Source: Prochlorococcus sp. AG-402-K21 (lineage in GTDB: Bacteria > Cyanobacteriota > Cyanobacteriia > PCC-6307 > Cyanobiaceae). Taken from it: DNA of 64,000 bases. Of this stretch, positions 1 through 64,000 are shown piece after piece; position 1 is the first letter of the stretch, and the number at the start of each line of letters is the position of its first letter. Made by a program: the position numbers and the translations under genes. The DNA is taken from assembly GCA_003216775.1 (NCBI GenBank), contig QCII01000004.1, positions 62,001-126,000 on the forward strand, written 5' to 3'. The notes beneath the pieces were generated by a model. The model was not told the DNA's origin. It saw only the letters and a list, made by a program, of their open reading frames with translations, and made no database searches.

Positions 1-354
1 GTTATTAGAGGTTACACCGGCGATCGAAAAGCTAAGCAAATCTATTCAGAGTTTGACAAAATTGACGTTTTAAAATTTCTAAAATTTTCAGGTAATTCTT
101 TTAAACAGGTTTTCGGAGATGGTTATTTGAGACCATTTGAATTAGCAACATTTAGATTAAACAATATGAATGAAATAATCCAAAATTGGAGTGATTATAT
201 GCTTAATGAAGAATACCTTCCTCAAAGAGGAGCTTCCTTCTTATTAAATGATCAAAATCAAGTTGTTTATAAATTTTTTTCAAGTGATGTTCTTGGATAT
301 TCATCAAACATGAGAGATCCTTTAGGATTTTTATCTGATTTAATTAAAAAATAG
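1..354 (+). CDS. Peroxiredoxin-like protein (AhpC/TSA_2-type), 3' part
   Basis: The frame is open from the first base and ends at the stop at 352-354, so only the last 117 residues are present. The segment resembles the C-terminal half of the thioredoxin-fold AhpC/TSA_2 (PRXL2-like) family: an amphipathic helix, a strand (SFLLNDQNQVVYKF) and a closing stretch with YSSNMRDPLGFL. The N-terminal CxxC-type active-site region would lie upstream of the window, so redox activity cannot be judged. The likely role is peroxide or thiol-disulfide chemistry. The next gene starts 16 bases downstream on the same strand. Family assignment rests on recalled resemblance and is moderate. Confidence 0.5.
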   Translation, partial: VIRGYTGDRKAKQIYSEFDKIDVLKFLKFSGNSFKQVFGDGYLRPFELATFRLNNMNEIIQNWSDYMLNEEYLPQRGASFLLNDQNQVVYKFFSSDVLGYSSNMRDPLGFLSDLIKK

Positions 355-370
355 TTCTTAAAATATTTTT

Positions 371-634
371 ATGAATGTAGATATATTCGGATATTTTGCA
401 GCAATTTTAACAACAGCGGCATTTCTACCTCAATTGATAAAAACTTTAAAAACAAAAAAGGCAGATGATGTTTCCTTGACAACATTAATAATGTTTATTA
501 TCGGTGTTTTGTCTTGGATTATTTACGGTTATAAAATTTCGTCAACACCAATATTGATAGCAAATTTAATTACCCTAATTTTAAATCTATTGATATTAAT
601 TTCCAAAATATATTTTTCAAAAAAATTAAAATAA
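371..634 (+). CDS. SemiSWEET-type PQ-loop sugar transporter
   Basis: This 87-residue protein has three predicted membrane helices (about residues 4-24, 37-54 and 60-80). Helix 1 ends in the PQ motif (FLPQLIKTLKTKKADDVSL), and a WIIYG segment lies in helix 2. That is the architecture of bacterial SemiSWEETs, which dimerise to make a bidirectional facilitator for small sugars. Length is normal for the family. It follows the peroxiredoxin-like gene by 16 bases on the same strand and could be cotranscribed. The substrate cannot be read from the sequence. Confidence 0.8.
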   Translation: MNVDIFGYFAAILTTAAFLPQLIKTLKTKKADDVSLTTLIMFIIGVLSWIIYGYKISSTPILIANLITLILNLLILISKIYFSKKLK

Positions 635-702
635 GTAAAAAATTTTTTTTTAAACTAATAAATTTTGATTTATTTAAATCTTGATTAAAATAGAATAAAA
701 AT

Positions 703-936
703 TTGTTGGTTTTGAAAACTTCAAAATGCTGGGTTTGGTTTAAAGGTAGCCTTAACAATGGTGGATACTGGAAAGAAGGGTTTTCTTGTACTTTTGATGA
801 GAAACCAGGAGTTTTAATAGAAAGTCCTGCTTACGTAACATGTCGGGTTCCTACATGGAGAGTTGTGACTAAAGAACCAGAAAATTTATATGAATCCCCT
901 CTGATCCCTGACAAAGCAATCTGGAAAATAATTTAA
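703..936 (+). CDS. Small hypothetical protein, Trp-rich
   Basis: This is a 77-residue protein I do not recognise. No ATG is available; TTG at 703, 706 or 712 could start it, and 712 would give MKTSKCWVWFKG. The sequence is soluble in character, with Trp residues (WVWF, YWKEGF, PTWRVV, AIWKII) and two central Cys residues. It has no signal peptide or membrane segment. Frame openness and a non-random composition support a real gene. It lies between the SemiSWEET gene and the AEC permease gene on the same strand. Confidence 0.5.
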   Translation: MLVLKTSKCWVWFKGSLNNGGYWKEGFSCTFDEKPGVLIESPAYVTCRVPTWRVVTKEPENLYESPLIPDKAIWKII

Positions 937-1008
937 ATGAATAATAAAAAACTTTTTGACTGCACTACGGCAAGTTAATATTGCTTTAATAAATATTTAA
1001 TAAATACC

Positions 1009-1920
1009 ATCTACTCCCTTTTCATAAATATTATCCCTTTTTTAATCTTTGGCTTTCTTCTAGGGAAAAGGAATCCAAAGATTTCAAAATATATTGCAAG
1101 ACCTCTAATAAGATTTGGCATCCCATTAAGTGTAATGGGTCTCCTTTTAAAGGAAGGTATAGATATAAACCTAATTAAAAGTGCATTTTTAGCATTTTCC
1201 CTAATTGGATTTTTAATAGTTTTAATAAATATAATCCCAATATTTAAAAAGAGGCTTCCAAATCACACATTGCAGCTTGCAGGCCTCATAGGTAATACAT
1301 CATTTCTTGGAATACCCATCGCTATAGCTCTTCTACCTTCAACAACTATAAATTTCACTATAGGATTTGATTTAGGAACAACACTTTTCGCTTGGATATT
1401 TGGACCTTTTTTTCTTCAAGAAAAATCAATAAACAAGAACATCCCAAACATCAAAGGATTATTAAATGCATTGATAAATAGTCCTGCATCAAGAGGGATT
1501 ATTGGTGTACTTCTAGCGTATCTTTTTCAAATAGATGAAATTTTAGGCAATTACCTTTGGATTCCTGCAAGGATAGTTATTGCTTTGGCAATAATAATTG
1601 TTGGAACAAGACTTGGAATAATCACAAATCAAAAGGGGAGGATTTTAGATCTAAATAAAGAAATTAAATTTTCAATTTTATTAAAGCTATTTATTCTACC
1701 TTTGATTATTTTTTTAGTTTGCAAATTCTTAAATTTTAACTTCTATCAATCATCAGCATTAATTCTGCAGGCAGGAACCCCAACAGCAATATCCACAATA
1801 TTAATGGCTGAGGCTTATGGTGTGAAACAAAAAATTGCATCAAAAATTCTTTTTACTACAACTTTAATTTCAATAATTACAATTCCTCTATTAAAAATTT
1901 TTATGAATACATTTATTTAA
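1009..1920 (+). CDS. AEC-family permease (auxin efflux carrier type), non-canonical start
   Basis: AEC family secondary transporters move organic anions or related solutes across the inner membrane. The first ATG (1135) would give only 261 residues and cut off a clearly coding N-terminal helix: residues such as FINIIPFLIFGFLLGKRNPK are read in frame from 1021, against about 300 residues normally. The frame is open from 979 after a stop at 976-978, but holds no ATG, GTG or TTG before 1135. ATC at 1009 sits where a Met-Tyr-Ser start would be expected and gives 303 residues. An in-frame ATG at 937 is closed by the stop at 976. About ten membrane segments and a helix-breaking QAGTPTA motif near the end support the family. 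It is either an ATC/ATA-started gene or one with a damaged start. Confidence 0.7.
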   Translation: MYSLFINIIPFLIFGFLLGKRNPKISKYIARPLIRFGIPLSVMGLLLKEGIDINLIKSAFLAFSLIGFLIVLINIIPIFKKRLPNHTLQLAGLIGNTSFLGIPIAIALLPSTTINFTIGFDLGTTLFAWIFGPFFLQEKSINKNIPNIKGLLNALINSPASRGIIGVLLAYLFQIDEILGNYLWIPARIVIALAIIIVGTRLGIITNQKGRILDLNKEIKFSILLKLFILPLIIFLVCKFLNFNFYQSSALILQAGTPTAISTILMAEAYGVKQKIASKILFTTTLISIITIPLLKIFMNTFI

Positions 1921-2009
1921 TCAACTCTAGGACTTACGTAGCACGCATGATTAATGAAAATTGTAAAGATAATATCCTGATAACTAAATAATGTCTTAAG
2001 ATTTATGTT

Positions 2010-2261
2010 ATGAAGTCAGCAAATCCTGAAAATGAATACATCCCTTTAGATCTAACGATTTCTGTAAGGAGGGACACTTTAAGGCTTATCTCAGAAATGG
2101 CGCAAGATATGGGAATAAGTATTAATGAAGTTTTTAGCTTTTTAGCAGAAGATTCAGTTGTTGATCTCGAATTACTTGAAGATTTGAATAAAATTGAAAT
2201 CCCAACCAAATGCAGTCTTGATGATCTTAAAAATGCTCTTCTTAAAAAGAAGCTTTGTTAA
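2010..2261 (+). CDS. Small ribbon-helix-helix-like protein
   Basis: This 83-residue protein has a short strand (IPLDLTISVRR), a helix (DTLRLISEMAQDMG) and a second helix (SINEVFSFLAEDSV). The order and spacing match the ribbon-helix-helix fold of small CopG/Arc-type DNA-binding proteins. The C-terminal 35 residues are acidic, then Lys-rich. A transcriptional or antitoxin-like role is possible, but no toxin partner is adjacent. The stop overlaps the convergent GT39 gene by 4 bases. Fold assignment is by eye. Confidence 0.5.
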   Translation: MKSANPENEYIPLDLTISVRRDTLRLISEMAQDMGISINEVFSFLAEDSVVDLELLEDLNKIEIPTKCSLDDLKNALLKKKLC

Positions 2262-4063
2262 AATTTCTCAACTTTTCTATTTTCCCAGTCAGATTTATAA
2301 CCGTTATTAATTAAAAATTCCGAATACTTATTTAAATCAGTTTTCTGGATTCGCCATAAATTATAAATCCCATATTCGCCCAATTTTTGATAATTAATAT
2401 TTGACCAATGTTGTTCGCGAGCAGAATAATTATCTATCACTACCAATAAAGATTTGTAATCATAATTAGGTTGATCCTCATAGTTTTCTCTCCTATCAGC
2501 ATTAAGCCTGTCTGAAAGATTAATTAATCCTTCTTTAGTATTCGGTTCATAAAAAACTATCTGTTTCGCATAATAATTTAAAGAAGGTTTTCTAATTCCA
2601 ATCATTGCTAACGTTTCATTGCCCTCACGAATATCTGAAATTAACTTGGAGATATTCCTTAAAGGTAATTGCCTAGAAGTATCTGCTAATTTTCTTATCG
2701 GCGACATCAAAAAAGATTGTCCTGCTAAAAGTAAAATTTGAAGATAGAGAAAGATATTTTTAGATCTTACAGAAACCAAAATAATTGCAAGAATTGTAAA
2801 TGAAGAGAAGAATAATTTTGCCTTGAAAATTATCCCAGAGCTTATTAATTCAGATGCAAGATTAGGCATTTCAGGATCATTTATCGAACTCAACCAAATA
2901 TTTGAGAAAAAGAATGCCATTGAGATACCAAATAAAATTAAAATATTAAAAATCCATAAATATAAATAACTTTTATTTGGGTTTTTTAAGCTTATAAAGC
3001 TATTACTAATTAATATTGCCGCTGCTGGAATTGCTGGCAACCAATAACTTGGTAATTTCGTAGCAGAAATGCTAAAGAAGATTAAGACTGATGTTAACCA
3101 ACATAGAGAATATGTATAAAGGGTTTCTGTAACATGGTTATTTTCTTTTGTACTTTTCAAGAAATCCTTTAAGGATTCAAATATACCGTGATACAGAAAA
3201 GGGGTGAATGGTAATGAAGCTAATATCATTATGTAAAGAAAAAACCAGAATGGTTCTGCATGATTGTTAACAACTGAGGTATATCTTTGAAAATTATGAT
3301 ATCCAAAAAAATTATCCCAAAAAGGCTTTCCTTCTTTGATAAGTTCCAGGATATACCATGGAATACTTATTAGGCTGGTTATCAAAAACCCTTTCTTAGG
3401 ATTTATCTTACAGAACAACTTTTTCCAGTCCTTCTGAGTAAATAAAAAAGATGTAATAGTGAATGTTGCCAAAACAAGAGCAACGGGTCCCTTAGTTAAA
3501 ATTGCAAAACCTAAAAATACCCACGCTGAAATACATTGAGCATTGTTTTCACTTGCCATTCTTCTCCAAAACAAAAGCAGGCTAATTCCTAATGTTCCAG
3601 TTAAAAGAGCATCACTAACGGCGGTTCTACTCCAGATAATTATTAATGGAGACAAAGCAAAGCCTAATGAGGCAACGATTGGGGTAAGGAATTGTTTATC
3701 TCCCTTTTGTGGCCAACAAAACAAAGTATCTCCAATCATCAACATTAAAAATAATGATCCCAAAGCCGAAGGGAGTCTTGCTGAGAGTGTCCCTAAATTA
3801 TCCCAAATCTCGTTTTTCGGTAATGAGTAAAAAAAACCCATTAGCCAATAAATTAGTGGAGGCTTATCAAAACGAAACATCCCATTAACTTTTGGAGTTA
3901 ACCAATCACCAGATTCACTCATTGCCCGAGCAGCAGCGGCAAATAAAGGGGGAGTTTCATCCACAAGTCCTGTAGTACCTAAACCGAAAATAAATACTAT
4001 GATCCCAGAAGCTAAAACGATCAATAAGGTTATGAGCCTTTTTTTTGTGGTAAAAAGAATCAT
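2258..4063 (-). CDS. GT39/ArnT-like membrane glycosyltransferase
   Basis: A 601-residue multi-pass protein of the dolichyl-phosphate-mannose/ArnT (GT39, PMT_2) type, which transfers a sugar from a polyprenyl-phosphate carrier on the periplasmic side. After the first helix the acidic pair DETPP (about residues 35-39) matches the catalytic periplasmic loop; FDKPPLIYWL follows near residue 65. Further helices run to about residue 450, then a soluble C-terminal region. Length fits the family. It is the third gene of a minus-strand run (EamA, GT4, this), 14 bases after the GT4 stop. Acceptor unknown; lipid A or a glycolipid is possible. Confidence 0.8.
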   Translation of the reverse strand: MILFTTKKRLITLLIVLASGIIVFIFGLGTTGLVDETPPLFAAAARAMSESGDWLTPKVNGMFRFDKPPLIYWLMGFFYSLPKNEIWDNLGTLSARLPSALGSLFLMLMIGDTLFCWPQKGDKQFLTPIVASLGFALSPLIIIWSRTAVSDALLTGTLGISLLLFWRRMASENNAQCISAWVFLGFAILTKGPVALVLATFTITSFLFTQKDWKKLFCKINPKKGFLITSLISIPWYILELIKEGKPFWDNFFGYHNFQRYTSVVNNHAEPFWFFLYIMILASLPFTPFLYHGIFESLKDFLKSTKENNHVTETLYTYSLCWLTSVLIFFSISATKLPSYWLPAIPAAAILISNSFISLKNPNKSYLYLWIFNILILFGISMAFFFSNIWLSSINDPEMPNLASELISSGIIFKAKLFFSSFTILAIILVSVRSKNIFLYLQILLLAGQSFLMSPIRKLADTSRQLPLRNISKLISDIREGNETLAMIGIRKPSLNYYAKQIVFYEPNTKEGLINLSDRLNADRRENYEDQPNYDYKSLLVVIDNYSAREQHWSNINYQKLGEYGIYNLWRIQKTDLNKYSEFLINNGYKSDWENRKVEKF

Positions 4064-4077
4064 TTAATGTATTTATT

Positions 4078-5154
4078 TTACTTATATTCGTTGATTACCT
4101 TATTAAGCCAGTTCACAACCTTGTTAGCAAATATATCTGCGGAAGCATTTTTTTCTACCCATTCTCTACAATTTTTACGCTTTATTTTTTCAATAATTTC
4201 TACATATGAAAGCAGGTTTTTTTTGTCATCAGGATCAGCAAGATAACCTGTTAACCCATGCTGAATAATTTCACTAGGGCCTCCCCTTTTATAAGCTGCT
4301 ACGGGCACCCCACAGGCTAAAGCTTCAACTATTACGTTCCCATATGCCTCATTCCATTTCGGGGTATTTAGCAATACCCTGCATTTGCCAAGTTCTTTTT
4401 GTAATTCATTGGTTGATAAAAAACCCATCCAATCTATAGTTCCTTGAGGGAATGATTGCTCTATCTTTGAAGCATAAGCCTCATCTTCCATAACTCCCCA
4501 AACATTTAGTTTTTCGCCAAGTTTATTTGCTATGTAAACAGCATCCTCTAAACCCTTCTCCGGAGCAACTCTTCCAACCCAAGCTAAGGGTCCATTCACT
4601 GAATCTTGAAAAGTATAATTATCTAACTTAAACCCATTACCAATAATTATTGGCTTTTTTATAAATTTATAGTCATCAGCTTGTATTTTTGAATGAAAAG
4701 CAAAATTTGCGGGATGTTTAGCATATACCTTTGAGATTAGATTACTTATTACCAAACTTTCGGAACCCATACTAATAATATGTGCGATTGGTTTATCTAC
4801 ATTTAGAGTCATCCAAATAGGCAACCAATCATAAGACATGTTTAGCAATACATCTGCTTCTTTTGAGATATCTAATGCCTTTTCAAGCATGCCTGCTAGA
4901 ACTGAATTATCTGGCATAGTTATAGGAGAATTATAATTTTGATGCTGCCAACTAATTTGATTTTCGCCTTCTACAAAATGTAATTTTGCTTTTTCATTAC
5001 CTTCATACAATTTAGAATTTCTAGGAGCTATGACTTCTACCGAATGCCCTAAAGAGAGTAAGCCTGATACTAGAGAGTTTAAAGTTAATTCAACTCCTCC
5101 ACCTTTGCCGCTTCCAAGGAAGCCTATTGGAGTACTAATCAAAATTATGCGCAT
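4078..5154 (-). CDS. Glycosyltransferase family 4 protein
   Basis: A 358-residue GT-B enzyme. The N-terminal domain opens with a Rossmann strand and Gly-rich loop (GSGKGGGVELT). The C-terminal donor domain begins near residue 190 with WVGRVAPEKGLEDA and contains the GT4 signature ExxxNVxxEALACGVPV (seen as EAYGNVIVEALACG), whose two Glu bind the nucleotide-sugar phosphate and ribose. It sits 28 bases after the EamA gene and 14 before the GT39 gene, probably in one transcript. Donor and acceptor cannot be told; a glycolipid or cell-envelope role is likely. Confidence 0.85.
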   Translation of the reverse strand: MRIILISTPIGFLGSGKGGGVELTLNSLVSGLLSLGHSVEVIAPRNSKLYEGNEKAKLHFVEGENQISWQHQNYNSPITMPDNSVLAGMLEKALDISKEADVLLNMSYDWLPIWMTLNVDKPIAHIISMGSESLVISNLISKVYAKHPANFAFHSKIQADDYKFIKKPIIIGNGFKLDNYTFQDSVNGPLAWVGRVAPEKGLEDAVYIANKLGEKLNVWGVMEDEAYASKIEQSFPQGTIDWMGFLSTNELQKELGKCRVLLNTPKWNEAYGNVIVEALACGVPVAAYKRGGPSEIIQHGLTGYLADPDDKKNLLSYVEIIEKIKRKNCREWVEKNASADIFANKVVNWLNKVINEYK

Positions 5155-5182
5155 TATTTAAACTTTTACACCAAGAAACGAA

Positions 5183-6124
5183 TTAGGTAGTATTGTTAGT
5201 AAATTTATTTTCCCACAGAAACCTTCTCTGGCTGACAAAAAATACCGAAATAAGGACAAAAATTACACCTACCCATTGAACAATAGTAAGTCTTTCATCT
5301 AACCAAACTCCTCCACTGAGAAGAGCAAATACAGGAGTTAAAAATGCGAGAGTACTAAATCCGGTTATTTCTTTATTATTTGCAAAATAGAAAAACAATC
5401 CATAAGCTATAGCCCCTCCAAAGATACTGGCAAAAGACATTAGTCCCCAATCAAATATTGACCAGTCCGGGATTATTTGAAAATTTGATCGTAAGCAATG
5501 CTTAATTATTAAAGGCACACTCCCTAAAACCATGTGCCAGCCAGTAACTGCAACTGGATCACTTTTAGTGCATGTGAATCTAATCAAAATAGTTCCTAGT
5601 GCCATAGCTAGCGAAGCTGCAAGCATCCATAGCTCTCCAAAGTTAAATGCCACATCAGTAAACGCCATATCTGACATTAACCACCAATTTTCAAGAAATT
5701 CTTGTGGTACGCCTAAGAAAACTATTCCTCCCAATCCAAAAAGTAAACCTAACCATCCTATTGGATTAATTAAATTCCCAAAAATTGCCCTTGCTAAAAT
5801 TGCTACCAAAAGAGGTTGAGAATCAATCAATACGGAACCTAGACCTGCTCCAGTTTTTTCAATACCATAAGTTAAAAACAACTGGAAAAAAGTTGCGTCG
5901 ACAATTGTAAAAACAAAAAACCACTTCAAATCGCACCTATAAATTTTCAGATCTTTTTTAAACAAATATGTTGTAATTAGAACAAGAATTCCTGCAGGAA
6001 GTAATCTCAAAGAAGCCACAAACTCTGGGCCAGCACTAGATACCAAGGGGGTCATAGCCGCCATTGAAGTTCCCCAAAGTGCAAAAGGGAGAATCATTAA
6101 AAACCAATTTAGGATTGAATTCAT
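5183..6124 (-). CDS. EamA/DMT-superfamily permease
   Basis: A 313-residue protein with about ten hydrophobic helices in two EamA-type repeats of five (about residues 1-140 and 160-305), the standard drug/metabolite transporter architecture. Helix 3 and 4 features such as FFQLFLTYGIEKTGAG are typical. Substrates in this family range from amino acids to nucleotide sugars; being first in a run with two glycosyltransferases makes a sugar-linked substrate imaginable but not shown. It is divergent from sppA with 51 bases between starts. Confidence 0.8.
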   Translation of the reverse strand: MNSILNWFLMILPFALWGTSMAAMTPLVSSAGPEFVASLRLLPAGILVLITTYLFKKDLKIYRCDLKWFFVFTIVDATFFQLFLTYGIEKTGAGLGSVLIDSQPLLVAILARAIFGNLINPIGWLGLLFGLGGIVFLGVPQEFLENWWLMSDMAFTDVAFNFGELWMLAASLAMALGTILIRFTCTKSDPVAVTGWHMVLGSVPLIIKHCLRSNFQIIPDWSIFDWGLMSFASIFGGAIAYGLFFYFANNKEITGFSTLAFLTPVFALLSGGVWLDERLTIVQWVGVIFVLISVFFVSQRRFLWENKFTNNTT

Positions 6125-6175
6125 TAAGTCTGCTGATAATCTTTTTAAAGTAGTTTATGTATTTACCTTAAAAGA

Positions 6176-6985
6176 ATGATTTGGCCTTTTAGACGAAAGT
6201 CAAAAAAAAGAATGGCTCGTATTGTAATTGATGAGCCTATTACAAGTTCAACGAGAGTTTCTGTCCTTAAAGCTCTTAAACAAATTGAGGATAGAGAATT
6301 TCCTGCTTTAATCGTGAGAATTGATTCGCCAGGAGGAACTGTTGGAGATAGCCAAGAAATATACTCTGCCATTAAAAGACTAAAAGATAGTGGATGTAAA
6401 GTAATTGCTAGTTTTGGAAATATATCAGCATCTGGGGGTGTTTACATTGGTGTTGCATGTGACAAAATAGTTGCGAATCCAGGCACAATTACAGGTTCTA
6501 TAGGTGTGATTATAAGAGGAAATAATTTATCGGAATTATTAGATAAAGTTGGCATAAAATTCGAGGTCGTTAAAAGCGGAGTATTTAAAGATATACTTTC
6601 TCCAGATAAACCTTTAAGTGAGGAAGGAAGACAACTACTTCAGGGTCTTATTGATGAAAGCTATAAACAATTTACTGAAGCTGTTTCTGAAGGAAGAAAT
6701 TTACCTGTTGAAGAAGTGAGAAAATTTGCTGACGGAAGAATTTTCACTGGTACCCAAGCAAAAGAATTAGGACTTGTTGATGAAGTTGGAGATGAATTTG
6801 TTGCGAGGGAACTTGCTGCAAAAATGGTAAATATTGATCCTAAAATTCAGCCTTTAACATTTGGAAAGAAAAAAAAGAAAATACTTGGACTAATACCTGG
6901 AAGTAAAGTTTTTGAAAGAGTTCTAAATAATATCTTTTTTGAGCTTGATTCATCTAATAAAATACTTTGGTTATACAAGCCTTAA
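6176..6985 (+). CDS. sppA: Signal peptide peptidase SppA (short form)
   Basis: A serine protease of family S49 that degrades signal peptides after secretion. The 269-residue length is that of the short SppA form with one catalytic domain. The Ser nucleophile is Ser86 in NISASGGVY; the general base is Lys138 in VKSGVFKDILSP, giving the Ser/Lys dyad. DSPGG near residue 50 is the oxyanion-hole segment. There is no evident N-terminal membrane helix; the start is basic (RRKSKKR), so association may be peripheral or through oligomers. aroH follows 18 bases downstream. Confidence 0.9.
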   Translation: MIWPFRRKSKKRMARIVIDEPITSSTRVSVLKALKQIEDREFPALIVRIDSPGGTVGDSQEIYSAIKRLKDSGCKVIASFGNISASGGVYIGVACDKIVANPGTITGSIGVIIRGNNLSELLDKVGIKFEVVKSGVFKDILSPDKPLSEEGRQLLQGLIDESYKQFTEAVSEGRNLPVEEVRKFADGRIFTGTQAKELGLVDEVGDEFVARELAAKMVNIDPKIQPLTFGKKKKKILGLIPGSKVFERVLNNIFFELDSSNKILWLYKP

Positions 6986-7003
6986 ATTAATAGTCATGAA
7001 AAA

Positions 7004-7375
7004 ATGAAGGACGATTATAAAATTACATTTATTCGAGGTGCTACAACAGCATCTGGTAATTCTGTCAAGGAAATAGAAGAGGCAGTAGTCGAATTAATAG
7101 ATGAATTAATTTCACGCAATAATCTTATTAAGACGAACTTATTATCAATTACATTTACCGCAACAAAAGATTTGGACGCATGTTTTCCTGCATCAATTGC
7201 CAGGAAATATCATGGACTTGATTCAGTAGCATTTTTAGACTGTCAACAAATGCATGTATCAAATGACATAGATTTCTGTATCAGAATAATGGCTCAAGTT
7301 TTGTTGTCAGTAAATAATCCTGTAAAGCATCCTTATTTAAGAGGCGCTGCAAAATTAAGGTCAGATAGATGTTAA
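7004..7375 (+). CDS. aroH: Chorismate mutase, AroH type
   Basis: This 123-residue monofunctional AroH-fold chorismate mutase converts chorismate to prephenate on the way to Phe and Tyr, normally as a trimer. Arg11 (FIRGATTA) corresponds to B. subtilis Arg7, Arg67 to Arg63, Arg94 (CIRIM) to Arg90 and Tyr111 to Tyr108. By ungapped alignment anchored on the CIR motif, Gln82 (in CQQMHV) occupies the position of catalytic Glu78; see findings. The C-terminus (GAAKLRSDRC) is conserved. It is 18 bases after sppA, probably in the same transcript. Confidence 0.9.
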   Translation: MKDDYKITFIRGATTASGNSVKEIEEAVVELIDELISRNNLIKTNLLSITFTATKDLDACFPASIARKYHGLDSVAFLDCQQMHVSNDIDFCIRIMAQVLLSVNNPVKHPYLRGAAKLRSDRC

Positions 7376-7442
7376 CCTTAGTAAGACATTTTTCTACTTT
7401 AAATTTGGATAGACCGAATTAACTTTTTAAAACTTATTTTCA

Positions 7443-8021
7443 ATGTTAAAAAACACAAAGAAACTTGCTTTAAATTTTAAAATTTTAAAATTTTTTCTTA
7501 TCCCTACAATTTTAGTTTCAACTCCATTTTTTAATAATTTTAAGGATGCTAAAGCAGGGCTGGAATTTCAATGGGAACAAGACTCTTCATATAGAAAATT
7601 AAGATGGTACCAAAAAGAGAACAAAAAAAATTTTAGAAATACAATTTATTTTTTCCTAAGGTCATCTGATAGAACTGCCGAACTTTTAAAAATAGAGCTC
7701 GCCATCCCTAAGACCTTTAAGTCAACTTTAAATAAAAAAAATATAATTCTTTGTAAAGTAAGAATAGGTGGTTTTGAAACTCGAACTAAATGTCTAGAAG
7801 AAATTCCCGCAGATATTGAAATTAATACTGATCAATTACCTCTACGTTCATTGAACATCTACCCCTATAAACCAATCCCTTCAAATAAAGAGAGCTATGC
7901 AATTGTCCTCAAAACCTTTAATCCAAAAAAATCGGGGTTGTTTCAATTTCATTCATATGGGCAACTTAAAGGCAATTCAGTTTCAACTTATTTAGGAAGC
8001 TGGACTATTGGGATCGATTAA
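7443..8021 (+). CDS. Exported DUF2808-like protein
   Basis: This 192-residue protein has a basic N-terminus and one hydrophobic helix (about residues 14-30, FFLIPTILVSTPFF), then an Ala-containing site, consistent with a signal peptide. The mature part resembles the cyanobacterial DUF2808 family: beta-rich, with LLKIELAIPKTF, CKVRIGGFETRTKC and a final GSWTIGID strand. Function is unknown for the family; periplasmic or envelope location is expected. It lies between aroH (67 bases upstream) and rpmH (30 bases downstream). Family call from recall. Confidence 0.6.
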   Translation: MLKNTKKLALNFKILKFFLIPTILVSTPFFNNFKDAKAGLEFQWEQDSSYRKLRWYQKENKKNFRNTIYFFLRSSDRTAELLKIELAIPKTFKSTLNKKNIILCKVRIGGFETRTKCLEEIPADIEINTDQLPLRSLNIYPYKPIPSNKESYAIVLKTFNPKKSGLFQFHSYGQLKGNSVSTYLGSWTIGID

Positions 8022-8051
8022 ATGATAAATTAATTATGGATTAATAAAAAA

Positions 8052-8189
8052 ATGACTAAAAGAACTTTTGGCGGAACCTCGAGAAAAAGAAAGCGTGTAT
8101 CTGGTTTTAGAGTAAGAATGCGCTCTCATACTGGAAGAAGAGTTATTAGAAGTAGAAGACAAAAAGGGAGAGAAAGAATAGCTGTATAA
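8052..8189 (+). CDS. rpmH: 50S ribosomal protein L34
   Basis: A 45-residue, highly basic protein reading [20 protein letters not shown] at its start, then [19 protein letters not shown], the unmistakable L34 pattern (normally 44-46 residues). L34 binds 23S rRNA in the large subunit. ATG at 8052, stop 8187-8189. It heads the conserved rpmH-rnpA-yidC order, with rnpA starting 11 bases later. Confidence 0.97.
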
Positions 8190-8200
8190 AACTAAATAAA

Positions 8201-8587
8201 ATGGCCTTACCTAAAAATATGCGTTTAAAAGGTCATAGGACTTTTAATTATATTCACAAAAATTCCAAAATATATAAGGGGAATTTAATGACTTTTAGAG
8301 TGGCAAGATCAAATCCAGAAATACTTTCGTCTCATAATTTCAGGAATAGCTCAAACAATTTGAGGGTTGCAATTGCGATTAGTAAAAAAGTTTCAAAGAA
8401 AGCTGTAGATAGAAATAAAATAAGAAGAATTCTGAATGATTGGTTATTAAAAAATATTCAACTAATTAATAACCACAAACCATATTGGTTACTTGTTAAC
8501 CTTAAATGTGGAGATTACTCCAATGAAAATAAAATTTTTTTGAAGGAATTTCAAAACTTAATGTTTAAATCTGATCTAATAAAATGA
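8201..8587 (+). CDS. rnpA: Ribonuclease P protein component
   Basis: This is the 128-residue protein subunit of RNase P, which helps the RNA subunit cleave 5' leaders from precursor tRNAs. The basic N-terminus starts with MRLKGHRTFNYI, matching the family's LK...F motif. The RNR signature helix appears as SKKVSKKAVDRNKIRRIL (about residues 67-84). It follows rpmH by 11 bases; its TGA is overlapped by the ATG of the PH-domain gene (8584), suggesting translational coupling. Confidence 0.95.
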   Translation: MALPKNMRLKGHRTFNYIHKNSKIYKGNLMTFRVARSNPEILSSHNFRNSSNNLRVAIAISKKVSKKAVDRNKIRRILNDWLLKNIQLINNHKPYWLLVNLKCGDYSNENKIFLKEFQNLMFKSDLIK

Positions 8588-8997
8588 TTAACATGAATGA
8601 AGAAACCTTCTACGAAGGTGGGCCTGCAAAAAGTGATTTAATAATAAATCTATTAGCGGGAATAACTATTCTTGGTTTGCCATTTACCCTTGCGGCACTA
8701 GTAAGGGCCTTGTGGTTGAGATATAAAATTACAAATAAGAGAATTACAATTGATGGTGGATGGTTTGGTAAAAACAAAACACAAGTTTCATTGAGTAATA
8801 TAGAAGAGATAAGATCTATTCCAAGGGGATTCGGGTCATATGGTGATATGGTTCTAATTCTTAACGATGGGTCAAAAGTTGAGATGAAATCACTACCTCT
8901 TTTCAGAGAAAAACAAAAATTTATTGAAGAAAATATAATTAAAAAATCGCAAGCACAAAGCCTTAACGAGGTAGAAGGATTTGCTATAAAATCCTAA
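8584..8997 (+). CDS. Bacterial PH-like domain membrane protein
   Basis: This 137-residue protein has a short N-terminus (ETFYEGGPAKSDL), a hydrophobic hairpin of one or two helices (about residues 20-45), then a PH-like soluble part. That part reads YKITNKRITIDGGWFGK, VSLSNIEEIRSIP and MVLILNDGSKVEMKSL, the typical YKLTN-R...SLxxIxxI pattern of bacterial PH (YdbS/YdbT-like) domains. Function is unknown. The ATG at 8584 overlaps rnpA by 4 bases; ATG at 8593 is an alternative. Its place between rnpA and yidC suggests a membrane-biogenesis role by context. Confidence 0.75.
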   Translation: MINMNEETFYEGGPAKSDLIINLLAGITILGLPFTLAALVRALWLRYKITNKRITIDGGWFGKNKTQVSLSNIEEIRSIPRGFGSYGDMVLILNDGSKVEMKSLPLFREKQKFIEENIIKKSQAQSLNEVEGFAIKS

Positions 8998-9065
8998 TTT
9001 AATTACAAAAAACTCTTTTTCCTGTAAAATAAAATGTCTAATAAAATTTTACTCTTTTTAATATC

Positions 9066-10214
9066 GTGATAGGGTTCATTTCTGAAAAACTTCTTATCCC
9101 GATTCTAGATTTTTTCTACGGCTTAGTCCCTAGTTATGGATTAGCCATTGTTGCATTAACAGTCGTAATAAGAATTGCACTTTTCCCTTTAAGCGCTGGC
9201 TCCATCAGGAGTGCAAGAAGAATGAAGATTGCCCAACCAGTAATGCAAAAAAGACAAGCGGAAATAAAATCTAAGTTTTCAGGTGATCCAAAAAGACAGC
9301 AAGAAGAATTAGGAAAATTAATGAATGAATTTGGCAGTCCTCTTGCGGGCTGTCTCCCGTTGATTGTACAAATGCCTGTGCTTTTTGCATTGTTTGCGAC
9401 CTTAAGAGGCTCACCATTTGCGGATGTTCCTTACAACATTAATTTAAAAGTCCTCCCACAAGATCAAATAGCGGCAATAGATCCAAAACCTTATAAATCC
9501 CCAAGACACTCCATATTCATAACAGAAAAATCTCATTTCCCTGTTATTGCTTCCATTCCAAATGGAACAAAACTAGGAACAGAAGAATCAATAAAGATTA
9601 ATTTACAAACAACTAATGGTAATAGCTACTCGGAAGTTTTATCTAAATACGATAATGGTTCCAAATTTCTCCCTACTTGGAAAGTCTCAAAAGGATCCGA
9701 AAATCTAAAAGTTTCCCAAGATGGTACAGTTACGGCGATTAAACCAGGTGATGCAACAATTGAAGCAAAAATTCCAGGTTTGGCTGCTAAAAGTGGATTT
9801 CTTTTTATTAAAGCACTAGGGCAAGTTGGCTTTTATGTAGATGGTTCTATTAATTGGGATATTGCTGCACTTGTTGGAGCTTTTGGATTAACCTTACTGC
9901 TCTCTCAAGTTTTATCTAGTCAGGGAATGCCAGCGAACCCACAGCAATCTACTGCAAATAAAATCACCCCAATAATGATTACTGGTATGTTTTTGTTCTT
10001 CCCTCTTCCAGCAGGGGTATTACTGTATATGGTCGTTGCTAACATTTTTCAGGCATTTCAAACCTTTCTTCTTAACAAAGAAGCTCTTCCAGAGAATCTA
10101 CAGAAAATTTTGGATCAACAATTAATTGGGAAAAATGATGCGATAACTACTGCTGCTGCAACCATTTCAGAAAAAAGATTACCTTTTGAACCTAATAGTA
10201 AAAAACAATCCTAA
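9066..10214 (+). CDS. yidC: Membrane protein insertase YidC/Oxa1
   Basis: YidC inserts proteins into the plasma and thylakoid membranes. GTG start at 9066, 382 residues. Helix 1 of the core contains Arg36 ([11 protein letters not shown]), the conserved groove arginine; the cytoplasmic helical hairpin spans about 45-92; [16 protein letters not shown] is core helix 2; the last helices run from 265 to 335 with [15 protein letters not shown]. Between core helices 2 and 3, residues 120-255 form a large insert. Its second half (205-250, [14 protein letters not shown]) looks like a Big_2 bacterial Ig domain. The classic order rpmH-rnpA-yidC supports the call. Confidence 0.95.
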
Positions 10215-10223
10215 CCTTTGATA

Positions 10224-11690
10224 ATGAATTCTTGGTGTAAAAATTTAGAATTACTTATTAAATCAAGAACTTCAATAATTTGGATAAGGACTAAAGAAGA
10301 AGAAAGATTAGAAAAAATACTTAATTCCTCATGTGAAAGTTTAAACATAAAAAGATACGTTCGCTGGGACTGTGTTAACGGTATTAAAGGATTATTAAAA
10401 GAAGAGGGTAAATTTTCTAACAATCCTCTACAAGTTCTTAATTGGCTTAAAGAGCAAAGTCCTGAAATATCGACAATATTATTAGTTAAAGATTTTCATA
10501 AATTTTATGATGATCCATCTATAAATAGGACTATTAAAGAACTTTCTTCTAAGCTTAAGGAAACGAATCATAATTTAATTATTAGTTCTCATCTATCTCC
10601 CTCTTCAGAAGAGCTTGATGAATTATTGACAATTATTAACTTACCTTTACCTGATCAAAAAGAATTAAAAAATCTTATAAAAAAAATTGCTGTTAATACT
10701 AATTCAAATCTTGAGGAAAAAGACTTAAACGAACTTTCTATAGCTTCAAGTGGATTAACTGAAATCAAAGTAAAGCAAATTACTGCAAAGGCACTTGCTC
10801 AAAGAGGAAAAATAAGTAAAGAAGATATCAAAGATATTCTTGAAGAGAAAAAACAAGTTATCGCCAGAAGTGAAATTTTAGAATTTTTTGAAGCCAAATC
10901 CAGTCAAAATGATATTGGTGGTTTAAATGTTTTAAAAGTTTGGCTTAATCAAAGATTTAGGGCCTTCTCTAAAGAAGCTAGAGACTATGGATTACCTATT
11001 CCAAAAGGAGTCTTACTAGTAGGGGCGCAAGGAACAGGAAAATCACTTACTGCAAAATCAATTTCCAAGAGTTGGTCGATGCCGCTTCTTAGATTAGATG
11101 TGGGAAGGCTATTCTCTAGCCTTGTTGGCTCAAGCGAGGCAAGAACTAGAGAAACTATTTCTAGAGCTGAGGCTATGTCACCTTGTATTCTTTGGATCGA
11201 TGAAATTGATAAAGGCTTTGGAGGCGATGCCAGAAGTGATGGAGGGACAAGTCAAAGGGTTCTAGCAAGTTTGCTCACTTGGATGGCTGAAAAAGAATCA
11301 GCTGTTTTTGTCATTGCCACCGCTAATGCTATAGATAAGCTTCCTCCGGAATTATTAAGGAAAGGTAGATTTGATGAGATATTTTTCCTTGATTTACCAA
11401 ATTCAGAAGAACGATTAAGCATTCTTGATTTGCACCTAAAAAAAAGGAGACCAAGTTATAGTTTCCCTCTCTCTACCATTATTGATAGAACAGATGGATT
11501 CTCTGGCGCTGAGCTCGAACAATCCGTAATAGAAGGAATGCACATTTCATTTTCAGAAGATAGAGAGCTTATGGAGAAAGATTTAATAAAGGCAGTCTCT
11601 GAATTAGTACCATTGTCCAGAACAGCTAAAGAGCAAATTGATTTACTAAAAAAATGGTCATCTGCTGGTAGGGCTCGTTCCGCGTCTTGA
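10224..11690 (+). CDS. ycf46: Ycf46-like AAA ATPase
   Basis: An AAA ATPase of the plastid/cyanobacterial Ycf46 family, a little-studied group linked to inorganic-carbon acclimation in some cyanobacteria. The N-terminal half (residues 1-210) is a degenerate ATPase-like domain lacking Walker motifs. The C-terminal AAA module starts at NDIGGLNVLKVWL and has Walker A GAQGTGKS, Walker B CILWIDEID, sensor 1 TAN and the arginine finger in ELLRKGRFD. I prefer ATG 10224 (488 residues) to the TTG at 10218. It lies 9 bases after yidC. Confidence 0.9.
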   Translation: MNSWCKNLELLIKSRTSIIWIRTKEEERLEKILNSSCESLNIKRYVRWDCVNGIKGLLKEEGKFSNNPLQVLNWLKEQSPEISTILLVKDFHKFYDDPSINRTIKELSSKLKETNHNLIISSHLSPSSEELDELLTIINLPLPDQKELKNLIKKIAVNTNSNLEEKDLNELSIASSGLTEIKVKQITAKALAQRGKISKEDIKDILEEKKQVIARSEILEFFEAKSSQNDIGGLNVLKVWLNQRFRAFSKEARDYGLPIPKGVLLVGAQGTGKSLTAKSISKSWSMPLLRLDVGRLFSSLVGSSEARTRETISRAEAMSPCILWIDEIDKGFGGDARSDGGTSQRVLASLLTWMAEKESAVFVIATANAIDKLPPELLRKGRFDEIFFLDLPNSEERLSILDLHLKKRRPSYSFPLSTIIDRTDGFSGAELEQSVIEGMHISFSEDRELMEKDLIKAVSELVPLSRTAKEQIDLLKKWSSAGRARSAS

Positions 11691-11815
11691 CTTAATTTTA
11701 ATATATTAAAAATATTGCATAAGTTAGAAATCATTAATTTAGTTAATTTTTTATCAAAAATACCCTAATAATGATTTGATATTAACTATCTTAATTAAGG
11801 TATTAAAAAAAAAGA

Positions 11816-13093
11816 GTGTTAGATCAAAAATTAATAAGAGAAAATCCGGCATGTGTTGAAGAGAATTTATCCCTTAGAGGAAAAGTTTATGATATAACCC
11901 GCATCCACGAATTAACTGTTAGAAAAAAAGAAATTGATATAGAAATATCTAGTCTCCAATCTGAGAGTAAAAAATTAAGTAAATTAATCGGTCAAGAAAT
12001 TAGAAAATGTCAAGACAATAATTCTAAAGAACTTAATAATTTAAAGAAAAAGGGAAACGAATACAGAATCAAGATTTCTGAATTTGAAGAGAAACAAAGA
12101 ATATTAGATGAACAAATAAATAATGAGATTTCTAATTTACCTAATTTTCCAAGCAAAGATGCGCCCACAGGGAAAGACGAAAGTAATAATGTCCAAGTAA
12201 AAACTTGGGGAAATCCTTTAAAAGCAAATAATCTTAAATCTCATTGGGAGATAGGTGAAAGTCTTAATCTTTTTGAGTCTATAAAATCAACAAAAATGTC
12301 AAAAAGTCGTTTTATCACTCTTATTGGAAATGGCGCAAGATTAGAGCGGGCACTAATAAATTTTATGCTCGATATGCATACTAAAAATGGTTATTTAGAG
12401 TTAATGACTCCAGCCTTAGTAAATTCAGAAAGTCTTAAGGGATCTGGACAATTACCTAAATTTTCAAATGAAAGCTTTAAGTGCTCTAATGACGATTTAT
12501 GGCTTTCTCCAACAGCTGAAGTTCCACTAACTGCTTTTCATAAAAATGAAATTATTGATCCCAAACGGTTACCTATTAAATACGTCGCATATAGTCCATG
12601 TTTTAGGAGAGAAGCTGGGAGCTATGGAAAGGATACTAAAGGTTTAATAAGACTGCATCAATTTAATAAGGTTGAGCTTTATTGGTTTTGTAATCCAAGT
12701 AAATCTCTAGAGGCACATAAAAAAATCACCTCTGATGCAGAAAATATATTACAAAAGCTTGAACTACCTTACAGATTAGTTGATATCTGTACTGGGGACT
12801 TAGGATTTTCTTCAAGTAGGACTTTTGACCTTGAAGTATGGCTACCTAGCAGTAAATGTTATAGAGAAATTTCAAGTTGTAGTAATTGCTTAGACTTTCA
12901 AGCACGCAGATCAGCAATAAGAACGAAAATTGATAAAAAAAATACCTATTTACACACCCTAAACGGCAGTGGGCTTGCAATTGGAAGAACAATGGCAGCA
13001 ATTCTTGAAAATGGACAACAATCAGATGGGAGTGTGAAAATCCCTGATTCTCTAGTTCCATATTTTGGATCAAATTTTTTAAAAACTCCCTAA
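11816..13093 (+). CDS. serS: Seryl-tRNA synthetase
   Basis: This class II aminoacyl-tRNA synthetase charges tRNA-Ser. GTG start at 11816, 425 residues, normal length. The N-terminal coiled coil (about residues 30-105) binds the long variable arm of tRNA-Ser. The catalytic domain shows motif 2 ([15 protein letters not shown]) and motif 3 ([16 protein letters not shown]). LTPTAEVPL appears as [10 protein letters not shown], the serine-binding loop. rseP begins 9 bases downstream. Confidence 0.97.
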
Positions 13094-13102
13094 TATAAAT
13101 AA

Positions 13103-14182
13103 ATGAATGTTTTAACCTCATTAACAGTTTTAGGATTTCTCATTTTCTTTCATGAAATGGGACATTTTCTTGCGGCAATATTTCAAGGCATATACGTTGA
13201 TGGGTTTTCCATTGGGTTTGGTCCCTCAATAATCCAAAAAAAATATAGGGGTATTACTTATTCATTTAGGGCATTCCCATTGGGGGGATTCGTTTCCTTC
13301 CCAGATGAAGAACAAAACAATATAAATCCTGAAGACCCAAACCTTTTGAAAAATAGACCAATAATTCAAAGATTGATTGTAATTTCAGCTGGGGTATTCG
13401 CTAATTTACTCCTCGCCTACACTATCCTAACAATCAATGTAACTACTAATGGTATTCCTTATGATCCAGAACCAGGTATTTTAGTTTTAGCCACACAGCC
13501 TGAAAAAGCAGCGGCTAAGTCAGGGGTTGAACCAGGAGATAAAATTTTAAAAATAGATGGAATTTCTCTCGGTATTGGAGATCAAGCAGTTTCTTCTCTT
13601 GTAAAAAAAATACAAAGTTCTTCAGAAGAATCAATACAAATACAAATAGAGAGGAGAGGGTCTTTTAAAGAATTAACACTAATACCTAAAAATATTAATG
13701 GGAAAGGGACTATAGGTGCCCAATTACAGCCAAACATTAAACAAGAAACAATAAAAACGAAAACTATCAATGAACTTATTAGATATACAAATAAAGAGTT
13801 CTCATCACTTCTAATCAAAACAATCCAAGGTTATAAGGGTTTAATCACAAATTTCTCTTCAACTGCTCAACAATTGAGCGGGCCAGTAAAAATAGTTGAA
13901 ATTGGGGCACAATTATCAGAGCAGGGCGGTACTGGAATTTTATTATTTGCAGCATTAATTTCTATAAATTTAGCAGTTTTGAATTCACTTCCCCTACCAC
14001 TCCTAGATGGAGGCCAGTTTGTTTTTACAATTATTGAAGGTTTAAGAGGTAAGCCAGTTCCAATAAAAATACAAATTGCAGTTACACAATCAAGTTTTCT
14101 TCTTTTAGTAGGATTAAGTGTTTTATTGATAATAAAAGACACAAGTCAATTACTAATTGTTCAAAGATTGTTTAGCCAATAA
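13103..14182 (+). CDS. rseP: RseP-type site-2 intramembrane zinc protease
   Basis: A 359-residue site-2 protease that cleaves within membrane-spanning substrates. The zinc motif HEMGH is at residues 17-21 in the first helix. A PDZ domain follows (about 125-200; AKSGVEPGDKILKIDG). The C-terminal LDGG zinc-ligand motif (LPLPLLDGGQF) is near residue 300. Only one PDZ domain is present, as in cyanobacterial and Gram-positive forms. It is 9 bases after serS. The substrate, possibly an anti-sigma factor, cannot be inferred. Confidence 0.93.
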   Translation: MNVLTSLTVLGFLIFFHEMGHFLAAIFQGIYVDGFSIGFGPSIIQKKYRGITYSFRAFPLGGFVSFPDEEQNNINPEDPNLLKNRPIIQRLIVISAGVFANLLLAYTILTINVTTNGIPYDPEPGILVLATQPEKAAAKSGVEPGDKILKIDGISLGIGDQAVSSLVKKIQSSSEESIQIQIERRGSFKELTLIPKNINGKGTIGAQLQPNIKQETIKTKTINELIRYTNKEFSSLLIKTIQGYKGLITNFSSTAQQLSGPVKIVEIGAQLSEQGGTGILLFAALISINLAVLNSLPLPLLDGGQFVFTIIEGLRGKPVPIKIQIAVTQSSFLLLVGLSVLLIIKDTSQLLIVQRLFSQ

Positions 14183-14245
14183 ATTATTTCTTTTAAGAAG
14201 TATGGTTTAACTGTTAATATATTATCTATTACATTAAATTTTTTG

Positions 14246-14548
14246 ATGGCAAAAAAATCAATGATTGCGAGAGAAGTTAAACGCAAAAAACTTGTGCAAA
14301 GATATGCTGCTAAGAGAAAATCTTTATTAGAAGAATTTAAAGCCGCCAAAGATCCTATGGAGAGATTAGAAATACATAGAAAGATTCAAGGTTTGCCAAG
14401 AAATTCAGCTCCCACAAGAGGCAGAAATAGGTGTTGGGCAACAGGAAAACCAAGAGGAGTCTATAGAGACTTTGGATTATGTAGGAACCAATTAAGGCAA
14501 AGAGCACATAATGGTGAATTACCAGGCGTAGTAAAATCTAGTTGGTAA
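14246..14548 (+). CDS. rpsN: 30S ribosomal protein S14
   Basis: A 100-residue S14 of the long, zinc-free type. It starts [20 protein letters not shown] and ends with [31 protein letters not shown] and VKSSW, all diagnostic. ATG at 14246 is preferred to the TTG three bases upstream. S14 assembles late into the small-subunit head. It lies between rseP and pnp rather than in an spc operon, as usual in cyanobacteria. Confidence 0.97.
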
Positions 14549-14740
14549 TTATATTAAATAATGAAATTTTTAAAATTTTCTTTAATTTTAATTTTTCTTT
14601 AAAATCTAGTTTTAGCAATAGATATTGTGGATAATTCAGTTAAATTTCTAAATCTTTTTTAAACCTTATATAAATAATTCTCTCAATATGTACCTATGAG
14701 ATGTAAGAATAAATTATGTATAGATAAATAATTTTAAAAA
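14549..14740. other. Intergenic region with a possible signal-peptide relic
   Basis: 192 bases between rpsN and pnp. ATG at 14561 opens a 13-codon secretion-like start (MKFLKFSLILIFL) closed by TAA at 14600. The same frame continues with NLVLAIDIVDN to a second stop at 14660. This resembles a signal peptide with a cleavage site interrupted by a stop, and may be a decayed exported protein, or chance in AT-rich DNA. The pnp leader, a likely site of autoregulation, also lies here, but I see no clear hairpin. Confidence 0.25.
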
Positions 14741-16906
14741 GTGGAAGGACAAAATAAGTCGATCACGTTTGACGGACGAGAGATACGACTAACTACAGGA
14801 CTTTATGCTCCTCAAGCGAATGGTTCAGTAATGATTGAATGTGGGGACACATCTTTGTTAGTTACCGCAACAAGAACTACAAAGAAAGAAGCTGCAGATT
14901 TTTTACCTCTAATATGTGATTACGAGGAGAAACTTTACGCCGCTGGTAGGATTCCAGGTGGATTTATGCGAAGAGAAGGAAGGCCTCCAGAAAGAGCTAC
15001 TTTAATTTCAAGGTTGATTGATAGACCAATGAGGCCTCTATTTCCACCCTGGATGAGAGATGAGATACAAATTGTCGCATCATGCCTTTCCCTCGATGAG
15101 AGAGTGCCTGCAGATGTATTAGCCGTTACAGGAGCTTCTATTGCAACATTGTTAGGAGAAATTCCCTTCTATGGGCCAATGGCGGCTGTAAGAGTTGGAC
15201 TTCTAGGTGATGATTTTATTTTAAATCCGAGTTTCCGAGAAATAGAGAAAGGTGATCTTGACATAGTTGTTGCAGGCTCACCCGATGGAGTTGTAATGAT
15301 TGAAGCTGGTGCTAATCAGCTTTCAGAACAAGATACAATTGAAGCTATTGATTTTGGCTACGAAGCTGTAAACGAACTTATTAAGGCTCAAGAAGATTTA
15401 CTCAAAGAATTAGGAATTAAACAAGTCCAACCAATTGAGCCAGAAGAAGATAAAACGTTGAGCGCATATCTTGAAAAAAACTGCACGAAATCAATTGAGC
15501 TTACTTTAAAGAAATTTGATCAAACCAAAGAAGTTAGAGATATTGAATTAGATCAGATAAAAATTGATGTGCAAAATAAAATTGAATCGCTAAAAGATGA
15601 TAATCAATTAAAGGTTTTTATTAGAGAAAATGAGAAGTTAATTCATTCTGATTTCAAAAAGTTAACTAAAAAATTAATGCGGTCACAAATTATTAATGAT
15701 GGCAAAAGAGTTGATGGGAGAGATCTTGATGAAGTCAGAAAAATATCAGCTACTGCAGGGATACTGCCCAAAAGAGTACATGGATCTGCCTTGTTCCAAA
15801 GGGGCTTAACTCAAGTATTGTCTACAACAACATTAGGTACTCCTAGTGATGCACAGGAGATGGATGACCTAAATCCCAGTACTGAAAAAACCTATCTGCA
15901 TCATTATAATTTTCCACCTTATTCTGTGGGAGAAACCAGACCAATGAGGACTCCAGGAAGAAGAGAAATTGGTCATGGAGCCTTAGCAGAAAGAGCAATT
16001 ATACCTGTACTTCCCGGTAAAGAAACTTTTCCATATGTACTAAGAGTAGTTAGTGAAGTTTTAAGTTCCAATGGATCCACCTCAATGGGTTCAGTCTGCG
16101 GGAGCACTCTTTCTTTATTAGATGCCGGAGTTCCTCTCAAAGCTCCAGTTAGTGGAACAGCAATGGGGTTAATAAAAGAAGATAAAGAAGTTAGGATTCT
16201 TACTGATATTCAAGGGATTGAGGACTTTTTAGGAGATATGGATTTCAAAGTTGCCGGGACCGAAAAAGGTATTACAGCGCTCCAAATGGATATGAAAATA
16301 ACAGGATTACCAGTTTCTATTATTTCAGATGCAATTAAAAAAGCGCGTCCAGCAAGATTGCATATCTTAGAAAAAATGCAGACAGCTATAGATAAGCCTC
16401 AAGAATCATTATCCCCACATGCTCCAAGACTATTAAGTTTCAGGATTGACCCAGAACTTATAGGTACTGTTATAGGACCTGGTGGAAGGACTATAAAAGG
16501 AATAACAGAAAGAACAAATACAAAAATTGATATAGAAGACGGAGGAATAGTAACTATTGCATCTCATGATGGTGCTGCGGCTGAGGAAGCTCAAAAAATC
16601 ATCGAAGGATTAACTCGCAAAGTGCATGAAGGAGAGATCTTCACAGGTGTAGTTACGAGGATCATCCCAATTGGGGCGTTTGTAGAAATTCTTCCAGGGA
16701 AAGAAGGAATGGTGCATATTTCTCAATTATCTGAAGCAAGAGTTGAGAGAGTTGAAGATGTTGTACGTCAAGGTGATGAAGTTACAGTGAGAGTAAGGGA
16801 AATTGATAGTAGAGGAAGAATTAATCTTACTCTTAGAGGCGTTTCCCAAAACAGTAATATGAATTATCCTGAACCAACCCCAACTCCTGTGGCGCCATTA
16901 TCTTAA
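14741..16906 (+). CDS. pnp: Polyribonucleotide nucleotidyltransferase (PNPase)
   Basis: This 3'-5' phosphorolytic exoribonuclease also makes heteropolymeric tails in cyanobacteria. GTG start at 14741, 721 residues. There are two RNase PH domains (about 5-215 and 310-545; the second carries [16 protein letters not shown] and [19 protein letters not shown]), an alpha-helical linker between them, a KH domain ([15 protein letters not shown], about 570-600) and an S1 domain ([18 protein letters not shown], from about 635). All motifs are intact. Confidence 0.97.
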
Positions 16907-16923
16907 ATTAAATTTTGAATTTC

Positions 16924-17808
16924 TTATGTATTCACTATATTAGAAATTTTTTTGCAAATTTCATAATGGTTAGAAGTCATTGATGCAATTAATATTCCTT
17001 CTTGGTCATAACTTCCCTTTAAAAAGTCTAATTTACGTCCTTTAATATCGGTAAAATAACCGCCAGCCCCTTCTATGATCGCCAGTGGGGCTGCAATATC
17101 CCAATCTTTTGGAGATGATCCATTTGGGAGAGAATATGATAAATATACATCAGCATCACCTCTCAAAATTGAGGTTATTTTGTAACCAACGCTACCCACG
17201 CCCATAATATTTTTAGGATTTAATTTTTCTAAAAGAAATTTAAATGCAGGATGATAATGGCTCTTACTTCTTATTATTGTAAGCTGATCTACTTTCTTAC
17301 AACTGGGTTCAATAGATATTTCCTTTCTTACTCCCTTATATTCACACCATGTCTCTTGACCTTTAACATTTATCCATAATTCTTGTTTACTTGGTATTAA
17401 AACATACCCAATTATTATCTTTTTCTGATACGTCAACGCCAAATGCATCGCATATTCCCCAGTACCTTGTATGAAATCCTTAGTGCCATCAAGAGGATCT
17501 ATAATCCACATCCATTCTCTCTCATGAAAGCTATCATCATTACTATGATAATCTTCTTCAGAAAGGAACTCCCAATCAACATTAGGATATTTTTCACTTA
17601 TCCCTTTTTTAATAAAATTACTAATCTCTACATCAGCATTTGTTACGGGTCCCGTATTTAAATTCTGAATTTCTAATTTTTTCTTAAAGTCATTGGAGTT
17701 TTGATTATTCTGAGTATAATATTTAAAAATATTATCGATATCCCAACATAATGAGCTAATTGTCGTGATCAGTTCCTCTGGATTTACATTTCTTGGCAAA
17801 AAGATCAT
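16924..17808 (-). CDS. cysQ: 3'(2'),5'-bisphosphate nucleotidase (CysQ), inositol monophosphatase family
   Basis: A 294-residue Mg/Li-sensitive phosphatase that removes the 3'-phosphate from PAP formed during sulfate assimilation. Metal-binding motifs are visible: the SEEDYH glutamates, WIIDPLDGTKDFIQG (about residues 101-115) and the C-terminal WDIAAPLAIIEGAGG. It is divergent from rsmI with only 6 bases between the two start codons. It could be another member of the inositol monophosphatase family, but length and the DGTKDF motif favour CysQ. Confidence 0.85.
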   Translation of the reverse strand: MIFLPRNVNPEELITTISSLCWDIDNIFKYYTQNNQNSNDFKKKLEIQNLNTGPVTNADVEISNFIKKGISEKYPNVDWEFLSEEDYHSNDDSFHEREWMWIIDPLDGTKDFIQGTGEYAMHLALTYQKKIIIGYVLIPSKQELWINVKGQETWCEYKGVRKEISIEPSCKKVDQLTIIRSKSHYHPAFKFLLEKLNPKNIMGVGSVGYKITSILRGDADVYLSYSLPNGSSPKDWDIAAPLAIIEGAGGYFTDIKGRKLDFLKGSYDQEGILIASMTSNHYEICKKISNIVNT

Positions 17809-17814
17809 TTTTTT

Positions 17815-18684
17815 ATGAACATCACTAAAGAAACATTATCTCATAGAGAATCTGAACCAGAAAAAAAGATTCTTTATCTGGTTGGCACACCAATAGGTAA
17901 TATCAATGATATTTCAAAAAGAGCCTTAAACATTTTAAAAAATGTCTCATTGATAGCCTGTGAGGATACTAGAACCACAGGTAAATTACTCAGGCATTTA
18001 AATATATCAAATAAATTGATTAGCTTCCATCGTCATAACTCAATTAGTAAATTAGATTTCATTATTTCAAAACTAAATTCGGGTGAATCCATCGCACTTG
18101 TTACTGATGCAGGCATGCCGTTGATTAGTGATCCAGGAGATATTTTAGTTAAAACAGCGAGAGAAAAAAATATAGAAGTTATATGTATCCCAGGGCCTTG
18201 CGCAGCTTTAACTGCTTTAGTTAGTAGCGGTTTAGATAACTCAAAATTTGCTTTTTATGGTTTCGTACCAAAAATAAAAAAAGAAAGAGATATCTTACTA
18301 AAAACAATTTCTGAAAGCAGTATTACTTCTGTGGTTTACGAATCTCCTAAGAGAATAATGAGACTTCTAAAAGATTTAAAAATTTTTTGTGGTGGTCAAA
18401 GGGAATGTGCTTTATTAAAAGAATTAACTAAAAGATATGAGCATTATTACGGTAATAATATTGATTACATTATTCACAACATCAGCGAATTAGAACTTAA
18501 AGGGGAATTCACCTTGGTAATAAGTGGAAATAAAGAGAATAATTTTCTAATTAATGAGAATGATTTAAGAAAAGATCTTATAGATTTAATTAATGCAGGA
18601 TTAAGTCACTCGGCAGCTTCAAGCTTCATAGCAAAAAAATCTGGGAAATCAAAAAAAGAGGTTTATAAGCTTATTATTAACTAA
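17815..18684 (+). CDS. rsmI: 16S rRNA 2'-O-ribose C1402 methyltransferase RsmI
   Basis: A 289-residue tetrapyrrole-methylase-fold enzyme that methylates the ribose of C1402 in the ribosomal decoding centre. LYLVGTPIGN near residue 20 is the N-terminal signature. It is followed by CEDTRTTGKLL, TDAGMPLISDPG and PGPCAALTALVSSGL, all standard RsmI motifs. The C-terminal 40 residues form a small helical domain (KKSGKSKKEVYKLI). The extra N-terminal 18 residues make the ATG at 17815 plausible but not certain. Confidence 0.93.
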   Translation: MNITKETLSHRESEPEKKILYLVGTPIGNINDISKRALNILKNVSLIACEDTRTTGKLLRHLNISNKLISFHRHNSISKLDFIISKLNSGESIALVTDAGMPLISDPGDILVKTAREKNIEVICIPGPCAALTALVSSGLDNSKFAFYGFVPKIKKERDILLKTISESSITSVVYESPKRIMRLLKDLKIFCGGQRECALLKELTKRYEHYYGNNIDYIIHNISELELKGEFTLVISGNKENNFLINENDLRKDLIDLINAGLSHSAASSFIAKKSGKSKKEVYKLIIN

Positions 18685-18703
18685 GAGGTAAAATTTTAAG
18701 ACA

Positions 18704-18934
18704 ATGAAAAAAATAGTTTTATATACTACATACTCTTTAGTTCTTAACTTAACTCTATTAATTTTTTTATTCATCAGTATTCAAAACAGTAATAATAAAA
18801 AAAGAGTAAATTTAATATTCATCGAATCTATTGATTTACCTATTTCATTTATTGTTGGATCAAGTTTTATTATGGGTTCTTTATTTGGAAATTTAATTTA
18901 CTCTTTAATAGATAATAAAAAAAATAAAAAATAA
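18704..18934 (+). CDS. LapA-domain (DUF1049) membrane protein
   Basis: This 76-residue protein has two hydrophobic helices (about 5-26 and 46-68) separated by SIQNSNNKKRVNLIF. The pattern QNSxxVxxxFxxxxxxLPxSxxxxxSFxxGxLxG is that of the LapA/DUF1049 family, small bacterial inner-membrane proteins linked in E. coli to control of LPS synthesis. A Lys/Asn-rich tail ends the protein. It lies 19 bases after rsmI and shortly before a large surface-polysaccharide island. The LPS link is family knowledge only. Confidence 0.65.
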   Translation: MKKIVLYTTYSLVLNLTLLIFLFISIQNSNNKKRVNLIFIESIDLPISFIVGSSFIMGSLFGNLIYSLIDNKKNKK

Positions 18935-18944
18935 TACCTATTTT

Positions 18945-19601
18945 TCAGAAAGACAAAAGCGAATCATTGAAGATTATCCTTGAAATCCCTTTTTTCTTCA
19001 GGGAATCTTTAACTAGGAAAAAAACCTTTGAATTTGGTATTTTAATAGCTTTTTGATTTTTAGAACAATATTTTTTTGCTTCTTTTGGATCAGAAAAAAT
19101 CCGTATAGTTTTTCTGCTTAGATCAGTTTCTGGAAGAAAAGACCACTCTGGGTAATCTTTAAGCAATTTTGGTGCCAATTCAATTTTATTATCTACTAAC
19201 AAATAGAGTACTTGAGGTAAATTTGCATCTTTAAGAGGCTCTGAAGTTAAATCTTTTTGATTGTCAAAATCGATTGGATTAGCAATTGGTACAACCTCAA
19301 AAAATCTTTCATTTAGAAAATTATTATTTTTAACATTTTGTTTTTCTGAAGCGAAATTAAATTCATCTAAGTTTTCAGTTAATTTATCAAGTCCAGCATT
19401 TTCTTTCTTTTTATTTTCTAAATTACTCTTGATTAAAGTTTTTATTCTTTTGAATTCATTATCTCCAAGTGAAATTTTTAGCTGCCTAGTAATCGTTTGC
19501 AAAGAAAACTTATAAATATTTGAAATATCTTTTATGGATGAACCTTTTATAAATAAGTCTGAAATTTCTTTTTTTTGTTTATCAGAAACTTTTTTGAACA
19601 C
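18945..19601 (-). CDS. Helix-turn-helix protein of unknown function
   Basis: A 218-residue protein. Residues 8-50 read as a resolvase/Hin-like helix-turn-helix (KKEISDLFIKGSSIKDISNI, then QTITRQLK). A Lys/Asn-rich linker follows (50-120), then a conserved-looking C-terminal domain (125-218) with LPQVLYLLVDNKIELAPKLL, YPEWSFLPETDL and RIIFNDSLL. DNA binding by the N-terminus is likely. The C-terminal domain I do not recognise. It is convergent with the LapA-like gene (10 bases between stops) and is the last gene before manC. Confidence 0.5.
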   Translation of the reverse strand: MFKKVSDKQKKEISDLFIKGSSIKDISNIYKFSLQTITRQLKISLGDNEFKRIKTLIKSNLENKKKENAGLDKLTENLDEFNFASEKQNVKNNNFLNERFFEVVPIANPIDFDNQKDLTSEPLKDANLPQVLYLLVDNKIELAPKLLKDYPEWSFLPETDLSRKTIRIFSDPKEAKKYCSKNQKAIKIPNSKVFFLVKDSLKKKGISRIIFNDSLLSF

Positions 19602-19860
19602 TTTAAGTATTATCTTAAAATAATTATAATGAGAAAATTTATTAAATTTTTAAAAAAATTGTATTTTTAAATATAATTTAAAGATCTAATCTTGATCTAA
19701 ATAAATAGATTAAAGACGCAAAATTTATTTAATAATTATAAATTTATTCATGCATAAGATGAATTGATATTTCTAATTATTTATTGTTTAAATATAATTT
19801 ATATAAAGAATTTTTATATTCCTTATTGTATTAATATAAATCTACTGATTAAATACGAAT
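19602..19860. other. AT-rich intergenic region before manC
   Basis: 259 bases, almost entirely A and T, between the divergently read helix-turn-helix gene and manC. It must carry the promoters of both genes, but no convincing -35/-10 pair, hairpin or repeat stands out. It marks the visual change from backbone to the polysaccharide island. Confidence 0.5.
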
Positions 19861-21324
19861 TTGAAAGGTCAACTTAAAGAGTCAGATTTAGAATTAAAAT
19901 TAGTCCCAGTAATTCTCTCAGGAGGAAGTGGAACAAGATTATGGCCTTTATCAAGAGCTTGTTTTCCAAAGCAATACCTAAAGCTTTCCCATAACAGTAA
20001 ATATTCACTTTTACAAAATACAATTTTAAGATTACAAGGTATAAATAATCTTCAAGATCCTCTAATTATATGTAATGAGGATCAAAGATTTATCGTAGCC
20101 GAACAAATGCGAGAATTAGATGTTAAACCTCATTCAATACTTTTAGAACCTATTGGAAGAAACACTGCTCCTGCTATTGCATTAGGAGCTTTAACGGCAT
20201 TAGATAAATTTCAAGATTCAATTCTTTTAGTATTATCAGCTGATCATGAAATCAAAAATACAGATTCCTTTAAAAAAGCCATAACTGATGGTGTGAAATA
20301 TGCTTCACTTGGCAAACTCGTTACTTTTGGAATTGTTCCAAATTCACCTGAAACTGGATATGGATATATTGAAGCATTCGAAGAGTTAACAGTTGAGAAG
20401 AATTTTAGTGAGATAAAAAGTTTTATTGAAAAACCAACTAGAGAAGTTGCTGAGAATCTTATTCAAGATAAAAGATATACATGGAATAGTGGAATTTTTA
20501 TGTTCAAGGCATCATCAATTATAAAAGAATTATCTAAATATGAACCAAACATTGTAAATTTATGCAGAAAATCTCTAGATAACAAAACAAAGGATTTAAA
20601 TTTTCAAAGAATTAATAAAGAATACTTTGAACTTTGCTCCAACATTGCAATTGATATAGCGGTTATGGAAAGAACGAAATTAGGCGCTGTCATATCACTA
20701 GATGCTGGATGGAGTGATATTGGCAACTGGAAATCAGTTTGGGAAAATTCAGATAAAGACGTAAATGGTAACTCAACTAAGGGGAAAACTTTGATTTTTG
20801 ATACTAAAGATAGTTATTTAAGAAGTGAGGAAAGATTAATTGTGAGTTTAGGAATAAATAATCTTATAGTTATCGAAACAAATGATTCAGTATTAGTAGC
20901 TAACAAAGATTCAACTCAATCAATTAAAGAAATAGTTCGTGAATTAGAAAAAAGTAGCCTCACAGAAGGAAAAATGAATCGACAGATGTTCCGTCCATGG
21001 GGACATTACACATCAATAGCTGAAGGTTTAACTTGGCAAGTAAAAAGATTGGAAATAAAGCCTGCGGCATGCCTATCACTTCAAATGCATCATCACAGAG
21101 CAGAGCATTGGATAGTGGTCAGCGGAGATGCAAAAGTAGAAATAAATGGAAAAGTTTCGTTACTTAAAGTAAATGAAAGTATTTTCGTTCCATTAGGTGC
21201 TAAGCATCGATTATCAAATCCTGGGAAAACATCTCTTATTTTAATAGAAGTGCAAAGTGGTGAATACTTAGGTGAAGATGATATTGTTAGATTTGATGAT
21301 ATTTATGGTAGAGATATAAATTAG
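19861..21324 (+). CDS. manC: Mannose-1-phosphate guanylyltransferase / mannose-6-phosphate isomerase
   Basis: A 487-residue bifunctional enzyme (ManC/CpsB type). The N-terminal GMP domain has LSGGSGTRLWPLSR and FPKQYLKL and makes GDP-mannose from mannose-1-P and GTP. The C-terminal cupin (from about residue 378, FRPWGHYTSI; LSLQMHHHRAEHW) isomerises fructose-6-P to mannose-6-P. TTG at 19861 is the only start in frame after the upstream stop. GDP-mannose feeds gmd and fcl further along. No phosphomannomutase is encoded in the window. Confidence 0.93.
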   Translation: MKGQLKESDLELKLVPVILSGGSGTRLWPLSRACFPKQYLKLSHNSKYSLLQNTILRLQGINNLQDPLIICNEDQRFIVAEQMRELDVKPHSILLEPIGRNTAPAIALGALTALDKFQDSILLVLSADHEIKNTDSFKKAITDGVKYASLGKLVTFGIVPNSPETGYGYIEAFEELTVEKNFSEIKSFIEKPTREVAENLIQDKRYTWNSGIFMFKASSIIKELSKYEPNIVNLCRKSLDNKTKDLNFQRINKEYFELCSNIAIDIAVMERTKLGAVISLDAGWSDIGNWKSVWENSDKDVNGNSTKGKTLIFDTKDSYLRSEERLIVSLGINNLIVIETNDSVLVANKDSTQSIKEIVRELEKSSLTEGKMNRQMFRPWGHYTSIAEGLTWQVKRLEIKPAACLSLQMHHHRAEHWIVVSGDAKVEINGKVSLLKVNESIFVPLGAKHRLSNPGKTSLILIEVQSGEYLGEDDIVRFDDIYGRDIN

Positions 21325-21398
21325 ACAATTCAACCTTCTCAGGTAAATCAAGTAATTTATTCCAAACAGAAAATTGTTTAAGATGGAACAATAAATTT

Positions 21399-22121
21399 TT
21401 AAAATAATTTGTGAGCTAATAGCCTTTTTTTTAAAAAAATCCTTACTAAGGAAAAAAACATACTTTTTATAAAAATCATTTTAGAAACTATATTTTTATT
21501 CCAATGGCTTTCACCATAAATCCTTTCTGGAAATAAAACGGGGAATCTATACGGCTTATAACCTTTTATTAAAGCGACTAGAAATATGTATACATCAAAT
21601 TCATAAGAATTGGGCGCAATTTTTATTTCTTCTTTCATCGATTTGTGAAATATTGATGGCTGTGCACAAATTTCATAAGTTGATAAAGGGAAAAACAATA
21701 TAGAGCTTAAAAGCGACATCGCATCACTAAAAAATTTGTCCTTAAAAGGCCTGCCAAACCTTTTACCTTTCAAAACTATTTTTTTATTATTTCTTTTTAT
21801 ATTATTTTTGATAATATCATATGCTTTTATTACATCAAAAAGATCAGTCTGCAAATCTGCATGCGTCCAGCCAATATATTCTCCATTACAGAATTCTATA
21901 AAATTTTTTATACCAAAACCATAACCCCTATTTTCTTGAATATTAAAGAATCTGATTTTGTTAGAACTTCTTAAAGAATTAAACTTTTCTTTTGTTCCGT
22001 CATTAGAACCATTATCCACAAAAATAATCTCGATATCATAGTTTTTTGTTATGTAGAGCGATTTTTTATATAAAAGATCTAAAGACTCTAACTCGTTGTA
22101 ACAAGGTATTATTACACTCAT
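21399..22121 (-). CDS. Glycosyltransferase family 2 (DPM1-like)
   Basis: A 240-residue GT-A enzyme. It starts MSVIIPCYNELESLD, with VDNGSNDGTKEKF and THADLQTDL as the metal-binding DxD-like segment. The C-terminus has a basic amphipathic helix but no clear transmembrane pair. Similar enzymes add sugars to polyprenyl phosphate. A gtrA gene sits directly divergent, and GtrA proteins commonly partner polyprenyl-phosphate sugar systems. ATG 22121 is preferred to the ATG nine bases upstream, because family members begin at the first beta strand. Confidence 0.85.
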   Translation of the reverse strand: MSVIIPCYNELESLDLLYKKSLYITKNYDIEIIFVDNGSNDGTKEKFNSLRSSNKIRFFNIQENRGYGFGIKNFIEFCNGEYIGWTHADLQTDLFDVIKAYDIIKNNIKRNNKKIVLKGKRFGRPFKDKFFSDAMSLLSSILFFPLSTYEICAQPSIFHKSMKEEIKIAPNSYEFDVYIFLVALIKGYKPYRFPVLFPERIYGESHWNKNIVSKMIFIKSMFFSLVRIFLKKRLLAHKLF

Positions 22122-22177
22122 TAGAAACATGGCTTAAAATAAATCATATGGTCTAATTCTAAGTGATAATAAAACTT

Positions 22178-22552
22178 ATGAATATATTGAGAAAACAAAT
22201 AAAAGGATTTTTTATTGCTGGATGTTTTGCAAATATTATAAGTTTTGCATCATATGTTTTGTTTTATAAAAGTCTTAATTTATCCATATTAGTCTCTTCT
22301 ATATCTGCTCAGATATTGGGTGTGGCAACCAATTATGGAATAAATAGCAGATATATTTTCAAAAAAAGTCTTAGCATTAAAAAAAAATTTTTCTACGCAA
22401 TTTATTATTCCACAGCTATATACTTTGTAGGTTTACTCATAAAAGCATTAACATCAATAAATATCGAGTACAGAGTCGCTTGGTTTTTATCAATTTTCTT
22501 TGTTTCAATATCGAATTTCATCTTTGTTAAATATTTAGCATTTAAAAGTTAA
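22178..22552 (+). CDS. GtrA-family membrane protein
   Basis: A 124-residue protein with four hydrophobic helices, the GtrA fold. Typical features are the IKGFFIAGCFANIISFASY first helix and ATNYGINSRYIFK between helices 2 and 3. GtrA-like proteins are thought to flip polyprenyl-phosphate sugars. ATG 22178 is preferred to the upstream GTG at 22163. It is divergent from a GT2 gene (56 bases between starts), its natural partner, and overlaps the convergent phosphodiesterase-like gene by 4 bases. Confidence 0.85.
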   Translation: MNILRKQIKGFFIAGCFANIISFASYVLFYKSLNLSILVSSISAQILGVATNYGINSRYIFKKSLSIKKKFFYAIYYSTAIYFVGLLIKALTSINIEYRVAWFLSIFFVSISNFIFVKYLAFKS

Positions 22553-23157
22553 TTTATAATTAGTCTTTTCCACAATTTAATATTCTTATTCTTGCAACAA
22601 ATTGCATCTATTTTTAAATCGTATTTTTTTATTAAATTCGCATATTTCTCTATTTCTTCCTCTCTGCCTAAAAGATCAGGAGATGTAAAACATTTTTTTA
22701 CATTAATAGAGTTCATTATCTTTATATTTTTTTCATTTATAGGGAAAGTGGTAAAAGTATCTATCCAGATCCAATTAATTAATGAACTTTCAAAAAGCTT
22801 TATAGATGTCTCTAAACTCTCAAATTCTGAAAATCTTGATGAGAAATTATAAACTTTCCCAAATTTAGCAATCATACTAAAACTACTATCTAAAAAAAAA
22901 TATTCTGATTTTGGAGCCAAAACCTTCAGCAATTCTACAAATTTTTCTTCAATCCTCTCGCTTTTGATATTGGCTATTATTTTTCTGCCATCTAGTCTTG
23001 GGAGATATTCTTCTAAGTAAATAAAATCATTAAAAAAAGGATCATGGCTGAGAATCAAATCAGAATTATATTCACGCAAATCTATCTCTACTCCTACATT
23101 TTTATCAACCGTTAAAAGTTTATCTATTGAATTAATTCTATGAGAATAAAAATACAT
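22549..23157 (-). CDS. Glycerophosphodiester phosphodiesterase-like protein
   Basis: This 202-residue TIM-barrel-like protein carries the GDPD catalytic pattern: His6-Arg7 (YSHRINSIDKL), Glu24-x-Asp26 (GVEIDLRE) and His38-Asp39 (ILSHDPF). It is shorter than typical GDPDs (240-300 residues). A function on a sugar-phosphate or nucleotide-linked diester fits the context better than lipid turnover, which is inference. It lies 133 bases downstream of the tandem nucleotidyltransferase on the same strand. I see no signal peptide, so it is likely cytoplasmic. Confidence 0.65.
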   Translation of the reverse strand: MYFYSHRINSIDKLLTVDKNVGVEIDLREYNSDLILSHDPFFNDFIYLEEYLPRLDGRKIIANIKSERIEEKFVELLKVLAPKSEYFFLDSSFSMIAKFGKVYNFSSRFSEFESLETSIKLFESSLINWIWIDTFTTFPINEKNIKIMNSINVKKCFTSPDLLGREEEIEKYANLIKKYDLKIDAICCKNKNIKLWKRLIIN

Positions 23158-23290
23158 TTACATAAAAAAAGAATTGTGACTCTTGAAAATCAATTCTATG
23201 AATTATTTCAATTTTAACTAAAAATTAAAAATTTTTTTTCAGGCGACAAGTATTTTTTTATTTTGAAATCAAGTTGATGAAAATATTTAT

Positions 23291-24823
23291 TTAATTTACT
23301 TCAATTAGTGATTTATAGTTATTAAGCCAATATTGATATTCTCTTAACTCATCAGGAGTTCCTAGATGATAATATTTTTCCAAAGGCACAAATCCTAAAG
23401 ACTTTCCGATGTCTAAAGAATATTCCATTAAGTCATCTATAATTATTTCTCTATTAATATCAATATTTGATTTATAAAAATTATCAATTGTTTGTGAGAA
23501 ATTCTTTCCATTTTTGATCCAAAAGAAACCTGCCAATCCCTTACTTGATTTAATTTCTACTTTTTTAATAAAAAGTTTTTTAACTTCTCCTTTATCATGT
23601 TCCAAGGTGGAATAGTTAGATTTTGATTTTATTTGTAAAAGAGAAGGATTAAAACCGAAACAAATAATATCATAATTTGAAGAATTAACTTTTTCGTAAA
23701 ACAACTCTTGGTCAAAAAAGCCAAAACAATCACAAGAACATATGAAGAAATTTTTCAACTTCTCTAAAGAATACTTACTCTCAAATAAAGATTCTATTTG
23801 ACTATTAGTTTCTTTTATTTTTATATATGATACTTTTTTATTTAGGAATGACAAAGGGACCTCTAAATTATTAAAAACCAAAGAAATTTTATTGGAATCA
23901 ATCGGCATGTATTTTAAGACAAGTTCTAATAATCTCTCCTTATTTATGGGTATAAGCGCTTTTGGCTTATCAGATATATCTTTCATTCTTGAACCTTTGC
24001 CTGAAGTAAAAATAAATGTTGAATATAATTTCTGAAAATTTAAATTTTTTATAGTATATTTTAAAAAATTAATCCAGCTAATAAAATCTTCATACTGTTC
24101 TGGTGTTCCATAATGTATAAAATTTTTTACAGGAATTAATTTTACTCCAATTTTCGACTTAATAATTTCATTAAACATAAGAGAGGGGAAAAACTCATTT
24201 GAAACTTTATTATTTGAAGTAATTAGTTTTTTTAAAGGCAAGCCAATTAAGATTAAATCTTTCACATAAAATAAACCTATAGAAAGAGGTTCATTCATCC
24301 AATCATTTGTAAAAGATTCTTTTTCTTTTATTTCTAAAAGTTGATTTTTTGAGTCTTTTGATTCTAAACAAAATGCCGAATAATTATTATTGACTAAATG
24401 TGGGTGAAATCCATAATGACAAAATATTGCCGCCTTAACTTCTTCTTTAGGAATTAAGAATTTATTATTATTCCAAGACCACGTGATATCACAATAAGAG
24501 ATAAAAGTTGGGATACCTTTTGGTAAATCATCATATGCCTTAAAAATAGTATAAGCTGGCCCTAAAACATGATCATCAATAATAATTATTTTTAAGGTAT
24601 TTTTGGAAATTCTTTTTTTTAGAAAATGATCATCTTCCAGCTCTTTTTTGATATTTAAAGTTGTAATCAAATAAACTATTGTTTTATCATTAAATTTTCC
24701 AATCACTCTCTCTATCATATGAGCATTATCTATTTTAAGAATTGATTTATGTTTTTTATAACCTACTTTTTTAAATCTCTTACCATATCCACATAAAGGT
24801 ATTACCAGTAAAGAATTGTACAT
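23291..24823 (-). CDS. Tandem nucleotidyltransferase (two NTP-transferase domains fused)
   Basis: A 510-residue protein made of two GT-A-like sugar-nucleotidyltransferase domains. Domain 1 (about 1-255) has CGYGKRF at 11-17 and KHKSILKID as a weakened PKP motif. It also has SYCDITW (109-115) and ends HYGTPEQYEDF. Domain 2 (about 266-505) has TSGKGSRM at 273-280, DKPKALIPI at 285-293, CSCDCFGF, and ends HLGTPDELREY. The repeated GTPxE close suggests internal duplication. The protein should activate one or two sugar phosphates with NTP; base and sugar are unknown. Its start is 3 bases after the stop of the 1293-residue fusion gene. Confidence 0.75.
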   Translation of the reverse strand: MYNSLLVIPLCGYGKRFKKVGYKKHKSILKIDNAHMIERVIGKFNDKTIVYLITTLNIKKELEDDHFLKKRISKNTLKIIIIDDHVLGPAYTIFKAYDDLPKGIPTFISYCDITWSWNNNKFLIPKEEVKAAIFCHYGFHPHLVNNNYSAFCLESKDSKNQLLEIKEKESFTNDWMNEPLSIGLFYVKDLILIGLPLKKLITSNNKVSNEFFPSLMFNEIIKSKIGVKLIPVKNFIHYGTPEQYEDFISWINFLKYTIKNLNFQKLYSTFIFTSGKGSRMKDISDKPKALIPINKERLLELVLKYMPIDSNKISLVFNNLEVPLSFLNKKVSYIKIKETNSQIESLFESKYSLEKLKNFFICSCDCFGFFDQELFYEKVNSSNYDIICFGFNPSLLQIKSKSNYSTLEHDKGEVKKLFIKKVEIKSSKGLAGFFWIKNGKNFSQTIDNFYKSNIDINREIIIDDLMEYSLDIGKSLGFVPLEKYYHLGTPDELREYQYWLNNYKSLIEVN

Positions 24824-24826
24824 TTT

Positions 24827-27800
24827 CTAAATAGACAATTGATTATTCAATTGTTTGTAATTGAATAAAATATCAGATAAATTTTTATCTTTTATAATAC
24901 TCCAACCAGCAAAAATATTTGCGCCAGAATTAAAACAATCCAAAATATTATTAAAAGTTAGTCCACCATCTATTTCAATATCAAAAACCTCTAATTTTTC
25001 TTCAATACTCATTCTTCTTAGGAAGTTGATTTTTTTAAGACTACGAGTTTGGAATAATTGCCCACCATACCCAATTGGAACCCCCATAATAATTACCCAA
25101 TTAATTTCTAAATATCTTATGAGATTCCATAATTCTTTAAAATCCGACTGATTTACTTCAATAACAATACCTGGTCTGCATCCAGAACTTCTTATGTACT
25201 CAATAGCATCTTTTAAAGATTGCTCATTTTTAAATGATCTAGGATGAACTCCTAATGAGGTTGTCCCAGATTCTATATAAGAGTCAACATAAGATTTATT
25301 ATTTGGCAATAACGAAAAAGGATCTTTAACCATTAAATGTGTATGTAACTTCAGTTGAGAATCTAATGATGAAAGATACTCTAATTTCTTAATCCCAGAA
25401 AATTTCCTTGAAATAAAATTACCATCGCCTACATCAACATGAAAAAATTTAAGACCAGATGTTAACAATCCCTGTGCAATTTCCATAAATCCATCTTCAT
25501 AAGGGACTTCTATCATTGATGCTGAAAAAGAAATATCATTAAAATTAATATTCTTAAGTTTATTTTTAGCTAATTTTTGTTTTGATTTTTTGAATGTCGA
25601 AAGTATAATTTCAATAGTCTTTGAATTGAATTTAAAAGAGCTTCTATGAAAATAAGCTAAATCTTTGGATGTAAGTTTTGGTGAATTTATTACATTTAAG
25701 ATTTTATTTGTACATTTTTTTAAGTTATCTTTTATTAATCCTTTTTCCTCTTTTTTAAGTAAACTTTTTATTTTCCTAACTTCAGGCATTTGATATTTGG
25801 AATCAGGCCCAAATGTCCTTATTTCTTTATTAAATCTATTAGGTAATGATGATTGATATACTTTTAGCAAATCTCCCGCGACATTTACTTTATGACACCC
25901 TTTTACTGATTGATTTAAAATTTTTGGATCTGAATTAGTTGTCCCATGTAAAACTGCACTAATAAAATTCTGATCCTTTATTTTGTCCACCCAATCAAAG
26001 GTTATAGTTGAATCAATACGTTCACCATCACTGCTATGGTGTGTTGTTCCAACGTTTCCAATGAATAAAGTAGGTCTGCAATTAAACCTACCCTTATTAA
26101 TAGTTATTAGACTTTGTCGCACAAGATTAGTAAAAATTCTTATTTCTTCTGCTGTTGGAATCATAGAATTAGAGACATCTCCAATATAATTCATCTCACC
26201 AACACAATATTCTAAATCAGTTAAGAATAAATCATTCTTGGTTTCTAAAAGTGATACAGCATAATTGACTACTTTGGTATAAGCATTTTTAATAGTTTTA
26301 ACTTCTCTATCTTTTGCCTTAAAAAGATGAGATCCATCTAGAACAACATGTGTGACTTGGCCAGTATCTAAAGCCATCTCTAGAAATCTTTTTGCCCTGC
26401 CATTTGGGATATCATTTCTTGCATCAACATGGTCAAGACCAATGCCATAAAAGGTTCTACTACATCCTTTGATTAAGACATTTTTAATATTAGATTTAAT
26501 ACATGCATCAACCAATTTACTTGGACCATTAACCAGTTGTAAGTAACCAATATATTTTTTATCCCCATCGTATTCTTCTTGACCTAAAGCATTAAATGAA
26601 GATTGCAATACAACAGGAGTCTCATAATTTGATGCACATTCTAAAATAGCCTCAACATCAAGAGACTGATCGTCATTAATGTCATAAACATTAGCTCCTA
26701 ATACAGCAGAGGCATCTCCTCTAATGTGAAGCCACAAATAAATCTCTGCCATAATACTTGGATAAAAGCTTGGCATTTCTGCTAATGGAAAAGTTGTTTT
26801 TTCTATATCCTCAAATTCAATCCCATTAATTGCTAGGAATTCTTTTGTATTTATTTCTATACCATTTTGATCATTAACTATATATTCAAAAGCTCTTTTT
26901 CTAATAATTCTGTTCGAAGAATTTAACATACTCCTTAAGTCAATTATCACATCATTCAAATTATGTTTTTTCTGACTTTCAAACAAAAAACCATCAATCA
27001 AAATAAAAGAAGTATATTTATCTAAAACTATTTTATTGGCTTCATTAATCTCTTTCTTTATCTCTAAATCATAGTCTGCTTGATCATATTTATTTATTTC
27101 TTCAACAGAAATCCAATGTCTGCACCAAATCTGAAATGATTCAACTAAATCCCTATCCTTGGAATTAATCCCAATTAAATAATTAGAAATAGTTAAACAA
27201 TTTATGCCACAGGACTCTAAAAACTTCTTAAAGAAATTCAGTTCAGAGTACTGGGATACTCTATGACAAAAAATAGATTCTGAATTGCTAATAACTTTTT
27301 TACAAATAGAGAATATTGATGTTAATTCATGCTCTCTACCTGTATAAACAATATTAAATTGTTCATCTTTAATAAATGAAGGTATGCAAAAGTCTGTGGG
27401 AGAATATAAAACTTTAACAAAAGTATTTAACTTTTTTTCATTATTTAAAAGTTTTAAGGATGTGTTAGTGATTTCAAAAGTATGTTCTTTAACATTCTTT
27501 TCCAAGTTATTCAATGATCGCTGTATTTTAATCTCATATGAACCTCCGTCCCAAAGGAACATTATCTCTATAAAGTTAATATCAATATTGTAATGAACAA
27601 AAATATATCTCTTATTTAAGCTTTCAATTTTTATACCAATACTTACAGGAATCTTCCTTTGGTAAACATCATATAATGAGGAGCTTGAAACAATATCAAA
27701 TAGTATCTTAATGTCTTCTGTTTTAGTTTCTTCTGATATAGTTTCTAACTCCTTGAAAACAATTGATTGAATATTATTTTTATGTTGATGCGTATCATTT

Positions 27801-28708
27801 TGCAATTTTCCAGAAATTAATTTGTCTAAAAATTTGTATAAGTTAAATATTCTGACAAATTGATCTAAATTTAAAAATCTATCTATTTTTGAAGAGGAAA
27901 AAATGCTTTCATACAAAATTTCATAATTAAAATGATTATTAATCAGCTTCTCATTATTAAATTTATTTAAATCTTTATAAAACCAATCCCCAATTTTATT
28001 ATTAGAAATTATTAAAGGATTTTTATAATCAGTGTTATCTACTAAAAGATCAATATTTTTGTGAAATCTTGAAATATGATATGAAAAAGAAGGTATATCA
28101 ATTTTATGAAAATAATCTATAGCAGCATCTGATGATCTATACCCTTTAACTCTGTCGATCTTTCTTTTTAATAATTCTTTTTTATCTGCTAGAAGACATA
28201 TATTAAAATCAATTAAATTTCTAAATTCAGTTCTAGAAGTATAGTGCCCTTCACAAATTATTAAGGTCTTTGGCGATGAAAAATTAAATTCATGTTTTGC
28301 TACGCATTCGCCTTTAGCCTCTCTCGAATATAAGGAACTAATTAATAAAGAATTCTCTTTAATTGCTGAATTACAATCAGTTCTATTTTTTTTTAAAAGA
28401 TGAATCTTCTCTAAAAAATCTTTAAATTTATGAAGGTGCATATGTAGTTCACCCTCATAATAAAAAGGTTCCTTTTGATTCATTAAGCCTTTTAAATCAT
28501 TCTCTCTTGAAGTTCTTTTCTTAAGCGTCCAATCTAATCTATAAAAATCTACGTTTATTGATAATTCTTTTTTTATTATTCCGCCCAGATCTTCTGCGAG
28601 GATAGTTTTCCCTGCCGCAGTAGGACCATCAATACAAATTACTACTATATTTGTATCATTTAGTAATTTTTTAACCTTAGCAATTATTAAGCTATGGAGA
28701 GGCGGCAT
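24827..28708 (-). CDS. Kinase / class II aldolase-like / pentulose-phosphate-epimerase-like fusion protein
   Basis: A 1293-residue multidomain protein. Residues 1-235 form a uridine-kinase/phosphoribulokinase-like P-loop domain (IDGPTAAGKT at 27-35; DFYRLDW; CEGHYTSR). Residues 240-640 I do not recognise. Residues 645-975 match class II fructose/tagatose-bisphosphate aldolases: GLDHVDARND (757-766), EYCVGEMN, GNVGTTH (884-890), VLHGTTNSD (919-927), CHKVNVAGD. Residues 1055-1285 match ribulose-phosphate 3-epimerase: FHVDVGDGNF (1089-1098), LHTHLMVKDP (1121-1130), MGVPIGYGGQ, FDIEIDGGLT. This suggests ketose phosphates are built, epimerised and phosphorylated before activation by the downstream nucleotidyltransferase. 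The domain calls are strong for the two barrels, moderate for the kinase; the pathway is inference. Confidence 0.75.
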   Translation of the reverse strand: MPPLHSLIIAKVKKLLNDTNIVVICIDGPTAAGKTILAEDLGGIIKKELSINVDFYRLDWTLKKRTSRENDLKGLMNQKEPFYYEGELHMHLHKFKDFLEKIHLLKKNRTDCNSAIKENSLLISSLYSREAKGECVAKHEFNFSSPKTLIICEGHYTSRTEFRNLIDFNICLLADKKELLKRKIDRVKGYRSSDAAIDYFHKIDIPSFSYHISRFHKNIDLLVDNTDYKNPLIISNNKIGDWFYKDLNKFNNEKLINNHFNYEILYESIFSSSKIDRFLNLDQFVRIFNLYKFLDKLISGKLQNDTHQHKNNIQSIVFKELETISEETKTEDIKILFDIVSSSSLYDVYQRKIPVSIGIKIESLNKRYIFVHYNIDINFIEIMFLWDGGSYEIKIQRSLNNLEKNVKEHTFEITNTSLKLLNNEKKLNTFVKVLYSPTDFCIPSFIKDEQFNIVYTGREHELTSIFSICKKVISNSESIFCHRVSQYSELNFFKKFLESCGINCLTISNYLIGINSKDRDLVESFQIWCRHWISVEEINKYDQADYDLEIKKEINEANKIVLDKYTSFILIDGFLFESQKKHNLNDVIIDLRSMLNSSNRIIRKRAFEYIVNDQNGIEINTKEFLAINGIEFEDIEKTTFPLAEMPSFYPSIMAEIYLWLHIRGDASAVLGANVYDINDDQSLDVEAILECASNYETPVVLQSSFNALGQEEYDGDKKYIGYLQLVNGPSKLVDACIKSNIKNVLIKGCSRTFYGIGLDHVDARNDIPNGRAKRFLEMALDTGQVTHVVLDGSHLFKAKDREVKTIKNAYTKVVNYAVSLLETKNDLFLTDLEYCVGEMNYIGDVSNSMIPTAEEIRIFTNLVRQSLITINKGRFNCRPTLFIGNVGTTHHSSDGERIDSTITFDWVDKIKDQNFISAVLHGTTNSDPKILNQSVKGCHKVNVAGDLLKVYQSSLPNRFNKEIRTFGPDSKYQMPEVRKIKSLLKKEEKGLIKDNLKKCTNKILNVINSPKLTSKDLAYFHRSSFKFNSKTIEIILSTFKKSKQKLAKNKLKNINFNDISFSASMIEVPYEDGFMEIAQGLLTSGLKFFHVDVGDGNFISRKFSGIKKLEYLSSLDSQLKLHTHLMVKDPFSLLPNNKSYVDSYIESGTTSLGVHPRSFKNEQSLKDAIEYIRSSGCRPGIVIEVNQSDFKELWNLIRYLEINWVIIMGVPIGYGGQLFQTRSLKKINFLRRMSIEEKLEVFDIEIDGGLTFNNILDCFNSGANIFAGWSIIKDKNLSDILFNYKQLNNQLSI

Positions 28709-28941
28709 TGAATTGTAAAGACCTATTTAAATATATAAGATAATTAAAGCATAAAAAAATATTGTTGTAGATCTTGTTTAATTTCATAGAAAATTCAAAA
28801 TTCTAAGTATTAAAAGTTAAAACTTTTTATTTTTTGTAAAAACATATGATTACTTCTTAAAGTAAGAATACTTCATATTAATAATTACATTGAGGAATTA
28901 AAATATATATTGAATTTAATAAATGTAAAGTATTTCTTTAG
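28709..28941. other. Divergent intergenic region
   Basis: 233 AT-rich bases between the divergent starts of the fusion gene and a methyltransferase gene, so it should hold both promoters. I find no clean -35/-10 pair and no hairpin with G/C pairs. Confidence 0.4.
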
Positions 28942-29763
28942 ATGAATCCTAATATTTTTAGGAAGCATTTTCTTGCTCCAACTTATTTTCCTAAAAGCAA
29001 GGATAATTTTATGAATAATGTAGGAGATTTATTATCAGCTAGAAAAAGGTTTATTAAAAAAAAGCCAACAAATTTAACATTTTTACTCTCGAAGAGATAT
29101 AAATGGATGAACCAATATATTAATGGTAAAAAAACTGTTTATGAGCTGGGTGGAGGTGCAGGATTCTCTAAATTCTTTATAAAAAATAAAAATTTAAAAA
29201 TTACAGATGTCTCTAATCACGATTGGATAGATAATTATGTGGATGCCTTAGATTTGCCTTTTGAGAAAAATTCTGTAGATATTTTTATATGTAGTCATAT
29301 GATTCATCATGTGGCAAACCCCTATAAATTTCTTAAAAAAGCTATTTATTGTCTAAAGCCAAAAGGAAAAATAATTATTAGCGATATTAATACCTCTTTT
29401 TTTATGAGATTAATAATAAGAATTATGCGACATGAAGGTTGGTCCTATGATCGAGATGTATTTTCATCTGAAAGTATATGTAATGACCCCTCAGACCCAT
29501 GGTCAGGGAATTGCGCAGTGCCTCAAATGTTATTTTCAAATAAATATAAATTTAAAAAATATTTTCCAGAAGTTGATATTGTTCATTTTAAACTAAGAGA
29601 GTTTTTAATATTTCCATTATCTGGAGGAGTAATTGCAACAACCTCTACCATTAACTTGCCAAAATACATACTAAATTTAATTGATATTTTAGATAACACT
29701 CTAATAAAACTGTCCAAGGAAATATTTCCATTTGGGATGGAAGTTGTTCTTCAAAAAAAATAG
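28942..29763 (+). CDS. Class I SAM-dependent methyltransferase (Methyltransf_11 type)
   Basis: A 273-residue protein with SAM-binding motif I VYELGGGAGFSKFF (about residue 68), an acidic strand ITDVSNHDWI, DALDLPFEKNSVDIFICSHM as motif II, and LKPKGKIIISDIN as motif III. These define a Rossmann-fold SAM methyltransferase. The methyl acceptor is unknown; a sugar hydroxyl of the surface glycan fits the context. It stands alone on the plus strand, divergent from the 1293-residue fusion and 167 bases before tRNA-Arg. Confidence 0.8.
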   Translation: MNPNIFRKHFLAPTYFPKSKDNFMNNVGDLLSARKRFIKKKPTNLTFLLSKRYKWMNQYINGKKTVYELGGGAGFSKFFIKNKNLKITDVSNHDWIDNYVDALDLPFEKNSVDIFICSHMIHHVANPYKFLKKAIYCLKPKGKIIISDINTSFFMRLIIRIMRHEGWSYDRDVFSSESICNDPSDPWSGNCAVPQMLFSNKYKFKKYFPEVDIVHFKLREFLIFPLSGGVIATTSTINLPKYILNLIDILDNTLIKLSKEIFPFGMEVVLQKK

Positions 29764-29894
29764 CTTTTATTTTATTAAGAAATTTTTATTAAGTCTATTT
29801 TTTATTTTTATTAATTTATGAAGCTTGCGCTCTGCTGTATTAATATGAATATTGGAAGGAAAGAACAATTTTATTAAAATGATAAAATTTGATT

Positions 29895-29922
29895 TTGACT
29901 AATTTATTGTTCAATTTATTCC
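29895..29922 (+). promoter_or_regulatory. Possible promoter of tRNA-Arg
   Basis: TTGACT at 29895-29900, a 16-base spacer and TATTCC at 29917-29922 would place transcription initiation close to the first base of the tRNA at 29931. The -35 is good, the -10 weak. Confidence 0.3.
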
Positions 29923-29930
29923 AACATTTT

Positions 29931-30004
<74 letters not shown>

Positions 30005-30116
30005 CTTTAATATATCAACTATTAAAAAAAAAAGTTTTTTTAGATAACAATAAATTAAAATTTAATGTAATTCTTACATTAATTAGATCAAAATTTTTAT
30101 CTAAATTAAAAAAAAT

Positions 30117-30680
30117 TTGTTTGCTGTCTTGAAAAGAAAATTTACAAATTTATTAATATTCATAACAAGCTCATTTGCAATATTATTATTTATTGGCCTA
30201 ATCGCTCGACAAGCAGAAAAGAATAAATCTATTCAACCTTTATATGGATATTACATATCAAAATCAGCCTATTCAGTTTGGAATGATTGGTGGCCATTTA
30301 CTATCGATGAAGCGACAATATATTGCACATTAAATGACGGCAAACTTGCAATATTTATTGAGGACAGAAGTAAATTCTATTCCCTAAATGATGTGTCTAA
30401 GGAGCAAATGGGTCTCCCCTTGCCTACCAAAATATGGAAATCCTATGTAAAACCGATATTAGTCTCGAGTAATCGTAGAGCAAATGCATCTTTAGATAGA
30501 AAAGAAAGAAACCTTGTTATAACTAGAGCAGAGTTAAAGAAAAAGTACGGTGCTTTTGCTTATTTTCTTAAATCTAAAAATAGCGATCATGAGCTAAAAA
30601 TTGATCAAATAAAAAGAAATAAAGTAGTAAGAGTTTTAATACAGAAAACAAAAAGTATGTGTAAATTCAAAAAAAATTAA
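30117..30680 (+). CDS. Membrane-anchored DUF2511/YebY-like protein
   Basis: A 187-residue protein with a basic N-terminus and one hydrophobic helix (about residues 10-30, LLIFITSSFAILLFIGLIA), either a signal peptide or an anchor. The segment WWPFTIDEATIYC, then LAIFIEDRSKFYSLND, resembles the DUF2511/YebY pattern of a WPF-x-C core followed by a strand and YxLN. In E. coli YebY is a small exported protein linked to copper stress. The remaining 100 residues have no recognisable match. TTG 30117 or TTG 30129 must start it, as no ATG is available. Confidence 0.45.
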   Translation: MFAVLKRKFTNLLIFITSSFAILLFIGLIARQAEKNKSIQPLYGYYISKSAYSVWNDWWPFTIDEATIYCTLNDGKLAIFIEDRSKFYSLNDVSKEQMGLPLPTKIWKSYVKPILVSSNRRANASLDRKERNLVITRAELKKKYGAFAYFLKSKNSDHELKIDQIKRNKVVRVLIQKTKSMCKFKKN

Positions 30681-30706
30681 TGAAATATGCTTGTTAAACA
30701 TTTTCT

Positions 30707-32134
30707 TTAAATATTTTCATTGGTTTTAAAAAAACTTTTTCCAATTTTCCAAAAATTCAAATCAGTTCCTACTAAATCTTCCTGATTTATAATGCCCCTA
30801 GTATCAAATAGCCAAGAAGGTTTTCTCATTAACTTTGATATCTTCTCCCAATTAACTTTCAGGTAATCTTCCCATTCAGTAAGCAATATAATTGCATCAG
30901 AATTTTTGCAGTCTTTTTCCAAATCTTCAGAGAATTGCCAAGATCCCTCAGCTGAATCCTTGTCCGCATTATCTCCACCAAGTATCATTGCGATCTGAGA
31001 TTCTGAAACTTTAGGATCATGAATGTAGAGGTTTGCTCCATTTTCTATAAGATCCCTAGCAATAGAAATAGCTGGAGACTCTCTTGTATCATTGGTATTA
31101 GACTTAAAAGCGAAGCCTAAAATAATTAATTTTTTAGTTGCAACAGTTCCGAACAATTTCTCAACTATTAATTTAGAAATTCTCTTTTTTTGCCATTTAT
31201 TGATTTTGAGGACTTCTTCCCAGTAATTAGCAACTTCATCTAATTTATAGTATCTACATAAGTAGATCATATTTAAAAGATCTTTTTGAAAACAACTCCC
31301 TCCAAATCCTGGGCCAGCATTTAAAAATTTATTACCTATTCTTGTATCCGCTCCTATCGCTTTTGTCACTTCTCTTACATCAGCTCCTGTCTCCTCACAT
31401 AATGCAGAGATAGCATTAATGGAACTTATTCGCTGAGCAAGAAATGCGTTAGCTGTTAATTTTGATAACTCACTGCTCCATAAATTTGTTACAAAAATCT
31501 TATTTTTGGGGATCCATTTTTGATAAAGCAGACTTAATTGTTCTATTGCATAATTATCATCACCTCCAATTAAAACCCTGTCAGGATTTTGCAAGTCTTT
31601 TATAGCTGTACCCTCTGCTAAAAACTCTGGACTTGATAAAACTGAAAATTTTTTCGAAGAATATTGCCCAGACTTTTCAACAGAACTTTTTAAAATAGTT
31701 CTTATAAGTTCAGCAGTCCTTACAGGAACGGTACTTTTTTCGACAATTATTGTTTGTCCCTTAGCATATTTAGCAATGGTTCTTGCACTTGATTCAATCC
31801 ATTTCAAGTCGCTTGCGTAGCCAGCTCCAACTCCCTTTATTTTTGTTGGAGTGTTAACTGAAATGAAAATAATATCGGCTTCGGATATTGATTTTTGAAC
31901 ATTAGTTGTAAAAAAAAGATTTTTGTTTCTATTTATCTTAACTAAATCACTTAAACCATTCTCGTATACAGGTAATTTACTTAAATCTGCATTATTCCAG
32001 TTGTTAATCCTTTCTTCATTTAAGTCAACAAGTGTTACTCTAATATCAGGACAATTATTTGCAATGACCGCCATAGTTGGTCCTCCAACATATCCTGCTC
32101 CGATACAACAAATTTTTTTTAGTGAAAGCTTAAT
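30707..32134 (-). CDS. ugd: UDP-glucose 6-dehydrogenase, non-canonical start
   Basis: Oxidises UDP-glucose to UDP-glucuronate with two NAD. The first ATG (32074) would remove the NAD-binding strand and most of the glycine motif: KKICCIGAGYVGGPT is read in frame directly upstream. ATT at 32132-32134 sits where a start is expected and gives 475 residues, the family's usual length; no in-frame ATG, GTG or TTG lies between the upstream stop and 32074. Other motifs are intact: VSVNTPTK, EKSTVPV, SPEFLAEGTA, and GPGFGGSCFQKD with the catalytic Cys. The Cys-Cys-Ile and SCFQKD forms match the animal-like UGDH subgroup. It supplies the UDP-GlcA 4-epimerase and Uxs. Confidence 0.88.
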   Translation of the reverse strand: MKLSLKKICCIGAGYVGGPTMAVIANNCPDIRVTLVDLNEERINNWNNADLSKLPVYENGLSDLVKINRNKNLFFTTNVQKSISEADIIFISVNTPTKIKGVGAGYASDLKWIESSARTIAKYAKGQTIIVEKSTVPVRTAELIRTILKSSVEKSGQYSSKKFSVLSSPEFLAEGTAIKDLQNPDRVLIGGDDNYAIEQLSLLYQKWIPKNKIFVTNLWSSELSKLTANAFLAQRISSINAISALCEETGADVREVTKAIGADTRIGNKFLNAGPGFGGSCFQKDLLNMIYLCRYYKLDEVANYWEEVLKINKWQKKRISKLIVEKLFGTVATKKLIILGFAFKSNTNDTRESPAISIARDLIENGANLYIHDPKVSESQIAMILGGDNADKDSAEGSWQFSEDLEKDCKNSDAIILLTEWEDYLKVNWEKISKLMRKPSWLFDTRGIINQEDLVGTDLNFWKIGKSFFKTNENI

Positions 32135-32255
32135 TTTTCTTAAAATTTTTTCTATTATACATAAGCCATATAAATTCTTTTAGTAATTATTACCAAAAAA
32201 TATTTTTGAAAACTTAGCCTTTTACAAATTAAATAATTTGGTTAGGATTATACCT

Positions 32256-33638
32256 ATGATTAACTTAGTCGATATAAATAAATATGGTTTAATTTTTTTT
32301 AGATTAGGCGTATTTTTGTTACCTTCAGCTCCTGTAATAGCTGTATTTTTTTTTATATTAAGTATCAGCATATCATTCTTTAAAAATAAATTAAAACTCT
32401 TTAGCGATAAAAGAGATTATCTTTTTTTAGTTGCTGCTTCATTAATGTTATTGATATCATTTATTCATTATTTTGACTTTGAGGATGTAAATTTCATTTT
32501 TAGAATTTGGGATCAAGTTTTGGAAGTTGAAGAGTTAAAAATCATAAGTAGTCCATCATATTCATCTTTTATAGGCTTATCAAATTGGATCCCATTATTT
32601 CTATGCTTCTTCGGTTTTCAACCATATTTAAAAACTTCTCAAGATAGAGAAGTTATTCTAAAGCTTCTTCTAGCGGGATCAGTCCCAGTATTAATTTCTG
32701 GTTTTGGGCAGATTTGGTTTGACTGGCATAAACCCATGGAGTTCTTAAATGGCTTAATCATATGGTTTCAGAAACCAAATAGGACATTTTCTGGATTATT
32801 TAATAATCAGAATTATGCAGGTTGTTGGCTAAATATTGTTTGGCCTTTTTCTATAGCTATTTTTTATGAGAAGACAAAAAATATATTAAGAAAAGGATCT
32901 TCTCTAATATTTCTTATTTCTATTTTCATTGCTTCCTTCCTAACATTTTCGAGAAATGCTTGGGGAGGATTATTTTTAGCTATACCTCTAGTATTAGGTC
33001 CTGCAACTTTATATTGGATTGTAATTTTTATATTAATATCAATTGCATTAATCTATCTAAAAACAACTAATTTCTTACCAGAAAATGTAAATGAAATAAT
33101 AAACACACTTCTTCCAGCCAAATTTAATATATTACAAACAGTATTAGATCAGTTCTCCTCTTCTAGCTATCCAAATCCAGCGAATAGTAGAAAAACAATA
33201 TTTTTTATAACTTCTCAAATGATACTGACTAAACCTTTTATTGGTTGGGGAGCCGCTACATTTCCAATTTATTATGGATTAAGAACTTCTATTTACATGA
33301 GTCATGCTCATAATTTAATTCTGGACACAGCATTCAATTATGGTTTATTGGTTTCAATACTAATATTCTCCAATATTTTCTTTATTTGTTTTTTAACATT
33401 TAAAAAAATATTTTTTATTAATATCAATAAATTTTCTGATAATTACTTTGAAAGAGCTTGGTGGACTTCTTTTTTTGTTTTATTTTGTTCGCAAATGTTT
33501 GATGTTCAATATTATGACTTAAGGATCAGTATTGCTTTTTGGTTATTACTAGCAGGTTTAAGATGTATTATTGAAAAGAATCCTGATAATACAACTTATA
33601 CCAATCAGCAAACATCGCTATACCCTCATCAAAGTTAA
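32256..33638 (+). CDS. O-antigen ligase/polymerase-like membrane protein (Wzy_C)
   Basis: A 460-residue protein with about 11-12 membrane helices and the O-antigen ligase (Wzy_C, PF04932) core. FSGLFNNQNYAGCWL, LTFSRNAWGG and a periplasmic loop (TKPFIGWGAATFP) with a conserved His (MSHAHNLIL) are visible. Members ligate or polymerise undecaprenyl-linked glycans. ATG 32256 is preferred to TTG 32238. The last 20 or so residues (polar, NPDNTTYTNQQ) run 71 bases into the convergent epimerase gene, which looks like a join rather than an original end. Confidence 0.8.
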   Translation: MINLVDINKYGLIFFRLGVFLLPSAPVIAVFFFILSISISFFKNKLKLFSDKRDYLFLVAASLMLLISFIHYFDFEDVNFIFRIWDQVLEVEELKIISSPSYSSFIGLSNWIPLFLCFFGFQPYLKTSQDREVILKLLLAGSVPVLISGFGQIWFDWHKPMEFLNGLIIWFQKPNRTFSGLFNNQNYAGCWLNIVWPFSIAIFYEKTKNILRKGSSLIFLISIFIASFLTFSRNAWGGLFLAIPLVLGPATLYWIVIFILISIALIYLKTTNFLPENVNEIINTLLPAKFNILQTVLDQFSSSSYPNPANSRKTIFFITSQMILTKPFIGWGAATFPIYYGLRTSIYMSHAHNLILDTAFNYGLLVSILIFSNIFFICFLTFKKIFFININKFSDNYFERAWWTSFFVLFCSQMFDVQYYDLRISIAFWLLLAGLRCIIEKNPDNTTYTNQQTSLYPHQS

Positions 33639-34611
33639 CTCTAGGCCTATATTTAATCCAAGAATTTATACTTTCAATATCAGCCCATGTTTTTTGTACA
33701 TCACCAGGTTGCATGGGTAGGAATTTTTTTATTGCTTTAACACCAAGATTTTCCTCGAGCTTATCTATAAAACCCAATAATGAAATAGGATTATCACTGC
33801 CAACATTGAATATCATGTGTGGAGCAAAAGAGGTTGATATATTAGGTTGTAGAAAATCAAATTTTTCATCTTTTTGAGCAGGTTTAAAACAACAAGCCTC
33901 TATTGCATTAACAATATCATCTATAAATGTAAAGTCTCTATACATATCACCGTTATTAAAAACATTAATAGCCTGCTTCCTTAAGATTGAGTTAGCGAAA
34001 ATCATAGGAGCCATATCAGGCCTCCCCCAAGGGCCATATACCGTGAAAAACCTTAATCCAGTTGAAGGGATTTGATAAAGATGACTATAAGAATGAGCCA
34101 TGACTTCATTAGCTTTTTTTGAAGCTGCATAAAGACTTATAGGATGATCAACTGAATCCGACTCTTTGAATGGTATTTTTTTGTTCCCTCCATAAACAGA
34201 ACTACTTGATGCATAGATAAAGTTCTGAACATTATTGTGCCTACAAAATTCAAGTATATTTCCAAATCCAACTAGGTTGGAGTTTATATAATCTTTTGGA
34301 TTTTCAATAGAATTTCTTACCCCCGCTTGGGCTGCCAAGTTAATCACAATTTTAGGTGCATATAATTCTGAAATCTCATTAAGTTTTTTATTATTTTCTA
34401 TTGAGAAATTATAAAAGTGCCATTTACCTTTACTTCCAAAAGCTTTTTTTTTAATTTGTTCTAGCCTCGCTTTTTTTAAATTTGGATCATAATAATTATT
34501 TAAATTATCAATTCCTATTACATTTTCTCCCCTATGTAATAGTTTAATTACTAAAGCGGATCCAATAAAACCAGCAGCACCTGTAACAACTATATTTTTA
34601 TTATTTTTCAT
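33568..34611 (-). CDS. UDP-glucuronate 4-epimerase
   Basis: An extended short-chain dehydrogenase that interconverts UDP-GlcA and UDP-GalA. VTGAAGFIGSALV is the NAD motif. IGIDNLNNYYDPNLKKARL is a strong signature of this subfamily. The catalytic pair is in SLYAASKKANE (YxxxK), followed by RFFTVYGPWGRPDMAPM. 347 residues from ATG 34611; an ATG 12 bases upstream is also possible. It takes UDP-GlcA from the neighbouring ugd product. It overlaps the convergent ligase-like gene by 71 bases. Confidence 0.9.
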   Translation of the reverse strand: MKNNKNIVVTGAAGFIGSALVIKLLHRGENVIGIDNLNNYYDPNLKKARLEQIKKKAFGSKGKWHFYNFSIENNKKLNEISELYAPKIVINLAAQAGVRNSIENPKDYINSNLVGFGNILEFCRHNNVQNFIYASSSSVYGGNKKIPFKESDSVDHPISLYAASKKANEVMAHSYSHLYQIPSTGLRFFTVYGPWGRPDMAPMIFANSILRKQAINVFNNGDMYRDFTFIDDIVNAIEACCFKPAQKDEKFDFLQPNISTSFAPHMIFNVGSDNPISLLGFIDKLEENLGVKAIKKFLPMQPGDVQKTWADIESINSWIKYRPRVNFDEGIAMFADWYKLYYQDSFQ

Positions 34612-34781
34612 TTTCAAATTCACTGGATATATTTTACATTATTTTCAAATAAATAATTAGATAAATAAAACCTCAATTAAATAAGAAAATCCAAGAATAT
34701 TGCAATAAAATTTATAGAGATTGAAAATTGATTATCTAATGAATTAAACTCAAAGTTAAAACTTGTTGTAAATTAATATTT

Positions 34782-35852
34782 ATGAAACGTGCATTAATTA
34801 CAGGTATTACTGGTCAAGATGGAAGCTATTTAGCAGAAATGCTTTTAAAAAAAAACTATATTGTACATGGGATAAAAAGAAGATCTAGCAGTTTTAATTC
34901 AGGCAGGATTGATCATATATATCAAGATCCTCATGTTGATAAACAAAACTTTATACTTCATTATGGAGATTTAACTGATACTAGCAACTTAATAAGAATT
35001 ATAGAAGAAGCACAACCTGATGAAATTTATAACTTAGGAGCCCAAAGTCATGTTGCGGTAAGTTTTGAAAGTCCAGAATATACAGCAAATTGTGATGCGC
35101 TTGGAACATTAAGAATTCTAGAGGCAATAAGAATTTTAAAATTAACAAAAAAAACAAAATTTTATCAAGCCAGCACAAGTGAGCTCTATGGTAGGGTTCA
35201 GGAAATTCCTCAAAGCGAAAAAACTCCGTTCTATCCGAGAAGTCCATATGCAGTTGCAAAGCTCTATGCATACTGGATTACAGTAAATTATCGAGAAGCT
35301 TATGGGATATTTGCATGTAATGGAATACTGTTTAATCATGAAAGCCCAAGAAGAGGTGAGACATTTGTTACCCGAAAAATAACAAGAGGTTTATCTAGAA
35401 TTGCAATGGGCTTAGATAAATGCCTATATCTAGGTAATTTAGATGCAAAAAGAGATTGGGGACATGCGTTGGACTATGTTGAAATGCAGTGGTTAATGTT
35501 ACAACAAAAAGATCCAGAAGATTACGTTATTGCAACTGGCATAACAGAAACAGTACGTACTTTTGTCGAAATTTGTGCAGAAAAACTTAAATGGAATACC
35601 TCATCAAATAGTTCTCCAATTATTTGGGAAGGGAATGGGGTTGAAGAAATAGGTAGACGTGCCGATACGAATCAAATAGTTATAAGAATTGATGAAAGAT
35701 ATTTTAGACCAACAGAAGTGGAAATTCTTATTGGAGATTCAAATAAAGCATTCAAAAAATTAGGTTGGAAGCCAACTATAAGCCTTGAAAAACTTATTGA
35801 GGAAATGATCCAAGAGGACTTAAAAGAAGCAAAAAAAGAACTTAGGACTTAA
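34782..35852 (+). CDS. gmd: GDP-mannose 4,6-dehydratase
   Basis: A 356-residue SDR enzyme converting GDP-mannose to GDP-4-keto-6-deoxymannose. [20 protein letters not shown] and [17 protein letters not shown] are diagnostic. YxxxK appears as [12 protein letters not shown], and [17 protein letters not shown] closes the active site. The substrate comes from ManC. fcl follows 49 bases downstream, so the pair yields GDP-L-fucose. Confidence 0.97.
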
Positions 35853-35901
35853 GATCTAAAACATAACGAATTATTTTTAAAAGCAAGGATCTCAATAGCC
35901 C

Positions 35902-36906
35902 ATGCAAAGTAAAATATCATTTCAAGAAAAATTTTATGTAGCTGGTGCTAATGGCATGGTAGGTTCTGCAATTTCCCAAAAAATTAGGGAGAGAGGATAC
36001 GGAGATGAAAGCTTAGGAGGTAAACTGTTAATCCCCAGTAGGAAAGAATTAAATTTATTAAATTTAGAAGAAGTTAAAGATTGGTTCAGTCTCAATAATC
36101 CCACTGTTGTAATTTTAGCTGCAGCGAAAGTTGGAGGTATATTGGCAAATTCACTATATCCTTATGATTTTTTAATTGAAAATTTAAAAATTCAAAACAA
36201 TATCATACAAACTGCTTGGCTTAATGGTACCAAAAGATTACTTTTTCTTGGAAGTAGCTGTATCTACCCAAAATATGCAAAACAACCTATTAGAGAAGAA
36301 GAGTTACTAAATGGAGAATTAGAGAAAACAAACGAAAGTTACGCCATTGCAAAAATCGCAGGAATTAAACTTTGTGAGTCTTTAAGAGTGCAACATGGTT
36401 TTGATGCAATATCTTTAATGCCAACAAATTTATATGGACCTAAAGATAATTACCATAATCAAAACAGTCATGTTATGGCATCTTTAATTAGAAAATTCTG
36501 TGAAGCTGAAAAATTTAAAAATGATTCAGTTAAATGCTGGGGTTCAGGAAGGCCTGAGCGAGAATTCATGCATGTCGAAGACTTAGCAGAGGCAGTAGTC
36601 TTTTGCTTAGAAAATTGGGATCCCTCTGATAAAAATGCACCAAAAGACTGCAATAATAGAGGACTACATTATCTCAACGTTGGTACGGGCCATGATATAG
36701 CTATTTCAAAACTTGTTGAAACGATTTCAATTGAGACAAATTTTAAAGGGGAAATTATTTGGGATAATAGTAAGCCTGACGGGACTCCCAAAAAACTGCT
36801 AAATATAGATAAGATAAAGTCTTTAGGGTGGGAGCCCAAAATAGTGCTTAATGAAGGGATAAGAAGAACAATAAAAGACTACAAATTGAATTACCTTGAT
36901 AAATAA
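35902..36906 (+). CDS. fcl: GDP-L-fucose synthase
   Basis: A 334-residue SDR epimerase/reductase that completes GDP-L-fucose. The N-terminus has VAGANGMVGSAI. Other motifs are AAAKVGGILANSLYPYDF, LFLGSSCIYPKYAKQPI, YAIAKIAGIKLCE (YxxxK) and MPTNLYGPKDNYH, all typical for WcaG/Fcl. It is cotranscribed with gmd. Its product can serve the GT11 fucosyltransferase-like protein at 46932. Confidence 0.96.
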   Translation: MQSKISFQEKFYVAGANGMVGSAISQKIRERGYGDESLGGKLLIPSRKELNLLNLEEVKDWFSLNNPTVVILAAAKVGGILANSLYPYDFLIENLKIQNNIIQTAWLNGTKRLLFLGSSCIYPKYAKQPIREEELLNGELEKTNESYAIAKIAGIKLCESLRVQHGFDAISLMPTNLYGPKDNYHNQNSHVMASLIRKFCEAEKFKNDSVKCWGSGRPEREFMHVEDLAEAVVFCLENWDPSDKNAPKDCNNRGLHYLNVGTGHDIAISKLVETISIETNFKGEIIWDNSKPDGTPKKLLNIDKIKSLGWEPKIVLNEGIRRTIKDYKLNYLDK

Positions 36907-36929
36907 AAATTTTAAATTTGTAAAAAAAT

Positions 36930-37985
36930 TTACTTATATCCCTTAGGATTAAGCAATTTCCATCTCCAGCCATCCTCACACATATTTTCAACGGACCTTT
37001 TTGGTTGCCAATTCAACGTTGATAAAATTTTTGTATTATCAGCAACTACATTTTCTTGATCACCCTCCCTTCTTTCTGAAATTTCATATGGTACTTCAAT
37101 ATTATTTACATCTTGAAAGATATTAATTAACTCTAAAACTGAACTGCCAATACCAGTTCCTATATTTAAATTGATTATCCGAGAAGAATTACTTTCTAAA
37201 AAATTTAATGCTGCTACGTGTCCTTCTGCTAAATCCATAACATGGATATAATCCCTAATACAAGTGCCATCTTTTGTATTCCAATTATTTCCATAAACTT
37301 TTAATTTAGATATCTCTTTTGAAGCGACGTTTAAGATTAAAGGAAAGATATTAGTAGGATTTCCAATTGGATCTTCTCCTAATTTACCAGAGACATGCGC
37401 CCCAATTGGATTAAAATATCTCAAATTAACGATTCTCCATTCATCAGGGTAACAACTATAAATATCTTGTAAAAACACCTCTATGGTGGCCTTAGTTAAG
37501 CCATAAGGATTTATAGGTTTAATTAAAGAATTCTCTTTTAAAGCTTTTTCTTCAGAGTAAGAGTAAATGGTCGCGCTACTACTGAAAATTAAAGTTCTAC
37601 ATGAAAAACTATTCATTACTTTTAGTAAATTTATTGTCCCAGCCAAATTAAAGTCCCAGTAAGTTATAACTTCTTTAAACGAATCTTTTACCGATTTAAG
37701 GCCAGCGAAATGAATAACTGCCTTTATTTCATTACCATCCTTAATTGCATTCAAAAAAACTTTTTCTAAATCCTTAGATGACCTTAAATCGCCTTCTATA
37801 AAATGTAAATTTTCTGAAACTTTAAATTTTATATAATCATGCATTTCTAGTAATCTTTTTATAACTAAAGGACTACTATTTATAAAAGAGTCAAGAACGT
37901 AAACCTTATATCCTTTTTCTAATAGAGACAACACAGTATGACTTCCTATGTAACCACATCCGCCAGTCACTAGAACACTATTCAT
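36930..37985 (-). CDS. galE: UDP-glucose 4-epimerase
   Basis: A 351-residue SDR enzyme interconverting UDP-Glc and UDP-Gal. Signature segments are SVLVTGGCGYIGSHTVLSLL, VIHFAGLKSVKDS, NPYGLTKATIE (YxxxK) and LRYFNPIGAHVSGKLGEDP; this last is the classic GalE stretch. It is convergent with fcl (23 bases between stops) and divergent from the GT17-like gene. Confidence 0.94.
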   Translation of the reverse strand: MNSVLVTGGCGYIGSHTVLSLLEKGYKVYVLDSFINSSPLVIKRLLEMHDYIKFKVSENLHFIEGDLRSSKDLEKVFLNAIKDGNEIKAVIHFAGLKSVKDSFKEVITYWDFNLAGTINLLKVMNSFSCRTLIFSSSATIYSYSEEKALKENSLIKPINPYGLTKATIEVFLQDIYSCYPDEWRIVNLRYFNPIGAHVSGKLGEDPIGNPTNIFPLILNVASKEISKLKVYGNNWNTKDGTCIRDYIHVMDLAEGHVAALNFLESNSSRIINLNIGTGIGSSVLELINIFQDVNNIEVPYEISERREGDQENVVADNTKILSTLNWQPKRSVENMCEDGWRWKLLNPKGYK

Positions 37986-38025
37986 TATTAAATTTATATT
38001 TCACTGATATTATCTTATAATTTAA

Positions 38026-38087
38026 AGAGATTATTCATTCCAAATTAAAGATAAACAAATGCTAAGATTTAATGAAAAATAATCTCT
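38026..38087. repeat. 10-bp inverted repeat in the galE/GT17-like divergent region
   Basis: AGAGATTATT at 38026-38035 and its exact complement AATAATCTCT at 38078-38087 are separated by 42 bases, midway between the divergent starts of galE and the GT17-like gene. It could be an operator pair or a weak hairpin; in such AT-rich DNA chance is also possible. Confidence 0.25.
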
Positions 38088-38162
38088 ATTTATTGTGTCA
38101 TACTTGCACAAAAACAATCAAAAAGATTGAAAATGCATTAAAAAAATAACCAATAGATAATT

Positions 38163-39068
38163 ATGGAAACTAAAAAAAGTAGAATTTTTGATGTTTTTTT
38201 ATTCTTAAATGAAATTGATTTACTTGAAATAAGATTTAAAACCCTTTATTCGGTTGTTGATTTTTTTATTATTACAGAAATTAATGAAACCTTTTCAGGA
38301 AAACCAAAGGAATTGATTTTTGAAAAACATAGAAACCGATTTAAAAAATACTCTAATAAAATAATATATAATCCAATTTCAGAAGTAGAATTAAAAGAAT
38401 TAAAAAGTACAAAGTGGGTTAATTACGTTTCCAATCTTAATATCCCTTTGCCTCATAAGCATAAAGGAAAACCAGCAAAAAAAATTCGAACCTCACTTAA
38501 AAGAGAAATAACTCATAGAGATTCAGCTATCTTGGGTTTCTTTAACTTAGCTTTACCTAATGATTATATTCTTTTGAGTGATCTTGATGAAATTCCAAAT
38601 CCATTAGCTATTGAAAAAATAATTAAAAAATCAATATCAAAACCACACTATTTTAAAATGAATTGGTACTTGTATTGGATAAACAATAAAGTTTCTCAGG
38701 ATTGGTACGGTACTGTTTTGTTTAAATTCAAAGAATTAAAAGGGTCTTCATTAGATAATTTTAGATTTGCCTCAAGCAACTCATCTGAAGTCCCTGGTAC
38801 AATAATTGATAACGGTGGTTGGCACTTCAGCTACATAGGCGGTAGTGATGCTATTCAGAAAAAACTACAAGCTCATCCTTTTCAAGGTTATAAGGCATTT
38901 ATAGCGATTTGGTTAGATAAACTTAAAATTAGAAAATTTAAAAATACTCTAAAAAATAATAAAGATATACTTTTGCAAAACAGAACATTAACTAAAGTAA
39001 AAATAGATAATGTTTTTCCTGAATCAATCCTTGCCGATAACTTATTTATCGAAAAATATTCGTGCTAA
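38163..39068 (+). CDS. GT17-like glycosyltransferase
   Basis: A 301-residue GT-A-like protein of the GT17 family, whose founding member is the eukaryotic beta-1,4-GlcNAc transferase III. Motifs: RIFDVFLFLNEIDLLEIR at the N-terminus, FIITEINETFSGKPK, RDSAILGF, LLSDLDEIPNP with the metal-binding DxD, MNWYLYWIN and GGWHFSYIGG. GT17-like proteins occur in bacterial surface-glycan clusters, where donors vary. It is a lone plus-strand gene before rfbA. Confidence 0.8.
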   Translation: METKKSRIFDVFLFLNEIDLLEIRFKTLYSVVDFFIITEINETFSGKPKELIFEKHRNRFKKYSNKIIYNPISEVELKELKSTKWVNYVSNLNIPLPHKHKGKPAKKIRTSLKREITHRDSAILGFFNLALPNDYILLSDLDEIPNPLAIEKIIKKSISKPHYFKMNWYLYWINNKVSQDWYGTVLFKFKELKGSSLDNFRFASSNSSEVPGTIIDNGGWHFSYIGGSDAIQKKLQAHPFQGYKAFIAIWLDKLKIRKFKNTLKNNKDILLQNRTLTKVKIDNVFPESILADNLFIEKYSC

Positions 39069-39170
39069 ATTTAGGTTTAGACAATTAAATATTGATATAA
39101 ATTCAATAAATTAAAAAAAATAATTAATTTTCCAATCAAGGGTGTAATATTTTATGAACATCGATTTTCA

Positions 39171-40070
39171 ATGTCAAAAGAACGAAAAGGTCTGATTCTA
39201 GCTGGTGGAAAGGCGACAAGACTATATCCTTTAACTTACTCAGTTAGTAAACAATTATTGCCTGTTTACGACAAACCAATGATTTATTACCCCTTAAGCA
39301 CTTTGATGTTGGCTGGGATAAGGGAATTCCTAATAATTGTTAATCCTAGCAATTTAAATACTTTTCAAATGCTTCTTGGAGATGGAATAAAGTGGGGGAT
39401 AAGCATCAAATATGCAATACAAGAAAAACCAGAAGGATTAGCTCAGGCATTTTTAATTGGTGAAAAATTTATAAATGATTCTCCTTCCGCTCTGATACTA
39501 GGTGATAATTTATTTCATGGTAACGATATGGTTCCTAAATTAATTAAGGCTAACGATAATAAAGAATCTTCAACGATTTTTGTCTATCCAGTTAGTGATC
39601 CTCAAAGATATGGAGTTGCTCAATTTGATAAAAATAAAAAAGTTATAAATATTGAAGAAAAACCCGAATCTCCCAAAAGTCGTTTCGCTGTAACTGGTTT
39701 ATATTTCTATGATAATACTGTAGTAGAAAAAGCAAAAAATATTAAACCATCTCTAAGAGGTGAGCTTGAAATCACTTCTCTTAATAATTTATTTTTAGAA
39801 AAAAAATCTCTTAATGTAGAAATCCTTGGCAGAGGGATGGCTTGGTTAGATACTGGAACATTTGATTCGCTCCATCAAGCTAGCACTTATATCAGACTCT
39901 TAGAAAGAAGACAGGGTCTAAAAGTAGGTTGCCCTGAAGAAATAGCTTGGCGACAAGGTTGGATCGATGACCAAGATCTTTTAAGCCTTGCCCAATCTAT
40001 TAATAAAAGCGGTTATGGGGAATATCTTATAAATATTTTACGAGATCCGATGAATGAAAAATTACTTTAG
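39171..40070 (+). CDS. rfbA: Glucose-1-phosphate thymidylyltransferase
   Basis: A 299-residue enzyme making dTDP-glucose, first step of dTDP-L-rhamnose synthesis. ILAGGKATRLYPLTYSVSKQ is the nucleotide-binding signature. YAIQEKPEGLAQAF, LGDNLFHG and IEEKPESPKS match RmlA closely. An ATG at 39154 is out of frame. rfbC follows 14 bases downstream. Confidence 0.96.
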   Translation: MSKERKGLILAGGKATRLYPLTYSVSKQLLPVYDKPMIYYPLSTLMLAGIREFLIIVNPSNLNTFQMLLGDGIKWGISIKYAIQEKPEGLAQAFLIGEKFINDSPSALILGDNLFHGNDMVPKLIKANDNKESSTIFVYPVSDPQRYGVAQFDKNKKVINIEEKPESPKSRFAVTGLYFYDNTVVEKAKNIKPSLRGELEITSLNNLFLEKKSLNVEILGRGMAWLDTGTFDSLHQASTYIRLLERRQGLKVGCPEEIAWRQGWIDDQDLLSLAQSINKSGYGEYLINILRDPMNEKLL

Positions 40071-40084
40071 AATCCAACAAAAAA

Positions 40085-40672
40085 ATGAAAGCTATAAACC
40101 TTCAAACAACTGAAAACATAGAGATTCAAGGTCCACTTTTAATATCACCAACTTTATTTGAAGACGAAAGAGGATTTTTCTTTGAAAGTTGGAACCAATT
40201 ATCTTTTAATAATCTTGTACAGAGAAAAGTGAATTTCGTACAGGATAATCACTCAAAATCAACACTTGGAGTATTAAGGGGCCTTCACTATCAATTAAAT
40301 CCAAATGCACAAGGGAAATTAGTAAGGTGTATTAATGGAGAAATATTTGATGTAATTGTAGATTTAAGAATAAAATCTAAGACCTTCGGGAAATGGTCTG
40401 GAGCAAATTTAAGTCAGAAAAACCAAAAAGAACTTTGGATCCCAGAGGGTTTTGCTCATGGTTTTTTAACTATTAGTAAATCAGCTGAAATAGTATACAA
40501 AACAACTAATTATTGGTCTAGAGGATCTGAAAGGGCTATTATTTGGGATGATAAAAAGATTTCAATTGATTGGCCAACAGAGGCAATAAATTTTAAATCA
40601 CCATTACTATCCCTAAAGGATATGAATGCTTCAACACTTGAAAAAGCTATTTTAAATTCTGAGATTTTTTGA
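40085..40672 (+). CDS. rfbC: dTDP-4-dehydrorhamnose 3,5-epimerase
   Basis: A 195-residue cupin-fold epimerase, third step of dTDP-rhamnose synthesis. FEDERGFFFESWN, FVQDNHSKSTLGVLRGLHYQ (catalytic His) and LWIPEGFAHGFL are intact. Its TGA (40670-40672) overlaps the ATG of rfbD by one base, implying coupled translation. Confidence 0.96.
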   Translation: MKAINLQTTENIEIQGPLLISPTLFEDERGFFFESWNQLSFNNLVQRKVNFVQDNHSKSTLGVLRGLHYQLNPNAQGKLVRCINGEIFDVIVDLRIKSKTFGKWSGANLSQKNQKELWIPEGFAHGFLTISKSAEIVYKTTNYWSRGSERAIIWDDKKISIDWPTEAINFKSPLLSLKDMNASTLEKAILNSEIF

Positions 40673-41562
40673 TGAAGATTCTGATAACAGGCAGCAATGG
40701 TCAATTAGGAAAAGAAATAATAAAAAATCAACCTTTTGGAGTTGATTTGCTTAAGACAACTAAAGCAGAATTAGATTTAAAAGAACCAAATAAATGTTAT
40801 GAATATGTTATGAGTAAAAAACCAGATTGGGTAATAAATTGCGCTGCGTATACAAATGTTGAGAAAGCAGAAAGTGATAAAGATTTATCTTATTTAATTA
40901 ATTCATTATCTGTTAAAAGTCTTGCGGAAGCGACCAAAAGAATTGATAGCAATTTAATACAATTTAGTACAGATTATGTTTTTAATGGAAAAAAAAAACA
41001 ACCTTATCTTCCAGATGATCTTAAATCACCTTTAAATATTTACGGCCAAACAAAATCTTTTGGAGAAGATTATGTAAAAGATATTTTTAATAATTCAAGT
41101 AAGGGAATTGTTATAAGAACTAGTTGGTTAATGAGCTCAATAGGCAATAATTTTGCCACTAAAATATTAAAACTTTTAGCAAAAAATGACAGAGTTAACA
41201 TTATAAACGATCAAATTGGTGCACCCACATCTACTAAAATTCTTGCAAAAGCGTGTTGGCAAGCAATTAAATTAATATCTGGGGGCAAAACCCTTCCTCC
41301 CATTCTTCAAATAACAAATTCAGGGGAAGCAAGTTGGTACGATATTGCGGTTGAAATTTATAAAACTTCAAAGGAAATTGGTCTCTTGGATAATACTGTA
41401 GAAATAAATCCTATAAAGACTTCTGAATATAAAAGTAAAGTAATAAGACCTTATTATTCTGTTCTTGATTGCAAAGAATCATTTGAAGAGTTATTAATGA
41501 AATCTTATGATTGGGAAAAAGCCATTAAAGATTTAATTTCTGATTATCAAAAGGGTATTTAG
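40672..41562 (+). CDS. rfbD: dTDP-4-dehydrorhamnose reductase
   Basis: A 296-residue SDR that makes dTDP-L-rhamnose. MKILITGSNGQLGKEI, INCAAYTNVEKAESD, FSTDYVFNGKKKQPY and the YxxxK-type IYGQTKSFGE are clear. ATG 40672 is used in the TGATG overlap with rfbC. The 3' end overlaps the convergent GT2 gene by 38 bases. rfbB, the missing step, lies at 50124. Confidence 0.95.
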   Translation: MKILITGSNGQLGKEIIKNQPFGVDLLKTTKAELDLKEPNKCYEYVMSKKPDWVINCAAYTNVEKAESDKDLSYLINSLSVKSLAEATKRIDSNLIQFSTDYVFNGKKKQPYLPDDLKSPLNIYGQTKSFGEDYVKDIFNNSSKGIVIRTSWLMSSIGNNFATKILKLLAKNDRVNIINDQIGAPTSTKILAKACWQAIKLISGGKTLPPILQITNSGEASWYDIAVEIYKTSKEIGLLDNTVEINPIKTSEYKSKVIRPYYSVLDCKESFEELLMKSYDWEKAIKDLISDYQKGI

Positions 41563-42349
41563 CTAAAAATATTTTTTTAAATTTAGTAATAAATAATATA
41601 AATACCAATGAAATAAATTGAAAAAAATTTATAACCCTGTTTGGCAAAAAGCCCTTTTTATTTAAGTAAGGTTTCTCAATATTGATTTGTTGTTTTAGAT
41701 TTTTTCCTATTGAATATGTGATACTGTTTTTTGCTTGTATTGAAATAATTCTAGATTTATGAAAAAACTTAATTTTTAAACCAACTTTTCTTATCTTTAA
41801 TATTAATCTACAATACCAATCACAATCAACAAACCACTTTAAATTATTATCAAACAAAATATCTTTAAGCTTACTATTTATTATTAAAGAGGCGGTGGGT
41901 GCAAGAAACATATTAAAAGAGGCATTAGGGTATAGTAAACAAATTGTTGAAAATAATTTTTGCTGCCAAGAAAATATCTTTTGAGGCAAGTTACCTCTTG
42001 CTATAGATGTGCATGGTAATACTATTAATCCAATATCACCTTCATCTAATAAATCCAAAAAAGACAAATTAAGTGGATATTCATCATGATGGTTTAGAAC
42101 AAAGAAAGGTGTCTTAATCATTTTCATTAGTTTATTCCAATTATCAACAGGTAATTGTTTTGTCCCTTGCACATAAAAAAATCCTTTTTCTTCGCATTTA
42201 CTTTTTATCAAATTTCTTTCAAAGATATCATCGCTATCGTCTGAAACGACTATTTTTACTCTCTGATCATTTGAATAATATTTAATTGCTCTTTGAAATG
42301 CTTTGAAATCATTAAAAGTTGGGATTAAGACTGTAATTAAATGATTCAT
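41525..42349 (-). CDS. Glycosyltransferase family 2 protein
   Basis: A 274-residue GT-A-like enzyme: ITVLIPTFNDFKAFQRAI at the N-terminus, VVSDDSDD, then VLNHHDEYPLNL in place of a plain DxD. There is WFVDCDWYCRLILKI near residue 180 and a hydrophobic C-terminal helix (FFQFISLVFILFITKF) that may anchor it. It is last in the minus-strand set sugar-1-P transferase, EpsG-like, this gene, with 18 bases to the preceding stop. ATG 42349 is preferred to the TTG just upstream. Confidence 0.8.
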   Translation of the reverse strand: MNHLITVLIPTFNDFKAFQRAIKYYSNDQRVKIVVSDDSDDIFERNLIKSKCEEKGFFYVQGTKQLPVDNWNKLMKMIKTPFFVLNHHDEYPLNLSFLDLLDEGDIGLIVLPCTSIARGNLPQKIFSWQQKLFSTICLLYPNASFNMFLAPTASLIINSKLKDILFDNNLKWFVDCDWYCRLILKIRKVGLKIKFFHKSRIISIQAKNSITYSIGKNLKQQINIEKPYLNKKGFLPNRVINFFQFISLVFILFITKFKKIFLAKYPFDNQKLNL

Positions 42350-42367
42350 CAAAAAAATTTATTAGAT

Positions 42368-43504
42368 TTAAAATAAGTAACTCTTAAGAAATAAATCTAT
42401 TTGATAAAATAGTAATCTAGATATATCGAGGAAAATCAAAAAATTTATAGCTTTAGTTAAAATATTCTTAGGTGTAGTCAAACTTCTATAAAAACATAAT
42501 GCGAATAAAAGAACGAATAAGATTCTAAAGATATAATTGTATCCATGACTTGTAAAACCTTCTATCCAAGAAAATAAAGTAGCCAATGGAAGAAATACTA
42601 TTGAGCCATAAAGTCCCATAAAACCAAAGAGGCTTGTAGTATCTTGCTGGAATTTATATCTATAAATTTCAGTTTTTCTTCTTTTTTCATCTAAATAAAT
42701 AAAGATAATAAGTAAGAAATAAGAAAGCCAATAAACAATTTTAATTTGAGTTACCTCTACAGTAGGGAAAGATATTGATGGACCATGTATAAAGATCATA
42801 TTTTTTTCTGGAAACTTTGAAATTTGTTTAAAAAAAGTTATTGATTCTTTATTAGCCAAAATTTCATCAACAAAAACTTTAAATAAAGATGAGCCAGCAA
42901 AAGTACCAACAACTCCAAAAAAAATAGAAAATAAAAAGACTTTTAATTTACCAGAGATTTGTTTTATTGAAAAAATAATTGAAGGTATCCACCAAAATAA
43001 AACTGAAATATGCATTAAACAACCAATCATTAGGAATAGTGCGTTCTTTGGATTAAAAAAATTCTTTTTATTTATATCCAATATGGCAAAAAGCCAAAAT
43101 AATATAGCTATTGTTTCTCTAATTTGAATATGAACTTTTAGAAGGAAAAAGGCTGCAATTGGAAGTATTGTAAAAAAAGTAAAATTTGAATATCTGAATT
43201 TTAATTTATAGAAAACTATCGAAAAGCATATAACCTGAATTATTGCCAAAAGATATCTAAAAGACTTGTAATTTATGTAATCATTTAATATGCTCGTAAT
43301 TGATGTAAATAAAGTTAATTGATGAAGATTTAACTTACTATAAAAGTCTCCCCATTTATATAGTTTAAGATATGAAGGAAAGTCAGGATTAGCATAATCT
43401 GGGAAAAATATTATTAGAAAAAAAGTAGAAAGAATAACTATAGAGGCCAATACTTTATCTATATTTATTGGCTTTGTTAATAATTTTTTATAAATCTCAG
43501 ACAT
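42368..43504 (-). CDS. EpsG-like polysaccharide polymerase
   Basis: A 378-residue protein with about ten membrane helices resembling the EpsG family (Wzy-like polymerases of exopolysaccharide clusters). PDYANPDFPSYLKLY after helix 1 matches the family's D-Y/D-xxxY element. HIQIRETIAILFWLFAI and MHISVLFWW follow EpsG's helix pattern, including the RxxxA segment. It lies between the initiating sugar transferase (24 bases) and a GT2 gene, so polymerising the lipid-linked repeat is the likely role. Confidence 0.75.
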   Translation of the reverse strand: MSEIYKKLLTKPINIDKVLASIVILSTFFLIIFFPDYANPDFPSYLKLYKWGDFYSKLNLHQLTLFTSITSILNDYINYKSFRYLLAIIQVICFSIVFYKLKFRYSNFTFFTILPIAAFFLLKVHIQIRETIAILFWLFAILDINKKNFFNPKNALFLMIGCLMHISVLFWWIPSIIFSIKQISGKLKVFLFSIFFGVVGTFAGSSLFKVFVDEILANKESITFFKQISKFPEKNMIFIHGPSISFPTVEVTQIKIVYWLSYFLLIIFIYLDEKRRKTEIYRYKFQQDTTSLFGFMGLYGSIVFLPLATLFSWIEGFTSHGYNYIFRILFVLLFALCFYRSLTTPKNILTKAINFLIFLDISRLLFYQIDLFLKSYLF

Positions 43505-43528
43505 CCTATTTAAAAATATTATTCAATT

Positions 43529-44884
43529 TCACTGCAAAGGAGATGAACCTTTACGTAAAAAGATTATTCTTAAAGTTTTTAAGAAAATAAGAAAATCTAA
43601 CCATATCGATAAATTTCGAAGATAATAAAGGTCAAAACTCAACTTTCTTTTTGAATCTTCTATCGAAGCTCCATAAGAATAATTAACCTGAGCCCAACCA
43701 CTTAAGCCAGGCTTTAATATGTACCTAAAATTGTAGAAAGGCACGCAATTTTCTAATTTCATATCAAAAACCTTTCTCTCTGGTCTAGGGCCAATTAGAC
43801 TCATATCTCCCCTAATTACACATAATAATTGAGGTAGTTCATCTATTCTTGTTTTTCTTAATATTTTACCAACCTTTGTTACTCTATTATCATTTATTGC
43901 AGACCACCTAGGGATTCCTTCTTCTGCATTTATTTTCATAGTTCTTAACTTATATAATGTGAAAGTTTTTTGATTTAAACCAACTCTCTCTTGCTTATAA
44001 AATATATTTTTACGATCCTCTAAATAAATTAAAATGCCTGAAATTAAAATTATTGGACTTGTACAGAGAAGAAGAAAAATACTGAATAATATATCTCCTA
44101 TTCTCTTAATTCTTAATTGAAAAGAACTCTGAGGTTTTTTAAAATTTCCACTGATCATATATTCGGCACTAAGAATTTCAGGAGGAAATCTTTGTAAATA
44201 GTTTTCACACCATAATTTCAAATCAATAAATTTAACCCCTTTACTTTGAATCAAAATAAACTTATTAAAATATTCATTATCTAGATTATTGAGATTATCA
44301 AAAAAAATTCCTGTAGTTTTTTTGATTTCTGATTTTGAAAAAGATGAATCTAAATCTTTATAAATTATTTGGATATTTTTTCGACACCATTTCATTTCTT
44401 TCTTTATGAGATTAAACATATTTTTTGAACCCAAAAAAACCCACTTTTCCTTTAAGTTAGTATTTCTAATTAATTTCAAAATAAGAGGAAGTTGTATAAA
44501 ACTAATTGAAAATGAGACAAATGTAGAATATGACAAGATTATTTTATCGAAATGATTATAGTTGTTTAAATTGATGTTATAAGAAAGTAAGAATACAAAG
44601 AATAAAGTAAGGAAAGAAGAAATTAAAGTTAATAAAAATAATTTAATGAAGATTAAAAATTTATTATTTTTCAAAATAAAGTCTTCATATGAATATCTAC
44701 CGATTATGTAACTAATTAAAAGCCAAAAGGGTATAAAAGATATAGTAAAAACATCGATATTTTGTGCAAACTTAAGATAATCAAAAAAAATAAATTTATT
44801 TAATAAAATAATTAATAAAATTTCAAATATGCAATTGAAAATTAATTTTCTTCTTGATATAAGCCAAGGAAATCTAATTATCAT
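43529..44884 (-). CDS. Undecaprenyl-phosphate sugar-1-phosphate transferase (WcaJ/WbaP type)
   Basis: A 451-residue polyprenyl-phosphate glycosyl-phosphotransferase that begins glycan assembly. The N-terminus has four to five helices (to about residue 140), then a soluble domain. The catalytic Bac_transf domain starts near residue 255 (RIGDILFSIFLLL). It carries YKQERVGLNQKTFTLYKLRTM, RIDELPQLLCVIRGDMSLIGPRPE and LKPGLSGWAQVN, all core motifs. First in its minus-strand operon. Sugar specificity is unknown. Confidence 0.92.
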   Translation of the reverse strand: MIIRFPWLISRRKLIFNCIFEILLIILLNKFIFFDYLKFAQNIDVFTISFIPFWLLISYIIGRYSYEDFILKNNKFLIFIKLFLLTLISSFLTLFFVFLLSYNINLNNYNHFDKIILSYSTFVSFSISFIQLPLILKLIRNTNLKEKWVFLGSKNMFNLIKKEMKWCRKNIQIIYKDLDSSFSKSEIKKTTGIFFDNLNNLDNEYFNKFILIQSKGVKFIDLKLWCENYLQRFPPEILSAEYMISGNFKKPQSSFQLRIKRIGDILFSIFLLLCTSPIILISGILIYLEDRKNIFYKQERVGLNQKTFTLYKLRTMKINAEEGIPRWSAINDNRVTKVGKILRKTRIDELPQLLCVIRGDMSLIGPRPERKVFDMKLENCVPFYNFRYILKPGLSGWAQVNYSYGASIEDSKRKLSFDLYYLRNLSIWLDFLIFLKTLRIIFLRKGSSPLQ

Positions 44885-45113
44885 TTAAAAATAATATTCT
44901 AATTTAATTAAGATTTATTCTTTGAAATTTATTCAAAATATAAAAAGTTATTGTATTTTTTAAATTTTATCATATGAATAATATCATTTAGATGTTTTTT
45001 GCATTATTTTTAAGACCAAAATGAATATATTTTTTCTTATTATAAATTAGACTTAATGAGATTAGGAAATAAAGTTTGAATTAATTTATACTATAATATT
45101 AAAAAAATATTTA
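44885..45113. promoter_or_regulatory. Divergent promoter region; TATAAT at 45092-45097
   Basis: 229 AT-rich bases between the divergent sugar-1-P transferase and ABC flippase genes. TATAAT at 45092-45097 is a perfect -10 box 17 bases before the flippase ATG, in a TATACTATAAT setting, with no good -35. No other structure was noticed. Confidence 0.35.
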
Positions 45114-46898
45114 ATGCAACTTAAAAAAAATATAAGTAAATTTTTATCCAAAAAACTTTATTTAATAAATCATGCTTTAATTTTATGTAAATTAGGAAGT
45201 AAAGGAAATAAATCTAAATTCATTTTATTAATAATATTCTTATTGATAACAGGCCTTACAGAAACGTTACCTGTATTATTGGTTATACCTTTTATAACTA
45301 TAATTGGATATCCAGAAAAAGCATTTGATATTCCTAAGTTTAGGGAAATTTCAGTTTTCCTAAATATTAGTAATCCCGAAGAACTTTTATTACCTTGTCT
45401 TATAATATTTGTTTTTTTTGTTTCGATTAACGCTTATCTAAGAATACAAATAATAGATTTTATTTTTTTTGTAAAAGCATCCATAGCAAATACACTAAGT
45501 AATTCGGCCTTCGAAAGGATTTTATTGAGTACATATGAATTTCAAATAGGTACAAATAGTAGCAGTATTATTAATGATTTTAATAATTCAATGGGGTGTT
45601 CAATTGGATATATTGAGACCTTCTTAAATATGATGAGAGATTTAATTTTTTTGATATTTATAGTATCAGCATTATTTATAGTTAACAAAACATTGACTAC
45701 AATTTTATTTATTCTTGCAGCAATTATTTATATATTGACTTCCTATAGAAAAAGCTTGACAATTAAAAAAGAAGGAAGAATTGCGAAAATATCTTCACTT
45801 AAAAAATTAAAAATTATCCAAGAAACTCTTGGTTCAATGAAAAATATAATTTTAGAAAATAATCAAGATTATTTTCTAAAGAAGTATGTTTTCTTTAATA
45901 GAAAATATCTATTTGCTGGAGCAAAGATTTCTGCTGAACTTACAAAGCCAAAATACTTTATTGAAGGAATTTTTATATCAATTATTGGGACAGCAGCATA
46001 TTTAACTAAAACACAATTAGATATAAATCCAATACCAACTTTAGGAAGTTTAGCTTTAGGATTTCAGAAATTGCTTCCAGCAGTAAATAGTTTTTTTATA
46101 AGCTATTCTTCAATGTTAGGAAGATATGAACAATCATGTAAAACAATAGACTTAATAACAAAGACTCCTAAAGACCTATTAAATATTTCTAAAAAAGATC
46201 AAGTTAAATTAATCTTCAAAAGTTTAAATTTAAAAAATATAAGTTATACCTATCCAAATAGCAATTCTTTAGTCTTGGATAAATGTAACTTAACAATCTC
46301 AAGAGGAGAAACAATTGGTATTAAAGGAAAAACTGGTTCAGGAAAATCTACACTTATAAACTTAATTATGGGCTTAATTAGGCCCTCTTCAGGTGAAATT
46401 ATAGTTAATGATATAGATATAAGTAATATTAATAATGAGAAAACTCTTATCAAATGGAGAAAAAGCATCTCACATGTACCTCAATTTATATACCTAAGTG
46501 ATACATCAATAATCGAAAACATAGCATTTGGAGAAAATATTAAAGACATTAATTATGAGAAAGTAGTTTACGCTTGTAAAGCAGCTAGAATATACGATTT
46601 TGTTCAAAATAGTGATAAAGGATTATATACAAGAGTAGGAGAAAGAGGAATAAAACTAAGTGGCGGTCAATTACAAAGAATTGGGATTGCGAGAGCACTA
46701 TATAAAAGTTGTGAAATTCTAATACTCGATGAAGCCACTAGTGCTTTAGATAAAAAAACAGAACTTGAAGTAATTGAATCTCTTAGAAAATATAGTATTA
46801 ATCTAACAATAATTGCTATCTCTCATAGACTTTCCACGTTAGTTGGATACGATAGAGTAATAAGTTTCGCAGACCAAAAAGTTTATGATGAAGAATAA
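45114..46898 (+). CDS. PglK/MsbA-like ABC transporter (lipid-linked glycan flippase)
   Basis: A 594-residue half-transporter: six membrane helices (to about residue 330), then an ATPase domain. The ATPase has Walker A GKTGSGKST, the Q-loop HVPQFIYL, signature LSGGQLQRIGIARAL, Walker B ILILDEATSALD and an H-loop in ISHRLSTL. The architecture and context fit PglK-type flippases, which move undecaprenyl-diphosphate oligosaccharides. No Wzx flippase gene was found in the window. Lipid A export (MsbA) is the main alternative. Confidence 0.85.
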   Translation: MQLKKNISKFLSKKLYLINHALILCKLGSKGNKSKFILLIIFLLITGLTETLPVLLVIPFITIIGYPEKAFDIPKFREISVFLNISNPEELLLPCLIIFVFFVSINAYLRIQIIDFIFFVKASIANTLSNSAFERILLSTYEFQIGTNSSSIINDFNNSMGCSIGYIETFLNMMRDLIFLIFIVSALFIVNKTLTTILFILAAIIYILTSYRKSLTIKKEGRIAKISSLKKLKIIQETLGSMKNIILENNQDYFLKKYVFFNRKYLFAGAKISAELTKPKYFIEGIFISIIGTAAYLTKTQLDINPIPTLGSLALGFQKLLPAVNSFFISYSSMLGRYEQSCKTIDLITKTPKDLLNISKKDQVKLIFKSLNLKNISYTYPNSNSLVLDKCNLTISRGETIGIKGKTGSGKSTLINLIMGLIRPSSGEIIVNDIDISNINNEKTLIKWRKSISHVPQFIYLSDTSIIENIAFGENIKDINYEKVVYACKAARIYDFVQNSDKGLYTRVGERGIKLSGGQLQRIGIARALYKSCEILILDEATSALDKKTELEVIESLRKYSINLTIIAISHRLSTLVGYDRVISFADQKVYDEE

Positions 46899-46931
46899 GT
46901 ATATAAAGACTTATATTAATAAAACTTATAA

Positions 46932-47927
46932 ATGATACAAATATCTTTTAAAGATGGACAAGGATTAGGGAATCAATTATGGTTATTCGCTGTAGCTAAA
47001 AGTATAAGTGAGAAATTAAAAATAGATTTAAACATTAAAGATTTTGAAAAATTCAAAGGCAAAAATTTTCTTAATTTAGACTATGAAAATAATACTAATC
47101 ATTTATTAAGATCATCTAAAAAATTATCCATGGATGATTTTAAAATATTTAATGAAAGAGTTTACTATGATCATGAACTAAAATATGTAATATCGAGCTT
47201 TGATGAAAGAGTTCTTTCAATAAATAAAAATACCATTCTTGAAGGAATATTTCAATCTGAAAAATACTTTTTTGGCAATTTGGATAAGCTTAAAAGATAT
47301 ATTCAGCTTAAAAGTTCAATAAAAAAAACAACTAATATTGATCCTTATGCCTGTATCTTAAATATAAGAGGTGGAGAATATAAAAGACATAAAAATTTCA
47401 TCTTAAAAAAACAATATTGGGAAAATGCAATGGCAAATTTTGAAAATAAATGGAACATAAATAATTTTCTGATAGTAACCGATGACTATAATTATGCTCG
47501 TTCATTATTCCCTAAACTAGAAGTGATATCCGGTGATATTTCTAGATGTTATGCAGCTTTATATAAATGTAAAAACATTATTGTTTCTAACTCAAGTTTC
47601 TCATATTTCCCTTGTAAAACAGGTTATAAAAAAAATGTAATAGCCCCAATGTATTGGGCTAGGCCATCGAAAAATAAAGGCCGTTGGATTTCCCCTGGAA
47701 ATATCTATAAAGATTGGTATTGGCAGAACAAAGAAAATAATCTTATGAGCTATGAGAAATGTTTGGAAATAGCTAATAAAACAGAGCAATTTTATAAAAA
47801 TGAATTTACGGTTCTTGTTAATAAGAATCAAATACCTAAAATGGGCATACTAAATTTTGTACCAAGAAAATATAAAATAATTTTAAAAAAAATCTTAAGT
47901 TATTTTTTTCCTCAAAGTTTTGGATAA
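46932..47927 (+). CDS. GT11-like alpha-1,2-fucosyltransferase
   Basis: A 331-residue protein with the GT11 motif order. GQGLGNQLWLFAVAKSI is the N-terminal GGLGNQLF motif. ILNIRGGEYKRHKNF matches HIRRGDY but with Gly-Gly-Glu replacing Arg-Gly-Asp. IVTDDYNYAR and IIVSNSSFSYFPC match the donor-binding part. GT11 enzymes use GDP-L-fucose, which gmd/fcl in this window make. The changed HxRRGD motif leaves activity or donor slightly open. Confidence 0.78.
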   Translation: MIQISFKDGQGLGNQLWLFAVAKSISEKLKIDLNIKDFEKFKGKNFLNLDYENNTNHLLRSSKKLSMDDFKIFNERVYYDHELKYVISSFDERVLSINKNTILEGIFQSEKYFFGNLDKLKRYIQLKSSIKKTTNIDPYACILNIRGGEYKRHKNFILKKQYWENAMANFENKWNINNFLIVTDDYNYARSLFPKLEVISGDISRCYAALYKCKNIIVSNSSFSYFPCKTGYKKNVIAPMYWARPSKNKGRWISPGNIYKDWYWQNKENNLMSYEKCLEIANKTEQFYKNEFTVLVNKNQIPKMGILNFVPRKYKIILKKILSYFFPQSFG

Positions 47928-47967
47928 ATTTTTTTATTAAATATTTTATTACTATCCCGATAACATT

Positions 47968-49152
47968 ATGTGTTATAGAATTAATTTCTATAGATTTTAT
48001 GATATGTTTTTTTTAAATAAAAAAGATAGTTATTATAATAAATTAGAAGATTGGAAGTTTGAGCTTATATTAGATAATAATATATTCGATATAAGTAAAA
48101 AAGTAAGAAGAAAACTTGATCAAAACTTAATTCTAGATATTAAAGAAAGCTTTGATTTTAAAAAATTAATTTGTCAAAATAAACTTAATTATAAAAAATC
48201 ATACATAAGAATTACAAACCAAAAAAATAAATTATGGGAACCAATTAATATTAAAGAATTCACTCCTTTCAAGTTATATTTAGGAGAAATAATTTCCAAT
48301 AAAAGATTAGAAATTGTTTATTTTATAAATGCGAATCTTAATGAATCATTTTTAAAATTAATGAGAGATCAATTAAAAGACCTTATAAAATCAAAAATTC
48401 ATGAATATGCATTATTAAATTTGAATATAGTAGTTATTTGTTCAAGTAACTCAAAAAGAAATAAAATCGAAAAACTTCTTACCTCTCTTAAAATAGATAA
48501 ATACTTTATTTATAATATTAAATTTACTAAAGACAACAATAAGGAGTATGAGGGTATAAAAAAAGTCTATGAATTAGCGAGAGAAGATTCAAACAAATTG
48601 ATTTTATACTTCCATGGTAAAGGATTAAGCTATTTATCAAATAAATTTTTTTACATAAGACAGCCGCTCGAAAAGTTCATTTTTAAATTAATAATAGGTA
48701 ATTGGGAAAGGAATCTAGAAAGAATTTATAGAATTCCTTCAATTAGTAAAATTGGAATACTTTCTGGCGGTAATGGATGGTTATGGTTTAATTTTTGGAT
48801 TGCTAAATCATCCTATTTAGAAAATCTTGAAAAACCAAAAAAAACTAAAAAAGCATTTTATTACGAAGATTGGCTTGGTAGGTATGAAATCAATAAAAAA
48901 AATACTGGCATGAAAATTTATACCAATGAAAATAATCAAAAATTTTATGACTCCGCTAATCAAACTCTAAGCATTTTAGATAATCCAAAAAAAAATAAAT
49001 ATAATTTAGGCAGTATATGTAAGGTTGAGAAAGGTGGTTTTGTTGGACTAGGAATAATTAAATATACTTATCGAATATGGTACCTATTCTATGTAATTCT
49101 AAATAGATTAGGTCTAAATAAAGGAGACAAAGATAGATTTTTATTTTTTTAG
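47968..49152 (+). CDS. Putative glycosyltransferase of an uncharacterised family
   Basis: A 394-residue protein. The first 90 residues have no recognisable pattern. From about residue 105 a GT-A-like fold is suggested: LEIVYFINANLNESFL, a helix, LNIVVICSSNSKR. Then LILYFHGKGLSYLSN recalls the YxHxKG segment, GNGWLWFNFWIAKSSYLENL recalls the GNFWWARASY element, and YYEDWLGRYE the closing E-W motif of an uncharacterised group in surface-glycan clusters. Sugar transfer is likely by context, not shown. It lies 40 bases after the GT11-like gene. Confidence 0.5.
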   Translation: MCYRINFYRFYDMFFLNKKDSYYNKLEDWKFELILDNNIFDISKKVRRKLDQNLILDIKESFDFKKLICQNKLNYKKSYIRITNQKNKLWEPINIKEFTPFKLYLGEIISNKRLEIVYFINANLNESFLKLMRDQLKDLIKSKIHEYALLNLNIVVICSSNSKRNKIEKLLTSLKIDKYFIYNIKFTKDNNKEYEGIKKVYELAREDSNKLILYFHGKGLSYLSNKFFYIRQPLEKFIFKLIIGNWERNLERIYRIPSISKIGILSGGNGWLWFNFWIAKSSYLENLEKPKKTKKAFYYEDWLGRYEINKKNTGMKIYTNENNQKFYDSANQTLSILDNPKKNKYNLGSICKVEKGGFVGLGIIKYTYRIWYLFYVILNRLGLNKGDKDRFLFF

Positions 49153-49166
49153 GAAATTAATAGAAA

Positions 49167-49997
49167 CTAAGATTTATTAACTGTTCTTAAAAAGTTAATA
49201 TAAAAAAAATATTTTACTCTAACAGGCAAAATAAATAAAAAAGATCTTAAGAGAAAAATAATTAATGAGATAAATATATTACCAAAACCATTTCTCAATA
49301 AAAATACTTGCAAACAATATTCAGATTTTATATATTCCAATCCACCTCTATCTTTTATCATTCTTTTACCAGTTGTTGCTTTAACAAGAGATAGATTTAA
49401 ATTAATAAATTTCATATCTGCAGCCTTTAATTTTATCCAAAGACCATAATCACCTTTTAGGAATAACTCTGGATATCCACCAACTTGCATAACTTTGCTT
49501 TTTTTAAAGCCAACGGTCATATGATTAATTGGATTACGAAAAATTATATTTCTTGAAATATCCTTATCAGAAAGAGGAACTTTCTTAGTTGAAATATATT
49601 CTCCCTGTTCATTATATTCATCAATATTTGATCCAACTAAATCAAATCCATCTAATAAATATTGTAATTGCAATTTAAATCTATCCCTTAAATTAATATC
49701 ATCACCATCAGCGCGAAAGATTATTTCATTTCTGCATTCTAATAATCCTAAATTTAAAGCTTTATCTAAGCCAACTTTTTGAGGTATCCATAATAAATCT
49801 AATAAATACTGATTCTGAAATTTTTCTATTAATTTCCTAGAGTCAGAAGATACTTCTCCGTCAATAGTTACTACTACCTGATCAGGAATCAGAGAATTAT
49901 TAAAAATACTTTCCAAAGCTTTTGGAAAGCCTTTTATGATATCTTTTCTATCCAAGATTGGTAGTAAAACACTAAACTTATCCTCAATATGATTCAT
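49167..49997 (-). CDS. Glycosyltransferase family 2 (amylovoran AmsE-like)
   Basis: A 276-residue GT-A enzyme with FSVLLPILDRKDIIKGF, VVVTIDGEVSSDSRKL, IPQKVGLDKALNLGL and the metal motif FRADGDDINLRDRF (DGDD). Then come NPINHMTVGFKKS and GGYPELFLKGDYGLWIKL, typical for the AmsE/WcaA-like GT2 group. Two C-terminal hydrophobic segments may anchor it. It is a lone minus-strand gene, convergent with the preceding one. Confidence 0.87.
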   Translation of the reverse strand: MNHIEDKFSVLLPILDRKDIIKGFPKALESIFNNSLIPDQVVVTIDGEVSSDSRKLIEKFQNQYLLDLLWIPQKVGLDKALNLGLLECRNEIIFRADGDDINLRDRFKLQLQYLLDGFDLVGSNIDEYNEQGEYISTKKVPLSDKDISRNIIFRNPINHMTVGFKKSKVMQVGGYPELFLKGDYGLWIKLKAADMKFINLNLSLVKATTGKRMIKDRGGLEYIKSEYCLQVFLLRNGFGNIFISLIIFLLRSFLFILPVRVKYFFYINFLRTVNKS

Positions 49998-50123
49998 GAA
50001 TATTCCTTTATTTTTAAATTAAATTTATTTTAATTCAAGTTTTTTATTATATAAGAAATTCTTTTAAAAAAAAATAATTAATGCCCCTTAAAGTTATAAG
50101 ATAAATATAGATGAAAAAACATT

Positions 50124-51212
50124 TTGACAATTGAAATCCTTTATAAAGAACTAAATGTTTTAATCACTGGAGGGGCTGGTTTTATTGGAGGATGTTTAAT
50201 ACGAAGACTATTAAATAACAGAAAATTAAATATATTTAATCTAGACAAGCTATCTTATGCTAGCGATCTTAGAGGCATAGAGGAATGCGACGAATTTAAA
50301 AAACATTGCTTATTTAAGGTGGACTTATCAAATTTTGAAGAGACTAAGAAGTCTGTATTAATTGCTGATCCTGATATAATATTTCACCTTGCAGCAGAAA
50401 GCCATGTAGATAGATCAATAGAAAATTCAAAGCCCTTTATTGAAAGTAATATTATTGGTACTTTTAACTTACTGGAAGTTGCGAGAAATCATTGGAATCA
50501 CTTAGATAAAAAAAGAAAGAAAAATTTCAGATTTATTCATATCAGTACTGATGAAGTTTTTGGTTCACTTGGTAAAAATGGATATTTTGATGAAAACTCT
50601 CCTTACGACCCAAGATCCCCATATTCTGCCAGTAAAGCAGCTAGCGATCACTTGGCAAATGCTTGGTTTCATACTTATGACTTTCCAATTATTAGTACAA
50701 ATTGCTCAAATAATTTTGGTCCTTATCAGTTTCCTGAAAAATTGATTCCTTTAACAATTCTCAAGGCCGTAGAAGATTTACCTATTCCAATTTATGGAAA
50801 TGGTGAAAACATAAGAGATTGGTTATATGTTGAAGATCATGTGGATGCATTAATACAAATAATAAATAATGGTGAAATTGGGAAGAAGTACTGTATTGGA
50901 GGAAATAATGAAAAAACTAATTTGCAAATAGTTAATAATATTTGCTCTTATCTCGATAAGAAATTGAATAAAAATTATTCACATAAAAGTTTAATTAAAT
51001 TTGTAGTTGATCGCCCAGGGCATGATAAAAGGTACGCTATTAATTCAAACTTAATTAAAAAAGAATTAAACTGGAAACCTAAACATAGCTTTGAAGATGC
51101 TATGAATAAAACAATAGAATGGTATTTAAATAACAAAAGATGGTGTGATAATGTTAAAAATAAATCAAATTATTCTGGAGAGAGATTAGGTATCTCTAAA
51201 TCAAAAATTTAA
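50124..51212 (+). CDS. rfbB: dTDP-glucose 4,6-dehydratase
   Basis: A 362-residue SDR making dTDP-4-keto-6-deoxyglucose. LNVLITGGAGFIGGCLI, HLAAESHVDRSIENS, STDEVFGSLG, SPYSASKAASDHL (YxxxK) and NCSNNFGPYQFPEKLIPL are diagnostic. TTG at 50124 is the only common start after the in-frame stop at 50112. It completes the dTDP-rhamnose pathway with rfbACD 8.6 kb upstream and heads a four-gene plus-strand run. Confidence 0.94.
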   Translation: MTIEILYKELNVLITGGAGFIGGCLIRRLLNNRKLNIFNLDKLSYASDLRGIEECDEFKKHCLFKVDLSNFEETKKSVLIADPDIIFHLAAESHVDRSIENSKPFIESNIIGTFNLLEVARNHWNHLDKKRKKNFRFIHISTDEVFGSLGKNGYFDENSPYDPRSPYSASKAASDHLANAWFHTYDFPIISTNCSNNFGPYQFPEKLIPLTILKAVEDLPIPIYGNGENIRDWLYVEDHVDALIQIINNGEIGKKYCIGGNNEKTNLQIVNNICSYLDKKLNKNYSHKSLIKFVVDRPGHDKRYAINSNLIKKELNWKPKHSFEDAMNKTIEWYLNNKRWCDNVKNKSNYSGERLGISKSKI

Positions 51213-51228
51213 CGAGCCAATTAAAATC

Positions 51229-52146
51229 GTGAAAGAAGGAAAAGATATAGTTATTTTTGGAAATAATTCAATATTAGCGAAGAATTTTATAGGAAAATTT
51301 GATCAAAACAATAATCTAATTAATATCTCAAGGGAAGGTGGCCAAGGAAATTCTTTAAAATTAAACCTTGGACAATTAATGCTCCAAAAGGAATTAGATA
51401 ATATTTGTTCAAGAATTGAAAATTCCTCAAAATTCAATAAAAAGATATTTATTTTATTTGCTTGGGCCGGAAGGCCAAGAACTTCCTCTTTAGAAAATAC
51501 ATGGACAATTAATACAAATATCATTATTAATTTTCTTGAAATCTCAAAGAAACTACTACCGTCAAAAATAGTATTTATTTCAAGCACAACTGTATATAAA
51601 GAGAACAACAATAAATCATGTACAGAGTTGGAAATCCCATATCCAGAGTCAGAATATGGCAAACAAAAATTAATTGCTGAATATGCCTTTGAAAATTTTT
51701 CAAAAGAATATCAATCATCAGTTATTAATTTAAGAGTTTCTTCCGCTTATGGATTTGATCCTAGATTTTCAGACCAGGGTGTAATTAATAAATGGATATT
51801 CGATGCAATTAAATATAGAAAATTAACCCTATTTAATTCAAAAGAATCTAAAATAAATTTTGTTTCTTTTGATCAAATAACTAAAGCTATTAATATCTCT
51901 ATTGAAAAAAATCTCTATGGAACATATAATATTGCTTGCCAAAAAAGTTTAGAGTTAAAAGAGATAATTAGAAAAATAAAACTTATAATAAATGATAATT
52001 TAGAGTTAGAATTAAAAAATAAAAAATTACGCAACATCGATATTGATACTACAAAATTTTATTCAGAAACAGGCATTTTATTTGAAAATAATGTAATTAA
52101 TAATATAGAATCAATTTACTCATTAATAAAAGAAGAATTAAATTGA
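51229..52146 (+). CDS. Extended SDR nucleotide-sugar epimerase/reductase
   Basis: A 305-residue NAD(P)-dependent SDR starting at GTG 51229, 16 bases after rfbB. The nucleotide motif is irregular (IVIFGNNSILAKNF). The active site is intact: FISSTTVYK with the Ser/Thr and EYGKQKLIAEYAF with YxxxK. SSAYGFDPRF and GTYNIACQKSLELKEI follow the epimerase/reductase fold. A natural substrate would be the 4-keto-6-deoxy sugar made by RfbB, giving a deoxysugar other than rhamnose. That is inference. Confidence 0.7.
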   Translation: MKEGKDIVIFGNNSILAKNFIGKFDQNNNLINISREGGQGNSLKLNLGQLMLQKELDNICSRIENSSKFNKKIFILFAWAGRPRTSSLENTWTINTNIIINFLEISKKLLPSKIVFISSTTVYKENNNKSCTELEIPYPESEYGKQKLIAEYAFENFSKEYQSSVINLRVSSAYGFDPRFSDQGVINKWIFDAIKYRKLTLFNSKESKINFVSFDQITKAINISIEKNLYGTYNIACQKSLELKEIIRKIKLIINDNLELELKNKKLRNIDIDTTKFYSETGILFENNVINNIESIYSLIKEELN

Positions 52147-52195
52147 AAAAAAATTTTCGAATACTTCAAACTTTTATAAAGAAAAAATTATAGAG

Positions 52196-52876
52196 ATGAA
52201 CTCATTAAAACAAATCCTTAAAAAATATAATTTAAATAAATCGAAAAACAATTTTGGTACAGATAAGGGTGATTACAAATCATACGTTGATTTGTTCTAT
52301 GAAGATTATTTTTTAAAATATAAAAACAAAAACATAAATTTATTAGAAATAGGTTTTAGAAATGGTGCTTCATTATTTTTATGGTCAAAGTATTTCACAA
52401 AAGGAAAAATTCTTGGATTAGATAATGGTTCAGATCTTCTAATTAAAGAGAAAAATTATATTAAAAAATGGATTAACCAACCTAATATAGAGATAAGAAT
52501 CTGTGATGCTTATTCAAAAAAAATATCTAAAACTATTAAAAAGAAATTTGACATCATAATTGATGACGGACCACATAATTTAATTTCTCAGATAAAGGCA
52601 ATTAAAAGATACTTCCCAAAATTAAAAAAAGGGGGTACTCTAATAATTGAAGATTTGCTAAAAGGTTATATCACATGTATTTTTTTATTCTTCTTTACGC
52701 CATTAAATGCAGATATATTAATTTGCAATTTTCGAAAAGACAGACCTGGCAGAGATAATATGTTATACATTATTAAGAAAAATAATGATATTAATTCAGT
52801 ATTTTTAAAAAGATTAACAATATTTTTAAAAATTATTTTTAATATTCCCAAAGAATTATTCTATGTATACAAATAA
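52196..52876 (+). CDS. SAM-dependent methyltransferase (macrocin O-methyltransferase-like)
   Basis: A 226-residue protein with the pattern NNFGTDKGDYKSYVDLFYE followed by INLLEIGFRNGASLFLW, ILGLDNGSD, FDIIIDDGPHN and LKKGGTLIIEDL. This matches sugar O-methyltransferases of the macrocin/mycinamicin type, which need a metal at the DDG/H site. Probably methylates a deoxysugar of the glycan. Third in the rfbB run, 49 bases after the SDR gene. Confidence 0.72.
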   Translation: MNSLKQILKKYNLNKSKNNFGTDKGDYKSYVDLFYEDYFLKYKNKNINLLEIGFRNGASLFLWSKYFTKGKILGLDNGSDLLIKEKNYIKKWINQPNIEIRICDAYSKKISKTIKKKFDIIIDDGPHNLISQIKAIKRYFPKLKKGGTLIIEDLLKGYITCIFLFFFTPLNADILICNFRKDRPGRDNMLYIIKKNNDINSVFLKRLTIFLKIIFNIPKELFYVYK

Positions 52877-52913
52877 ATCATGACAAAAACAATTTCTAAA
52901 AAATCTTAACCCC

Positions 52914-53666
52914 ATGTCTCTAAATAAATACAGACAAAACATATACTCCCAAAATGGTGAGGATGGGATTATTCAGGAAATAAAAAAGAGATTAAATTTA
53001 GATAAACAAAATTCAAACTGGTGTGTAGAATTCGGAGCTTGGGATGGCATTTATCTAAGTAATACATATAATCTAGTCAAATCAGGATGGAATGCCATTT
53101 ATATTGAAGGAGATAAAAAAAGATACAAAGATCTCTTAAAAACCCAAGCCAAGAATCCAAAAATTATCGCAATCAATCAATATATATCCAAATCTAAGTT
53201 TTCAAAGTCAAGTTTAGATAATATCTTAAAAAAAACATCAATTCCAGTTGATTTTGAGATTCTATCAATAGATATTGATTCTTTTGATTTAGAAGTTTGG
53301 GAAACCTTATCAAGTTACAATCCCAAAATAGTTATTATAGAAATCAACAGTGCTTATCCGCCAGGAATAATTAAGTGGCATTCAGCGAAGAACTCTAATG
53401 TTAACGGAAATAGCTTTTCTGCTACTCTTAATGTAGCTAGAAATAAAGGGTATAATCTAATATGCCATACTGGCAATATGATATTTGTACGTAAAGAACT
53501 CACAGATCAAATTAATATTGACAAAAAATTTATAGATTATCCTGAATTATTATTTGATGATACTTGGTATTCAATTGAAAAAAATAAGTACCATAAATTA
53601 GCAAAAAGATTTCTTGCATTTCTAAATATTAAAATATTAAAAAAACTAAAGAAGATTTTTTTTTAA
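52914..53666 (+). CDS. FkbM-like methyltransferase
   Basis: A 250-residue protein. Motifs are IYSQNGEDGIIQEI, CVEFGAWDGIYLSNTYNL (SAM motif), AIYIEGDKKRY, DFEILSIDIDSFDLEVW and IVIIEINSAYPP. This is the SQxGEDG subgroup of FkbM-type methyltransferases common in surface-glycan clusters. It is the last gene of the rfbB run, 37 bases after the preceding one, and nearly abuts the convergent TOD1-like gene. Confidence 0.72.
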   Translation: MSLNKYRQNIYSQNGEDGIIQEIKKRLNLDKQNSNWCVEFGAWDGIYLSNTYNLVKSGWNAIYIEGDKKRYKDLLKTQAKNPKIIAINQYISKSKFSKSSLDNILKKTSIPVDFEILSIDIDSFDLEVWETLSSYNPKIVIIEINSAYPPGIIKWHSAKNSNVNGNSFSATLNVARNKGYNLICHTGNMIFVRKELTDQINIDKKFIDYPELLFDDTWYSIEKNKYHKLAKRFLAFLNIKILKKLKKIFF

Positions 53667-53668
53667 TA

Positions 53669-54574
53669 TCAAATTCTAAATAATCTTAAAAAAACTCCCT
53701 TAAATTTATTAGTTATTTTTTTTATTAAATGTAAGATTAATAAAAATTTATTTTGGTTTTTAATGATTTCAATTTTTCTTAAAATCAAATTATTTCTTTT
53801 AATTTTATCATCTAATTTATTTAGTAGGTTATAAGGAATAAGATCAATTAATTCATCATAATTTTTTTTATGCCTTAATCTATTTATTTTCACAGGCCAC
53901 TTATGATATTTAGAGGAAGAATTATTTAATACAAAACCTGAAATTTTCAGATTTGCCTGATGTGCAGAATGAATTATTGATAACTGATCTCTTTTAGAAT
54001 ATCTGCAGACATGAGCGAACCAAATTTCTGAAAATCTAATTAAATCTTTATGGTTATGACTTCTAAATATAATGCCTCCCCAATATGGCTTTTTTTTAAA
54101 ATAATTAACATCTGTGCGTAAATAATCATTTAATTGATCGTAAATTCTTATTTCATTATCAAGTTTGAGTAAAGAACATTGATTGAATTCTGCAATTAAA
54201 CTTTCACGAAAAGAATGATTTGGTAAAGAACAAAGAGGCGAATTATCTAGTAAATCTAGCTGATTGGTTATCATTTCGATAAAATCCTCAGTTTTAGTTT
54301 TCAAAATAATTGAATTATCAAAATAAAAAGAATATTTATAGTCTGGGAAAAGTAAGTGAGGTCTTATTTTTAAATGTCTTTGAGATCTCTGGGGATCTTG
54401 AGGAAATATTGGCTCTACAATAATAATTTCCCATGTATCACTTTTTAAATTAAAATCATCAGTAAAACAAACATGTCGCAAATTAGATTTTTTTATTTGA
54501 GGTTGATCATTTAATCCCTCATGATTTCCTATTAGAGCAGTATATACAATAATATCATCTATATTTAATTTCAA
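53669..54574 (-). CDS. TOD1/MUCI70-like (DUF616) glycosyltransferase
   Basis: A 301-residue protein resembling DUF616. Motifs: DIIVYTALIGNHEGLND, RHVCFTDDFNL, SDTWEIIIVEPIF, SQRHLKIRPHLLFPDY and YSFYFDNSIIL (a DN in the place of the usual DxN). The family is best known from plant TOD1 and MUCI70, glycosyltransferase-like proteins, and has bacterial members in polysaccharide clusters. The C-terminus is basic and helical (LIKKITNKFKGVFLRL), perhaps membrane-associated. Two bases separate its stop from the convergent FkbM-like gene. Confidence 0.7.
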   Translation of the reverse strand: MKLNIDDIIVYTALIGNHEGLNDQPQIKKSNLRHVCFTDDFNLKSDTWEIIIVEPIFPQDPQRSQRHLKIRPHLLFPDYKYSFYFDNSIILKTKTEDFIEMITNQLDLLDNSPLCSLPNHSFRESLIAEFNQCSLLKLDNEIRIYDQLNDYLRTDVNYFKKKPYWGGIIFRSHNHKDLIRFSEIWFAHVCRYSKRDQLSIIHSAHQANLKISGFVLNNSSSKYHKWPVKINRLRHKKNYDELIDLIPYNLLNKLDDKIKRNNLILRKIEIIKNQNKFLLILHLIKKITNKFKGVFLRLFRI

Positions 54575-54766
54575 AATTAATCAATTAATTGTCAATTCAA
54601 TTTTAGAAAAATAAGAAATTCTTTAATTTCTTTTTATCAATATAACATAATTTATAAATTTGAATATTTCTTAAAATCAATAATAAACTTTATTTCGAAA
54701 ATCTTATAAATATTATCACAAAGATATTTTCCATAACAGTTTCTAATATATTATTTATAAATATTT

Positions 54767-55660
54767 ATGGTAAATATGAAAACAATAAAAGGAATCAAAT
54801 TTTTTATAAGACAGAACATTGACAAGTTAAATTATAAAAAAGATAAATTTCTAAATATATTATATAAACTCCCTTTTTTACAAAAGCCGCTTCCAAAAAA
54901 TAATTCAGTAAGTAAATCTAAAATTTATTCAAAGAAAGAATATTTGCTTCTTCATCAAAAAGCCATTACTAGAAAAAATCTAAATGTAGAAAAATTCGAG
55001 AAAGAACTTGGATATTCAATTGATAAAAATTGGTTTCATAATGTTTCTCTTATTACACAAACTTCAATTAAAAATAGTGAATTAAATTTTAATCATGGTC
55101 GAATTATATATTCTTTAGTGTGTAAATATGTCAATGAAAAAAATGACTTATTAAATCAAAGCATCACTATCCTTGAAACAGGATCAGCGAAAGGATTTTC
55201 ATCATTGTGTATGTCAAAAGCTATTAATGATTTCAATATCAAAGGGAAAGTCATAACTGTTGATTGCATATCGCATAATGAAAAGATGTACTGGAATTGT
55301 ATAAAAGATTCTGAAGGTAAAAAAACTAGGGAAGAATTACTAAAGGAATGGGAAAATGAGTTGTCTAATATTATTTTTGTTCAAGGTTGGACAACTGAAA
55401 CACTTAAAAAGATGGGAATAAATAGAATTAATTTTGCTTTCTTAGATGCCCAACATACTAAAGAAGCTGTACTTGAAGAATTTAATTATGTAAGTGAAAG
55501 ACAACAAAAAGGGGATATGATATTTTTTGATGATGTAACACCTAACATATTTGATGGAGTTTGCAATGCTGTTGAAGAGATAGAAAAAAATTATCCCTAC
55601 AAAATGGATTATTTACCTTTTGATAAGAACAGAGGTTATTCATTAGCGATAAGGATTTGA
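54767..55660 (+). CDS. Class I methyltransferase (Methyltransf_24-like)
   Basis: A 297-residue protein with a basic, Lys-rich N-terminal 90 residues. A SAM-fold domain follows: ITILETGSAKGFSSLCMSKA, KVITVDCISHNE, IIFVQGWTTETLKKM, RINFAFLDAQHTKEAV and GDMIFFDDVTPN. The DAQH and DDV acidic pairs match metal-assisted O-methyltransferases of the Methyltransf_24 group. Stop codons of this gene and the next, convergent, gene are directly adjacent. The start could be ATG 54767 or 54776. Confidence 0.72.
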   Translation: MVNMKTIKGIKFFIRQNIDKLNYKKDKFLNILYKLPFLQKPLPKNNSVSKSKIYSKKEYLLLHQKAITRKNLNVEKFEKELGYSIDKNWFHNVSLITQTSIKNSELNFNHGRIIYSLVCKYVNEKNDLLNQSITILETGSAKGFSSLCMSKAINDFNIKGKVITVDCISHNEKMYWNCIKDSEGKKTREELLKEWENELSNIIFVQGWTTETLKKMGINRINFAFLDAQHTKEAVLEEFNYVSERQQKGDMIFFDDVTPNIFDGVCNAVEEIEKNYPYKMDYLPFDKNRGYSLAIRI

Positions 55661-57085
55661 TTAAGTTAATTTTAAGAATTCAATAGGATATTTTTTCATA
55701 AGATTTAATTGGAATGGTTCAGCATTCCAATTATTGCTTAAAATACTTTCTCTATAGATACCTTTTTCGTCAATAACATTAATTATTTTATTGAATCTAT
55801 TTAAGGACCATTTAGACTTGAAATTTTCTGACAATTCAAAAGTATAGAGATTGTTGATAGTCTTACAACCAAGAAGAATACCTGGAATAAAAGTACCCTT
55901 ACCAAAAATTATATTTTTTGCAGATAAAACTGAGGATACATCTTCTTTTAAAAGCCTTGAATTATTTAATTCTAAATTACAATTTGTTGAATTTATATAC
56001 TTTATCAGAGGCCTTATAACAGGATTTGAATAATCCTCAAAAATTATATTAATAGACTTTGGTTTGATTTGATTAATACATAAAATATAAAAAGATAAAG
56101 GCGGTTGTCCATAACTTGGATGAACAGATCTAGCCTTAAAAATATCCCCAGAACGTATATGGATAAGAACTTCAACCTCATTTACTTTATTTTTGAAGGA
56201 ATAATTATTTAGTATGGAAGAAGCTATTTCCAAACGATCATTTTCAAATAGTGAATTATGAGAATTTAAAAAGTCATAATGAGAGAAAAAATTTCCTGAA
56301 ATGTTGTTTATTTTTGGAATTGATTCAATAGTATTTATTTTTACGCCTCTTATTCTTAAATTTTGCAATTTCAAAGAAGAAGTTAAATTTGTTTTTGTGA
56401 TAAAAATATCAGATATATTTAACAATCTTGCAATCCCAATAGCATTTATTAAGGAAATAAGAGTATTTGAAAATCCCGCATGAGAAGATATATAAAGAGC
56501 AAACTTCTTTGATCTATATTTATAACTTGTAATATCAACCTTCAACAAAGATTGTCCTATGATTCCAGAATCATTGAAAAATAGATGAAAAAATTCCGAA
56601 TCCAGATTAAGATCTGAGGATACCAGTAGATTCTCTAAATGAGTATTACCTATTGAAAGGGATTTCAAACGACTAGATATAACTAAATTTAAATTTGACA
56701 TTTTTACAATATTTTTAGCTGCAACAATATCTCCTTTACCTACATAAGCATGAATTAAATGCCAATAACCAATATCAGATTTGGGGAATAAATTAATGAC
56801 TTTTTTTGCGCTATTTATACTTTCGATATAAAGCCCAAGATTTCTTAATGATTGTAAATATACGTTAAAGATTGGGAGTGGGAAATTGATATTGAAAATA
56901 AGAGGTTCAGTATAAAATAATATTTTCCTATATTCCCGTTTATTCAGACAAACAATGAGATATCTATAAAAAAAGATATGAAATATTGAAAATTTAAGAA
57001 CATAAAATAAAAACTTTTTTGTCCATTTGGTCTTAGGTAGAAGTGGTAATGATAAATAATTGAACAAAAAATTTGAGATTTTCAT
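55661..57085 (-). CDS. TPR-like and glycosyltransferase fusion protein
   Basis: A 474-residue protein. About residues 20-150 are helical and TPR-like (LYIESINSAKKVINLFPKSD, then GYWHLIHAYVGKGD). The rest resembles fucosyltransferase-fold enzymes: LYISSHAGFSNTLISLINAI, VLIHIRSGDIFKARSVHPSY followed by GQPPLSFYILC, and IIFGKGTFIPGI. The HIRSGD motif parallels HxRRGD of GT11/GT23-type donor sites. GDP-fucose or another nucleotide sugar is a reasonable donor. Not assignable to a CAZy family by eye. Confidence 0.55.
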   Translation of the reverse strand: MKISNFLFNYLSLPLLPKTKWTKKFLFYVLKFSIFHIFFYRYLIVCLNKREYRKILFYTEPLIFNINFPLPIFNVYLQSLRNLGLYIESINSAKKVINLFPKSDIGYWHLIHAYVGKGDIVAAKNIVKMSNLNLVISSRLKSLSIGNTHLENLLVSSDLNLDSEFFHLFFNDSGIIGQSLLKVDITSYKYRSKKFALYISSHAGFSNTLISLINAIGIARLLNISDIFITKTNLTSSLKLQNLRIRGVKINTIESIPKINNISGNFFSHYDFLNSHNSLFENDRLEIASSILNNYSFKNKVNEVEVLIHIRSGDIFKARSVHPSYGQPPLSFYILCINQIKPKSINIIFEDYSNPVIRPLIKYINSTNCNLELNNSRLLKEDVSSVLSAKNIIFGKGTFIPGILLGCKTINNLYTFELSENFKSKWSLNRFNKIINVIDEKGIYRESILSNNWNAEPFQLNLMKKYPIEFLKLT

Positions 57086-57351
57086 CTAATTAAACTCATT
57101 AAAATAAAATCATATATTTTATAAGGATATATATTTATGATTTATTAAATAATATCATTTGTATTTGAATAAATTGAATTATCAGTATAACTTACAAGCT
57201 TCTTTATAAAAAATTATAATTATAAAAGATTTTTTAAAATCTTTTTCCAATTAATACTATTATCATTTTATACTATTTTAAAAATTGAACAGTTTGAAAT
57301 AAAAAAATATAGTAATATAAAGAATAATATATGAAAATGATTATAAATTGA
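57086..57351. other. AT-rich divergent intergenic region
   Basis: 266 bases between the divergent TPR-GT and methyltransferase genes. It is extremely AT-rich. I see no tRNA, hairpin with G/C pairs, repeat or convincing promoter pair. Confidence 0.4.
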
Positions 57352-58095
57352 ATGGAAAGTAATGGTTCAAAATATATAAATCTTCTATCTAGGGATCTAA
57401 AAACAAAAAAATCTGGAATAAATAAAAAGTTGAAATATTTTTTACTAAAACTGGTATGTAAGAACAATTCTTTAGCCAATTTTCAGCTTGAAGAAATTGT
57501 TCAGAAATACTTTTATAAGAAAACTCGAAGTTTGAATATTCTTGATGTTGGAGCTGGGCTTTGTTCTTTTTTCCCAGAAAATGTAAAAGGTTTTAAGAAT
57601 AATTATTTCGCATGTGATTTAAGTATGGATATGAAAAATTATATAGACTCAAGGGGAATTAAATTTATCCAGTCAGATATAACAAAAGATAATTTAAAAC
57701 TAGAAAATGAAACATTTGACATAATTATTTGTACTCACCTTATTGAACATTTAGAATCTCCAACAAATTTACTTTCTGAAAGCGAAAGACTATTAAGTAA
57801 ATCAGGTCTGCTTTTTATAAAGACTCCTGATATAGAGAAAGTAAAATGGAATTTTTATAATGACTATACCCACATAAAACCATATTCAAAAAAAAGTTTG
57901 ATTCAACAAATAGAGTCAGATGCATTAAGAATAATTAAGTGTTCATCAACGACATTATATTTAGATTTTTCAATCAAACTAATAAAAAGAAGCCCTTATA
58001 ATCCAATTAATTTTATATTCCTTTTTATAGGTATTTATACATTTTTCTTTAGAAAAGATATGCGTGAAATTATATGTATTGCAAAAAAAATTTAA
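57352..58095 (+). CDS. SAM-dependent methyltransferase (Methyltransf_23 type)
   Basis: A 247-residue protein with LNILDVGAGLCSFFPENV (motif I), YFACDLSMDMKNY, FIQSDITKDNLKLENETFD, IICTHLIEHLESPTNLLSE and LLFIKTPDIEKVKW. This is the ubiE/Methyltransf_23-like fold. Acceptor unknown; a glycan or glycolipid is likely by context. The C-terminal hydrophobic stretch (NFIFLFIGIYTFFF) may bind the membrane. Confidence 0.78.
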   Translation: MESNGSKYINLLSRDLKTKKSGINKKLKYFLLKLVCKNNSLANFQLEEIVQKYFYKKTRSLNILDVGAGLCSFFPENVKGFKNNYFACDLSMDMKNYIDSRGIKFIQSDITKDNLKLENETFDIIICTHLIEHLESPTNLLSESERLLSKSGLLFIKTPDIEKVKWNFYNDYTHIKPYSKKSLIQQIESDALRIIKCSSTTLYLDFSIKLIKRSPYNPINFIFLFIGIYTFFFRKDMREIICIAKKI

Positions 58096-58161
58096 ATTAT
58101 AATATGATTATTTTATAAGAAAATTAGGAAAAATTATTACAAAATTTTTAAATAAAATATC

Positions 58162-60048
58162 TTAATCGTTCAACTTCTCAACCTTTAATGGAATTAGCCA
58201 AATATCATTAGGTCTTGGGTATCTATATTCTTCTCCAGTAGCTCTAGAATAAAAATCATACCAATCATAAATTAATGAATTGCTAATATTATTTGACTCT
58301 ATTTTTGATGGTTGGAATATATTTATATATTTAGTTTTAACTTTTCTAAAAAAATGAAATAAATTGAAAATTTCAGAATTTTGATTCAAAGAGTCAAAAT
58401 AGATGCCGGTTTTTTTAATATAAGGTTTTCCCAAAATTGTTATTTTGACATTTTTTGAGTCAACCACAATTTCATCTCCTTTCTTGGGTATGCCAAAAAA
58501 TAAATAATTAGTAAAAGAATTTTCATACTCACCTTTACTTTGACTGATTATTGGTCTTTGACTAATTAAAAGCTTTTCCCCTGGTTCATAAATATCACTA
58601 ACATTAATTTTTTTTGTAAGATTATAAGATATTTTTTTTCCACTAAAATCTGCATATTTATAATGGGGAGAACAGCCTATAATAGAGTAATCTATATTCT
58701 TATTTTCGGTAACAAAATTAGAAATATTTTGAGGTATTTTTTCTCTTTTTAAAATATCTATTCTTTGAAAACTTGAATAATTTGATATAACGAAAGTAAT
58801 GCTTATAAAAGTAATTATAGAAAAAGAAATAATTTTATTAAATTTAATTAATTTGTTTTTAATATCATGAACTAATTCTTCGGCTCCATAAGCAGTTAAA
58901 AATAAAATAGGAGGTATTATAAATAGAGAATGCCTAGTAGTAGTGAAAGTTAGTTTACGTAAAAAAACCAATATTGTAAAAACTACTAAGAACAAAACAC
59001 AGTAAATAAAAACTTTATATTTCTTGTTTACTTTATTATTATCTAAATCTTGAACTAATTGATTAAAGTTTTCGAATAAGTTTCTTTGATAATTATATTT
59101 TTTTAACTTAAAAGCAAAATTTAGAAATGCATAAACGCAAAAAAAATAAATAAATACAGAAAATAATATTGCATAAATATGAGTCTGATTGTTAAGTGGC
59201 TGAAAACTAAAAATTGAATATAATCCTCTTAAATCAGGTCCATATCTGTAGCCAGAGTTAAATGGTAAAAAAAGAATAATATTTATTATTATTCCAGTTA
59301 TGGTCAAAAATCTTTCTTTAAAGATTTTTAAAATATTATTTTTTAAATAATTTTTATCAATGGTTTTGGCAGAAATAATAGATAAAAAATTGATCATTAA
59401 ATCGCATGCATACCAAACTATGAATGGATAGCTTATAAACTGAAGTATTACTGATAAAAAATCTTTTATAAAGCTATTTTTTATAGAAGTCAGAAAAATC
59501 GCTAAAGAAATTGAAAAAACATACCAAATAGTACTTCCTAAATGATAGGAGTATGAATTAGTTGCATAAAAAGTAAGTAATAAAGATGAAATTGCGAAAC
59601 TTATTCTTTTAGAGAAATTTAGATTTTGAAAAGTAAAAAACAACAATGAAGAGCTTATTATTAATGCGATTCCATTAATAAAATTTGAGATTATTGCAAA
59701 ATCTTCAAAATTCTTACCTGAAAATATCCCAAAAATAAGCCCCATAAGAGGTGGATATGTAGAAACAAATGGGAGTTGCAGGCCTTTTTGTAGTGGTATA
59801 AATGTTAATTTTTGACTAACATCAGCAGCAAAAAATCTTATTTTAATTAATGGATCTGGAGTAACAAAATTAATGAAAGAATTCATTTTTTCTAAAGAGT
59901 TTTCCTGTAAATATTCATAAAACCCACTTGAATCGCATTCTTGAAAATGAATAAAACCAAAAAATAAATGTTGAATTAAAAAAACTGATGTTGCAAATAA
60001 AAATAATAAATTCCAAAATTGAAAAAAATCTTTTTTCAAATTATTCAT
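58162..60048 (-). CDS. GT-C-like multi-pass glycosyltransferase candidate
   Basis: A 628-residue protein with about 11-12 membrane helices (to about residue 440) and a soluble C-terminal region. After helix 1 an acidic segment (FQECDSSGFYEYL) and then FVSTYPPLMGLIFG resemble the first loop and YPPL element of GT-C enzymes, which take sugars from polyprenyl-phosphate donors. FTTTRHSLFIIPPILFL recalls late GT-C helices. No exact family could be named. The GtrA/GT2 pair at 21-22.5 kb could supply the lipid-linked donor. Lone minus-strand gene. Confidence 0.55.
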   Translation of the reverse strand: MNNLKKDFFQFWNLLFLFATSVFLIQHLFFGFIHFQECDSSGFYEYLQENSLEKMNSFINFVTPDPLIKIRFFAADVSQKLTFIPLQKGLQLPFVSTYPPLMGLIFGIFSGKNFEDFAIISNFINGIALIISSSLLFFTFQNLNFSKRISFAISSLLLTFYATNSYSYHLGSTIWYVFSISLAIFLTSIKNSFIKDFLSVILQFISYPFIVWYACDLMINFLSIISAKTIDKNYLKNNILKIFKERFLTITGIIINIILFLPFNSGYRYGPDLRGLYSIFSFQPLNNQTHIYAILFSVFIYFFCVYAFLNFAFKLKKYNYQRNLFENFNQLVQDLDNNKVNKKYKVFIYCVLFLVVFTILVFLRKLTFTTTRHSLFIIPPILFLTAYGAEELVHDIKNKLIKFNKIISFSIITFISITFVISNYSSFQRIDILKREKIPQNISNFVTENKNIDYSIIGCSPHYKYADFSGKKISYNLTKKINVSDIYEPGEKLLISQRPIISQSKGEYENSFTNYLFFGIPKKGDEIVVDSKNVKITILGKPYIKKTGIYFDSLNQNSEIFNLFHFFRKVKTKYINIFQPSKIESNNISNSLIYDWYDFYSRATGEEYRYPRPNDIWLIPLKVEKLND

Positions 60049-60211
60049 ATCTTAAATCTCTTCTTAAAAATAAATTTATTATACCTTTATTCAACTTCTT
60101 AAGAAATATATTTTCAAACTTATCATTATCAACAATCTTAAAGAAGAATCGATCAAATATATTGACTATTAAATATAAATCTATAATTTAAATATTTAAA
60201 TTATTAATATT

Positions 60212-61156
60212 ATGCAGAAAAAATGTATATTTTTAATATCAGCCAGAAAAAAACTACTAAAAACTTGCCTTTACTATTTAAATAAAAATTACAATCAAAA
60301 ATATAATTATCCTATTTTAATTTTTTACCATGGGAATAAGTATGATTCTTACAAATTCAGAGAATCAATCAGAAAAATTAATAAGAAAACTCAATATAGA
60401 TTTCACAAAATAATTCCCAAATTGCCCTCTAACATCAAAAGAAAAGATCTTTTCTGGAATTTGGATAATCCTTATGCAAAAACTTTCATTGGGAGAATTG
60501 GTTATTTGCATGCTAATCATTTTTGGAATAATTTTATGAAATTTAAGGAATTAAAAGAATTTGATTATTTAATGAGGATAGATGATGATTCTTGGTTCAA
60601 GAATAAAATAAAATTCAGCCTATTTGATGAACTAGATAAGCAAAACGGATACTTTGGGACTGCATATACAAACAACTTTAATGGAGAATGGCAATTAAAT
60701 ACAAGAGTAAATTTATTTGAATGGATCAAAGAGTATGTTGACAGTAACAAACTAATTGTTAAATATAAACCCCTCTTGGAGAGTCTTAATGGAGAAAAAG
60801 ATAATTTATCTTTTCATTCTTTAGATTTGAGTTGCGGAAACTGTAATATTTATAACAGGAAAATGTTTAATAAAAAAGAGTGGAAAACCTATAATAATTC
60901 ATTTAATAAAATAGCTGGTGGTTATAGATACAGATGGACAGATTGTGAAGTTATAACATTATATGCCTATATTCATTTAGATAATCCTTTGATAAATTTC
61001 AATCTAAAGGAGAAAAATCTTTACTTTAATCAATTACCTAATACGAAAGTAATTACAGATAAAAAAACATCAATTCTTTTATACCTTTTAAAATTTAAAA
61101 AAACTTTTAAGGAATATTTGGGTATTTCTAAATTTATTTCCAAAAAATTAAAATAA
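60212..61156 (+). CDS. GT15-like (KRE2/MNT1-type) glycosyltransferase
   Basis: A 314-residue protein whose motifs parallel yeast alpha-1,2-mannosyltransferases of GT15. ILIFYHGNKYDS matches the FHEGDF strand. GYLHANHFWNNFMKFKELKE matches GYRHMCRFW..., and FDYLMRIDDDSWFKNKI matches the YDYYWRVEP segment with a DDD metal site. GNCNIYNRKMFNKKEW matches the FWSNFEI region, and GGYRYRWTDCEVITLYAYI matches GGFYYERWGDAPVHSIA. Family members use GDP-mannose, made here by ManC. No N-terminal anchor, unlike the Golgi enzymes. Confidence 0.65.
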   Translation: MQKKCIFLISARKKLLKTCLYYLNKNYNQKYNYPILIFYHGNKYDSYKFRESIRKINKKTQYRFHKIIPKLPSNIKRKDLFWNLDNPYAKTFIGRIGYLHANHFWNNFMKFKELKEFDYLMRIDDDSWFKNKIKFSLFDELDKQNGYFGTAYTNNFNGEWQLNTRVNLFEWIKEYVDSNKLIVKYKPLLESLNGEKDNLSFHSLDLSCGNCNIYNRKMFNKKEWKTYNNSFNKIAGGYRYRWTDCEVITLYAYIHLDNPLINFNLKEKNLYFNQLPNTKVITDKKTSILLYLLKFKKTFKEYLGISKFISKKLK

Positions 61157-61194
61157 ATTTTAATTTATTAAATTATTAGAAATTCAATAGATCT

Positions 61195-62064
61195 TTAGAA
61201 AAATTTATTAAAGATCTCTATAGCATCTTCAGCAATTAGAAAGCCTGATTTAAAAGCAGGCCAGTTCAAAACATCTTCAGAATTAAATACATTTTTTTTA
61301 CTAGGATAAAAAGGTTTACATCGAACACCTACTTTCTGAAATTGATTTTTGTTTATGAGAGACAAACAGCTCATTACAGCAACTCTATGATGACCCTGTG
61401 TGACTAAAAATCTAAAATCATTCTCATTTTTTAAAACATATCCCTCAATAACATCATCTTTGGAGGGTAGATAGCCATATTTTTGTATGTTATTAATCAA
61501 ATTCTTTATCCTAATAATCCTATACAAAATACTAGAATTATCTTTAGGTCCGAACAAACCCACTCTGAAACCTGTAGGGTATTTATCAATCCATGGATGA
61601 AATTTTTTATTAGAGTTTATTCTGTGTAATTTATTTTTTTTATTTAAACCATACAATTTTCCTAATGTCTTGGGTTGAAAGGATTTCATATATTTATAAA
61701 TGTATGATTCAAATATATTTAAATCGGGATTTTCAATTAACTGTTTAGATGTCTCTACAAGAGGATCTTCACCACTTAAGAAATGATTACACTCAAAGCC
61801 CACAAATTTATTAATTGGTATGTTATAAATCTCTGTAGAATTTAATTCATTATTTAAATCTATATCTTTTGATATGATTTCTTTTCTTTGAATAACTCTT
61901 TTTAAAAAAATATTTGATTTTTGCTGAGCTAATAAATACTCACTTTTTAAGTCATAAACTCCCTTGGTTTTAAATCTATAAATTATTGAACTTAGAAAAT
62001 TAAATAAATTTAAAATTTTTGTTTTCTTTATTATAAACTTTAATATTTTTTTTATTTTGATCAA
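61195..62064 (-). CDS. Unknown protein with ParB/sulfiredoxin-like GHHR motif
   Basis: A 289-residue protein with a strongly basic N-terminus (residues 1-20 mostly Lys/Ile) and no signal peptide. Residues 195-235 (YGYLPSKDDVIEGYVLK, then FRFLVTQGHHRVAVMSCL) resemble the ParB/sulfiredoxin fold, in which G-x-HR binds a nucleotide phosphate. The rest (CNHFLSGEDPLVETSKQL, FHPWIDKYPTGFRVGLFGPK) has no match I know. A nucleotide-using kinase or nuclease-like role is possible, but no function is claimed. It lies between the GT15-like gene and uxs. Confidence 0.5.
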   Translation of the reverse strand: MIKIKKILKFIIKKTKILNLFNFLSSIIYRFKTKGVYDLKSEYLLAQQKSNIFLKRVIQRKEIISKDIDLNNELNSTEIYNIPINKFVGFECNHFLSGEDPLVETSKQLIENPDLNIFESYIYKYMKSFQPKTLGKLYGLNKKNKLHRINSNKKFHPWIDKYPTGFRVGLFGPKDNSSILYRIIRIKNLINNIQKYGYLPSKDDVIEGYVLKNENDFRFLVTQGHHRVAVMSCLSLINKNQFQKVGVRCKPFYPSKKNVFNSEDVLNWPAFKSGFLIAEDAIEIFNKFF

Positions 62065-62404
62065 AGTTAAATTTCAAAAATAATTAGAAATAATAATAAG
62101 ATTATCGAATTAAAAAATTGCCAATGATTAATAAAAAATTATATTTGAATTAAACAAGCTAAAATAAAAATCAACCCAATTTCACAAGAAAATATACAAA
62201 TGAATATATACATATAATCAAATATGATTTTAAAAACTTTACTAATATTGAAAGAATATTTTCCTCTTAAAAACAAGTTTTAAAAATAACTTTAGTATCT
62301 CTAGTTAATATAAAAAAATAGTTTTTCTACTTAAAAAAAATTACTATAATTAAAATTTTTGAATGAATCTTTTGCTATTGTATAGATAATAAACAAATAA
62401 AAAT
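62065..62404. other. 340-base divergent intergenic region before uxs
   Basis: Between the divergent GHHR protein and uxs. It is very AT-rich with many short A and T runs. The only feature I can support is a promoter-like pair near its right end, listed separately. No open frame, hairpin with G/C pairs, tRNA or repeat was found. Confidence 0.4.
62359..62386 (+). promoter_or_regulatory. Probable sigma-70 promoter of uxs
   Basis: TTGAAT at 62359-62364, a 16-base spacer and TATAGA at 62381-62386 (inside TATAGATAAT). It lies 18 bases before the TTG start of uxs, so the leader would be very short, which is common in this compact genome type. Confidence 0.4.
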
Positions 62405-63331
62405 TTGAGAAATCTTGTTACAGGAGGGGCTGGGTTTTTAGGATCACACTTAATTGATCAATTAATTCTTGCCAATGAAGAAGTCATATGTTTGGACAAT
62501 TATTTTACAGGTACCAAAAAAAATATAATTAAACATATTTCCAATCCGTTATTTGAATTAATAAGACATGATGTGACTATACCGATAAAACTTGAAGTCG
62601 ATAAAATCTGGCATTTAGCGTGTCCTGCATCTCCTGTTCATTATCAATCAAATCCTATAAAAACTGCAAAAACCAGTTTTATGGGGACTTATAATATGCT
62701 TGGACTAGCTAAAAGAACTGGTGCAAAATTTTTAATGGCAAGTACCAGTGAAGTTTATGGGGATCCTGAAATTCACCCTCAGCCAGAAAGTTACAGAGGA
62801 AATGTTAATACTTTTGGAACAAGAGCTTGTTATGATGAAGGGAAAAGGATAGCAGAAACATTGTGTTTTGACTATAGAAGGATGCATAATGTTGATACCA
62901 AAATAGTAAGGATATTCAATACTTACGGTCCAAGGATGTTACCTAATGATGGAAGAGTAATAAGTAATTTTATAGTTAATGCACTTCAAGGTAAACCTCT
63001 TAATATTTATGGAAACGGAACTCAAACAAGATCTTTTTGTTACGTTGATGATCTAATCTTGGGATTAATTAAGCTAATGGATAGTAATATAAATACTCCA
63101 ATTAATTTAGGTAACCCATCAGAATTTACTATAAAAGAGTTAGCACTAAAAATTATAAATCTTATAAATCCATCTTTAGGCTTTATCTATAAAGAACTTC
63201 CAGAGGATGATCCTCTCCAAAGAAAACCTGTCATTGAAATGGCGAATAAAAAGCTCTTATGGGAGCCTAAAATATCATTGGAAATAGGCTTAGAAAATAC
63301 AATTGAGTACTTTAAAAAAATCAATAGTTAA
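62405..63331 (+). CDS. uxs: UDP-glucuronate decarboxylase (UDP-xylose synthase)
   Basis: A 308-residue SDR that converts UDP-GlcA to UDP-xylose. [82 protein letters not shown] (YxxxK) and [19 protein letters not shown] are specific for UXS. TTG at 62405 is the only common start after the in-frame stop at 62390. The substrate comes from ugd in this window. Confidence 0.95.
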
Positions 63332-63476
63332 ATTTTTTCATCTTGGCAAATTTTTTTTAAGTTTAAAATAAAATTATAATTTCAAAGATTTAAATCATAT
63401 TAAAGGATAAAGAAAAAAATCTGATTTGCGCCACGCTACATCTTAAAATTATACATATGGTTAATTTAATAATTAA

Positions 63477-64000
63477 ATGAGGGTATTAGTAACAGGGGGA
63501 GCAGGTTATATAGGGAGTCATACTGTAAAAGCTTTACTTGATAATGGACATAGCCCAATTGTCTTGGATAACTTAGTCTACGGTAATAGGTTTATTGTAG
63601 AAGAGATTTTAAAAGTACCTTTAATAGTTGATCAAGTAGGAAATAAAAATAGTTTATTAGAAATTCTTCTTGGATCACATCCCTCATTAAAAGGAACCGA
63701 ACATCAAGGAAAAACTATTGAAGCAGTTATGCATTTTGCGGCTTACGCTTATGTAGGAGAATCTGTAAAAAATCCTTTGAAATATTATTTAAATAATCTT
63801 GTTGAATCAACAATCTTATTAGAGTCAATTTGTCATTCAAAAGTAATTAAAAATACTTTTAATAATCTTCCAATTCCAATAGTTTTTTCCAGTACTTGTG
63901 CTACTTATGGAATCCCAAAAGATATGCCTATTACTGAAGAGACCCAACAATTTCCTATCAATCCTTATGGGAAAAGTAAATTATTTGTAGAACAAATAAT
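63477..64000 (+). CDS. GalE-like UDP-sugar 4-epimerase, 5' part (runs off the window)
   Basis: ATG at 63477 opens a frame that continues to the last base (174 codons). MRVLVTGGAGYIGSHTVKAL, VLDNLVYGNRF, VMHFAAYAYVGESVKNPLKY, FSSTCATYGIP and NPYGKSKLFVEQI (YxxxK) define a GalE-type epimerase. A galE already exists at 36930, and this copy follows uxs by 145 bases. Its substrate may be UDP-xylose, giving UDP-L-arabinose, as in UXE enzymes. UDP-glucose remains possible; the C-terminal half is missing. Confidence 0.88.
   Translation, partial: MRVLVTGGAGYIGSHTVKALLDNGHSPIVLDNLVYGNRFIVEEILKVPLIVDQVGNKNSLLEILLGSHPSLKGTEHQGKTIEAVMHFAAYAYVGESVKNPLKYYLNNLVESTILLESICHSKVIKNTFNNLPIPIVFSSTCATYGIPKDMPITEETQQFPINPYGKSKLFVEQI

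Follow-up and report, generated by a model that had tools for sequence, protein, structure and literature searches.

The closest described framework for the locus analysed here is the GtrA/GtrB system of polyprenyl-phosphate sugar delivery, in which a GtrA protein and a DPM/GtrB-like GT2 glycosyltransferase form the usual pair, placing a sugar onto polyprenyl phosphate and then flipping it. Three enzyme families provide the remaining points of reference, namely the class II fructose-/tagatose-bisphosphate aldolases (FBA; PF01116), the ribulose-phosphate 3-epimerase (RPE) family (PF00834), which includes RPE and allulose-6-phosphate 3-epimerase, and the phosphoribulokinase (PRK)/uridine kinase family (PF00485). 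FBA-type enzymes act on threo ketose-1-phosphates such as xylulose-1-phosphate, FucA-type enzymes act on erythro ketose-1-phosphates such as ribulose-1-phosphate, and RPE interconverts the two series. Few phototrophs are as abundant as Prochlorococcus, whose surface glycans are believed to affect phage attachment. The sugars of these glycans are largely unknown, and a fused enzyme accompanied by its own activation and delivery genes gives a definite starting point for identifying one of them.

Such an enzyme is encoded in the 64,000-nucleotide stretch of Prochlorococcus sp. AG-402-K21 analysed here (the window), which is part of a 1.64 Mb genome. The protein and its domains are laid out as follows.

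24827..28708, minus strand: 1293-residue fusion with an ATG start, in the order kinase, middle region without known family, class II FBA-type aldolase, RPE (open reading frame, Pfam, fold matches, orthologues)
28004..28651, minus strand: PRK/uridine-kinase-like P-loop kinase domain, residues ~20-235 (motifs, Pfam, profile)
26774..27991, minus strand: middle region, residues ~240-645, without known family and with a low-confidence model
25754..26761, minus strand: class II FBA-type aldolase barrel, residues ~650-985 (Pfam, motifs, model)
24836..25543, minus strand: RPE-type barrel, residues ~1056-1291 (Pfam, matches to solved structures, motifs)

A first-pass annotation, made from the sequence alone, had described kinase, class II aldolase-like and RPE-like domains in a single frame, with some 400 unmatched residues separating kinase from aldolase. 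It had also proposed channelled synthesis of a phosphorylated ketose and an unusual sugar, readings that we treat as conjecture. Pfam, profile and fold matches bear out the three domains, and residues ~240-645 indeed found no match in Pfam, PHROG or the PDB. The 1293-residue open reading frame is a real, recurrent and unusual protein. Full-length or nearly full-length orthologues occur in three other Prochlorococcus genomes, and the fusion is therefore neither a chance reading frame nor an assembly join. A literature search, whose coverage of subscription journals was thin, returned no earlier description of the fusion and no published pathway assigned to it.

The aldolase domain is recognised by PF01116 at residues 886-977 (E=1.3e-7), and the same family was found in all five members scanned. 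A model of residues 640-1050, built from seven homologues (pLDDT 69.6, pTM 0.77), forms an eight-stranded beta/alpha barrel whose strands follow the class II FBA order, and class II FBA-family aldolases head its PDB matches (best E=1.2e-10, probability 1.00). Strand by strand, the barrel reads LGANVYD, VVLQSS, GLDHVDA, HVVLDGS, DLEYCVGE, GNVGTTHH, VLHGTT and HKVNVAG, a series familiar for class II FBA. Across seven sequences the motifs DH (in LDH), LDGS, E..GE, GN.GT.HH, LHGTT (in VLHG) and N.AG are invariant, and the metal-binding histidines and catalytic Asp/Glu of class II FBA are kept in all seven, the third metal histidine being assigned by profile alignment and the other positions by strand position. 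The domain thus has the barrel of the family and its motifs in strand order, but it is only about 16% identical in the fold matches, scores far under the subfamily cut-offs and sits inside a 1293-residue chain.

The epimerase domain shows a comparable combination of kinship and departure. PF00834 matches residues 1081-1266 (E=1.2e-25) and was detected in five of five sequences scanned, and the solved RPE structure 2fli is matched at 1.4e-17. The domain shares the whole barrel, both metal histidines and both catalytic aspartates with the family, and these active-site residues are invariant (H41, D43, H75 and D198 in domain-alignment numbering); catalytic motifs are therefore retained in both barrels of the protein. 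By contrast, the phosphate loop carries AGWS, and the family's first active-site motif, MDG, is replaced by VGDG in the fused form and by FGDN in the split form described below. The score against TIGR01163, the equivalog model for true ribulose-phosphate 3-epimerase, is 100 bits, under the cut-off of 212.6. Together, the altered motif and the equivalog score suggest that the substrate may differ from that of true RPE.

For the kinase domain, a single-sequence comparison with PF00485 remained below threshold (E=0.0068; 16.7 bits against a gathering cut-off of 22). A profile of seven sequences finds the P-loop protein 1rz3 (1.4e-9) and uridine kinase (2.8e-6), and the motifs GPTAxGKT (Walker A) and EGHYTxR (EGH-type) are invariant in these seven sequences. 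Walker A, the EGH motif and lid arginines are held in common with the PRK/uridine kinase family, of which the seven-sequence profile clearly makes the domain a distant relative.

The middle region yielded a weak model (pLDDT 63, pTM 0.57) whose top fold matches, although not significant (E>=0.64), are sedoheptulose bisphosphatases. These weak matches prompted a comparison with 13 cyanobacterial FBPases, which gave an hhalign probability of 0.1%, and an FBPase/SBPase identity was rejected. Kinship with five kinds of protein from the proteobacterial module considered below was likewise rejected, as its HAD, aldolase, PRK, nucleotidyltransferase and GDPD-like members gave no match. Few residues of this region are invariant across fused and split forms, a pattern better suited to a structural part or to a function that changes fast than to an ancient active site under conservation.

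Within the genus, 6 of the 266 genomes encode the protein; outside it, so does G227, a member of another genus of the same family. Four genomes carry the fused form (39-46% identical), namely that of the window, G033 (1274 aa, 39% identical to the window protein), G914 (1293 aa, 42%) and G829/AG-449-P16 (42%, truncated where the contig ends). G227 and G850 encode a kinase-middle-aldolase protein of 949-951 aa and an epimerase of 231 aa in adjacent genes with a 4-bp overlap. A third arrangement occurs in G387, where the kinase-aldolase is kept beside a shortened epimerase gene of 129 codons (L040:3838-4227) that runs into an oppositely oriented oxidoreductase gene; genes resembling the NeuB/NeuC type lie nearby, as if the island had recombined there. 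A tree built from the kinase and aldolase parts separates fused from split forms as two groups, both with full support. Enzymes that are neighbours in one lineage and a single chain in another have been kept together, which is good evidence that they would function jointly. Outside this set, a search of 386 genomes of the cyanobacterial phylum returned, beyond the window, weak P-loop matches only. An all-bacteria scan with a few peptide patterns, which leaves room for distant bacterial relatives, found two Prochlorococcus loci, and the phages and plasmids searched gave RPE matches but lacked the kinase-middle-aldolase part.

The genes next to the fusion point to the surface. The following features adjoin it in the window.

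23291..24823, minus strand: 510-residue two-domain nucleotidyltransferase, starting 3 bp after the fusion stop
22549..23157, minus strand: 202-residue GDPD/PLC-like protein with HR, ExD and HD motifs kept (homologues annotated as PI-PLC/GDPD family; no Pfam match)
22163..22552, plus strand: GtrA-type membrane protein, putative lipid-linked-sugar flippase (PF04138, E=3.2e-10)
21399..22130, minus strand: GtrB/DPM-like GT2, nearest solved relative dolichol-phosphate mannose synthase

The region is rich in nucleotide-sugar and glycosyltransferase genes, which together with the delivery genes upholds the earlier placement of the protein in a surface-glycan island; GC content is 26-27% in the module region versus 33% at positions 1-17000. 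Wherever an intact cluster can be read, in five genomes, the fusion or its split form lies with the nucleotidyltransferase, GtrA and the DPM/GtrB-like GT2; in four of the five the GDPD-like protein is there too. The window, G033 and G914 have in common the GT2, GtrA, GDPD-like protein, two-domain nucleotidyltransferase and fusion; G850 has the same neighbours, GDPD-like protein included, around the split form, and G227 combines the split form with nucleotidyltransferase, GtrA and GT2. On the short contig of AG-449-P16, the GT2 adjoins the fusion. As in GtrA/GtrB delivery, GtrA and the GT2 stand side by side, but the Prochlorococcus set adds its own nucleotidyltransferase, GDPD-like protein and carbon-skeleton enzymes. 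No membrane glycosyltransferase of the GtrC type was identified beside the module in the window. G033 and G227 each encode, close to the module, a hydrophobic protein of 601-604 residues (L032:804-2618, L041:11644-13449), the two being 37% identical to each other; the G033 protein had no Pfam match, and proteins of this kind could be membrane glycosyltransferases.

A second assembly around the same delivery genes, apparently without a name so far, was found on proteobacterial plasmids. Homologues of the two-domain nucleotidyltransferase occur on plasmids of E. coli (NZ_CP145712), Hirschia (pHbal01) and Azospirillum (p5), where the neighbouring genes encode GtrA, GT2, a GDPD-like protein, a kinase, a HAD phosphatase and a protein of the class II aldolase/adducin type. 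Delivery genes on these plasmids and in the Prochlorococcus clusters are homologous (for the window GtrA by Pfam). In both modules, a kinase and an aldolase thus accompany the nucleotidyltransferase, GtrA, GT2 and GDPD-like protein. The modules differ in that the plasmid kinase is a close PRK relative (E=9e-40), of another type than the fusion kinase and fused to a hydrophobic N-terminal domain, and in that the plasmid module has the HAD phosphatase and the class II aldolase/adducin-type enzyme but neither RPE nor an FBA-type barrel. The plasmid aldolase keeps a Glu and His set that we take to resemble that of FucA/RhaD aldolases. With a PRK relative and a FucA/RhaD-type enzyme in one module, kinase and metal aldolase appear to be constant between the two in kind and not in family. 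Stereochemistry would explain the exchange, since RPE is present only in the set that has the FBA-type enzyme and the two aldolase types prefer opposite, threo and erythro, substrates. With a common core but different aldolase types, the cyanobacterial and proteobacterial sets can be compared to test the chemistry.

Our preferred reading, which we hold at about even odds, is that the fusion is a dedicated multi-enzyme making or remodelling a ketose phosphate for one surface-glycan building block by a lipid-linked route. The RPE domain would interconvert ribulose-5-phosphate and xylulose-5-phosphate, or a related ketose-phosphate pair, the kinase domain would add a second phosphate, and the threo ketose bisphosphate so formed would be joined or cleaved between C3 and C4 by the FBA-type domain, one half being DHAP. 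The adjoining nucleotidyltransferase would activate the product of the enzyme set, the GT2 would transfer the activated unit to polyprenyl phosphate, and GtrA would flip the lipid-linked unit, which would then join the glycan outside the cytoplasm. The proposal builds on the domains, their conserved catalytic positions, their recurrence, the fused and split forms and the neighbourhood. The plasmid modules that join such delivery genes to a kinase and a metal aldolase also speak for it, as do housekeeping copies of FBA, PRK and RPE at other places in the genome. From the evidence we infer substrates, reaction direction, product and channelling, as well as the roles of the middle domain and GDPD-like protein. 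Against it, an anomeric phosphate would normally be required by a nucleotidyltransferase working with a DPM-like GT2, and no enzyme of this set is known to produce one. The weak single-sequence kinase match and a middle region that matched no family also count against it, as does G387, where no nucleotidyltransferase lies on the readable side of the kinase-aldolase gene. A bolder form of the proposal, which we hold tentatively and think somewhat doubtful, is that a single chain might perform every carbon-skeleton step of a lipid-linked sugar pathway not described before, namely epimerisation, phosphorylation, an aldol step and perhaps a fourth step by the new middle domain, and that the proteobacterial version would be made from different enzyme families of matching stereochemistry.

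As a rival reading, the product could be a pentulose itself, such as D-xylulofuranose, which occurs in some O-antigens. RPE would then form xylulose-5-phosphate, the kinase would phosphorylate the anomeric hydroxyl, the nucleotidyltransferase would yield NDP-xylulose for delivery by GT2 and GtrA, and the aldolase would serve another step or control supply. The complete set of RPE catalytic residues and the adjoining nucleotidyltransferase, GT2 and GtrA fit this scheme, as does the close PRK relative of the proteobacterial counterpart, for which a pentulose phosphate is a likely substrate. It leaves an intact aldolase domain without a role, however, and the Prochlorococcus set has no phosphatase. 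In addition, the literature search, again with subscription journals thinly covered, found nothing relevant on xylulose, GtrA or a fusion pathway, and no paper tying such genes to xylulose. We consider a pentulose product unlikely. Alternatively, the enzymes might run towards breakdown, from ribulose-5-phosphate through xylulose-5-phosphate and xylulose-1,5-bisphosphate to DHAP and glycolaldehyde phosphate, with the C2 unit or a derivative activated by the nucleotidyltransferase. RPE, kinase and FBA-type aldolase are stereochemically consistent in that order, and the proteobacterial PRK relative and FucA/RhaD-type aldolase, without RPE, would give the same products from ribulose-1,5-bisphosphate. 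Yet no nucleotide-activated C2 unit of such a kind is known, and a DPM-like GT2 normally transfers a glycosyl group. We consider this route quite improbable.

Every recognised domain of the fusion comes from families of central carbon metabolism, so that a metabolic shunt lying in the island by chance, unrelated to any glycan, could also be envisaged. Its restriction to six of the 266 genomes and the glycan-delivery genes in five of five readable intact clusters speak against such a shunt, as do the housekeeping FBA, PRK and RPE genes located elsewhere in the window's genome, and we judge it very improbable.

Several further loci carry parts of the proteobacterial module. The E. coli module (L080:6022-14984, NZ_CP145712.1) comprises eight genes, including one for a hypothetical 586-aa protein, on an IncR plasmid, and megablast located it in 2 of 5426 E. 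coli genomes, both times on plasmids. The hydrophobic N-terminal domain fused to the PRK-like domain is membrane-like and spans about 360 residues or more (L080:9456-11438; L081:15812-17911; L082:15334-17451); we know of no membrane-bound phosphoribulokinase. Plasmids of Azospirillum ramasamyi, Tropicibacter and Rhizobium combine a related nucleotidyltransferase, a GDPD-like protein and a HAD phosphatase without kinase or aldolase (L086:5639-9246; L087:5709-9224; L083:5948-9421), and the joint occurrence of these three suggests that they may form an older core. Furthermore, the cyanophages S-SM2 and Bellamy encode a homologue of the two-domain nucleotidyltransferase (L084:10001-11569; L085:8001-9575), which adjoins a GT61 glycosyltransferase and a class II aldolase/adducin gene.
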